A stretch of 34,685 nucleotides of DNA from Thermosipho sp. (in: thermotogales). GTDB taxonomy: Bacteria > Thermotogota > Thermotogae > Thermotogales > Fervidobacteriaceae. This document shows, piece by piece, positions 1 to 34,685 of this stretch. The position numbers were made by a program, and so were the translations under genes. Position 1 is the stretch's first letter, and every line of letters starts with the position of its first letter. The stretch spans positions 1-34,685 of the forward strand of contig JASKLO010000016.1 of assembly GCA_030153605.1 (NCBI GenBank), given 5' to 3'. Under the pieces are notes generated by a model that saw only the letters and a list, made by a program, of their open reading frames with translations, did no database searches and was not told the DNA's origin.

Positions 1-68
1 GTGCGTTGAAATACAGAAGTCCGCGAGAGGTATACGAAGAATATCTAAGTTTTACAAAAGTTTCGTAA
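1..68 (+). CDS. C-terminal end of an IS3-family transposase (OrfB), cut by the window edge
   Basis: In frame 3 the window opens inside a gene ending ALKYRSPREVYEEYLS and stopping with TAA at 66-68. A tail of the type 'alkYrSPrevyeeY' is typical of the integrase-core (rve) transposases of the IS3 family, just before their stop codon. An IS3-like terminal sequence follows five bases later, which supports the assignment. The rest of the gene, with the DDE catalytic residues, lies left of the window, so it cannot be judged whether the element is intact. Confidence 0.6.
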   Translation, partial: ALKYRSPREVYEEYLSFTKVS

Positions 69-72
69 TTTT

Positions 73-98
73 TGTCCAATTTTTTGGGGGGCATTACA
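73..98 (+). repeat. Right terminal inverted repeat of an IS3-family (IS150-group-like) element
   Basis: Read on the minus strand this begins TGTAATGCCCCCCAAAA and ends TTGGACA. It resembles the terminal repeats of the IS150 group, which start TGT, have a C-rich then A-rich run and end in GGACA. It lies directly behind the transposase stop codon, as expected for the right end. The element should therefore end at about base 98, within a decayed minus-strand gene. The left end is outside the window. Confidence 0.55.
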
Positions 99-332
99 AG
101 GATTTTTCAAAGAGGGTTTTGTGTTACCTCGCTTTTTGTGTTCATATTCCATCCTTTTTGCGTTTTCAATAGCTGTATGCTTTTTATCATGAAGGCTATA
201 ATAAACATTGTCAAGATTTTTTCTGTATACAGGAAATCTATTTTCTAATTTTTTTATACAATCTTTAGTTGTTAATGGTGTATCTCAACTTTTAATCCAT
301 ACAGAAAATAATAAACTAACTATTTTACGCAT
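99..332 (-). pseudogene. Gene remnant with in-frame TGA, interrupted by the IS3 element
   Basis: From an ATG at 330-332 the minus strand reads MRKIVSLLFSVWIKS, then TGA at 285-287. It continues in the same frame with protein-like sequence (DTPLTTKDCIKKLENRF, then DKKHTAIENAKRMEYEHKKRG) up to the IS end at 98. The charged, biased composition looks like former coding sequence. The TGA follows a Ser and could derive from TGG (Trp). There is no good ribosome binding site. I do not recognise the family. The IS appears to have removed or displaced the 3' part. Confidence 0.4.
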
Positions 333-562
333 AACATAAAAAAATAAAAGGAGATTCTTTCAGTTTTTATATATTAATCGTTTACTTTTTACTCATACCT
401 AATTTCATATACAAAATCTAAAATTCAAAATTTTCTCTAAATACGTTTTAATCAACTTTATAATGTAGAACTTTTAGCACTTATAACATTTCTTTTTTTT
501 TTGAAGGTAAAGCAAAGTAGGGCTAAAAAGTCACCGTAATAAGCAGCAGAGTAAAGAAAAGA

Positions 563-596
563 ATGTCACCCTGAGGCATTAGTCTCGGGGCCTTGT
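563..596. repeat. Dispersed intergenic repeat of the 'TGTCAyCCTGAGg' type
   Basis: The stretch TGTCACCCTGAGGCATTAG followed by TCTCGGGGCCTTG resembles the short repeat family (GTCATCCTGAG...CGAAGGATCT) that is scattered between genes in many bacterial genomes and has no settled function. It sits just downstream of the stop codon of the minus-strand ATPase gene. Only one copy was noticed in this window. Confidence 0.35.
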
Positions 597-611
597 TTTT
601 TCCAACTCTCG

Positions 612-1985
612 TCACCTCTGCCAATCTTGCCAACCTTTTTCTTTACTAAATTCGACAAAATAGACATTTTCATCTATTTCAAAAAGATTTTCTTCAAAAC
701 CACTTTTTGAAACTAAAATAAAATAGTTTACATGCAATTGTAATTTTTCAACTTTGTTTTTCAAATTATAAAAATCCTTTATATTCATTCTTTTATTCTT
801 CCATTTTATTTCGGCAGCATATATTTCTCCTTTTTTGTCCTTGCCAAGCATATCTATTTCAATATCTTTTTTCCAGTAATTTCCTGCCTCAACCAAATTA
901 AAACGTTTTTTTAGGTAATTTACACTTTGTTTTTCAAATTCAAACGAAACATATTGTGGCAAGTCCTTTTCTATCAATTTCAAAATGTTTCCATATTCAT
1001 TTAAGTCTACGCTTTCTTTATAAGGAAAAATATATCTATACCAGAATCTAAATAGCTGGTCATCAATAAGATATAAAAAATTTTTGGTTCTATGTGGATT
1101 TTTTAGAAGTGCGGGAGTAATTCTTTTTATCAACTTTAAATTAATAAGTGATTTCAAATACGGTTGTATTTTTCGAGAATCATTTTCGCCAATAAATGAT
1201 GTAATTTCATTAATTTTATTTTTACCACTTGCAAGGGCTTCAAGTATAGATTGATAGATTGCAGGCTCTCTTAATTCTTGATATAAAATAAAATATGGCT
1301 CTTCTTTTAATGGGGCCCCAAGCTTTAAAAATAGATTTTCAATATTTGAATATAAATTTGTATTTCCATCCCATAAAGTTAGATAATACGGTATACCTCC
1401 AAGTATTGAATAAGTTTCAATTAATTGGTGAAAATCATATTCTGGTATGAAAAGTTTTAAATGTTCAAAGGGGATAGGATTTAATTTTAAACTTCCAGTT
1501 TTTCTTCCATATAACGGATTTTTATAACTTAATATACCCTCCATAAAACTTATGCTTGACCCACAAAGAATAAGTTTGATTTTAGAATCATCAAACTCAT
1601 CTAATAAAATCTGCAGAACAGAAATTATTTCCTCATTTTTTTCTGCAAGATATTGAAATTCATCGAGAATGATAATTATACTTTCTTTTTCTGAAAAATT
1701 AAATAAGATTCTAAACGCATCCTCCCAATTTTCAAACTTTATATTTCCTAAATTTAGAAAGTTTCCAACACTTCTGGAAAAACTATTTAATTGCTCAGCT
1801 TTCGATATTTTCCTAGCAGTATAAAACAAAGTTCTTTTATTTTTTGAAACCTCTTTTAGCAAAGCACTTTTTCCAACACGTCTTCTACCATATAATATGA
1901 AAACTTCCTTTTTGTGAGAGTCAAGTATTTTATTAAGTAGCTTCTTTTCTTCAAATCTATTTATAAAAATAATACCACCACCCAT
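612..1985 (-). CDS. AAA ATPase, ATPase_2 (archaeal type) with C-terminal DUF234 nuclease-like domain
   Basis: This 457-residue protein has a P-loop GRRRVGKS at residues 33-40 and a Walker B strand ending LDEF at 107-110. A winged-helix segment (KINEITSFIGENDSRKIQPY) occupies the middle-to-C-terminal part. The last 90 residues form a PD-(D/E)XK-like unit (EIDMLG about 376, EIKW about 392). This is the standard layout of the ATPase_2/DUF234 family, whose function is unknown. The annotated ATG at 1983-1985 is followed by three GGT codons. By comparison with the paralogue at 33542 (GGTGATATT then ATG), the natural start may be an ATT at 1971-1973 or 1968-1970 with GGTGGT as its ribosome binding site. 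The gene is monocistronic, and its promoter carries a palindrome that may be bound by its own winged helix. A degraded relative lies immediately upstream. Confidence 0.8.
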   Translation of the reverse strand: MGGGIIFINRFEEKKLLNKILDSHKKEVFILYGRRRVGKSALLKEVSKNKRTLFYTARKISKAEQLNSFSRSVGNFLNLGNIKFENWEDAFRILFNFSEKESIIIILDEFQYLAEKNEEIISVLQILLDEFDDSKIKLILCGSSISFMEGILSYKNPLYGRKTGSLKLNPIPFEHLKLFIPEYDFHQLIETYSILGGIPYYLTLWDGNTNLYSNIENLFLKLGAPLKEEPYFILYQELREPAIYQSILEALASGKNKINEITSFIGENDSRKIQPYLKSLINLKLIKRITPALLKNPHRTKNFLYLIDDQLFRFWYRYIFPYKESVDLNEYGNILKLIEKDLPQYVSFEFEKQSVNYLKKRFNLVEAGNYWKKDIEIDMLGKDKKGEIYAAEIKWKNKRMNIKDFYNLKNKVEKLQLHVNYFILVSKSGFEENLFEIDENVYFVEFSKEKGWQDWQR

Positions 1986-2000
1986 CTGATATAACTATAT

Positions 2001-2041
2001 ACAATTATACTAATTACAATTATACTAATCTTGTTTAGTAT
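2001..2041. promoter_or_regulatory. Palindromic operator and 15-bp direct repeats upstream of the DUF234 ATPase
   Basis: ATACTAA (2022-2028) and TTAGTAT (2035-2041) form a 7-bp inverted repeat with a 6-base centre. On the start-codon side, the 14-mer ACAATTATACTAAT occurs at 2001-2014 and again at 2016-2029, a period of 15 bp. The block lies between the -10 box and the start codon, where a bound protein would block transcription. The same palindrome occurs at 13551-13570. Confidence 0.55.
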
Positions 2042-2068
2042 TATATCACAAAAAACAAAAAATACCAA
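2040..2068 (-). promoter_or_regulatory. Sigma-A-type promoter of the DUF234 ATPase gene
   Basis: On the minus strand TTGGTA (2063-2068) and TATAAT (2040-2045) are separated by exactly 17 bases. This places transcription start near 2033, about 50 bases before the ATPase start codon. The -10 box overlaps the outer edge of the palindrome at 2022-2041. The promoter lies inside the 3' end of the decayed ATPase copy at 2041-2275. Confidence 0.6.
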
Positions 2069-2275
2069 ACTTGCCAAAAATCTCTTAAACTAACTAGTAG
2101 TATATTTTTACTATCCTTTGCAAAATCAATAACTTCTTCTGTAAAACCATTTTTTGGAAAAAGTATGCAAAATTTGTTTTTAAAATCAAATAAAGCACTT
2201 TTTCCAACTCGCCTTCGACTATATACAACAACAAATTAAAATTTATTATCTTTGTATAATTCATTTAAATTTTAA
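2041..2275 (-). pseudogene. Decayed ATPase_2/DUF234 copy: P-loop joined directly to the C-terminal tail
   Basis: The minus strand reads NLNELYKDNKF, a stop codon (TAA), then FVVVYSRRRVGKSALF, a family-typical Walker A region. It runs straight on into FCILFPKNGFTEEVIDFA and ends at a TAA at 2041-2043. This last part matches the end of the neighbouring intact ATPase (YFILVSKSGFEENLFEID). About 300 residues between P-loop and tail are missing, so this is an internally deleted paralogue with an extra early stop. The promoter of the intact gene now sits in its 3' end. Confidence 0.65.
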
Positions 2276-2287
2276 AGTTATTTACAA

Positions 2288-2446
2288 TTAATCACAAATC
2301 AAATTTAGAACATTTAATAATTGATAGAGTTTTTCTTTCCCTGAATTATTTTCCCAACATATTTGGATATTTACTGCATTTATAAAATATTTTCTTATTC
2401 TTTTTAAAATAAAATTGCCTGTGCTTTGCTTAGGGTTGATCAAAAA
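2288..2446 (-). pseudogene. C-terminal gene fragment of unknown family
   Basis: A 52-codon open stretch, flanked by a TAG at 2447-2449 and ending in TAA at 2288-2290, reads NPKQSTGNFILKRIRKYF, then INAVNIQICWENNSGKEKLY. It has no start codon and no ribosome binding site. The basic, aromatic composition looks like the end of a larger gene, possibly a transposase, but I cannot name the family. It lies in a strip of other remnants, which supports decay. Confidence 0.35.
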
Positions 2447-2651
2447 CTATTTGCAGTTTTAAATATTAGGAATAACAATGTAAAAAATCAAGTCATTTAA
2501 TATTCAATACAAACTTTACCACTAACTGTGTATGAAAGGTAAGCCAGAAAAGAAAAAATTTTTTTATTTTAATTGTTTTAAAAAACAGAGAAATTTTACT
2601 TTAGATACGTATAATTATGATTAATAGTGTTAAAATGGTAATTTTCGAATT

Positions 2652-2679
2652 TTGATTTGGATAATAAAAGCAATATAAT
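2652..2679 (+). promoter_or_regulatory. Probable promoter of the sugar-acid operon
   Basis: TTGATT at 2652-2657 and TATAAT at 2674-2679 are separated by 16 bases. The start codon of the RpiR-type regulator follows 41 bases after the -10 box. This is the first convincing promoter upstream of the plus-strand operon. A second TATAAT-like hexamer lies further upstream near 2610. Confidence 0.5.
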
Positions 2680-2719
2680 TATGTAGAAAAAAGAAAAAAT
2701 TTTTTTGCGAGGTGATACA

Positions 2720-3574
2720 GTGGCAAAAAATAATCTGACAGTTTTTGAAAGAATTAAATCAAACTACGACAATTTAAGAAAATCTGGCAAGAAATTGGCT
2801 GATTTGATATTAAAAAAACCCGAAGATGTTATTCAAATGTCTATTTCTCAACTAGCCAAATCAGCTGGGCTTAAAAGTGAATCTACAGTAGTGAAATTTT
2901 ATAGAGACATTGGTTTTAGCAGCTATCATGAATTTAAAGTTTCACTTGCAAGCGATTTGGCTGGTAAATCCATTATGCATTCATATAAAGATATTTTTGT
3001 TGATGATGATGTTGATAATGTAAAACAAAAGTTTTTAAGTAATGTCTTAAGAGCATTTCATGATAATTTTAATAATATTCCATCTAAACTAATTGATGAA
3101 GCATCAAAAATTATTTCTGATTCAAATAGAATCATTTGTTTGGGATATGGTGCATCTGCTCCAATCGCAAAATATGCTGCTTTCAGGTTTTCTACAGTTG
3201 ATAAAGAGGTCTTTTTTTCTGAAGATTCTCATTTAAATGCACTTGTATTAAGTAAATTAAAGAAAGATGATTGTGTTCTAACAATCTCATATTCTGGAGA
3301 AACTAAAGACGTTATAGTACCTTTACAAAACAAGCATGATGCAAAAATAATTTCTATTACCAGTAATAAAGAATCTTCACTTGGAAAGATATCTGATATT
3401 GTTTTTGAGATTGGAATTGATGAAATAAGTATGCGAACCGATGCTTTGATTTCTAGATATATTCAAATGTCGATTATTGATATTTTATTTACTGTTTTAG
3501 CTATAAAAGGAGGTGAAGAAGGGCTTAATAAATTAATTAATTCACGTAAAAGTTTATCCTACTTAAAATTCTAA
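2720..3574 (+). CDS. RpiR-family transcriptional regulator (HTH + SIS)
   Basis: The protein has about 284 residues. Its N-terminal RpiR helix-turn-helix includes ISQLAKSAGLKSESTVVKFYR (motif near residues 42-62). Its C-terminal SIS sugar-phosphate-binding domain runs from about residue 120 (IICLGYGASAPIAKYAAFR, SYSGETKDVI). I chose the GTG at 2720 because GAGGTGAT lies 5 bases upstream; a TTG at 2705 would lie before that site. The family senses phosphosugars and represses or activates catabolic genes. It is the first gene of the operon, 22 bases ahead of the aldolase, so it probably controls this pathway by binding its phosphorylated intermediate. The ligand cannot be read from the sequence. 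Confidence 0.88.
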   Translation: MAKNNLTVFERIKSNYDNLRKSGKKLADLILKKPEDVIQMSISQLAKSAGLKSESTVVKFYRDIGFSSYHEFKVSLASDLAGKSIMHSYKDIFVDDDVDNVKQKFLSNVLRAFHDNFNNIPSKLIDEASKIISDSNRIICLGYGASAPIAKYAAFRFSTVDKEVFFSEDSHLNALVLSKLKKDDCVLTISYSGETKDVIVPLQNKHDAKIISITSNKESSLGKISDIVFEIGIDEISMRTDALISRYIQMSIIDILFTVLAIKGGEEGLNKLINSRKSLSYLKF

Positions 3575-3596
3575 GTTTTCTTTGGGGAGGGGTAAT

Positions 3597-4493
3597 ATGC
3601 GAAAAAATATTAGCGGAGTAATTGCACCAATAATAACACCTTTTGATAACAATGGAAAAGTCGATGAATATACATTTAAAAATTTAATTGATTTTTTATC
3701 AAATAAGGTTCATGGACTATTTGTTTGTGGAACATATGGTAGCGGTCCAGCCATGTCTATTAACGATCGAAAGAAAGTAACAGAATTAGTAGTGAAACAT
3801 GTAAATGGCAGAATACCAATAATTGTACATGTAGGAGCCTCAAGCCTTGATGATGTTATTGAATTATCTTTACATGCTCAAGATTCTGGCGCCCAGGCTG
3901 TATCATCTGTTCCACCATTTTATTACAAATACACTCAAGATGAAATTATTAGATTTTTTGAAAAATTAGCTTCAAAAATTGATATTCCCGTTTTTATATA
4001 CAACAATCCAAGAACAACTGGTCTTTCAATTGAAATTGAAACTTTGAAAATACTTAAAAAAATGGAAATGACTGGTATTAAAGATAGCACTTATGACCTT
4101 TCATATTTCTATAGGATAAAAACGGAAGTAGGCTTTGATGATTTTATATATATTTCAGGTAGTGAGGCTTTTATTCTTCCAACAGTTTCCATGGGAGCTT
4201 CAGGTGTAATTTCTGGTTTAGCAAATGTTTTTCCAGAAATCGTCGTTGAACTGTATAACTATGCAAAAAATAATGATTTTAAAAAAGCTATACCCCTCCA
4301 GGAAAAAGTAAACGCGTTAAGACAGGTTCAACATATGGCAAGAAGTATATTAAGTATTCATATCTTACTAAAATTAAGGGGAATAAGTTCTGGATATCCA
4401 AAGTATCCATTAATTTTAGAAGATAACAAATCACTAGAAGAAAAGATGAAAAATGAAATAATCAGATTAGGTTTTGGAAAATTTTTACTATAG
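3597..4493 (+). CDS. DHDPS/NAL-superfamily aldolase, probably 2-keto-3-deoxy-(phospho)gluconate type
   Basis: This 298-residue protein is a class I aldolase of the DapA/NanA superfamily. The key residues are present: GTYGSGP at 45-51 (the substrate-carboxylate loop), Tyr135 in IYNNP, and the Schiff-base Lys162 in TGIKDS. The loop GT.G.GPA.S resembles the archaeal KD(P)G aldolases rather than DapA itself, which usually has GTTGE. The KDG-type kinase gene directly behind it supports cleavage of 2-keto-3-deoxy-6-phosphogluconate (or a close analogue) to pyruvate and glyceraldehyde 3-phosphate. The ATG at 3597 follows GGGAGGGG; the in-frame TTG at 3582 lies before that site and is unlikely. A sialate lyase or dihydrodipicolinate synthase role cannot be fully excluded. 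Confidence 0.78.
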   Translation: MRKNISGVIAPIITPFDNNGKVDEYTFKNLIDFLSNKVHGLFVCGTYGSGPAMSINDRKKVTELVVKHVNGRIPIIVHVGASSLDDVIELSLHAQDSGAQAVSSVPPFYYKYTQDEIIRFFEKLASKIDIPVFIYNNPRTTGLSIEIETLKILKKMEMTGIKDSTYDLSYFYRIKTEVGFDDFIYISGSEAFILPTVSMGASGVISGLANVFPEIVVELYNYAKNNDFKKAIPLQEKVNALRQVQHMARSILSIHILLKLRGISSGYPKYPLILEDNKSLEEKMKNEIIRLGFGKFLL

Positions 4494-4505
4494 CGGGTGA
4501 TATGA

Positions 4506-5483
4506 ATGAGTAGAGTTATAGGCATGGGCGAAATAATGATTAAAATGAATCCTGTTGAAAAAGGTCCTTTAAAATATCAGCGTTTGTTTGAAAGATTTGT
4601 TGCAGGTTCTGAAGGCAACGTAATTATACAAATGCAAAGATTAGGTATTCAAACCACTTTTATTACAGCAGTTGGCTCAGATCCTTTTGGAGAAGTAATA
4701 ATTTCAACATTAAATTCGGAAGGTGTTGATACAAAGTTTGTAAAAATTGATTCTAAACATCCTACTGGCTTGTATTTTGTTCAAAGAGGTTATCCCGTTC
4801 AAGACAAGACAAAAGTTTTTTATTACAGAAAAGGTTCTGCGGCTAGTTTTATTTCTGAAAGTGATATTGATGAAAAGTTGTTTGACAGCATAGATATGTT
4901 TTTTTTAAGTGGGATAACCCCAGCTTTAAGCAAACAATGCAGGAATGCTGCTTTAAAAGTAATTGAACTGTGTAATAAAAAGAATGTTGATTTTGTTTTT
5001 GATACTAACATTAGAATAAATCTTTTAAAAACAAGAAAAACGGCAATGAATATATTAAAACCATTTATTGAAAATTCAAAAATTCTTTTTACAGGAGTGG
5101 GCGATTTAAAATTTCTTTTTGGCAGAGAACTTGAAACTAACATAAAAGAGTTAAGAAAAATTGCAAAAAATGCTGAACTGATAATCGTCAAAAAGGGAGG
5201 GGAAGGTTCAACGTGTTTTGATATAAATCAAAACACTATCGTTGAACATAAAGCATTTAAAGTAGAAGTAGAAGATGAAATTGGTGCTGGAGATTCCTTC
5301 GATGGCACTTTTCTGGCTGCAAAACTGAAGGGTTACTCGTTAGAGGAATGTCTTAAATATGCTAACGCCGCTGGTGCAATTACGGTTTCATTAAAAGGTG
5401 ATATTGAACCTTTACCAAACTGGAATGATTTGAAACTTTTTATAGAAATGTATGAAAAAGATAAAGAAAAACTCACAAGGTAA
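4506..5483 (+). CDS. kdgK: PfkB-family sugar kinase, 2-keto-3-deoxygluconate kinase type
   Basis: A 325-residue ribokinase/PfkB protein. The substrate region shows HPTGLYFVQRGYP (85-97) and VFYYRKGSA (104-112), a pair typical of KDG kinases. The anion-hole/catalytic motif DEIGAGDSFDG lies about residues 257-267. It should phosphorylate 2-keto-3-deoxygluconate or its galacto epimer with ATP in the cytoplasm, providing the substrate of the aldolase gene 12 bases upstream. GGGTGAT precedes the ATG at 4506; an overlapping ATG at 4502 leads at once to a stop. No sugar-acid dehydratase is present, so either the ketodeoxy acid is imported or the dehydratase is encoded elsewhere. Confidence 0.82.
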   Translation: MSRVIGMGEIMIKMNPVEKGPLKYQRLFERFVAGSEGNVIIQMQRLGIQTTFITAVGSDPFGEVIISTLNSEGVDTKFVKIDSKHPTGLYFVQRGYPVQDKTKVFYYRKGSAASFISESDIDEKLFDSIDMFFLSGITPALSKQCRNAALKVIELCNKKNVDFVFDTNIRINLLKTRKTAMNILKPFIENSKILFTGVGDLKFLFGRELETNIKELRKIAKNAELIIVKKGGEGSTCFDINQNTIVEHKAFKVEVEDEIGAGDSFDGTFLAAKLKGYSLEECLKYANAAGAITVSLKGDIEPLPNWNDLKLFIEMYEKDKEKLTR

Positions 5484-5565
5484 ATTTTTGTAAGTTTTAC
5501 TTTCGTTTAGTATTAAAAAAATAATTTTTTCTAAGCTTTATACCTTAAAAGGAGGTGTTTTAAAA

Positions 5566-6519
5566 ATGAAAAAAGTTTTGTTAGTTATTTTACTTGTAGC
5601 ATTTACTATTGGGGGACTAGCAGCTAATTATCCAAGTAAACCTGTAACAATTATTTGCCCATGGGGTGCAGGCGGTGGAACTGACAGATTAGCAAGATTT
5701 CTTGCTGATCAACTATCAAAAGAACTTGGCGCTCCATTTGTAGTAGTAAACAAAACAGGTGGTGGAGGTGCTGTAGGTCATTCAGCAGGAGCTTATGCAA
5801 AACCAGATGGCTATACTTTAACACTTGTAACTCTTGAACTTGCAACAATGCATTGGTTAGGATTGACAAATTTAAATTACGACAATTTTGATTATGTAGC
5901 ACAACTAAACACTGACCCAGCAGGAGTTATAGTAAAAGCTGACGCACCATGGAATAGTGTTACAGAACTTTTAGTTGATATTGCTATGAACAAAGGTAAA
6001 TATTTATTCTCAGGTTCAGGTGCAGGTTCTGTTTGGGATTTATCAAGAATTGGTATGCTAAACGCCGTTGGTATTTCACCTGATTATGTAACATGGGTTC
6101 CAACAGCAGGCGCTGCTCCTTCAATTGTTGAACTTCTCGGAGGACATGTTGATGTTATTACCTGTAGTATTCCTGAAGCTTGGCCACAAATTTCATCAGG
6201 GCAATTAAAAGTACTAGCAATTATGGCAGACTCACGTGATCCAAGATTTCCAAATATACCAACTTTAAAAGAACAAGGTGTAAACTGGTCTTCAGGAACA
6301 TGGAGAGGCGTTGCAGTTCCAAAAGGTACTCCTAAAGAAGTAATCAAAACTTTGGAAAATGCATTGAAGAAAATTTACAATTCTGATGCTTTTAAAGAAT
6401 TTATGAACAAAAACGGATTTGGTATGACATGGAGAGGCTCAGAAGAATTCTATAACTTTGTAAAAGAACAAGATCAAGTTTGGAAAGAAGTCTTAAAAAT
6501 TGGTGGTTACATTAAATAA
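5566..6519 (+). CDS. tctC: TctC-type periplasmic solute-binding protein of a tripartite tricarboxylate transporter
   Basis: A 317-residue exported binding protein. Its signal peptide (basic MKK, a hydrophobic core, cleavage probably after GGLAA) is followed by YPSKPVTIICPWGAGGGTD, the family signature for carboxylate binding. GGxxVGHSAG and KPDGYTL follow, also typical of TctC/Bug proteins. AAAGGAGGTG lies 8 bases before the ATG. It delivers an organic or sugar acid to the TctAB membrane complex encoded next. Linkage to a KDG-type kinase and aldolase argues for a sugar acid rather than citrate. The 82-base gap before it is the largest in the operon and could hold an internal promoter, though none is clear. 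Confidence 0.9.
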   Translation: MKKVLLVILLVAFTIGGLAANYPSKPVTIICPWGAGGGTDRLARFLADQLSKELGAPFVVVNKTGGGGAVGHSAGAYAKPDGYTLTLVTLELATMHWLGLTNLNYDNFDYVAQLNTDPAGVIVKADAPWNSVTELLVDIAMNKGKYLFSGSGAGSVWDLSRIGMLNAVGISPDYVTWVPTAGAAPSIVELLGGHVDVITCSIPEAWPQISSGQLKVLAIMADSRDPRFPNIPTLKEQGVNWSSGTWRGVAVPKGTPKEVIKTLENALKKIYNSDAFKEFMNKNGFGMTWRGSEEFYNFVKEQDQVWKEVLKIGGYIK

Positions 6520-6528
6520 TTAACTAAC

Positions 6529-6554
6529 GCCCCCCTTATTGAAAAAAGGGGGGC
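6529..6554 (+). terminator. Intercistronic G/C hairpin between tctC and tctB
   Basis: GCCCCCC (6529-6535) and GGGGGGC (6548-6554) form a 7-bp perfect G/C stem, extended by A/T pairs. Only three T residues follow and a ribosome binding site comes at once (GGAGGG at 6559-6564). It looks like a partial terminator or 3'-end stabiliser that lets the binding protein be made in excess over the membrane subunits. A comparable stem follows the other binding-protein gene at 17715-17734. Confidence 0.7.
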
Positions 6555-6569
6555 TTTAGGAGGGACGTT

Positions 6570-7040
6570 ATGAGGTTTAAAAACTTAATGTATGGATTAA
6601 GTCTTATAGCAATAAGTGTTTTTGTGTTTATTTACGGTTCTAGTTTTCCTGATTTCGTTGTTAGGGGTAATAAACTTCCTGGGCCCAAATTTTTTCCTTT
6701 CCTGATTTCTATTTTACTAGTAATAATGGGAAGTTATTTTGTTATTACTTCACTACTTAAATTGAAAAAAACTAAGATGGAAAATGAAGAAAAAATTACT
6801 ACAAAAAAGGGTTTATTAAGGGTTTTAACTATAATTTTAGGTATTGGACTATATGTTCCATTTATAAATCTTGTTGGTTTTAAAATTGGCACGTTTGTTT
6901 TTGCAACTGTTATAATGTCGATATTTGGAGTAAAGATTCTAAAGTCACTACTTTATTCGCTAATTTTAACTGTCATTATAGTTTTAATTTTTGAAAAGAT
7001 CTTTTTAATTCCTTTTCCACAAAAATTTCTGCCATTCTGA
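6570..7040 (+). CDS. tctB: TctB-type small membrane subunit of the tripartite transporter
   Basis: This 156-residue protein has four predicted membrane segments: about residues 5-25, 43-62, 84-104 and 109-150 (the last a pair). The first loop contains the short LPGPKFFPF element common in TctB. The family is poorly conserved, so position between TctC and TctA is the main support, together with size (about 150 residues) and topology. It pairs with TctA in the cytoplasmic membrane; its exact role in transport is not settled. GGAGGGACGTT precedes the ATG. The gap to tctA is 19 bases. Confidence 0.82.
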   Translation: MRFKNLMYGLSLIAISVFVFIYGSSFPDFVVRGNKLPGPKFFPFLISILLVIMGSYFVITSLLKLKKTKMENEEKITTKKGLLRVLTIILGIGLYVPFINLVGFKIGTFVFATVIMSIFGVKILKSLLYSLILTVIIVLIFEKIFLIPFPQKFLPF

Positions 7041-7059
7041 TGCAAAGAGGTGACAAACG

Positions 7060-8535
7060 ATGAGTTATGTTTTATCAGCACTTCAACCCAACGTATTAAT
7101 TCCGCTTTTAATATCCATGTTTTTTGGAATATTTGTAGGGGGGATGCCTGGACTAACAGCAACCATGGCAGTAGCTCTAATTATACCTATTACATATTAC
7201 ATGCCTCCTCTTGCAGCTTTAGCTATGATTCTTGGCGCTTCATTTTCTTCAATTTTTGCAGGTGATATTCCTGCAACATTCTTGCGGATACCTGGTACAC
7301 CTGCTTCTGGGGCAGCAGTACTAGATGGATTTGAAATGTCAAAAAAGGGTAAAGGTAGTCTAGCACTGTCTCTTGATTTAATTTGCTCTGCAACAGGCGG
7401 GATTATTGGAGTATTATTATTAATTTTAGTTGCTCCTCCACTTGCAAAATTTGCCTTAAGGTTTACTAATTTTGAATACTTTTGGTTGGGAATTTTTGGA
7501 CTGAGTATGAGTGCTGTCTTGAGTAGAGGAAATTTAATGAAAGGATTATCTTCTGCTTTATTGGGACTACTGATATCTACTATTGGACTAGATATTACAA
7601 CTGGTTATCCACGATTCACATTTGGAAGTATTGAACTAATGGATGGAATTGGGTTTATACCTGCAATGATAGGATTATTTGGTATTTCAGAAGTTTTAAA
7701 AAGAATTCAAGGAAGTGAAAAAGAACTTGAGTTACCGGCTATAAATGAAAAGATAAAACCCTCTCTTTTTGAAGCGTTTAAGATTATGGTAAAGAAATTC
7801 TTCATAGTCGTAAAATCTGCAGTTATAGGAACATTTGTTGGAGCTCTGCCAGGTGCGGGTGCAGATATTGCAGCATGGGTAGCCTATGGGGTAGAGAAAA
7901 AGACATCAAAAAAAGGAGAAAAATTTGGAACTGGTATTGTTGAAGGAGTTATAGCTCCTACAAGTGCTAATAACGCTGCGTTAGGTGGTACATGGATACC
8001 AGCATTAGTTTTTGGAATACCAGGTGATACAATTACAGCTATTGTTTTAGGAGCAATGTTAATGTATGGATTAAGACCAGGGCCATTAATCTTCCAGGAA
8101 AATGGTGAACTTATAAAAGGATTATTTTTCATAGCTATTCTTATTCAGTTTTTATTGATTATTGTTGGCTATCTTGGAATAAGAGTTTATACATATTTTT
8201 TAAAAATGAAAACTTCAGTTGTTTTAACAGCGGTAATTATGTTTTCTATGATTGGTGCATATGCAATAAGAAATAGTTACTTTGATATTTACGTTATGCT
8301 TGCATTTGGTCTAATTGGATATTTGTTTGAAAAGATTGATGTACCACTTGCCCCGATGATTTTAGGCATCATTCTTGGCCCAATGATAGAAAATAATTTA
8401 AGAGTAGGGCTTACCAAAACAGGTGGAAATTGGATGCCATTTTTTAATAGACCAATTTCAATTTCATTTATAATTTTGATATTTTTAGTATTCTTTGGAG
8501 GCTATATCGTTAAGTTAGTAAAAAAACTTTTATAG
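7060..8535 (+). CDS. tctA: TctA-type large membrane subunit of the tripartite transporter
   Basis: This 491-residue polytopic protein carries the duplicated family motifs. The first half has GGMPGLTATMAVALIIPITY (27-46) and GDIPATFLRIPGTPASGAAV (about 69-88). The second half has GALPGAGADIAAWVAYG and a matching GIPGDTITAIVLGAM. Length and motifs are those of full TctA transporters, about 500 residues with 10-12 membrane segments. It should import the ligand captured by TctC, driven by an ion gradient. AAGAGGTGAC precedes the ATG. No truncation is seen. Confidence 0.92.
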   Translation: MSYVLSALQPNVLIPLLISMFFGIFVGGMPGLTATMAVALIIPITYYMPPLAALAMILGASFSSIFAGDIPATFLRIPGTPASGAAVLDGFEMSKKGKGSLALSLDLICSATGGIIGVLLLILVAPPLAKFALRFTNFEYFWLGIFGLSMSAVLSRGNLMKGLSSALLGLLISTIGLDITTGYPRFTFGSIELMDGIGFIPAMIGLFGISEVLKRIQGSEKELELPAINEKIKPSLFEAFKIMVKKFFIVVKSAVIGTFVGALPGAGADIAAWVAYGVEKKTSKKGEKFGTGIVEGVIAPTSANNAALGGTWIPALVFGIPGDTITAIVLGAMLMYGLRPGPLIFQENGELIKGLFFIAILIQFLLIIVGYLGIRVYTYFLKMKTSVVLTAVIMFSMIGAYAIRNSYFDIYVMLAFGLIGYLFEKIDVPLAPMILGIILGPMIENNLRVGLTKTGGNWMPFFNRPISISFIILIFLVFFGGYIVKLVKKLL

Positions 8536-8547
8536 GGGGATGTTGCA

Positions 8548-8955
8548 ATGGATGATGTGAAAATTTATGAGGATGTTTTTGAAAACTTTTCAAACAAACA
8601 GTTAGATATATCGGCTGGAAATTATCTAAAAATATCGGAAATATCAAATTTTATTGGGGAACCTGAAAAGCACTTAAATTACACTGATGTTTATATCATC
8701 TTAGAAGGTAGTGCCATCTTTTACTATGGAAAAGAATTGGTATCTGAATTTAAAGTCTCTGAAGGTGAATACCGAGGAAACGAAATTAAAAATCCAAAAA
8801 AGGTAAAACTGGAGAAAAATACGGTGGTTATAATTCCGGCTAATGTTGCTCATAAAATGGATGTTCATGATAAAGTTAAGCTTATAGTATTAAAGTTAAA
8901 ACAGGATGTTGAAACAGAATTTACAACAGGGCATAATAGCAGTATAGTACTGTAA
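8548..8955 (+). CDS. Small cupin-domain protein at the end of the sugar-acid operon
   Basis: This 135-residue protein has a single cupin fold. The first motif region is HLNYTDVYIILEGSAIFYYG (about 47-66) and the second is NTVVIIPANVAHKM (about 91-104). Metal-binding residues are only partly visible: one His opens motif 1 and one closes motif 2. It starts 12 bases after tctA behind GGGGGATG and ends the operon. Cupins in such operons are often sugar-acid isomerases/epimerases or small-molecule sensors. The role here cannot be decided from sequence. Confidence 0.75.
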   Translation: MDDVKIYEDVFENFSNKQLDISAGNYLKISEISNFIGEPEKHLNYTDVYIILEGSAIFYYGKELVSEFKVSEGEYRGNEIKNPKKVKLEKNTVVIIPANVAHKMDVHDKVKLIVLKLKQDVETEFTTGHNSSIVL

Positions 8956-9099
8956 AAAAATAAATTAAACTACAAATATATATAGCTTCTAAGTAAAATA
9001 TTATATCTGGTATGCACAAACCAAATGCTTAAAAACCCCTCTATTTTATCAACCCTATCTTAACCTTATTAGAAATAGTTTTGTTTTAATTAAATCATT
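8956..9099. other. Intergenic stretch after the sugar-acid operon
   Basis: This AT-rich spacer between the cupin stop codon and the hairpin at 9100 shows no coding stretch and no clear signal. Confidence 0.4.
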
Positions 9100-9137
9100 T
9101 GACGCATCGCCTTAAAAAAATGATGCGTCATTTTTTT
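9100..9137 (+). terminator. Rho-independent terminator of the sugar-acid operon
   Basis: TGACGCATC (9100-9108) pairs perfectly with GATGCGTCA (9122-9130) and is followed by a run of T. The loop is A-rich, so the same structure could also work weakly on the minus strand. It lies about 145 bases after the cupin gene and is the first terminator-like structure there. Confidence 0.75.
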
Positions 9138-9368
9138 AAATTATGCATTATCAATGGTTTGATTTCACTTTGGAAAACGGTGAAATATTTTATATAAACT
9201 GTTATAGTATCATACTTTTCATATAATCTTCTTTTGGTCTCCAACATATTCCCATATTTAAAGTAAAATACTATAAACATCAAAATTAATAGAAAAACCC
9301 AACCCTCCTACCAAAAAAATAATATGATATAGATATTCTCATATATAATAACGATAATGTAATTTTTG

Positions 9369-9492
9369 GTGAGTGTGCGTGAAAAAATAAAAAAGCAGGG
9401 ATTAATGAATACAAGAATTGCTATTAAGAAGTGAATGTTTAGAAATTGCTAAGAAAAATTGGCATTTTACATATTTCCATTCAGGAGTATAA
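9369..9492 (+). pseudogene. Short frameshifted gene remnant
   Basis: One frame gives VREKIKKQGLMNTRIAIKK and stops at 9432. The next frame, starting one base later, continues ECLEIAKKNWHFTYFHSGV to a TAA at 9490-9492. The join is smooth in composition and suggests a single-base change in a former small gene. The family is not recognised. No ribosome binding site remains. Confidence 0.3.
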
Positions 9493-9565
9493 AGTAATAT
9501 TGAGAAAAGAAAATCGTTCTTTCGATTTAATTTTTATACACACTCATTTCTAAATCAATTCACAC

Positions 9566-9594
9566 TTGATTATAGATTTCTAATATGGTATGAT
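9566..9594 (+). promoter_or_regulatory. Promoter of the Phd/PIN toxin-antitoxin operon
   Basis: TTGATT (9566-9571) and TATGAT (9589-9594) are separated by 17 bases. The antitoxin start codon follows 25-28 bases downstream. Antitoxins of this family normally bind such promoters to repress their own operon. No obvious palindrome was seen here. Confidence 0.6.
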
Positions 9595-9618
9595 AAATAG
9601 TAGGATATAGGAGGTGAT

Positions 9619-9894
9619 ATGATGCGTTATATAAATAGTAAAGAAATACGATCAAACCCTGCTGTTTTATGGAAGGAAAAGGAAACCATTGTAACATCAA
9701 ATGGAAAGCCTGTTGCAGTTGTTATCCGTGTTGATGAAAATGTTGAAAATACCTTAACAGCATTTAGACAAGCAAAAGCTATGATGGCTGTTGAAAAATT
9801 GAGAATTATCTCAAAACAGAAAGGCTTAGATAAACTTAATGAAGAAGAAATTGAAAAAGTTATAAAGGAAGTGCGCAATGAAAGCAGTCATTGA
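9619..9894 (+). CDS. Antitoxin of the Phd/YefM family
   Basis: A 91-residue protein with the Phd/YefM N-terminal fold: RYINSKEIRSNPAVLW, then VTSNGKPVAVVIRV, the strand-turn region shared by the family. A charged helical C-terminus follows, the usual toxin-binding part. GGAGGTGAT lies 4 bases before the ATG at 9619 and 7 bases before a second ATG at 9622, so the second is the better-spaced start. The gene overlaps the PIN toxin gene by 17 bases, suggesting coupled translation. It should neutralise the toxin and repress the promoter at 9566-9594. Confidence 0.82.
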   Translation: MMRYINSKEIRSNPAVLWKEKETIVTSNGKPVAVVIRVDENVENTLTAFRQAKAMMAVEKLRIISKQKGLDKLNEEEIEKVIKEVRNESSH

Positions 9895-10282
9895 TACTAA
9901 TGTTATAGTTTCTGGGGTGTTAAAACCAAAAAGTATTCCTGCAGAGATTTTGAATTTAATACTTTCGGGAAAGCTTTTAATTTGTGCTGACAGCAGAATA
10001 ATCAATGAGTATAGAGAAGTATTATCAAGAGATAAATTCGGATTTCCATCAGGATTAATTGATGATCTTATCTATTTTATTGAATCTACATCAATTCTTG
10101 TATCACCACCACCGATTAAATTAGATTTAATTGATAAAGGAGATTTACCCTTCATCGAAGTAGCTTTTTATACTGGTGCACCAATAATAACTGGAAATAA
10201 AAAGCATTTTCAGAATGTTGAAAATATAAAAATCTACAATCCTAAAGAGTTTTTAAACTTGTATAATAACCGCTCAAATTAA
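9878..10282 (+). CDS. PIN-domain toxin, probable RNase (COG1569/TIGR00305 type)
   Basis: A 134-residue PIN protein. The acidic Mg-binding residues are visible: Asp6 in AVIDTNVIVSGVL, Glu44 in INEYREVL and Asp89 in DKGDLPFIEVA. Near the C-terminus IITGNKKHF has Asn where many PIN proteins have Asp, a variant I recall as common in this subgroup. It should cleave RNA when free of antitoxin. The start codon overlaps the end of the antitoxin gene. The reading frame looks intact. Confidence 0.85.
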   Translation: MKAVIDTNVIVSGVLKPKSIPAEILNLILSGKLLICADSRIINEYREVLSRDKFGFPSGLIDDLIYFIESTSILVSPPPIKLDLIDKGDLPFIEVAFYTGAPIITGNKKHFQNVENIKIYNPKEFLNLYNNRSN

Positions 10283-10695
10283 TAAAGGTTTTGTGCTTAT
10301 AATTTGGTGAGAAAACCACACTTTTTTAAAAATTTTTACTTTTTAAACTAAAAATAACCCACATTAATGAAAAACTTCCTTTAAAAAAGGGGTATAGAAC
10401 AATTTTTCGATTTTATTCATCTTTACTAAGCACAACCACGCAAAAAATTGAATTTTTTTACTTTCTCACACATCCTATTTGTAGTTGTTTTCCATCCATT
10501 TTAAAAATGACTTAATGTGTCTTTCGTTTTTTTAGTTGAATTTGAAACTACTTTCTATGCATTTCTCACTTTCACTTTCCAATATCCATCTCAATTTTTC
10601 ATTTCAATAACAAAAATCTCTTTTATATGAAAGACTAAATAGTTTATTTGAAATTACAAATTAAATGGCATTTATTTATCAAATAAATTAGACAA
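10283..10695. other. Non-coding AT-rich stretch before the truncated ATPase
   Basis: Over 400 bases without a convincing gene on either strand. A short A/T palindrome (ATTTATTT at 10670-10677, AAATAAAT at 10681-10688) lies just before the truncated ATPase. The missing N-terminal coding sequence of that ATPase was not recognised in any frame here. Confidence 0.4.
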
Positions 10696-11265
10696 ATGCG
10701 TACGCTTTTATCGAATCTACTAGACAAATTCAAACAAATTTATGAATTAATAGAAATTATTAAAATTTATCTTCAAACATTTAATAATTCAAAAAAACAA
10801 ATGAAATACATTTTCTTAGACGAAATAACAACAATTGAAAATTGGCAGTATCCTATAAAATTTTTAGTGGATATTGGACTTCTAGATAATTCCATGTTAA
10901 TTCTTACAGGTTCTTCATCATATGATTTGAAAAGTTCAAGAGAAAGACTTCCTGGAAGAAAGGGATTTGGAAAAGATTTAGTTTATCTTCCAATTAGTTT
11001 TAGAGAAGTTTTGAAAACTTTAAAGATTGACATTGAAGAAAAAGATATCATTGAAATTCTATCAATGTCAGAAGAAGAATTGAAAACATTGCAATTTAAA
11101 TATTCATACATTCAAAAATATTTTCTAAAATATATAAGTTGTGGTGGTTTTCCAAAAATCATTGATGAATTTCTAAACAATGGAATAATAAGTGAACTAA
11201 CGAAAAGAACTTACAAAGATTTTATACTGGGAGATGCAGAAGATAAAAATTACAGCCAAAAATAA
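10696..11265 (+). pseudogene. AAA_14/DUF4143-type ATPase truncated at both ends
   Basis: The 189-codon frame carries the middle of an AAA_14 ATPase. It has Walker B (YIFLDEITTIENW), the sensor region LTGSSSYDLKSS, RLPGRKGFGKDLVYLPISFRE and CGGFPKIIDEFL. These parts line up closely with the intact protein at 30468-31844 (LFLDEVSSVSNW, GSSSYDLKKSSERLPGRREF). The P-loop segment is absent, and no ribosome binding site precedes the ATG. After YKDFILGDAE (intact copy: YENYLYGDTE) the match stops near 11240, where an IS3 transposase fragment begins. It cannot be a working ATPase without Walker A. Confidence 0.75.
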
Positions 11266-11469
11266 TTCAATACTTTTTAATATAGATTGCACTCCAAAGT
11301 TGAGCACAAAAAAGATTGTAGAACAATCCAAAAGAAAATAAAGCCCTGCCAGACCCAGAAAAGTGCTTGAAATCGATATGACAAAAGTACTCACAAAAGA
11401 TGCTGGTTGGACATATTACATAGCAATGATAAATTGATACACAAAAAAGGAGAAAAGCTTAAAATGGAA
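11234..11469 (+). mobile_element. Decayed IS3-family transposase fragment
   Basis: In the frame beginning at 11234, after an in-frame TAA at 11339, the sequence reads ARPRKVLEIDMTKVL, then TKDAGWTYYIAMIN, a stop (TGA) and YTKK. This matches the start of the IS3 integrase core (pattern: RPrqvwe(m/t)DmTkv...G..Yl..viDwyTr), including the first catalytic Asp. AAT TGA stands where Asp-Trp is usual. No terminal repeats were found and the rest of the core is lost. It cuts the 3' end of the ATPase fragment. Its relation to the element at the window start cannot be tested because the parts do not overlap. Confidence 0.6.
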
Positions 11470-11509
11470 ATAAGTTTCAGGTATAGAGCAAATGAAAATA
11501 ATTAATATC

Positions 11510-11834
11510 CTATTTACTATTTTTATTTTCATTCAACTCATAATATACCTTTGAACCTTTTCTTTTTCTTTTTAAAACACCTTTATCGACCAAATTCTTC
11601 AAAATAGTCCTTGCTTTTCTTTCTTTTACACTGAAAAGTTTTTCAACATCAATTCTAGTATTTTATGATTTTTAAAAAGAAAATCTAAAATTTTCTTTTC
11701 ATATCCGGCACTTTTCCGGCATTATCCGGCACTCCTCCGGCACCTTTCCGGCACTTTGTAGATTATTACCTTGAAAAATGCTCCATCATCTATAAATTGA
11801 GGTGTTTTCAGGTTTTGAGCTTTACATACTTATT
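11510..11834 (-). pseudogene. C-terminal remnant of an AlbA_2/ATP-binding transcriptional-regulator-like protein
   Basis: The minus strand reads NLKTPQFIDDGAFFKVIIYK, a signature of the C-terminal part of Schlafen-AlbA_2/HATPase_c_4-type putative regulators. It then enters a repeat-encoded KVPERCRRSAG linker with a stop codon, followed by GYEKKILDFLFKNHK. After a frameshift near 11662 it continues as a winged helix, IDVEKLFSVKERKARTIL and LVDKGVLKRK, to a TAG at 11510-11512. At least one stop and one frameshift break it, and the AlbA_2 domain itself is gone. Confidence 0.65.
11704..11757 (-). repeat. Tandem 11-bp repeat in the linker of the AlbA_2 remnant
   Basis: Five copies of TGCCGGAnnnn follow one another on the minus strand. 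Spacings are 11 bp except for one 10-bp unit. Because 11 is not a multiple of three, three units (33 bp) encode one KVPEKCRKSAG-like peptide that would recur in frame. The 10-bp unit breaks the phase and brings a stop codon into frame. Similar repeats occur in the same linker of related proteins, as far as I recall. Confidence 0.7.
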
Positions 11835-12064
11835 AGTATTTTTTAGTATTTTCTACATTTTACAAAAAAATGCAATATAAGATAAATCTATGATTCTAAA
11901 AAGCACTTTTTCAAAACCTGATTTTGAAATTTCTCTTTTCTACATTCATATTCTTTTTTATTATTACAATAGGAAACATTTCTAGAACTTCATGAGTTAT
12001 ACAAAAAACATTTCTATAACAACCTGTACTAATTTATCTACCTTTTAAAAAATTGAAATTATAT

Positions 12065-12155
12065 TCGTTTCAATATAAAACGATTATAGTTGTCTTTCGT
12101 TTTGTTATAAAACGATTTGATGATAATTTAATTTTTTAGTTTTAATTTAAAACGA
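12065..12155. promoter_or_regulatory. Three 19-bp palindromes upstream of the AAA_14 ATPase at 12202
   Basis: Palindrome 1 is at 12065-12083 (TCGTTT...AAACGA), palindrome 2 at 12097-12115 (TCGTTTT-N5-AAAACGA, perfect) and palindrome 3 at 12137-12155 (TAGTTTT-N5-AAAACGA, one mismatch). Their centres are 32 and 40 bp apart, close to three and four helical turns, so bound proteins would face the same side. They end 47 bases before the start codon and probably overlap the promoter, whose boxes are not clear. This is a strong candidate operator, possibly autoregulatory. Confidence 0.65.
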
Positions 12156-12201
12156 AATTGTGATAAAATTGTTTTGTATTAGAACAAAAGAGGTGATTAA
12201 A

Positions 12202-13371
12202 ATGAAAAGTCATGAAATTTTAGAAAGACTAGAAATCAAAATGGAAAGATTGATAAACTCTCTTCCTGAGAGGAAAAGACTGTTTTTCAAGAAATTAGAA
12301 AAATATAACAGCGCAAGAGGGGTATTATTGTATGGACCAAGAGGAGTAGGTAAGACAACATACCTTTTAATGATTTCAAAGAAATACAATCTTTTTTATG
12401 TTTCAGGTGATGATCCATTACTTTCCCAAATATCTATTTACGATTTAGGAGAAAAAATATTTTTAGAAGGATATCAAGGAATAATTATCGACGAAGTTCA
12501 TTATTTAAACAACTGGAGCATACAAGTTAAATCTTTGTTTGATTCCTTTCCAAGTAAAAAGATTTGGATAAGTGATAGTAGCAGCATTATACTAAGAAAA
12601 GGAATAGCAGATTTATCAAGAAGATTTGTAAAAGCAAAACTTCCATTGTTATCTTTTAGAGAATTTATATACCTAAATACAGGAAAAAAATTTGAAGAAA
12701 TTAAATCTCCTTTTAATTTTGATAAAGATTATATTATATCAATTACAAAAGAAATTGAAATTCTGAAACTTTTCAAAGAATATTCAAAAGCCGGTACTAG
12801 ACCTTTCTTTTTAGAAGGAAATTTTTCTGAAAAAATGATAAATGTTTTGGAAAAAAGTATTTACCATGATATACCTTTTTTTCTGGAAAATTTAAAAGAT
12901 AATCACTTGAGGTTGATAAAAGCTATAATCGACTATCTAATCTTCTCAAAGATACCCACTATAAATGTTGAGTCAATGTGTAAAAAATGGGGTGTTGGAA
13001 AATCAAAGCTATACGAAATTTTAGACGTTCTCCAAGAATCAGAACTTATAAATATAGTATATAAAAAGCAAAAAACAAGTGTAAATTCAAAAGGAGATAA
13101 AATGTTTTTAGCAGATCCGTCTTATTATTATATTTTCGATGGGGAAATAGGTAATTTCAGAGAAGCTTTTGTTGTCTTTTCTTTAAAAGAAAAAGGAAAA
13201 ATCTTTACTTTAAAAGATGAAAAAGATGGTGATTTTATATTTGATGGTATAAAAATAGAAGTTGGTGGAAGTAGAAAAAAAATTAAAAACTCAGATTTTG
13301 TTATTAGAGATGATATTGATTTGCCAATAAGAAATAAAATACCTTTATGGATTCTTGGCTTTTTGTGGTAA
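12202..13371 (+). CDS. AAA_14 ATPase with C-terminal DUF4143-like winged-helix/nuclease region
   Basis: A 389-residue protein. Walker A is GPRGVGKTT (45-53) and Walker B is IIIDEVHYLNNW (94-105). SRRFVKAKLPLLSFREFI is the family's post-sensor region. A winged helix follows (VESMCKKWGVGKSKLYEILD), and the end carries a weak nuclease-like element FDGIKIEVGG in place of the usual E-V-K strand, so nuclease activity is doubtful. I chose the ATG at 12202 because AAAGAGGTGAT lies just before it; the longer frame from 12160 runs through the operator region. Such ATPases occur alone in archaea and Thermotogota and their function is unknown. Confidence 0.8.
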   Translation: MKSHEILERLEIKMERLINSLPERKRLFFKKLEKYNSARGVLLYGPRGVGKTTYLLMISKKYNLFYVSGDDPLLSQISIYDLGEKIFLEGYQGIIIDEVHYLNNWSIQVKSLFDSFPSKKIWISDSSSIILRKGIADLSRRFVKAKLPLLSFREFIYLNTGKKFEEIKSPFNFDKDYIISITKEIEILKLFKEYSKAGTRPFFLEGNFSEKMINVLEKSIYHDIPFFLENLKDNHLRLIKAIIDYLIFSKIPTINVESMCKKWGVGKSKLYEILDVLQESELINIVYKKQKTSVNSKGDKMFLADPSYYYIFDGEIGNFREAFVVFSLKEKGKIFTLKDEKDGDFIFDGIKIEVGGSRKKIKNSDFVIRDDIDLPIRNKIPLWILGFLW

Positions 13372-13488
13372 AGTAATCTTATTTTATGTCCAAAATATTC
13401 ACAAGACAATATTTATGTCAAGAAACGATATACCAATTTAAAAGCACAAATTAAACAAATCATCGAAGAACTTACTGGCTACTTGTAA
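13372..13488 (+). other. 38-codon open stretch in frame behind the ATPase stop codon
   Basis: Directly after the TAA at 13369-13371 the same frame stays open and reads protein-like sequence (CPKYSQDNIYVKKRYTN, then LKAQIKQIIEELTGYL) to a TAA at 13486-13488. It has no start codon or ribosome binding site of its own. It may be the tail of a lost gene that happens to lie in frame, or a former C-terminal extension. The ATPase itself ends with IPLWILGFLW, a natural end for the family. Confidence 0.3.
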
Positions 13489-13550
13489 GCTTATAATGGT
13501 AATAAAGTTTTTAATCTATCCATTTAACATAATTATTTATAATTATGATT

Positions 13551-13570
13551 ATACTAATCTTGTTTAGTAT
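13551..13570 (-). promoter_or_regulatory. Orphan copy of the DUF234-ATPase operator
   Basis: The 20 bases from ATACTAA (13551-13557) to TTAGTAT (13564-13570), including the asymmetric centre TCTTGT, are identical to 2022-2041, and identity extends a few bases on each side. In the first copy the regulated gene lies to the left. Here no DUF234 ATPase follows on either side. It is best read as the promoter scar of a lost paralogue, or as a second binding site for the ATPase at 612-1985. Confidence 0.5.
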
Positions 13571-13893
13571 TATTACATTATATGACCCATCCTTAATCTC
13601 TCTGTGTCAATCTATTTGAAGCAAGTACACTTTGAAATAAATTATCCCATTACTCCTAAGTTTATTTATTACTTAGCAAAAAGCCCTATTTCTCATCTAC
13701 TTTGCTAAATCTAGCTAACCTTGCCTTTTTCCATAATCCTGCACTTATACATTTACCAAATATTTATTGATTTTTTCAGCTCTTTTTCATTCACTCTCTT
13801 GCTAAGATTTTTAAAATACGTTATGAATATTAATAATAAATATTGTAGTAAATTTTTGCTTCAGAAAAGTTGTTGTCCTATGATTTTGTTGTT
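13571..13893. other. Intergenic stretch without a clear gene
   Basis: A 76-codon open frame at 13721-13951 has no ribosome binding site and non-protein-like composition, and it runs into nagA on the other strand, so it is not called. On the minus strand 13685-13735 gives KKARLARFSKVDEK and a stop, which weakly recalls the C-terminal tail of DUF234 ATPases. No terminator was seen after the deacetylase gene. Confidence 0.3.
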
Positions 13894-14952
13894 TCATAAA
13901 ACCTTTATTAAATCTAAATTTTCATCTAATAAAAGAAGCTTGGCAGGATAACCTTCTTTAATTCTTCCGCCATGTATACTTACACTTTTTAATGCGTTAT
14001 ACGATGAAACCATTGATAACTCTTTTAAACTACAGTTTGTTATCTGTTTGAAGTTCTTCACTGCATCTATAAACTTTAACGTACTTCCAGCAAGGGTTCC
14101 TTCTTCAGTTTTGGCTATCCCGTCTTTTACCTTTACCAATACTCCTCCAAGCTCATATATCCCATCTTTTAATCCTGCTGCTGATATGCTATCTGTTACT
14201 AAAATTATCCTTTCTGGTCCGATTATTTTATATACCAGCTTTACAAACTCTTTCGACAAATGTACGTTATCAACTATTAGCTCTACGTAAAAATCAAATG
14301 TAAAAGCTGCACCAATTCCTCCAACTTCCCTGTGATGAAATTTTCTAAGTGCATTTGGAAAATGTGTAATTCTTCTTACTTCATTTTCATATGCATCTTT
14401 AAAATCTTCAAATGTACCATTTGAATGACCAAGAGATATTTTAATGTCGTTATCTTTTGTAAACTTTATTAATTCTTTAAAGCCTCTTAATTCAGGCGCG
14501 GCTGTAATAATTTTTACTTTGTCTTTTAAATCTGGTAATTTCTCTTTTGAAAAGTTAGTTATATATTCTTTGTTCTGAGCTCCAGCTTTTTCTTTGTTTA
14601 TAAAAGGACCTTCAAAATGAAGATATGAAAAGGAAGGATGTTCTGTTTTTGAAAAGCTTTCTATCACTTTTTCTAGTTTCTCTTTTGATGAAGAAACTGT
14701 GGTAGGAAATAACGTTGTTACACCATCACCTAAAACTATATCAGCCCATTTTTCAAATTCTTTTGGTGAAGCACTCATACAATCTATCCCTAAATATCCA
14801 TGGGTATGTGTATCAACAAAACCTGGCATTAAAATTTTATTTGGAATACTATCCTTTTTTTCTACCTTTGTTATAACTCCGTCTTCAATCTCTACACTTC
14901 CGCAATATTCTCCATCTACCGGGTCAACAATGAGCACCTTTTCTATTATCAT
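13894..14952 (-). CDS. nagA: N-acetylhexosamine-6-phosphate deacetylase (NagA/AgaA type)
   Basis: A 352-residue amidohydrolase of near-normal length. Metal and catalytic residues are all visible: His49 and His51 in DTHTHG, Glu114 in HFEGPF, His176 in SLGHSN, His197 in THFPNA and Asp254 in VTDSISAAG. It removes acetate from GlcNAc-6-P or GalNAc-6-P in the cytoplasm. Sequence alone does not separate the two. Neighbours AgaS, LacD and the GatZ/KbaZ protein point to GalNAc-6-P, with galactosamine-6-P as the product for AgaS. It is the last gene of the minus-strand operon; GAGGAGT precedes the ATG, 12 bases after the kinase gene. Confidence 0.9.
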   Translation of the reverse strand: MIIEKVLIVDPVDGEYCGSVEIEDGVITKVEKKDSIPNKILMPGFVDTHTHGYLGIDCMSASPKEFEKWADIVLGDGVTTLFPTTVSSSKEKLEKVIESFSKTEHPSFSYLHFEGPFINKEKAGAQNKEYITNFSKEKLPDLKDKVKIITAAPELRGFKELIKFTKDNDIKISLGHSNGTFEDFKDAYENEVRRITHFPNALRKFHHREVGGIGAAFTFDFYVELIVDNVHLSKEFVKLVYKIIGPERIILVTDSISAAGLKDGIYELGGVLVKVKDGIAKTEEGTLAGSTLKFIDAVKNFKQITNCSLKELSMVSSYNALKSVSIHGGRIKEGYPAKLLLLDENLDLIKVL

Positions 14953-14964
14953 ATTAGTTACTCC

Positions 14965-15927
14965 TCAATTTATTATATAATTATTAATTTTCTTTAATTT
15001 TAGTATAAAATCTTCGGGAATTTCTTTATATTTCTCTTTATAAGCTAGAACAATAGCACCTAAAACAGGATCAAATTCAACTTGCTTAATTATTGGATTG
15101 AGAATTTTTTTATTTAGATATTCTTCAAATGCTTTTCTAACAAAAAGATTTTTTTCTAAAACACTCCCATTATATGTGATTAGAGGATTTATTAATCCCA
15201 ATTTTTTTACACCTGCATAAATAGAAAGCCCTAGTTCTTTTCCGGCATTTTTGAGAATTTTGAGAGCCTTAAAGTCATTTTGGAGAGCAGCTTCGTATGT
15301 TAATTGCGCAACAAATGCTATTTTTTTTCTCCTATCATCTGCAGAATATACAAAATCAATAAAATCATAATGAGTCTTCAAATTTAGACCATTAAACACA
15401 ATTTCTGTTAAAACAGTTTTTCTACTTCTTCCGTCTAATTGTTTAGAAACTTCTCTTAAAGTTTCTAATCCAATATGATAAGCGCTTCCTTCATCTCCAA
15501 TCAGGCTTCCCCAGCCTGTTACCCTTATAGTTTTATCACCTTTTTTTCCAAAAACTATAGCTCCTGTACCTGCAACAATATGAATTCCATCTTTTCCAAG
15601 GGTCCCTGCGGCCCAACCAATTACAACATCATTAACAATTATTCTTGGCCTAATATTAAAGTTAGTTTCTAAGATTTTTGAAACAACTTTTTCGCTATCT
15701 TTGAATTCTCCTATAGCTGGCAATCCAAAGCAGGAGATGACTTCTTTATTTTTAACTTTTTTCAATAGTCCGCTCAAACATTTTTTGAGATTTTCTATAA
15801 ATAATTTTTCCCCATTTTCAAGTAAGTTGGTTGGCCCGGATAATCCTAATCCCAAAAGCTTTCCATCTTCACTAACTAGAACGGCTTTAGTTTTAGTTCC
15901 ACCACCATCAATACCTAAAAATAACAT
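14965..15927 (-). CDS. BadF/BadG/BcrA-type amino-sugar kinase (N-acetylhexosamine kinase)
   Basis: A 320-residue ASKHA-fold kinase. The phosphate-1 motif is LGIDGGGTKTKAVLV (about 4-18), the central ATP motif is HIVAGTGAIVFGKKG (about 116-130) and GWGSLIGDEGSAYHIG follows at about 138-153, the usual N-acetylglucosamine-kinase pattern. It should phosphorylate imported free N-acetylhexosamine at C6, as needed for ABC-type uptake where no phosphotransferase acts. Since this locus otherwise looks like the GalNAc pathway, GalNAc is the likely substrate (AgaK-like role). AAGGAGGAAGT precedes the ATG. It lies between the permeases and the deacetylase. Confidence 0.85.
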   Translation of the reverse strand: MLFLGIDGGGTKTKAVLVSEDGKLLGLGLSGPTNLLENGEKLFIENLKKCLSGLLKKVKNKEVISCFGLPAIGEFKDSEKVVSKILETNFNIRPRIIVNDVVIGWAAGTLGKDGIHIVAGTGAIVFGKKGDKTIRVTGWGSLIGDEGSAYHIGLETLREVSKQLDGRSRKTVLTEIVFNGLNLKTHYDFIDFVYSADDRRKKIAFVAQLTYEAALQNDFKALKILKNAGKELGLSIYAGVKKLGLINPLITYNGSVLEKNLFVRKAFEEYLNKKILNPIIKQVEFDPVLGAIVLAYKEKYKEIPEDFILKLKKINNYIIN

Positions 15928-15952
15928 TTACTTCCTCCTTACGTTGTAAGAG

Positions 15953-16789
15953 TTATTCTTTTAAACCCCCAGCAGTTAAACCTTTAACAATGTATTTCTG
16001 TACAAGAAGAAACATGATAACAGGTATTATTGTTGAAATAAGAATGGCTGCCATTAGTTCATTCCATCTTACAGAGCTTCTACTGAAAAATTGGTATAAT
16101 CCTTGAACAATTGGCATTAATTGATCATTTTTAATAAGTCCCAATGCAAGAATAAATTGTTGGCTCCATCCTGTTATAAAGGCATAAATAAAGACAGCCA
16201 CTAAAGCAGGACTAATCATTGGAATTACAATTCTATAAATTGTAGAATATGTTGTGCATCCATCGATTAAAGCTGCTTCCTCTATATCTTTTGGAATTCC
16301 TTGCATATATGATGTTACCAACCAAGTAGAGAGAGGAATAGTAAAAATAGATCCTGAGAGAATAACTGAGAAATACGTGTTAATAAGCCCAAATTTTCTC
16401 ATAATGACATAAATTGGAACTAATAGCATTATTGGAGCAAACATGTTTGCATAAATTACTATTACCATTAACCCTTTTCTAAGTAGAAATTTAAATCTTG
16501 CCAAAGCATATCCAGCTGGAATTGCAACAAGAAGCGAAATTGTGCTAACTCCTATACCGTATATGAAACTATTTAACAAATATCTTGGCATTCGAGGAAC
16601 AAGTTGAAATGCTTTTAAAAAATTGCTGAATGTAATTTTCTCTGGAAAAAGTGGAGCAGGAGATTCCCAGGGTAATTCTGCCGGCCGTAAAGAAGTTATT
16701 ATCATTTGGTAAATTGGCAAATATAAAAATACTACTATCATAAGCATTAAAATTTGGTATATAATTTTTTTATAAATAGCTTTTTTCAT
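15953..16789 (-). CDS. ABC sugar-transporter permease, MalG type
   Basis: A 278-residue inner-membrane protein with about six membrane helices. The EAA loop EEAALIDGCTTYSTIYRIVIP lies about residues 190-210 and contacts the ATPase. The C-terminal GLTAGGLKE is typical of the MalG branch of carbohydrate-uptake family 1. Its ATG overlaps the stop codon of the partner permease (ATGA), a translational coupling common for such pairs. No ATPase subunit is encoded here, as in many sugar systems that share one MsmX-like ATPase from elsewhere in the genome. Confidence 0.9.
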   Translation of the reverse strand: MKKAIYKKIIYQILMLMIVVFLYLPIYQMIITSLRPAELPWESPAPLFPEKITFSNFLKAFQLVPRMPRYLLNSFIYGIGVSTISLLVAIPAGYALARFKFLLRKGLMVIVIYANMFAPIMLLVPIYVIMRKFGLINTYFSVILSGSIFTIPLSTWLVTSYMQGIPKDIEEAALIDGCTTYSTIYRIVIPMISPALVAVFIYAFITGWSQQFILALGLIKNDQLMPIVQGLYQFFSRSSVRWNELMAAILISTIIPVIMFLLVQKYIVKGLTAGGLKE

Positions 16790-17694
16790 CCTTCAGCTCC
16801 CTTCCCCAGAATTTTTATATAGAATATCGACACAATTGTGACCAGTAAAACTTGTGCAATTGTCATTGCAGAGGCCTTTCCAATTCCACCAAATCTTGTC
16901 ATAAGGAAAGAAACATTATAAATAGCTATTGGCAAAGTTTCCGTTGAATTGAGAGGACCACCTCTGGTTAAAATCCAAATTATATCAAATGAATTAAAGG
17001 TCCACACAAGTGATAAGAGACTAACAGTTAAAATAACGGGTTTTAAAGTAGGTAAGGTAATCTTTGTAAATTTAGTAAAATCTCCAGCACCATCAATTGT
17101 AGCAGCTTCGTAAAGAACTTCAGGTATGTTCTGGAGCCCCGACAATAACATAATCAATACAAAGGGAAGCCCTGCCCAAACATCAACTAAAATTGTCGAG
17201 ATAAAAGCAGTTAGAGGGGTGGAAAAGAAACTAATTGGACTCTTTATTATATGTAATTTTAGTAAAAAAGAATTTACTATTCCAAATTGACCATTGAGCG
17301 TCCATGCCCACATCATAGCACCCATAGCCCAAGGAATAGCCCAAGGAACGACAATCAAAATTCTGTAAATTTTTGAACCCGATAAATGTTTACTGTTTAA
17401 TAATAAACTTCCTCCAAGTCCAATAATGATTTTCAGAGTTACTGAAAGTCCAACCCATAATAACGATCTTCCAAAAGCGGACATAAAATATGACCATTTA
17501 GGATTAAAAAGTTTAAAATTAAACAACCATTTATAGTTTTCAAACCCCACAAATTGTCTTTTAAATGGATTTAGAAAACTCGATTCATAGAAAGAATTTT
17601 CAATTACTTTATATAAAGGATAAAACATAAAAATACCAAAAGCAATAAGCAAAGGAATTATTAAAACGTATGGAACGGTCTTCTTTTTAGTCAT
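16786..17694 (-). CDS. ABC sugar-transporter permease, MalF type
   Basis: A 302-residue protein with six membrane helices. The N-terminal segment VPYVLIIPLLIAFGIFMFYP is typical of the MalF branch, and the EAA loop EAATIDGAGDFTKFTKITLP lies about residues 195-214. It forms the heterodimeric channel with the following permease. GGAGGGATATA precedes the ATG. It is 46 bases behind the binding-protein gene, a gap filled by a strong stem-loop (17715-17734). Confidence 0.9.
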   Translation of the reverse strand: MTKKKTVPYVLIIPLLIAFGIFMFYPLYKVIENSFYESSFLNPFKRQFVGFENYKWLFNFKLFNPKWSYFMSAFGRSLLWVGLSVTLKIIIGLGGSLLLNSKHLSGSKIYRILIVVPWAIPWAMGAMMWAWTLNGQFGIVNSFLLKLHIIKSPISFFSTPLTAFISTILVDVWAGLPFVLIMLLSGLQNIPEVLYEAATIDGAGDFTKFTKITLPTLKPVILTVSLLSLVWTFNSFDIIWILTRGGPLNSTETLPIAIYNVSFLMTRFGGIGKASAMTIAQVLLVTIVSIFYIKILGKGAEG

Positions 17695-17714
17695 TATATC
17701 CCTCCATATAAAAT

Positions 17715-17734
17715 GGGGAGGAGACTTCCTCCCC
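17715..17734 (-). terminator. Intercistronic stem-loop behind the sugar-binding-protein gene
   Basis: GGGGAGGA (17715-17722) and TCCTCCCC (17727-17734) form a perfect 8-bp stem with a 4-base loop. On the minus strand it follows the binding-protein stop codon and is followed by ATTTTAT rather than a long T run. It probably acts as partial terminator or RNA 3'-end stabiliser, giving more binding protein than permease. One arm, GGGGAGGA on the plus strand, reads TCCTCCCC in the transcript and could also hide a nearby ribosome binding site. Confidence 0.7.
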
Positions 17735-17740
17735 TAAAAG

Positions 17741-18955
17741 CTATTTTTGAAGAATTTCAATTACTTTTGCTGCTTGATTTAAAGCAGTCTGTGCGTCTGA
17801 TACACCAAGTAAAACAGAGTGGATAGCATCTAAAACAACTTCTTGAACACCTTCCCAATCTTTTATGTTAACTGCTTCAGGATAGCCATATTTAATTGCA
17901 TCTATGTAAGGTTTCCAATACCATTTTTGAAATTCTTGAAGATCTTTTTCTTTAATCATTGGAGGAACAAATCCAAGTTTTAGATCCCATTCTGCTTGTT
18001 TTTCAAAGCTTGTCATGTATTCCATAAATTTAATAGCAAGTTCTTTATCTTTACATTGACTTGATATTGCAATTGAATCGGTTACTATAACAGTTGAGAA
18101 TGGTTTCGTTGATGATGGACCACCAGGTATCATAAAGAAACCAACATCGATACCCTTTTCTATAGCTTTAAGAGCATTATGAACATGGTCAATATACATA
18201 CCAACTTTACCAGTTTCAAATAATTTGATTAAATCTTCTCTTTTCCATTCAAGAATACCTGGTTGGGCGTACTTTGAAAGTTTCACATAGAAATTTAATG
18301 CTTCTACTGCATTATTGTTGTTTATAGTTACTTTACCATTTTCATCAACAATCCTACCATCGTTTGCATACAGGTATTGTTGGAATTGAGTAACTGTAGA
18401 AACAAATTTTTTACCTGCCATTGCTATACCGTAAATCCCTTTGCTAGGATTATAAATTTTTCGAGCAGCTTCAAGCAATTCATCCCATGTTTTTGGTATT
18501 GGTACATTATTTTCTTCGAATAATTTTTTGTTATAAATAAAAACTTTTGTAGACATAGCTCTTACTATTCCCCAGATTTTTCCTTTATATGTCACTGTGT
18601 CCCATACTGTATCGTAATATAGGGCCTTTTTTTCTGGCGAAACATAATCATCTAAGGGGATAATTGCACCCATCTCTGCTAGAGCAGGAATCCACCGTGA
18701 ACCAATATACATTACATCAGGAGCTGCTCCTGCACCAATTGATGTGATAATCTTATTCCAAAGTTCATCCCAACCTACAAATTCCATTTCGATTTTAACC
18801 CCTGGATTATCTTTTTCAAATTCCTTTGCTATAGCTTCTTGATCTTCAATTGTATAACCTCCACCAATAGGCATGAGTACCCTTAAAACTTTTTCTGCAC
18901 CTAACAATGAGATTGCAAAAAACAGTACCATTAAAACAATAAGAAACTTTTTCAT
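17741..18955 (-). CDS. Extracellular sugar-binding protein of the ABC transporter (family 1)
   Basis: A 404-residue exported protein with signal peptide MKKFLIVLMVLFFAISLLGA and mature start near AEKVLRV. KEFEKDNPGVKIEMEFVGWD is the classical family-1 N-terminal pattern; GAAPDVMYIGSRWIPALAEMG and YKGKIWGIVRAMSTK follow. It captures an oligosaccharide or monosaccharide outside the membrane; the operon points to N-acetylgalactosamine or a GalNAc-containing glycan. I use the ATG at 18955, which AGGAGGTG precedes; a GTG nine bases earlier lies inside that site. It is the third gene of the DeoR-led operon. Confidence 0.9.
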   Translation of the reverse strand: MKKFLIVLMVLFFAISLLGAEKVLRVLMPIGGGYTIEDQEAIAKEFEKDNPGVKIEMEFVGWDELWNKIITSIGAGAAPDVMYIGSRWIPALAEMGAIIPLDDYVSPEKKALYYDTVWDTVTYKGKIWGIVRAMSTKVFIYNKKLFEENNVPIPKTWDELLEAARKIYNPSKGIYGIAMAGKKFVSTVTQFQQYLYANDGRIVDENGKVTINNNNAVEALNFYVKLSKYAQPGILEWKREDLIKLFETGKVGMYIDHVHNALKAIEKGIDVGFFMIPGGPSSTKPFSTVIVTDSIAISSQCKDKELAIKFMEYMTSFEKQAEWDLKLGFVPPMIKEKDLQEFQKWYWKPYIDAIKYGYPEAVNIKDWEGVQEVVLDAIHSVLLGVSDAQTALNQAAKVIEILQK

Positions 18956-18982
18956 AAACCCCACCTCCTTTAGATTGGTGTA

Positions 18983-19957
18983 TTAAAATTTAACTACTTT
19001 GGTTAAATTTCTTGGTTTTTCAACATCAATATTTTTATGATAAGCTAATTTTAAACCGAGTATTTGACCAAAAATCACCTGTAAAAATGCATCTTTTTGA
19101 TCTTTAGAAAGAGTTTTTCTAATAATCACTTTCCCCCCATAGCTTTCAAGTTCATGTTTTAATTTTGTTTCTTCGAATGTTTCGTTTCCATAAATTATCG
19201 CTATTGAATTTTCTGAGAATAAGGATTTTGGTCCGTGACGATAATCAAATGTTGAATATGCTTCAATTGTTGTAAGGGACATTTCTTGAAGTTTTAAAGC
19301 AGATTCTCTTGCAATACCTTCATAAGTACCAACACCTAAAAAAACATAATGATTACCATTTAATAGATCGTTCTTTTCAATTTGAGTAAATGAATCATTA
19401 ATAATAGACTCAGTTTTATCCAAAATTTCTTTATAGGCATTTACATTTTCATTTGCAATTGTATCTGACATAATTTCCAAAAATAATAATATTGAAGAAA
19501 AAGATTTTGTCATGACAATAGATTTCTCATCTATAGGTAGAATATAAGAAAAATTAGCTATCTTTGTCAGTGAACTATCTTTAGAAAGTGTAATACCAAT
19601 AGTTGGTATAGATAATTCTTTCAAAACCTTTCCAGCATAAACGACTTCAGAAGATTCACCAGAACGAGAAATTAAAATAGCAGATTTTTTAATACCCTTC
19701 TTGCCAATGTTGCAATTATCAGCAAACATTATTTCTCCGCCTACTAACGCTTTTGTTTCAATTCCAGTTTTAAGACTAAAGTATTTAGAAGCAGCTATAG
19801 CAAGATAATATGAAGAACCACAACCAACAAAATAAACAATATCTGAATCAACAATAAACTTTGGAATTTTCTGACTTTCAAAAGTTTGTTTGGAAAAACC
19901 AAAAATTTCCTTCAAAACAGTTCTTTGTTCAAAAATTTCTTTTTCAACAAGTGTCAT
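18983..19957 (-). CDS. agaS: AgaS-like SIS-domain ketose/aldose isomerase-deaminase (galactosamine-6-phosphate)
   Basis: A 324-residue protein of two SIS domains, like the isomerase half of GlmS without a glutaminase. It begins LVEKEIFEQRTVLKEI. Domain 1 has YFVGCGSSYYLAI (42-54) and ILISRSGESSEVV (near 94-106). Domain 2 has FLGVGTYEGIARESALKLQEM and STFDYRHGPKSLF, the ring-opening/isomerase segment. AgaS enzymes convert galactosamine 6-phosphate to tagatose 6-phosphate and ammonia. The deacetylase supplies the substrate, and the aldolase and GatZ-type genes across the divergent promoter handle the product. It could instead be a glucosamine-6-phosphate or fructosamine-6-phosphate enzyme; the tagatose genes make AgaS the better call. 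GGAGGGATAAG precedes the ATG. Confidence 0.8.
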   Translation of the reverse strand: MTLVEKEIFEQRTVLKEIFGFSKQTFESQKIPKFIVDSDIVYFVGCGSSYYLAIAASKYFSLKTGIETKALVGGEIMFADNCNIGKKGIKKSAILISRSGESSEVVYAGKVLKELSIPTIGITLSKDSSLTKIANFSYILPIDEKSIVMTKSFSSILLFLEIMSDTIANENVNAYKEILDKTESIINDSFTQIEKNDLLNGNHYVFLGVGTYEGIARESALKLQEMSLTTIEAYSTFDYRHGPKSLFSENSIAIIYGNETFEETKLKHELESYGGKVIIRKTLSKDQKDAFLQVIFGQILGLKLAYHKNIDVEKPRNLTKVVKF

Positions 19958-19967
19958 CTTATCCCTC

Positions 19968-20732
19968 CTAATCTAAATTAATTATTTTTATTCCAGACGT
20001 TCTAAAATTGCTTACTAAATTTTCATCTGCCTTGGTTATTAAAATGTCAATATCTGATATTTCACAAACTTTAAATGGAGCAATCTTCCCAAGTTTGTCT
20101 TCATCAGCTACAACTACAATTTTTGAAGAATTTTTTATTATTGTTGATGCAATATTTCTTTCTTCAAAATCAGAGAATGTTATACCTTTATTTAAATCTA
20201 AGCCATCTACTCCTAAAATATAAACATCGAATTCCATGTTCATAAAAAAATTAATAGTATGACTTCCAATACATTCAAAGGAACCAGGTTTTACAGTTCC
20301 CCCTGAATGTATAAGTTTAAAATTTTTGTTTAAACCAATTATTGCCCATGCAGTTGTGATTGAATTTGTAACAATTGTCAAATCATGAACAGAACTATTT
20401 TCTAAAGCTTTGGCAACATAATAAACAGTTGTACCACCACTCATAGCAATAGTTTGACCATTGTTAATAAGTTCAATGGTTTTTTGAGCTATAGCTTGCT
20501 TTTCAGATTTTCTAATATCAAGCCTTAAAAAAAACGGAACTTCCATAAAAAAGTTTTTTAGAATGGCTCCTCCATGCTTTCTTTCGATCAATCCTTGAGA
20601 TTCTAAGAATTTTAAATCTCTTCGAACAGTTATTTCTGAAATTGAAAACAACTTACTTATTTCTTTAGTAGTAACATGATTTTTTTCTTTTAATAAATTC
20701 ATTATCTTTTTTAATCTTTCCTCTCTTAACAT
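19968..20732 (-). CDS. DeoR-family transcriptional repressor (AgaR-like)
   Basis: A 254-residue regulator. The N-terminal DeoR helix-turn-helix is HVTTKEISKLFSISEITVRR with FLESQGLIERKHGGAIL. The C-terminal sugar-phosphate sensor has MSGGTTVYYVAKAL, VTNSITTAW and ILGVDGLDLNKGIT. I use the ATG at 20732 behind CGAGGTGAAAA; the longer frame begins inside the tandem operator repeats. It is the first gene of the minus-strand operon and lies back to back with the aldolase gene, so it probably represses both arms until a phosphosugar (for example galactosamine or tagatose phosphate) binds. The AgaS start codon is 10 bases beyond its stop codon. Confidence 0.87.
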   Translation of the reverse strand: MLREERLKKIMNLLKEKNHVTTKEISKLFSISEITVRRDLKFLESQGLIERKHGGAILKNFFMEVPFFLRLDIRKSEKQAIAQKTIELINNGQTIAMSGGTTVYYVAKALENSSVHDLTIVTNSITTAWAIIGLNKNFKLIHSGGTVKPGSFECIGSHTINFFMNMEFDVYILGVDGLDLNKGITFSDFEERNIASTIIKNSSKIVVVADEDKLGKIAPFKVCEISDIDILITKADENLVSNFRTSGIKIINLD

Positions 20733-20743
20733 TTTTTCACCTC

Positions 20744-20806
20744 GTTCAAAAACGTTCAAAAACATTCACAATAGTTATTGTATGATAATCGATTGTGATA
20801 AAACAA
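20744..20806 (-). promoter_or_regulatory. Divergent control region: promoter of the DeoR operon with tandem half-sites
   Basis: On the plus strand GTTCAAAAAC occurs at 20744-20753 and 20754-20763, followed by the related ATTCACAAT at 20764-20772: three direct repeats with a 10-bp period, typical of DeoR-family operators. On the minus strand TTGTTT (20801-20806) and TACAAT (20777-20782) make a plausible promoter with 18-bp spacing just upstream of the repeats. An inverted pair CACAAT (20767-20772) and ATTGTG (20791-20796) overlaps it. The plus-strand genes may use TATAAT at 20900-20905, but no -35 box is clear. Confidence 0.55.
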
Positions 20807-20933
20807 ATTTATTTAAAAAGAATTACAGCTGATAATATACAAATAGAGGAAATTAATAGAAAAATCTTTTTGTTTCTAAGTTTTTAAATTCTTAAAAAAT
20901 ATAATAAAATTAAACTAAAGATATGGAGGTGAA

Positions 20934-21881
20934 ATGATGGAGTACTCACCAGGAAAATTTATGGGATTTAGAAGAATATCAAATAACGATGGTATTTTCC
21001 AAATGTTGGCTCTTGATCAAAGACAATCACTTTTTAAATTATTAAAGGAGTATGGATTAGATAGAAAAAAACAGGAAGATGCAATTAAAAAAATTAAAAA
21101 GACCATTTTGAAGACTTTATCACAATATGCAAGTGCTGTTTTAGTTGATGGTGAATATGCCTTTCCTGATTTTCTATCATACATTCATCCTAATACTGGA
21201 ATAATTTTATCTATTGAAAAAAGCGGTTATACAGAAGTAGCAGATGGTAGAGTAAATGAGCTCTTTAGAGAGGATGCTATTGAATTAGCTAAAAAATGGG
21301 GATGTGATGCCATAAAACTTTTAATTTATTGGAACGATGATGCAGATGAAAAAATAAAGAATGCACAAAAAAAGTTTGTAAAAAAAGTTGGAGGACAGGC
21401 GAAAGACTTGGATCTACTTTTTATACTTGAAATTGTAACTTATGGTGTTTCAAAAGGGCAAAAAAAAGCTATTCTTTCAGCAATCAAAAACTTTTCATCA
21501 GAAGGCTATGGGGTTGATTTGTTTAAAATAGAACCCTTTATTGAGAGTGTAAATGCTAGTGAAGTTTTTGAAGCAAGCCTTGGAAAACCATGGGTAGTTT
21601 TAAGTGGCGGTGTTGAAATAAATAGATTTTTACCCATTTTAGAAAACAATGTTCTTTCAGGAGCATCTGGTTTTTTGGTTGGTAGAGTTGTATGGAAAAA
21701 TATAATTAAATATTTTAACAATGAAGAAAAAATGGAATTTTATTTAAAAAATACAGGTTTAAATTATCTTTCTTGGCTTAAAGAAAAAAGCAAATATTCT
21801 TTACCGTGGTATATGACACCTTATTTTGGGGGTTACGAGCAAATTAATATAAGGAGAAGCTTTAAAAATGTGGTTGAATAA
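20934..21881 (+). CDS. lacD: Class I tagatose-1,6-bisphosphate aldolase (LacD family)
   Basis: A 315-residue TIM-barrel aldolase of the LacD family. LALDQRQSLFKLL (25-37) is the signature N-terminal strand. Lys128 in DAIKLLIYW and the likely Schiff-base Lys198 in DLFKIEPF match the LacD active site; LSGGVEINRFLPIL and GFLVGRVVW give the phosphate-binding end. It should split tagatose 1,6-bisphosphate into dihydroxyacetone phosphate and glyceraldehyde 3-phosphate. No tagatose-6-phosphate kinase lies nearby. GGAGGTGA is 4 bases before the first ATG and 7 before the second (20937), so the second may be used. It overlaps the next gene by 14 bases. Confidence 0.87.
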   Translation: MMEYSPGKFMGFRRISNNDGIFQMLALDQRQSLFKLLKEYGLDRKKQEDAIKKIKKTILKTLSQYASAVLVDGEYAFPDFLSYIHPNTGIILSIEKSGYTEVADGRVNELFREDAIELAKKWGCDAIKLLIYWNDDADEKIKNAQKKFVKKVGGQAKDLDLLFILEIVTYGVSKGQKKAILSAIKNFSSEGYGVDLFKIEPFIESVNASEVFEASLGKPWVVLSGGVEINRFLPILENNVLSGASGFLVGRVVWKNIIKYFNNEEKMEFYLKNTGLNYLSWLKEKSKYSLPWYMTPYFGGYEQINIRRSFKNVVE

Positions 21882-23115
21882 ACAATTTTTATCTAAAAGG
21901 GGAATTTTCTCGGTTTGTAGTTCCAACGAATATGTGATAAGAGCATCAATCGAATTTGCAAAAGAGAAAAATGAATATTTATTGCTTGAAGCCACTTGCC
22001 ATCAAGTTAATCAATTTGGAGGTTATACTGGATTTACTCCAGAAAAGTATGTAGAATATATAAAAGATTTGATAAAAAAATACAATTTTCCAGAAGATAA
22101 ATTGCTTTTAGGTGGAGATCACCTGGGCCCTGACCCTTGGAAAGAAATGCCAGCATCTTTAGCCATGGAAAATGCAGAAGAACTTGTTAAGTCTTTTGTA
22201 AAAGCTGGGTTTAGAAAAATTCATTTAGATTGCAGCATGCCACTTGGCAACGATACTAAAAAACTTAATGTCTTAACAATTGCTAAAAGAGAAGCAAGAT
22301 TATACGAAATTGCTGAAAAATATTCCCAGAGTACTAAACTTGTTTATGTAGTAGGTACAGAAGTTCCTGCTGCAGGTGGTGGGGAAGAAGTTACAGATGT
22401 AACTACTCTTGATGAATTGAGAGACTCTCTTGAAAGTTTAGAAAAAGTATTCCAAAATTTTCCAGGAGCATTAGAAAAAATAATTACCATGGTTGTAAGA
22501 TTGGGAATAAGTTTTAACAATTATGAAGTTGATGATTACAATAGTGATAAAACAAAAGATATTTTAAATTACATTAAAAATAAAAGATTATTCATTGAAG
22601 CTCATTCAACTGATTATCAATCAAAAAAAGCATTGAAAGAAATGGTAAGTGACGGAATACGCATTCTTAAAGTTGGACCCGCATTAACTTCTGCATTTCG
22701 AAGAGCAGTATTTTTCTTAACTTTTATAGAAGATGAAATAATTGAAAAAGATAAAAAATCAAACTTGATAAAGAAAATTGTGACTGTTATGAAAAAAATG
22801 CCAAAATATTGGAAGAAGTATTATACAGATTCAAATAAAAGTATTGAAATAATGCTTAAATACAGTTTGCTTGATAGAATAAGATACTATTGGAATGAAC
22901 CTGAAATTAAAGATTCTTTAAATATCCTCTTAAGAAATTTAGAAAATAATATACCAGATGAATTACTGTATCAATTTTTTCCTGAACAATTTGAATTGAT
23001 AAGGTTAGGGATTTTGAAAAACACACCTGAAGAAATTATAAAATACGAAATCAAAAAAGAATTGCAAAAATATTATGAAGCTATTATTGAAAGTTCAGAT
23101 AAGCAAAAATCTTGA
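21868..23115 (+). CDS. GatZ/KbaZ-family protein (tagatose-bisphosphate aldolase Z subunit or tagatose-6-phosphate 4-epimerase)
   Basis: A 415-residue protein of full family length. Signature stretches are EATCHQVNQFGGYTG (41-55) and GGDHLGPDPW (82-91), with HLDCSMPLGND, VVGTEVPAAGGGEEV and FIEAHSTDYQS further on. In enterobacteria the Z subunit stabilises the class II aldolase KbaY/GatY. No Y subunit is present, and the aldolase next door is the unrelated class I type. Some members have been reported to be tagatose-6-phosphate 4-epimerases giving fructose 6-phosphate, which would make a kinase unnecessary here. The ATG overlaps lacD and follows AAGGAGAAG. The frame is intact. Confidence 0.85.
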   Translation: MWLNKQFLSKRGIFSVCSSNEYVIRASIEFAKEKNEYLLLEATCHQVNQFGGYTGFTPEKYVEYIKDLIKKYNFPEDKLLLGGDHLGPDPWKEMPASLAMENAEELVKSFVKAGFRKIHLDCSMPLGNDTKKLNVLTIAKREARLYEIAEKYSQSTKLVYVVGTEVPAAGGGEEVTDVTTLDELRDSLESLEKVFQNFPGALEKIITMVVRLGISFNNYEVDDYNSDKTKDILNYIKNKRLFIEAHSTDYQSKKALKEMVSDGIRILKVGPALTSAFRRAVFFLTFIEDEIIEKDKKSNLIKKIVTVMKKMPKYWKKYYTDSNKSIEIMLKYSLLDRIRYYWNEPEIKDSLNILLRNLENNIPDELLYQFFPEQFELIRLGILKNTPEEIIKYEIKKELQKYYEAIIESSDKQKS

Positions 23116-23144
23116 TTGCCCACGTTATAAGCTTATTTAAATTA

Positions 23145-23187
23145 GGACTGTTTAAAAAATTAAATGTTTTTTATTTATAAACAGTCC
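23145..23187. repeat. 43-bp inverted repeat downstream of the GatZ/KbaZ gene
   Basis: GGACTGTTTA (23145-23154) pairs perfectly with TAAACAGTCC (23178-23187); inner A and T runs extend the stem. No T tract follows, so it is a poor intrinsic terminator, although it could end the transcript of the lacD operon with help. Perfect ends around an AT-rich core also resemble a tiny mobile-element relic, but no target duplication was noted. Confidence 0.5.
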
Positions 23188-23400
23188 AAATACAATGTAA
23201 TATTATTGTCATATTCAATACAAGAACAAAACTACAGGAAAATCTGAGGTTCTTTGTTTCTCAAAACATTTAAAAAGGAGTGCTAAAATAGTATAAATAT
23301 ATTTCCTCAACTTTTGCTAGCCTAAAGTTTTTCATACTTCACGCTCGAAATGATTAAAATAAAAGAAAAACAAAATTCCTTAAATCATTTCCATCAAATT

Positions 23401-23517
23401 CTATAAATTTTTTTGGAATACTGAATATGCTTCATTTTGTACTCTTCTTTGAAAAAAGCTTTCTAGTAATTTACAAAATTTTTGAGAGTCTTTCTTCCAG
23501 TGTTTGAGAAAATGATT
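23401..23517 (-). pseudogene. Short remnant of an unknown gene in the 23.1-23.7 kb gap
   Basis: The gap of over 500 bases holds one protein-like stretch. On the minus strand, after a TGA, NHFLKHWKKDSQKFCKLL, then FFQRRVQNEAYSVFQKNL, ends with TAG at 23401-23403. An overlapping frame gives SFSQTLEERLSKIL. The basic, aromatic composition recalls the end of a transposase, but I cannot name a family. There is no start codon or ribosome binding site. The rest of the gap shows nothing coding. Confidence 0.3.
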
Positions 23518-23680
23518 TCATTACATCAATTTTTAATCTTTATCAAAGAAAATTTGAATATAAAGAAGATAATTATTCCGCTACCAATATGCAAAATATG
23601 GTATTACATTTGAAAAAAATTAAAAAATTATTTGAATAAGCCAAATAACAGCGTTTTATTCAACAATTTAAGTAAATTTT

Positions 23681-24661
23681 TTATTTCAAGGTTTCCATAG
23701 CAGCTTTAAGCATTTTATCGTGTGATTTTGTCCCTGATTTGTATAATTTACTATAAAAACTTAAATATTTTTCAGATTCAAAATTTGAAAGATTATAGTT
23801 AAGTTCTTCTCCAAGTATTTTGGTGTTAAAAAACTGCGCAAGACATTCGTATGCTTTATAAAAACGCTGGAATTTTTTCGTTTTATCATCCATAGTAGTA
23901 TTCGTATTTAAAAACATCTTTTCCATAAATGTTTTTACACTGTCAAACATAATGTGAGTTCCAACTTCATGACTTATAAAATCTATTGTCAATTCTATAT
24001 CATTTTCTGAATAAAAAACATTTCTATCATATCCAAGAGAATTAGCATTTGGCCCATTTTTTATTGCAGAAACAAGAACTATTTGATATTCAGATACTTT
24101 AAAATCAATTCCCGTTAACTTTTCCCAGCACTCTATAAGATTTAATTTTCTAAGTTTTTTGTTTATCTCTTTTGCTACTTTTTCTAACCTTTCTTTTTCT
24201 TTTGGCCACACCTCTTTTTCATATGTATGAAAATTTTCTATGTAAATCTTCCCAAGTTTTTCAATAAGAGATACTTTATCTTTTATTTTTTCAAACCACA
24301 CTGAATTAATTTCAGGCACCCAAAGCATCCTTCTTTTTATATAATCATGATACTTTTTAATAAAAGGCATTTCATCTTTAATTAGAGCATCTAATAATAG
24401 ATTAAAATACTCTTTAATTTTCTCTTGAGAATCAAGGTTTAAATATGCTGGAAAGAAAATTATAGGATCTACAAGCTCAGATGCATTTCCATTTTGAAAA
24501 CTAAGAAGCTTTTTATGCCTTCTAAGAAAATCTAAATCTTTTCTTTTTAAAGTATTTGAGTATTTTTCAGTATAATCACTGTAAAAATTCACACCAGATG
24601 CTGCAAGAATATGAAAAACATAATTTGTCCCTTTATCAACTACAGCAACTACCTGTTTCAC
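23681..24661 (-). CDS. Putative zinc metalloprotease with an HExxxH motif
   Basis: This 326-residue protein has no signal peptide. The motif ISHEVGTHI places His231, Glu232 and His236 as HExxxH, one residue longer than the common HExxH; this spacing is known from dipeptidyl peptidase III and from the DUF1704/MATCAP peptidases, where HE(I/V)GTH is characteristic. Glu272 in YKAYECLAQFF is a likely third zinc ligand. The N-terminal 170 residues are mostly charged helix. The overall family is not recognised. It is the last gene of the defence-like operon, 51 bases behind the truncated SIR2 gene, with AAAGGAGTGAGT before the ATG. It may act as a toxic or activating protease there. Confidence 0.6.
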   Translation of the reverse strand: MKQVVAVVDKGTNYVFHILAASGVNFYSDYTEKYSNTLKRKDLDFLRRHKKLLSFQNGNASELVDPIIFFPAYLNLDSQEKIKEYFNLLLDALIKDEMPFIKKYHDYIKRRMLWVPEINSVWFEKIKDKVSLIEKLGKIYIENFHTYEKEVWPKEKERLEKVAKEINKKLRKLNLIECWEKLTGIDFKVSEYQIVLVSAIKNGPNANSLGYDRNVFYSENDIELTIDFISHEVGTHIMFDSVKTFMEKMFLNTNTTMDDKTKKFQRFYKAYECLAQFFNTKILGEELNYNLSNFESEKYLSFYSKLYKSGTKSHDKMLKAAMETLK

Positions 24662-24712
24662 ATACTCACTCCTTTTAATTATTTTTAATTCGCTTATTTT
24701 GTTAGTTATTTT

Positions 24713-24988
24713 CTAAAGAAAATGACTAATACAATAGTCGCAAAACTTGTAAGGTAAAAATTCTATTTCATCACAAACAGCTTTATCTTCTTCATTAAAT
24801 TTTATTTCGCCACACGACCTTTTTGCTATCTTTCTAATCATTGTACCTGTTCTGTGATAATCCTCAGAACTATCATCTTTATCCTTACTAATATATGATA
24901 TTCCAGCTCCAAGTATTGGTGTGCAATTTTCATTGAGTATTTGTGAAATTAAATATTCAAAAGTCTCATCATTAACATTAGAATCCAT
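24713..24988 (-). CDS. N-terminal part of a second SIR2-like protein (truncated)
   Basis: The 91-codon gene begins EYLISQILNENCTPILGAGIS, where GAGIS is the nucleotide-binding start of SIR2-like domains in defence proteins. It breaks off after CDEIEFLPYKFCDYCISHFL at a TAG, so most of the domain, including the catalytic Asn and His, is missing. Four Cys residues lie in the last 35 positions, but no zinc motif is convincing. GGGTGAAA precedes the ATG, which lies just behind the stop codon of the larger SIR2 gene. It is probably a 3'-deleted gene; a small regulatory protein cannot be excluded. Confidence 0.55.
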   Translation of the reverse strand: MDSNVNDETFEYLISQILNENCTPILGAGISYISKDKDDSSEDYHRTGTMIRKIAKRSCGEIKFNEEDKAVCDEIEFLPYKFCDYCISHFL

Positions 24989-24992
24989 ATTT

Positions 24993-26357
24993 TCACCCTA
25001 TAATCTTAATTTGATTTAAAAAACTTTCAAAATTACATTTTTTATAATCAAAAACCTCTATTCTATTTCCATTATCTCTGCTTAAAATCTGATATCCTGA
25101 ATTATTCCCTATATCTTCACCTGTATAGATAAAGATTTTTAATTTTTTATTAAATCTCAAAGCTGTTTGTAATATATTCAAAATATGTGCATCATCTCTA
25201 TTCAAACCAAAACCGACTATAATACATCTTTCTGCACTTTTTAGTGCTTCATATGTTTTATAATATCTTTCTATCATCTCAACAGAAATAATTGGTTTTA
25301 ACAAAGATTGAGGTACAAAGTTTGGTATAATTTTTTTATCTTTAATATTATAAACTTCTTCCTCATTTATTATTTTTCTATCTTCAAGAATCATATATTC
25401 CCCTACTTTACCATGGATATGATTAACATAAATTTCACCAAGAGTTTTTTTCAAAAAATTCGTATAGTTCAAGTTTACAAAATAATGATTATCATGCTTC
25501 AAACTCTTTACCATTTCATAATAACTTTTACTATTTTTATAACTTTTCTCATATTGATCTTCAAGTTCTCGAATTGTAAAATCCATTGCCAACATAAAAT
25601 GTAAATATCTTAAAACCTTCGCTGGACTAGTATTTTTCAAATCACAATTTAAAATTACATCATATAACTCATCAAATATAACTGTATAATCAAATATTTT
25701 CAAAATATAGTTTTCATAAATTAATTCTTTTACACCAGAAAAGTTTTCAAAATTTTTTATTTTTTCTTCAAGAATCCTTTTTACGTAATCAACTATAACA
25801 TGTTCTGGTTCGTAATATATAGGAACTTCTAAATCTTCAAATAATTCGTTTAAATTTGATCCTTCAAGTCCTAATTTTTCTTTTAATTGATTTCGAAACA
25901 AATTTATCATATTTTCTTTCTGATATTTCGCTATTTCGCTTCCACCTATGTTTAACAACAAAGCTATAAAAAATTTTTTCGCTTTTTTATCATCACTTTC
26001 AAAAACGTTGCGCAAATGATTTTCAACTATTAATATTTGTTGACCATTACCTAAATTAAAAGGAACTTTTTTTCCAGATTCTGGAAATATATCAATATCC
26101 ATTTTCTCTATACCACTTTTAAGTATAGGATTTATAGATGATTTCCATTCAAAAAAATAATCATTTCCTTTTTTATAAATTTGTCTTTTGAAATTGCTGT
26201 AAATGAACTTATATATATTATTTTTCTTACTCTTTATTTTTTTCCTCACTTTTCCTAAATTAGAAAAAATCTTTATTACAAATTCGTTCCCTAAAGGTAC
26301 TTTTGGGTAAAAATTGTTATCAGCCCCCGCTCCAAAAATAAAAACATTTTTGAACAT
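24993..26357 (-). CDS. SIR2-like domain protein, probable NAD-consuming defence effector
   Basis: A 454-residue protein. The N-terminus FKNVFIFGAGADNNFYPKVP carries the SIR2 glycine motif (GAGAD at 9-13, usually GAGAS). NLNYTNF (295-301) is the equivalent of the LNYD catalytic Asn strand, VNHIHGKVG (about 312-320) holds the catalytic His, and VGFGLNRDDAHILNIL closes the Rossmann core. Between them lies a long helical insert. Bacterial SIR2 proteins of this type deplete NAD on phage infection. I use the ATG at 26357 behind AAGGAGGAAAG; an upstream ATG lies inside the dNTPase gene. The dNTPase stop codon is 22 bases upstream. Confidence 0.72.
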   Translation of the reverse strand: MFKNVFIFGAGADNNFYPKVPLGNEFVIKIFSNLGKVRKKIKSKKNNIYKFIYSNFKRQIYKKGNDYFFEWKSSINPILKSGIEKMDIDIFPESGKKVPFNLGNGQQILIVENHLRNVFESDDKKAKKFFIALLLNIGGSEIAKYQKENMINLFRNQLKEKLGLEGSNLNELFEDLEVPIYYEPEHVIVDYVKRILEEKIKNFENFSGVKELIYENYILKIFDYTVIFDELYDVILNCDLKNTSPAKVLRYLHFMLAMDFTIRELEDQYEKSYKNSKSYYEMVKSLKHDNHYFVNLNYTNFLKKTLGEIYVNHIHGKVGEYMILEDRKIINEEEVYNIKDKKIIPNFVPQSLLKPIISVEMIERYYKTYEALKSAERCIIVGFGLNRDDAHILNILQTALRFNKKLKIFIYTGEDIGNNSGYQILSRDNGNRIEVFDYKKCNFESFLNQIKIIG

Positions 26358-26379
26358 AAAGCTTTCCTCCTTACTTGCT

Positions 26380-27480
26380 TTAATAAGCTGTTCCATAAAG
26401 AATTTCATACTGTTTTAATGCATACTTATCTGTCATTCCTGCGATATAATCTGTTATAGTCCTCATTAAAATAACCTTATATTCATATACTGTTATCTTT
26501 TTTTCTAAAAATTTTGCAAATACATCAAACTTTTTGTCAACTTTCTCTTCTTTTAAAATTCTTTTGTGATATCTTTCAATTTCATTTCTAATAAAACTTG
26601 GAATTATATCTTCTTGCTTTTTCTTTATTTCTAACAGTAATCTCAAATTTCTCAAAAATGTTTTTATCGTTTTATCAGGCATTTGCTGCGGATTTGTAAA
26701 ATAAGCTTGAAACAACCTTCTAATAATATATTTCCCTTTTCCATCCATCATTTGAACAGATTGAGAATTCAAAACCACATTTTTAAGAAACTCTTGAAAC
26801 TTTTTATCCTTTTTTTCAAACTCCTTCGAAAAACCTGTATTTTTTTCTATAAGTTGTTCCCTACAAAATTCTTTTAAATAATTACTCTTGACATTTTTCC
26901 TAAATTCGTTATGACAAATTTCCTCCCTTTCATTTAATTCCATAATCAAATTTTCTAAACTTTTTATATATTCTGAAACATACATGTCAACTATAAGCTT
27001 TGAATAATTTGTTATTAACTCACTTTTAGTTAAATTTTCAGATTCTATACGATCAATAATTTTTCCATACATTTTTTTCGTTTTTAACTCTGTTTCAAAA
27101 ATTTCTTTTATTTTTTCTAGTAAATCTTTCTTTGGAATTAATTCAAGTTCAATAGCATCTTCTATATCATGGTGCCTTTGAGCTATTTCATCGGCATCTT
27201 TTACAACTAATGCTTCAATAGTCCAATTTTTGTTACTCACTTTTTTTAAATATCTATCATAAAAACCAAGTTTTGAACCATCTTTATACTCTAAAGAAGA
27301 ATGATTGACAATTCCCCATAAAGTTTTTTTAGATATATCTAAACCATATGTTCCTTTGTAATTCATTGTTAAATCTTTTAAAATTCTTAATGCTTGCAAG
27401 TTATGCTTAAAACCTTTATCTTTTTCCTCCATTTTATCCAATTTTATTAACTTCTCATTTACTGAATCTTCTCCATTCAT
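26380..27480 (-). CDS. C-terminal part of a frameshifted HD-domain dNTP triphosphohydrolase (dGTPase family)
   Basis: This 366-codon frame continues the dNTPase begun at 27809. Sense coding in this frame already starts before the ATG, as [10 protein letters not shown], which is the normal continuation of HDIGHAPFG in the family. It contains GFKHNLQALRILKDL, Asp97 in VVKDADEIAQRHHDIEDAIE (the last metal ligand) and the long helical C-terminus. With the 5' part it would make about 475 residues, in the normal range. A single missing base near 27511 separates the two, so as given neither half should be active. Related enzymes deplete dNTPs to stop phage. Confidence 0.75.
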   Translation of the reverse strand: MNGEDSVNEKLIKLDKMEEKDKGFKHNLQALRILKDLTMNYKGTYGLDISKKTLWGIVNHSSLEYKDGSKLGFYDRYLKKVSNKNWTIEALVVKDADEIAQRHHDIEDAIELELIPKKDLLEKIKEIFETELKTKKMYGKIIDRIESENLTKSELITNYSKLIVDMYVSEYIKSLENLIMELNEREEICHNEFRKNVKSNYLKEFCREQLIEKNTGFSKEFEKKDKKFQEFLKNVVLNSQSVQMMDGKGKYIIRRLFQAYFTNPQQMPDKTIKTFLRNLRLLLEIKKKQEDIIPSFIRNEIERYHKRILKEEKVDKKFDVFAKFLEKKITVYEYKVILMRTITDYIAGMTDKYALKQYEILYGTAY

Positions 27481-27488
27481 TATTGAAT

Positions 27489-27809
27489 TTAAAACTCTCT
27501 CTCCAGCATGCCAAAAGGGGCATGACCTATATCATGCTCCAGGGCTATTGCTTCAGTTAAAGTTGTATTTAATCCAAAATAGCTAGAAATAGTATTAGCA
27601 ATTTGATTAACTTCGAGAGTATGAGTTAATCTTGTCCTAATATGGTCATCAGTCCCAACAAAAAAGACTTGCGTTTTTCCACTTAATCTTCTAAAAGGTT
27701 TTGAATATAAAATTCGATCTCGATCTCTTTGAAACTCATTCCTGATATCCTCATCATTAAAATTTTCTGGTTTTGCTGCAAACTCATTTATACCCCTATG
27801 CATAAACAT
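27489..27809 (-). CDS. N-terminal part of the frameshifted HD-domain dNTP triphosphohydrolase
   Basis: The 106-codon frame carries the first half of the HD active site. [20 protein letters not shown] and [20 protein letters not shown] (His63) are the dGTPase N-terminal signature, and [13 protein letters not shown] has His92-Asp93. It then runs out of frame as MLEREF and stops. Reading one base back gives [16 protein letters not shown], the expected family sequence, so a GGG codon has probably become GG at about 27511-27512. AAAGGGGGAAT precedes the ATG. The DUF3800-like gene lies 90 bases upstream. Confidence 0.78.
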
Positions 27810-27899
27810 TTATTCCCCCTTTTTCCCCTTTCACAAGTTTTTTCAAGTTAACATCATAATACCAGATACTTTATAAAATAATTGCAAGAAAATTTTCCT

Positions 27900-28787
27900 C
27901 TAAAACAATTTCTGTTGTCCAAAAATTCTTGGCTTTCTTTTATAGAAAAGGCTTTCAATTGGTATATTTTCATTGTATGTATTTTTAGGAAAAAAAGATA
28001 TATCAAAATTTTTTAAATAAGCTTTATAATAAGAAGCTTTATTATAAGTAATTTGTTGAAGTATGTCATCTATTTTTAAAACCATTTTTTTCCTAGCTTG
28101 CAACTTTTTTGCTTTTGCCTTTTCATCATCAAATGCAAAAGAAACTACTCCTAAAACTAAATCAATAAATTCTATTAAATAAGAATATTCTTTATAGACT
28201 TTTTCCTTAGAAGGATTAGAATTTACAAATTTTATTTCCATATCCTCTATTTGCAAACTTTCATCTTCTTCAAACGCTTTTTTTAGTTGCCTCTTAAAAT
28301 ATGGTTGTTCGTTTTCAAGTACTCCTTCAGTATCATGAAATACTTTTCGTATTACATAATTAAAGTCTTTGTTTTTAAAAAAATGACTCCAAGAACTTTT
28401 TATTATTGTTCTAAAGAAACGGCCATATGAACGATAATACTTTTCCATTTCTTTTTTTGCTCCAAAACAAGAATAATCAAGTTTTTCCATGTCTATACCT
28501 AAAATATTTACAAAAAACTTACATTCAGGATGACTCAAAAAGCCATCACAAAGAAAATCAAGCCATTTCATAGCTACGTTATATTTTCCACCATTAATCT
28601 TCACATTTTCATATTTCATTTCTTTCACTTTTTCCTCTTCCTGAGTTCTTTTAAAAAAACTTATAATTTCTTCTTCAAATTCTTCTTTTACAATCAGCAT
28701 TCCAATATAATTCCATCTGTTATTTACCTTCTTTTTTTCATCAACAAACATATTTACATAAATATCTTTCTTTAAATCAAAAAACAT
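27900..28787 (-). CDS. DUF3800-like protein (predicted RNase H-like fold)
   Basis: A 295-residue protein. The N-terminus DIYVNMFVDEKKKVNNRWNY resembles the 'ifiDEsGd' opening of DUF3800; KYENVKINGGKYNVAMKWLDF fits its second element, and YLIEFIDLVLGVVSFAFDDE fits the 'qlaDliaGav' helix. VFHDTEGVLENEQPYF gives further acidic residues. DUF3800 proteins are common in defence islands and mobile DNA; their activity is unknown, with an RNase H-like nuclease fold predicted. The match is moderate. The ATG lies 4 bases behind the stop codon of the extended RES frame, indicating coupling to that gene. Confidence 0.5.
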   Translation of the reverse strand: MFFDLKKDIYVNMFVDEKKKVNNRWNYIGMLIVKEEFEEEIISFFKRTQEEEKVKEMKYENVKINGGKYNVAMKWLDFLCDGFLSHPECKFFVNILGIDMEKLDYSCFGAKKEMEKYYRSYGRFFRTIIKSSWSHFFKNKDFNYVIRKVFHDTEGVLENEQPYFKRQLKKAFEEDESLQIEDMEIKFVNSNPSKEKVYKEYSYLIEFIDLVLGVVSFAFDDEKAKAKKLQARKKMVLKIDDILQQITYNKASYYKAYLKNFDISFFPKNTYNENIPIESLFYKRKPRIFGQQKLF

Positions 28788-28791
28788 TAAA

Positions 28792-28920
28792 TCACTCTCC
28801 GAAATTTAAGGATTTTTCTTCAAACTCATAGCCAACTTTAGTTATTTCCACGTTAAATGAATTTTTTAACTCTAAATAATTACCAAAATATTCAATATAT
28901 CTATTTCTTTTATCTTCCGG
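28792..28920 (-). pseudogene. Out-of-frame 3' continuation of the RES-domain gene
   Basis: The main RES frame stops soon after YVLFFG as AGR-stop. Removing one G from the run GGGG (28921-28924) lets translation continue as PEDKRNRYIEYFGNYLEL, then KNSFNVEITKVGYEF, to TGA at 28792-28794. That leaves only four bases before the next ATG. The added 40 or so residues are protein-like and close an otherwise long gap, so this is probably the original C-terminus lost to a one-base change. Confidence 0.55.
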
Positions 28921-30025
28921 CCCCAAAAAATAAAACATAATTATATTTCCCATTAATTAGAGAACTTCCATACTTTATCCCTTTATATCCAAGCTTTCTT
29001 ATATACTCAGATAATACTTGTGTAGGTATATACTCTATTTCTTTATTATCATTTACCCCCATAGGTTTACTAATTTCTTCAGAAAATTTGTTTATAAAAT
29101 ACCCTACAAGCATTCTTGTGTCATGGTCATAACTTTTACAAAAAGTACTTTTTACAGGATTACCTGTTAAATCTAGTATTTCTATATTCTTCTTTAACTC
29201 AAAAACTCCAACAATAACATTATCTTTAATTTGTGGAACAACTTCTTCAATACATGTATCTATATCACCTGACAAGTACATATATGAAATACCTGCTGGG
29301 CTAAACCTGTTACTTTTAGTTTTTTCTATCGGCGCTGGCCCTATATCTTTTGGCTGTTCTAATTTTTTTAATGAACCATTATAAACTCTTGCTCTAAACA
29401 ATCTTTCGCCTTTTAAAAGTGTACTTTTCATCTTTTTAAAAATATTTTCAAGTTTTCTCAGTAATTCCTCCCTTTTATTATCATTTGTTACATCAAAAAA
29501 TCTAAAATTATATCTAGTAATCTCCTTAAATTCGTCCCATGAATAAAATAATTTTTCCTCGTTTTCTTTATTACCAGAATAGTATAATTCATCGATAAGC
29601 ATCCAATTTGGACTTTCAATATCAGAATATAAATCACCATCTCCTCTGACTATTTCTCGAAAACTTGGTTTAATAGAATTCATTATTTTTTGTAAAAAAT
29701 TTTTTGCAGTCTTTTCATCTAAATCATCCGAAAATATTTCTTCAACATAATAGAGTGCTTCAAACATTGATTGCCCTAAGTCATTACCCGTAACGGAATC
29801 ACAGTATCTTTTTTCTTCAGGATGCCAAAACCCTTCATTTTCTAATGTTTCATATGCTCTTCTAAACCCTTCAATAATAAAATCAGCTACTAAGTCAAAA
29901 CTTACAACAAAGACATTATCTCTGCCACATACGTCGCATTTTCCCTTTTTTCCTTCTTGTATTATAAAGTTTCTAATATATTCGTCTTTAAAACATTCTG
30001 CGCAACAATGCTCTTTGTCTTCCAT
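28910..30025 (-). CDS. RES-domain protein with N-terminal Cys cluster, predicted NAD-degrading
   Basis: A 371-residue protein. The N-terminus has a zinc-ribbon-like cluster (Cys7, Cys8, Cys11, then Cys30-x2-Cys33). Residues 45-200 are helical, as in HEPN-type RES N-terminal domains. The RES domain follows: ERLFRARVY (Arg211/213), RFSPAGISYMYLS (240-252), Glu260-261 and YGSSLING (Ser354-355), the Arg-Glu-Ser residues that name the family. Known RES toxins degrade NAD. Here the domain is fused to its own N-terminal module and leads an operon with SIR2 and dNTPase genes, so a role as infection-triggered NADase is likely. A frameshift seems to have removed the last 40 residues. The ATG follows GGATGGGTG. 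Confidence 0.75.
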   Translation of the reverse strand: MEDKEHCCAECFKDEYIRNFIIQEGKKGKCDVCGRDNVFVVSFDLVADFIIEGFRRAYETLENEGFWHPEEKRYCDSVTGNDLGQSMFEALYYVEEIFSDDLDEKTAKNFLQKIMNSIKPSFREIVRGDGDLYSDIESPNWMLIDELYYSGNKENEEKLFYSWDEFKEITRYNFRFFDVTNDNKREELLRKLENIFKKMKSTLLKGERLFRARVYNGSLKKLEQPKDIGPAPIEKTKSNRFSPAGISYMYLSGDIDTCIEEVVPQIKDNVIVGVFELKKNIEILDLTGNPVKSTFCKSYDHDTRMLVGYFINKFSEEISKPMGVNDNKEIEYIPTQVLSEYIRKLGYKGIKYGSSLINGKYNYVLFFGAGR

Positions 30026-30057
30026 AAATTTTCACCCATCCTTATTAAAATAAAACA

Positions 30058-30080
30058 AACTATTATGTAACATAATAGTT
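30058..30080. promoter_or_regulatory. 23-bp palindrome upstream of the RES/dNTPase/SIR2 operon
   Basis: AACTATTATGT (30058-30068) and ACATAATAGTT (30070-30080) form perfect 11-bp arms around one base. The centre is 44 bases before the RES start codon, within the expected promoter. TTGAAA on the minus strand (30089-30094) may be the -35 box; the -10 box is not clear. No regulator gene is encoded in the operon unless one of the listed proteins binds here. Confidence 0.6.
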
Positions 30081-30380
30081 ACACAGCATTTCAATTTTAT
30101 CATATAAAAAAAGTAGAAAAAAACCTAACTTCTGATGTTTTTTGATATTTAAAATTAAAAATATTTAAAATAATAAGTTATACTTTTAATTTCCTTCTTT
30201 CTCGTTGTAGCTAATGAATCTGCAAAATTAAATACAATGTACCAAATTATATAAAACAAAAAATTCCGAAATACTAATTTCCATAACCTTAATAATGCCT
30301 TTTGAAAATTACTTTGTTTGATTTAATTTTGCCGCATATATTAACTTCTTTAATGGAGGCTTATTAATTAATTTTTTAAT
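30081..30380. other. Intergenic stretch between divergent transcription units
   Basis: Strongly AT-rich spacer between the defence-like operon and the plus-strand ATPase. No convincing coding stretch or remnant was recognised on either strand. Confidence 0.4.
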
Positions 30381-30443
30381 TTTGGTCAGCGCATTGACCA
30401 AATCGGGCCTTATTTGGTCAATATACTGACTATATGTTATAAT
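30381..30443 (+). promoter_or_regulatory. Promoter with two palindromic operators of the ATPase at 30468
   Basis: TTTGGTCA-N6-TGACCAAA at 30381-30402 is a perfect inverted repeat. A second copy at 30413-30434 keeps the left arm and the 6-base centre but has 6 of 8 bases in the right arm. The centres are 32 bp apart. TTGGTC (30414-30419) and TATAAT (30438-30443), 18 bases apart, give a plausible promoter that lies within the second palindrome, so binding would block the polymerase. Confidence 0.65.
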
Positions 30444-30467
30444 ATGATTTATCCAGGAGGTGAAAAT

Positions 30468-31844
30468 ATGGATTTTTCATATGTTTATGGTCAAAATCCA
30501 TGGTGGGAAGATAATGAATCAATATATTTTGATATGCATATAAGAAAATTTGAGAAAAGCAAATTTAAATACATACCTTACTTTATGAAAAATTTGAAAA
30601 ATTACAAAAATGGCATTTACATAATAAAAGGTCCAAGACAAATTGGAAAAACAACAGTATTAAAGCTTCTCATTAAAGACCTTGTTGAAAAAAACATTAA
30701 CCCATTAAATATTCTTTATATCACTCTTGATTTAATAAAAGATGAAAATGAACTGACTCAAATTTTACTTGATTATTTTTCTATTAAAAATATCAACAAA
30801 GAAAAAAGATATTTGTTTCTTGATGAGGTTTCAAGTGTAAGTAATTGGCAAAAATCAATTAAATATTTATACGATACAGGCAAACTCGAAAACGTATTTG
30901 TAGTATTAACTGGCTCTTCTTCATACGATTTGAAAAAGTCTTCTGAAAGGCTTCCTGGAAGAAGAGAATTTGGAAAAGATATTGTATATTTACCGGTTTC
31001 CTTTAGAGAATATATTATGCAAAATACTGGTATTGATTTTCATTATAAACTGGAAGATTTGTTTGAAATGAATGAAAAAGAGCTAAAAGCATTAAATCTA
31101 AAATTTACAAGATTTAAAGATGATTTTAAGACGTACATTAATACTGGAGGATTTCCAAAAGTAATTAACGACTTTTTAGAAAATAACGCTATATCTGAAG
31201 AAACCTTAAATACATACGAAAATTACCTTTATGGAGATACTGAACGCTTTAACCGCTCGAGGCTAATATTAAGTCAATTACTTTTTAAAATTCCTGATTT
31301 AATAGGTCAGCGTTTTTCTTGGAATTCCCTTTCTAATGATATTGAAGGAGTTAGTTCGAAAAATACAGTTGAAGATTATTTCAACTTATTAAGTATGAAT
31401 TTTCTTTTTGGGATTTTATTTTTTTATGACTTTTCTAAAAAAACAATTAAACCTAAAAAACAAAAAAAGATTTATCCTGTAGATTTAATTATTACATCTG
31501 TCATTGAAAAAATTACAAATACCAAAATCAAACTACCCACAAAAATCAAGCAAATTGTCTTTACACACCTTTTAAAATACTCAAAAAATTCATCTGAAGG
31601 ATTGATGTTGTATAATGGGCCATATTTTTGGTATTCTCAAAAAGGAAAGGAAATTGATTTTTTAGTTAACCTAAAAAATAACATTATTCCCATAGAAGTT
31701 AAATTTCAAAACAATTTTTCCCCTTCTGATTACTCTACGATGAAAAAAGTATTTCAAAAAGGAATATTGGTAACAAAAAATACATTAATTAAAAAGGATG
31801 ACATAGTAGCACTACCTATTGAATCTTTTTTGCTTTTTGTATAA
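30468..31844 (+). CDS. AAA_14 ATPase with C-terminal DUF4143-like nuclease-fold domain
   Basis: A 458-residue protein and the most complete DUF4143-type member here. Walker A is GPRQIGKTT (55-63) and Walker B is RYLFLDE (114-120). GSSSYDLKKSSERLPGRREF, GGFPKVINDFLE and a winged-helix region (FSWNSLSNDIEGVSSKNTV) follow. The end has KEIDFLVNLKNNIIPIEVKF, a good E/D...EVK nuclease-like motif. I use the ATG at 30468 behind CCAGGAGGTGAAA; the longer frame begins inside the promoter. It is monocistronic. The fragments at 10696-11265 and 33346-33437 are relics of close paralogues. Function is unknown for the family. Confidence 0.82.
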   Translation: MDFSYVYGQNPWWEDNESIYFDMHIRKFEKSKFKYIPYFMKNLKNYKNGIYIIKGPRQIGKTTVLKLLIKDLVEKNINPLNILYITLDLIKDENELTQILLDYFSIKNINKEKRYLFLDEVSSVSNWQKSIKYLYDTGKLENVFVVLTGSSSYDLKKSSERLPGRREFGKDIVYLPVSFREYIMQNTGIDFHYKLEDLFEMNEKELKALNLKFTRFKDDFKTYINTGGFPKVINDFLENNAISEETLNTYENYLYGDTERFNRSRLILSQLLFKIPDLIGQRFSWNSLSNDIEGVSSKNTVEDYFNLLSMNFLFGILFFYDFSKKTIKPKKQKKIYPVDLIITSVIEKITNTKIKLPTKIKQIVFTHLLKYSKNSSEGLMLYNGPYFWYSQKGKEIDFLVNLKNNIIPIEVKFQNNFSPSDYSTMKKVFQKGILVTKNTLIKKDDIVALPIESFLLFV

Positions 31845-31956
31845 CAGATATACAAATTCATCTTTTTTGAAGTATTTCAATGTTGGTTCTTTTTATATCT
31901 ACCCCCATATATATTACACACTAATATAAAAATCAACAAACAATTTTTGGGGTATT

Positions 31957-33222
31957 TCAAATATTTTCAAAATTATCGGAAACAACTTTTTTAATTTCAT
32001 AAAAAGGAATTATTTTGATTTTTGTTTTATCTAATTTTTCTTCATGTTTAGATAGTAAATTTACGATTATAACTTCGTTTGGCTGATATTTTTGGATAAA
32101 GCTTCTTAGCGCTCTTGTTATTTCGAATTTTTTTAGATTTTTGTATTTTACTTCTGCTGGGATGAAATTTAAACCCTTTCTTAAAACAAAATCTACTTCA
32201 GCTTTGTCTTTCGTCCTCCAATAGTGAATAGAAAAATCATATTTTTTGGACAAGTTATATAGCTTAATATATACAAAATTTTGAAATAAAAAACTGTAAT
32301 CTTTTACATTTCCAAATTCACCAGATGCATAATTTTTTAAACCCAAATCTTTAAAATAACAAATAGGTGATTTGGTTAATTCTTTTGCTTTGTTTGTGAA
32401 AAAAGGTGTGATGGTATCAATAACGTATGTTTTTTGAAGATACCAAATATATTCTTTTAAAGTTTTTGTAGATATTCCAGCTTCTGATGAAAGATTCGAA
32501 AAATTAAGTATTTTCCCTGTTAAATGAGATAATATTTTTACTAATAAATTAAATTCACTAATTTTTGCTACTTTTAAAAGATTAGATATATCTTTTTCTA
32601 TGTAACTTTGAAAAATTTCTTTAATTATCTCATTTTTTTCTTTTAAACTTGTTTCAAGTATAACCCGAGGATAACCACCAAAATTCATATACTCTTCTAA
32701 AAGAGATAAAGTTTTGGTTTCTTCTAAATTGAAAAATTTTTCTAGTTTATTTTCGTATTTGTAGTTTGTTTTGTAATTTACAAATTCTTCAAAAGTTATA
32801 GTTGAAAGCTCAAAAATTCTTTTTCTTCCAACAAGTGATTCGTGAATTTTTTCTTTGAGCTCAATACTTCCTGAACCTGAAACAATGAATTTATAAGGTA
32901 AGTTCATGTCATATATTCCTTTTAAAAATAAGCCTGCATTTTCTTTTCTTTGTATTTCATCGATAAATACGTAACCTTTAGAATTACCTATCTCTAGTTC
33001 AATTTTTTTCAGTAAGTCTGCCTGTGATTTGAAATATTTCATATCTTCCTCTATATCAAGATTTAAAAACAATGTTTTTTCTCCCTTTGAAATAAGTTCT
33101 TTTTCGATAATTTTCATTATTGTAGTTTTTCCACTTTGCCGTGGACCAGTAATAACGGTAATTTCAGGTTTACTAAGATGGTCTTTTATTTTTTCAAGTA
33201 CATCCCTTTTAATTATATTCAC
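31957..33222 (-). CDS. AAA_14 ATPase with DUF4143 domain
   Basis: A 421-residue protein. Walker A is GPRQSGKTT (26-34) and Walker B is YVFIDEIQ (84-91). VSGSGSIELKEKIHESLVGR and GGYPRVILE are classic AAA_14/DUF4143 stretches. The winged helix is NFSNLSSEAGISTKTLKEYI, and the C-terminal nuclease-like motif is AEVDFVLRKGLNFIPAEVKY. The GTG at 33222 follows AGAGGTGGGAAA; the ATG at 33252 has no ribosome binding site. It is convergent with the preceding ATPase gene. Its promoter region carries three 33-bp repeats. A TATAAT box lies at 33257-33262 on the minus strand. Confidence 0.82.
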   Translation of the reverse strand: MNIIKRDVLEKIKDHLSKPEITVITGPRQSGKTTIMKIIEKELISKGEKTLFLNLDIEEDMKYFKSQADLLKKIELEIGNSKGYVFIDEIQRKENAGLFLKGIYDMNLPYKFIVSGSGSIELKEKIHESLVGRKRIFELSTITFEEFVNYKTNYKYENKLEKFFNLEETKTLSLLEEYMNFGGYPRVILETSLKEKNEIIKEIFQSYIEKDISNLLKVAKISEFNLLVKILSHLTGKILNFSNLSSEAGISTKTLKEYIWYLQKTYVIDTITPFFTNKAKELTKSPICYFKDLGLKNYASGEFGNVKDYSFLFQNFVYIKLYNLSKKYDFSIHYWRTKDKAEVDFVLRKGLNFIPAEVKYKNLKKFEITRALRSFIQKYQPNEVIIVNLLSKHEEKLDKTKIKIIPFYEIKKVVSDNFENI

Positions 33223-33262
33223 TTTCCCACCTCTTTTGAAAAAATTCTTCATTTAAATTATA

Positions 33263-33349
33263 ACACGAAAATTTGGGAAGTATACTTCCGTTTTAGTACG
33301 AGTTTTTAGGAAGTATATTTTATGATTAGCACGAGATTTTTGGAAATAA
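33263..33349 (-). repeat. Three 33-bp iterons with a GGAAGTATACTTCC palindrome upstream of the DUF4143 ATPase
   Basis: ACGA followed by a T-rich run and GGAA recurs at 33265, 33298 and 33331, a strict 33-bp period. The first unit holds the perfect palindrome GGAAGTATACTTCC (33276-33289), the second keeps GGAAGTATA (33309-33317) and the third only GGAAATA. The repeats begin just upstream of the minus-strand -10 box and so cover the -35 region. They probably serve as operator sites, with affinity falling with distance. Confidence 0.6.
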
Positions 33350-33437
33350 AAAAGGGAATCTTTCATTGTTTCTATGTAATCTTTACAAGGATAATATAGT
33401 AGCACTTCCCATTGAATCTTTTTTGCTTCTCGTGTAA
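33346..33437 (+). pseudogene. C-terminal relic of a DUF4143-type ATPase related to the gene at 30468
   Basis: This stretch reads KKGNLSLFLCNLYKDNIVAL, then PIESFLLLV and TAA (33435-33437). The end of the protein at 30468-31844 is KKDDIVALPIESFLLFV; the DNA is also closely similar (compare 31791-31844). Nothing else of the gene remains. It abuts the third iteron of the minus-strand ATPase, as if that gene with its control region had replaced most of the older copy. Confidence 0.65.
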
Positions 33438-33467
33438 CTTTTTTAAAATTGGACTTTCTTCAAAATT

Positions 33468-33500
33468 ATAGTCTAAACTATTATAGTTTAAACTATAATA
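33468..33500. promoter_or_regulatory. Overlapping palindromes upstream of the truncated DUF234-type ATPase
   Basis: TATTATAGTTT (33479-33489) and AAACTATAATA (33490-33500) form a perfect 22-bp palindrome. An overlapping copy of its core at 33468-33481, ATAGTCTAAACTAT, has one mismatch; the centres are 15 bp apart. TATAAT boxes lie at 33494-33499 and 33519-33524 but no -35 box is clear. The site ends 41 bases before the start codon. Confidence 0.6.
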
Positions 33501-33541
33501 TTTTTAATTATAATATGGTATAATTTTTTTGAGGTGATATT

Positions 33542-34615
33542 ATGAAATTTGTTGATAGGATTGATGAGATGAATTTTTTAGAAAAAGAATACAACAAAAA
33601 AACTTCTTCTTTTATAGTATTGTACGGAAGAAGAAGGGTGGGAAAAACAAGACTTATAAAAGAATTTATTAAAAACAAAGATAGTGTTTATTTTTTAGCA
33701 ACTGAGGAAAATGAAATTGAAAACATCAAAACATTTCAGAATATCCTTTATTCAAAATATAAAATTCCACTATTGTCAGATAATAAGATTCTAAACTGGT
33801 ATGACCTTTTTTACATAGTTTCCACCTTAGAATTAAAGAAAAAACTAATCATTGTAATAGATGAATTTCAGTATTTATTGCAGTCAAATAAGGGTTTTCC
33901 TTCTATTTTACAAAAAGTTTGGGATGAATACTTGAAAGACAAAAATATAATGTTAATAATTTCAGGGTCAACACTTTCTATGATTAAAAGAGAGGCCCTT
34001 TCTTATTCAAGTCCGTTGTATGGAAGAAGAACAGGACAGATAAATCTTAAACCAATTAAATTTAAATACTTTAAAGATTTTTTCGAAGACAAAGATGTTG
34101 ATTTAATAAAACTTTATTCTTTAACCGGGGGAATTCCTAAATATATAGAAATACTTGAAGTAAAAAAGAATATATATGATACTATTAAAGCAAATTTTTT
34201 AAATGTTAATTCTTATTTTTTTGAAGAACCATATTTTTTACTCGAAAAAGAGCTCAAAGACATAGGTTCATATTTTTCAATAATAAAGGTTATTGCAAAT
34301 GGAAATAATAAACTCTCAAAAATTTCAACAAACCTTGGTATAAAACAAACATCTCTAAGTTATTATCTAAACAATTTAATTGAGCTTGGCATATTAGGCC
34401 GCGAAGTTCCAGTAGTAGAAAAAAACCCACTAACAAGCAAGAAGGGATTATATAAAATCAAAGATAAATTCCTGGATTTTTGGTTTAAGTTCGTTTATCC
34501 ATATAAAAGTTACATAGAAATAGGTAATATTGATTTTGTTTTGAACATAATCAAAAAATCCTTTATTGAAAGACATGTAAGTTTTGTATACGAGAATTCC
34601 TGTAAGGAAAAATAA
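33542..34615 (+). CDS. ATPase_2/DUF234-type ATPase lacking its nuclease-like C-terminus
   Basis: A 357-residue protein related to the one at 612-1985. Walker A is GRRRVGKT (29-36) and Walker B is LIIVIDEF (101-108). SSPLYGRRTGQINLKPIKF, GGIPKYIEIL and the winged helix KLSKISTNLGIKQTSLSYYL follow. FWFKFVYPYKSYIEIG lies where the DUF234 part begins, but the frame ends at HVSFVYENSCKEK, some 100 residues short of the family's usual end, so the D...EIK motif is missing. A probable IS end begins within about 15 bases, which suggests truncation by insertion. GAGGTGATATT precedes the ATG. ATP binding could persist. Confidence 0.75.
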   Translation: MKFVDRIDEMNFLEKEYNKKTSSFIVLYGRRRVGKTRLIKEFIKNKDSVYFLATEENEIENIKTFQNILYSKYKIPLLSDNKILNWYDLFYIVSTLELKKKLIIVIDEFQYLLQSNKGFPSILQKVWDEYLKDKNIMLIISGSTLSMIKREALSYSSPLYGRRTGQINLKPIKFKYFKDFFEDKDVDLIKLYSLTGGIPKYIEILEVKKNIYDTIKANFLNVNSYFFEEPYFLLEKELKDIGSYFSIIKVIANGNNKLSKISTNLGIKQTSLSYYLNNLIELGILGREVPVVEKNPLTSKKGLYKIKDKFLDFWFKFVYPYKSYIEIGNIDFVLNIIKKSFIERHVSFVYENSCKEK

Positions 34616-34627
34616 AGGTTGAAAAAA

Positions 34628-34680
34628 TATCGCCTCCTGATAATATATAATTAACCACACACAAAAACCAGGAGGCGATA
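34628..34680 (+). repeat. Inverted repeat hiding a ribosome binding site, probable left end of an IS
   Basis: TATCGCCTCCTG (34628-34639) pairs perfectly over 12 bp with CAGGAGGCGATA (34669-34680), leaving a 29-base loop. The right arm is a strong AGGAGG ribosome binding site, and the window ends 5 bases later at what would be the start of a gene (GGAT, then probably G). A transcript through the region would fold so that this site is masked, as known for IS200-type transposase leaders. A TATAAT lies in the loop (34646-34651). Confidence 0.5.
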
Positions 34681-34685
34681 CGGAT

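Follow-up and report, generated by a model that had tools for sequence, protein, structure and literature searches.

Described GatZ-type proteins and tagatose routes

The best described relatives of the protein discussed here are GatZ and KbaZ (AgaZ) of Escherichia coli. According to PMC11907403, both are fructose-6-phosphate/tagatose-6-phosphate (T6P) 4-epimerases. Deletion of gatZ in E. coli abolishes tagatose formation, which is restored by gatZ or kbaZ in combination with hxpA; it is restored neither by fbaA, kbaY or gatY with hxpA nor by plasmid-borne gatZ alone. In the model of E. coli GatZ given there, His88, His257 and Glu171 are the metal ligands, Asp87 is the catalytic residue, and Glu44, Lys279 and Cys20 are differences from the class II aldolases. 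The same source cites epimerase activity for enzymes from Agrobacterium, Sinorhizobium and Caldilinea, and it also cites an older assignment of GatZ and KbaZ as aldolase chaperones. A third label is found in papers on N-acetylgalactosamine (GalNAc), where AgaZ is given as the T6P kinase or as a candidate for it (PMC4694137, PMC12118421). The structure entries 2fiq and 3txv are titled T6P kinase as well. Since the activity of E. coli GatZ and KbaZ has been published, the epimerase activity of the family is not new; what is new in this analysis is its placing in a pathway and the exchangeable endings of that pathway.

According to PMC5583593, a single GalNAc route has been described, which runs via T6P to trioses. 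Where AgaZ is missing, lacC or pfk has been proposed for T6P phosphorylation (PMC4694137). No description of galactosamine (GalN) or GalNAc catabolism through a T6P 4-epimerase was found among the open-licence papers searched. A LacD-type class I aldolase takes part in the LacC-LacD tagatose pathway and the streptococcal GalNAc route, and Lys126 and Glu164 are catalytic in the Streptococcus pyogenes enzyme (PMC9007349).

Layout of the amino-sugar cluster

The window, i.e. the whole stretch of 34,685 nucleotides that was analysed, is contig C55 of a Thermosipho genome of 1.69 Mb, which is assembled in 56 contigs and is 98.1% complete. Its amino-sugar cluster (13894-23115) consists of two divergent arms. 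The leftward arm, on the minus strand, encodes in order a DeoR-family regulator (19968-20765; PF00455, PF08220), the true start of which may be a few codons further in, a SIS-domain protein proposed to be a deaminase/isomerase for galactosamine 6-phosphate (18983-19957; PF01380), an ABC transporter sugar-binding protein (17741-18964; PF01547, 178 bits), two ABC permeases (16786-17694 and 15953-16789; PF00528), a BadF/NagK-type protein proposed to be a hexosamine kinase (14965-15927; PF01869, 141 bits; NagK, 109 bits, below the cut-off), and the N-acetylhexosamine-6-phosphate deacetylase NagA (13894-14952; TIGR00221, 243 bits, cut-off 225.65). The rightward arm, on the plus strand, encodes a LacD-type class I aldolase, proposed to act on tagatose 1,6-bisphosphate (20934-21881), followed by the GatZ/KbaZ-family protein (21868-23115). 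The start of gatZ lies inside the LacD ORF, giving an overlap of 14 nt, and a ribosome-binding-like AAGGAGAAG at 21851 is found 5' of the GatZ ATG. The overlap suggests that the two genes share one transcript.

The original prediction, that two tagatose-type proteins lie together with neither a Y subunit nor a T6P kinase beside them, agrees with this layout: the cluster contains no class II aldolase gene, and no PfkB or T6P kinase gene, within 13894-23115.

A divergent control region (20766-20933) separates the DeoR and LacD genes. A DeoR operator was sought by comparing the spaces between genes in the window with those in 14 loci. GATC-type direct repeats about 10 bp apart were seen by eye in several sister loci and were unclear in the window, and the comparison established no operator. 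Promoter and terminator scans of positions 20700-23700 gave no more matches than shuffled sequences. An inverted repeat, GGACTGTTTA...TAAACAGTCC, is located at 23145-23187, directly 3' of gatZ, and does not appear in the list from the terminator scan.

The cluster probably serves galactosamine/N-acetylgalactosamine catabolism, with GatZ as a stand-alone, metal-dependent T6P 4-epimerase. We infer every reaction of this route, the identity of the sugar and of the metal, and what LacD does in it. GalNAc or GalN would be imported by the ABC transporter and converted to the 6-phosphate by the BadF-type kinase, the acetyl group would be removed by NagA, and the SIS protein would deaminate and isomerise galactosamine 6-phosphate to T6P. 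GatZ would then open the C3-C4 bond of T6P and close it again with C4 inverted, in a metal-assisted retro-aldol/aldol reaction such as that modelled in PMC11907403. The resulting fructose 6-phosphate would enter glycolysis with no dedicated kinase. LacD would be a second outlet, probably splitting tagatose 1,6-bisphosphate made from T6P by a general phosphofructokinase-type enzyme, and might act as a parallel drain or for clean-up.

The genetic setting differs from those described. The E. coli GatZ and KbaZ genes are each accompanied by the gene of a class II Y subunit and a PTS, whereas in the window the Y gene is missing, the importer is of the ABC type and LacD is a class I enzyme. The solo enzymes of Agrobacterium, Sinorhizobium and Caldilinea are also of the fructose-6-phosphate/T6P 4-epimerase type, but the Agrobacterium case feeds from galactitol (both via PMC11907403), whereas the route proposed for the window feeds from an amino sugar via a SIS deaminase.

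The GatZ protein

The GatZ ORF encodes 415 amino acids and matches PF08013 (GatZ_KbaZ-like) over residues 9-405 (E 1.4e-139; 466 bits, cut-off 26.7). This is the only family in its Pfam listing, which does not include the UxaE/tagatose 4-epimerase family; the predicted fold is similar to that of the latter. The score against the TIGR02810 equivalog, a non-catalytic aldolase subunit, is 428.1 bits and lies below the cut-off of 568.8. E. coli GatZ and KbaZ belong to the same family over the full length, with 41-42% identity. In the alignment, C17, E41, D84, H85, E165, H246 and K268 of the window protein correspond to C20, E44, D87, H88, E171, H257 and K279 of E. coli GatZ, so that all seven proposed active-site residues are kept. 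Among 90 family members these residues are alike in the 34 that have a Y gene near, the 48 that do not and the 8 that could not be judged on cut contigs, the exception being a change of Glu171 to Asp in one member with Y and one without; the conservation of Asp87, His88 and Lys279 partly reflects how the members were chosen, because these residues lie inside the patterns of the relatives search. A quick tree of the family has long branches, that of the window protein among them.

The AlphaFold model of the window protein (pLDDT 92.5) is closest to the solved structures of E. coli GatZ (2fiq, Z 52.5) and its Sinorhizobium meliloti counterpart (3txv, Z 50.6). The next matches are Thermotogota tagatose 4-epimerase/UxaE entries (Z 25-26; rmsd 3.1-3.5 over about 320 residues), which have a like fold but only 12% identity, and class II aldolases at 24.3 and below, the two groups lying close together. 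No kinase-like entry is present in the list of structural matches.

These comparisons bear on the label of AgaZ as T6P kinase, used in PMC4694137 and PMC12118421 and in the titles of 2fiq and 3txv. A GatZ kinase feeding LacD in the same transcript would fill the step missing before LacD. It is nevertheless extremely unlikely, because the protein folds as a barrel of the class II aldolase/epimerase kind and has nothing kinase-like among its listed matches, the E. coli members epimerise (PMC11907403), and the product would be left without an aldolase to use it in most GatZ clusters.

LacD and candidate kinases in the source genome

The LacD ORF matches the DeoC/LacD family (PF01791, 79 bits) and the NCBIfam model PRK12858, 'tagatose 1,6-diphosphate aldolase' (226.4 bits, cut-off 184), but with 98.2 bits it is below the cut-off of the LacD equivalog TIGR01232 (432.2). 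In the alignment to Staphylococcus aureus LacD (3myp), D27, Q28, R29, K125, E163, K205, S249 and R278 are kept, most of which we take to be functional positions of LacD. The window shares a class I aldolase with the LacC-LacD and streptococcal routes, but it differs from them in having no LacC over the cut-off in its genome, a LacD of the PRK12858 subfamily well below the LacD equivalog cut-off, and an added GatZ.

The source genome has one GatZ gene and one class II aldolase, which is an Fba equivalog (TIGR01859, 382 bits, cut-off 343). No KbaY/GatY (TIGR01858) over the curated cut-off was found in the genome at its 98.1% completeness; the best score, 230.6 bits against 443.55, is that of the Fba-type gene. 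There are six PfkB genes, two of them 1-PFK-like and neither of these in an amino-sugar locus, and three PFK genes. LacC (TIGR01231) over the cut-off was also absent from the genome, the best score being 144.9 against 409.55, at C33, outside any amino-sugar cluster. The two 1-PFK-like genes and the three PFK genes are candidates that might phosphorylate T6P.

Exchangeable endings in the Thermotogota

The comparison covered 103 genomes of the phylum. GatZ is present in 9 of them and LacD in 17 (distant in G004 and partial in G102). Both occur in five, namely the source genome, G008, G019, G086 and G096 (Fisher p = 0.006, uncorrected for relatedness), and 12 of the 17 LacD-bearing genomes lack GatZ. 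The set includes three more genomes of the genus, and none of them has GatZ. KbaY/GatY over the cut-off was found neither in the source genome nor in the other eight GatZ-bearing genomes.

The neighbourhoods of the SIS gene were examined at 42 loci and the window, with the gene itself present in 37 of the 43. In eight clusters, the window, L026 and L029-L034, GatZ lies within 9 kb of it; in L033 and L034 the contig ends inside gatZ. None of these eight has a Y or PfkB gene, and two have LacD (L032 and the window). No LacD is near GatZ in L029, L030, L031, L033 and L034, of which the last two are contig-cut and L034 belongs to a genome, G096, with a LacD elsewhere. LacD adjoins the SIS gene at 12 loci, always without PfkB, and eight of these (L172, L174, L176-L181) have no GatZ near. 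In G008 (L182 with L027) a single strand carries genes for SIS, BadF, LacD, DeoR, a Gfo/Idh protein, transporter proteins, a GH114 protein and GatZ. A third ending is seen in G047 (L192:2762-8990), where SIS-BadF-DeoR is accompanied by a 1-PFK-like PfkB and a class II aldolase of the GatY-like type, GatZ being absent. Another 20 of the 37 SIS loci show no such ending within reach: 18 are without GatZ, LacD or Y plus PfkB, four of these having NagA, and two are on short contigs. The ABC binding protein of the window is 63-80% identical to those of the GatZ-only and several LacD-only clusters. The simplest reading of these gene sets is one sugar pathway with exchangeable endings, which would be GatZ, LacD, or PfkB with GatY.

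The original prediction gave LacD a side branch, a role for which there is no support over that of a parallel outlet. Eight Thermotogota clusters end with LacD and lack GatZ, hence LacD can be a main ending; it looks like an interchangeable ending rather than a side branch. It is possible, if doubtful, that LacD is the main ending in the window as well, with a general kinase (PFK or the 1-PFK-like enzyme at C33) making tagatose 1,6-bisphosphate and GatZ only equilibrating spare T6P with fructose 6-phosphate. The same eight clusters, which are also without PfkB, imply that LacD can complete the route together with a kinase encoded outside the cluster; candidate kinases are present in the source genome, and lacC or pfk has been put forward for this step where AgaZ is missing (PMC4694137). 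However, five GatZ clusters have no LacD near, with the reservations given above for L033 and L034, the cluster has no linked kinase, and no kinase of the genome exceeds the LacC cut-off.

The epimerase role, in which T6P would flow straight to fructose 6-phosphate, is the part of the original prediction that is well supported. It draws on the conserved residues, the activity reported for the E. coli enzymes GatZ and KbaZ, the GatZ-only clusters that lack Y, LacD and PfkB, and a source genome with no KbaY or LacC over the cut-off; for the window protein itself the role is a predicted one. The likeness of its predicted fold to the tagatose 4-epimerase/UxaE entries, the GH114 genes in two GatZ clusters and the 13 genomes with AgaS and GatZ but no class II aldolase match, both described below, also speak for it. 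Weighing against it are the retention beside GatZ of a LacD that a finished epimerase route does not need, the two 1-PFK-like and three PFK genes that might act on T6P, the score of GatZ below the TIGR02810 cut-off, and the lack of GatZ in the three other genomes of the genus.

The SIS protein and the identity of the sugar

The original prediction took T6P to be the product of AgaS. This had to be abandoned, because the SIS protein scores 60 bits against AgaS (TIGR02815), far below the cut-off of 529.2, and its best matches are GlmS (120 bits), GlmD (119 bits) and NagB-II. A 43% identical homologue in G089 (L193:4710-9519) lies in the same DeoR-SIS-BadF set together with a PIG-L deacetylase and a GH4 enzyme, both recognised by eye, a chitobiose-like set that likely serves a chitobiose route. 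Four other homologues (L194-L196, L203) occur with NagA and without a tagatose-type gene. A SIS protein that is not AgaS, with a homologue in a chitobiose-like cluster, weighs against a galactosamine route and means that the sugar could be a glucosamine form. In the SIS tree the GatZ- or LacD-linked proteins do not form one clade and six label changes are needed; the tree fails to separate the types and thus does not settle the substrate.

A cluster for a glucosamine sugar would have the SIS protein forming fructose 6-phosphate directly, while GatZ and LacD, controlled by the same regulator, would handle tagatose or a sugar like galactitol. The best matches of the SIS protein, to GlmS and GlmD, fit this, as does the equivalog assignment of NagA to N-acetylglucosamine-6-phosphate deacetylase. 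L028 also fits, since there the SIS gene is missing and GatZ is accompanied by PfkB, LacD, NagA and a sugar-binding regulator. Such a division is unlikely, because many genomes have the set of SIS, BadF, DeoR and transporter genes together with GatZ or LacD, a GH114 gene occurs in two GatZ clusters, and no galactitol or tagatose uptake gene is found among the families of the window cluster.

GH114 is a family of endo-α-1,4-galactosaminidases (PMC12054363). Its genes lie inside the GatZ clusters of G019 (L026:13542-15530) and G008 (L027:12535-14073), with PF03537 scores of 72 and 55 bits (cut-off 27), and suggest that polygalactosamine may serve as food. The window has NagA, which most sister clusters lack, and galactosamine rather than GalNAc may therefore be the common substrate. 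The sugar, on this gene content, is likely of the galactosamine type. Between the GatZ and GH114 genes of G008, a 664-residue protein (L027:10535-12529) has a weak Melibiase match of 43 bits.

The source genome has a second ABC operon (G000:C6, L037:272-4378) with another SIS protein, which is NagB-II-like (161 bits) and perhaps belongs to a glucosamine-type route. Gfo/Idh/MocA oxidoreductase genes recur in the clusters (L030:7818-9080, L026:12238-13518, L034:1589-2842 and others), and also lie close to aga genes in Citrobacter werkmanii (L061) and Serratia (L092). The Gfo/Idh protein was considered as a possible GH109 α-N-acetylgalactosaminidase and compared with solved structures. The comparison listed oxidoreductase-type entries, and the protein was therefore not used as evidence for the sugar.

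GatZ loci in other bacteria

A single-sequence search of genome contigs gave no relatives, whereas a search with an alignment (A1) gave 583, of which the best 80 were analysed; this choice is biased to the closest sequences and is rich in Enterobacterales and Lysobacteraceae. Among these best 80 of the 583, a Y gene lies within 8 kb on the same strand in 32 named GatZ loci, is absent from this range in 41, and the contig is cut in 7. The lack of a Y subunit, real at the window locus, is thus not peculiar to it, being shared by 48 of these 80 loci if the seven on cut contigs are included. Judged by gene neighbourhood, GatZ without Y is usual outside the Enterobacterales. In the GatZ tree the Y label needs six changes, and it is found mostly in the Enterobacterales.

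AgaS is present in 28 of the 41 Y-less loci from this best-80 sample, and in 24 of the 28 neither LacD nor PfkB is near. In three of the 28 (L083, L108, L114) a GatY gene lies on the opposite strand at a distance of about 6.8 kb. After these three were left out, the genomes of 44 of the 45 remaining Y-less loci (all but L065) were searched for KbaY/GatY, which was found over the cut-off elsewhere in 7. No class II aldolase match was obtained in 15 of these 44 genomes, still within the best 80 of 583. AgaS lies beside GatZ in 13 of the 15 (seven Stenotrophomonas, one Lysobacter, two proteobacterial MAGs, two Acidobacteriaceae and one Bowmanella). Of these 13 genomes, two, both Acidobacteriaceae, have a LacD-like gene, and none has LacC over the cut-off. 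In the 11 genomes with AgaS and GatZ and with neither a class II aldolase match nor LacD, it is hard to see GatZ as acting as a chaperone for Y or as feeding any known tagatose-bisphosphate aldolase, unless the assembly is missing the part with that gene.

It is very unlikely that GatZ is a non-catalytic subunit or chaperone, of LacD or of an Fba-type class II aldolase, in the manner of the older E. coli annotation. That historic assignment (cited in PMC11907403), the overlap of the LacD and GatZ ORFs and the class II aldolase of the source genome would be in keeping with such a role. Against it, the presence or absence of Y makes no difference to the conservation of the active-site residues, GatZ is found without LacD, 12 of the 17 genomes with LacD have no GatZ, and there are the 15 genomes described above.

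The chances are about even that the proposed stand-alone epimerase of the window exemplifies a wider rule, namely that in bacteria a T6P 4-epimerase giving fructose 6-phosphate is a common ending of GalN/GalNAc catabolism, without a T6P kinase or a tagatose-bisphosphate aldolase. On this view most of the family would have been mislabelled as 'AgaZ kinase' or 'aldolase chaperone', and an ending by kinase and aldolase would be a special case, added in the Enterobacterales (KbaY) and some Thermotogota (LacD). If so, the standard GalNAc map, from T6P via tagatose 1,6-bisphosphate to trioses, would be incomplete, genomes with a supposed T6P kinase gap would have a complete route, and the widespread solo GatZ would gain a physiological role in amino-sugar use. 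Enzymes of this type are of interest for tagatose production, and the result would also point to members that are likely heat-stable.

In five loci of Anaerolineae/Chloroflexi (L059, L066, L100, L107, L116) GatZ, a LacD-like protein and PfkB are encoded in one neighbourhood, which could represent a route of tagatose kinase and epimerase with LacD.

Other genes in the window

A sugar-acid cluster at 2705-8955 contains an RpiR-type regulator, a DHDPS-like aldolase, a KDG-kinase-like PfkB and, judged by eye, a tripartite tricarboxylate transporter. Six ORFs (612-1985, 10696-11265, 12160-13371, 30414-31844, 31957-33252 and 33542-34615), one of them short, appear by eye to encode P-loop ATPases of the archaeal-type ATPase/DUF4143 kind. 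Consecutive ORFs on the minus strand at 24993-30025, among which a SIR2-like, a short HD/dGTPase-like, a DUF3800-like and a RES-like protein are recognised by eye, perhaps form a defence or toxin-antitoxin island.
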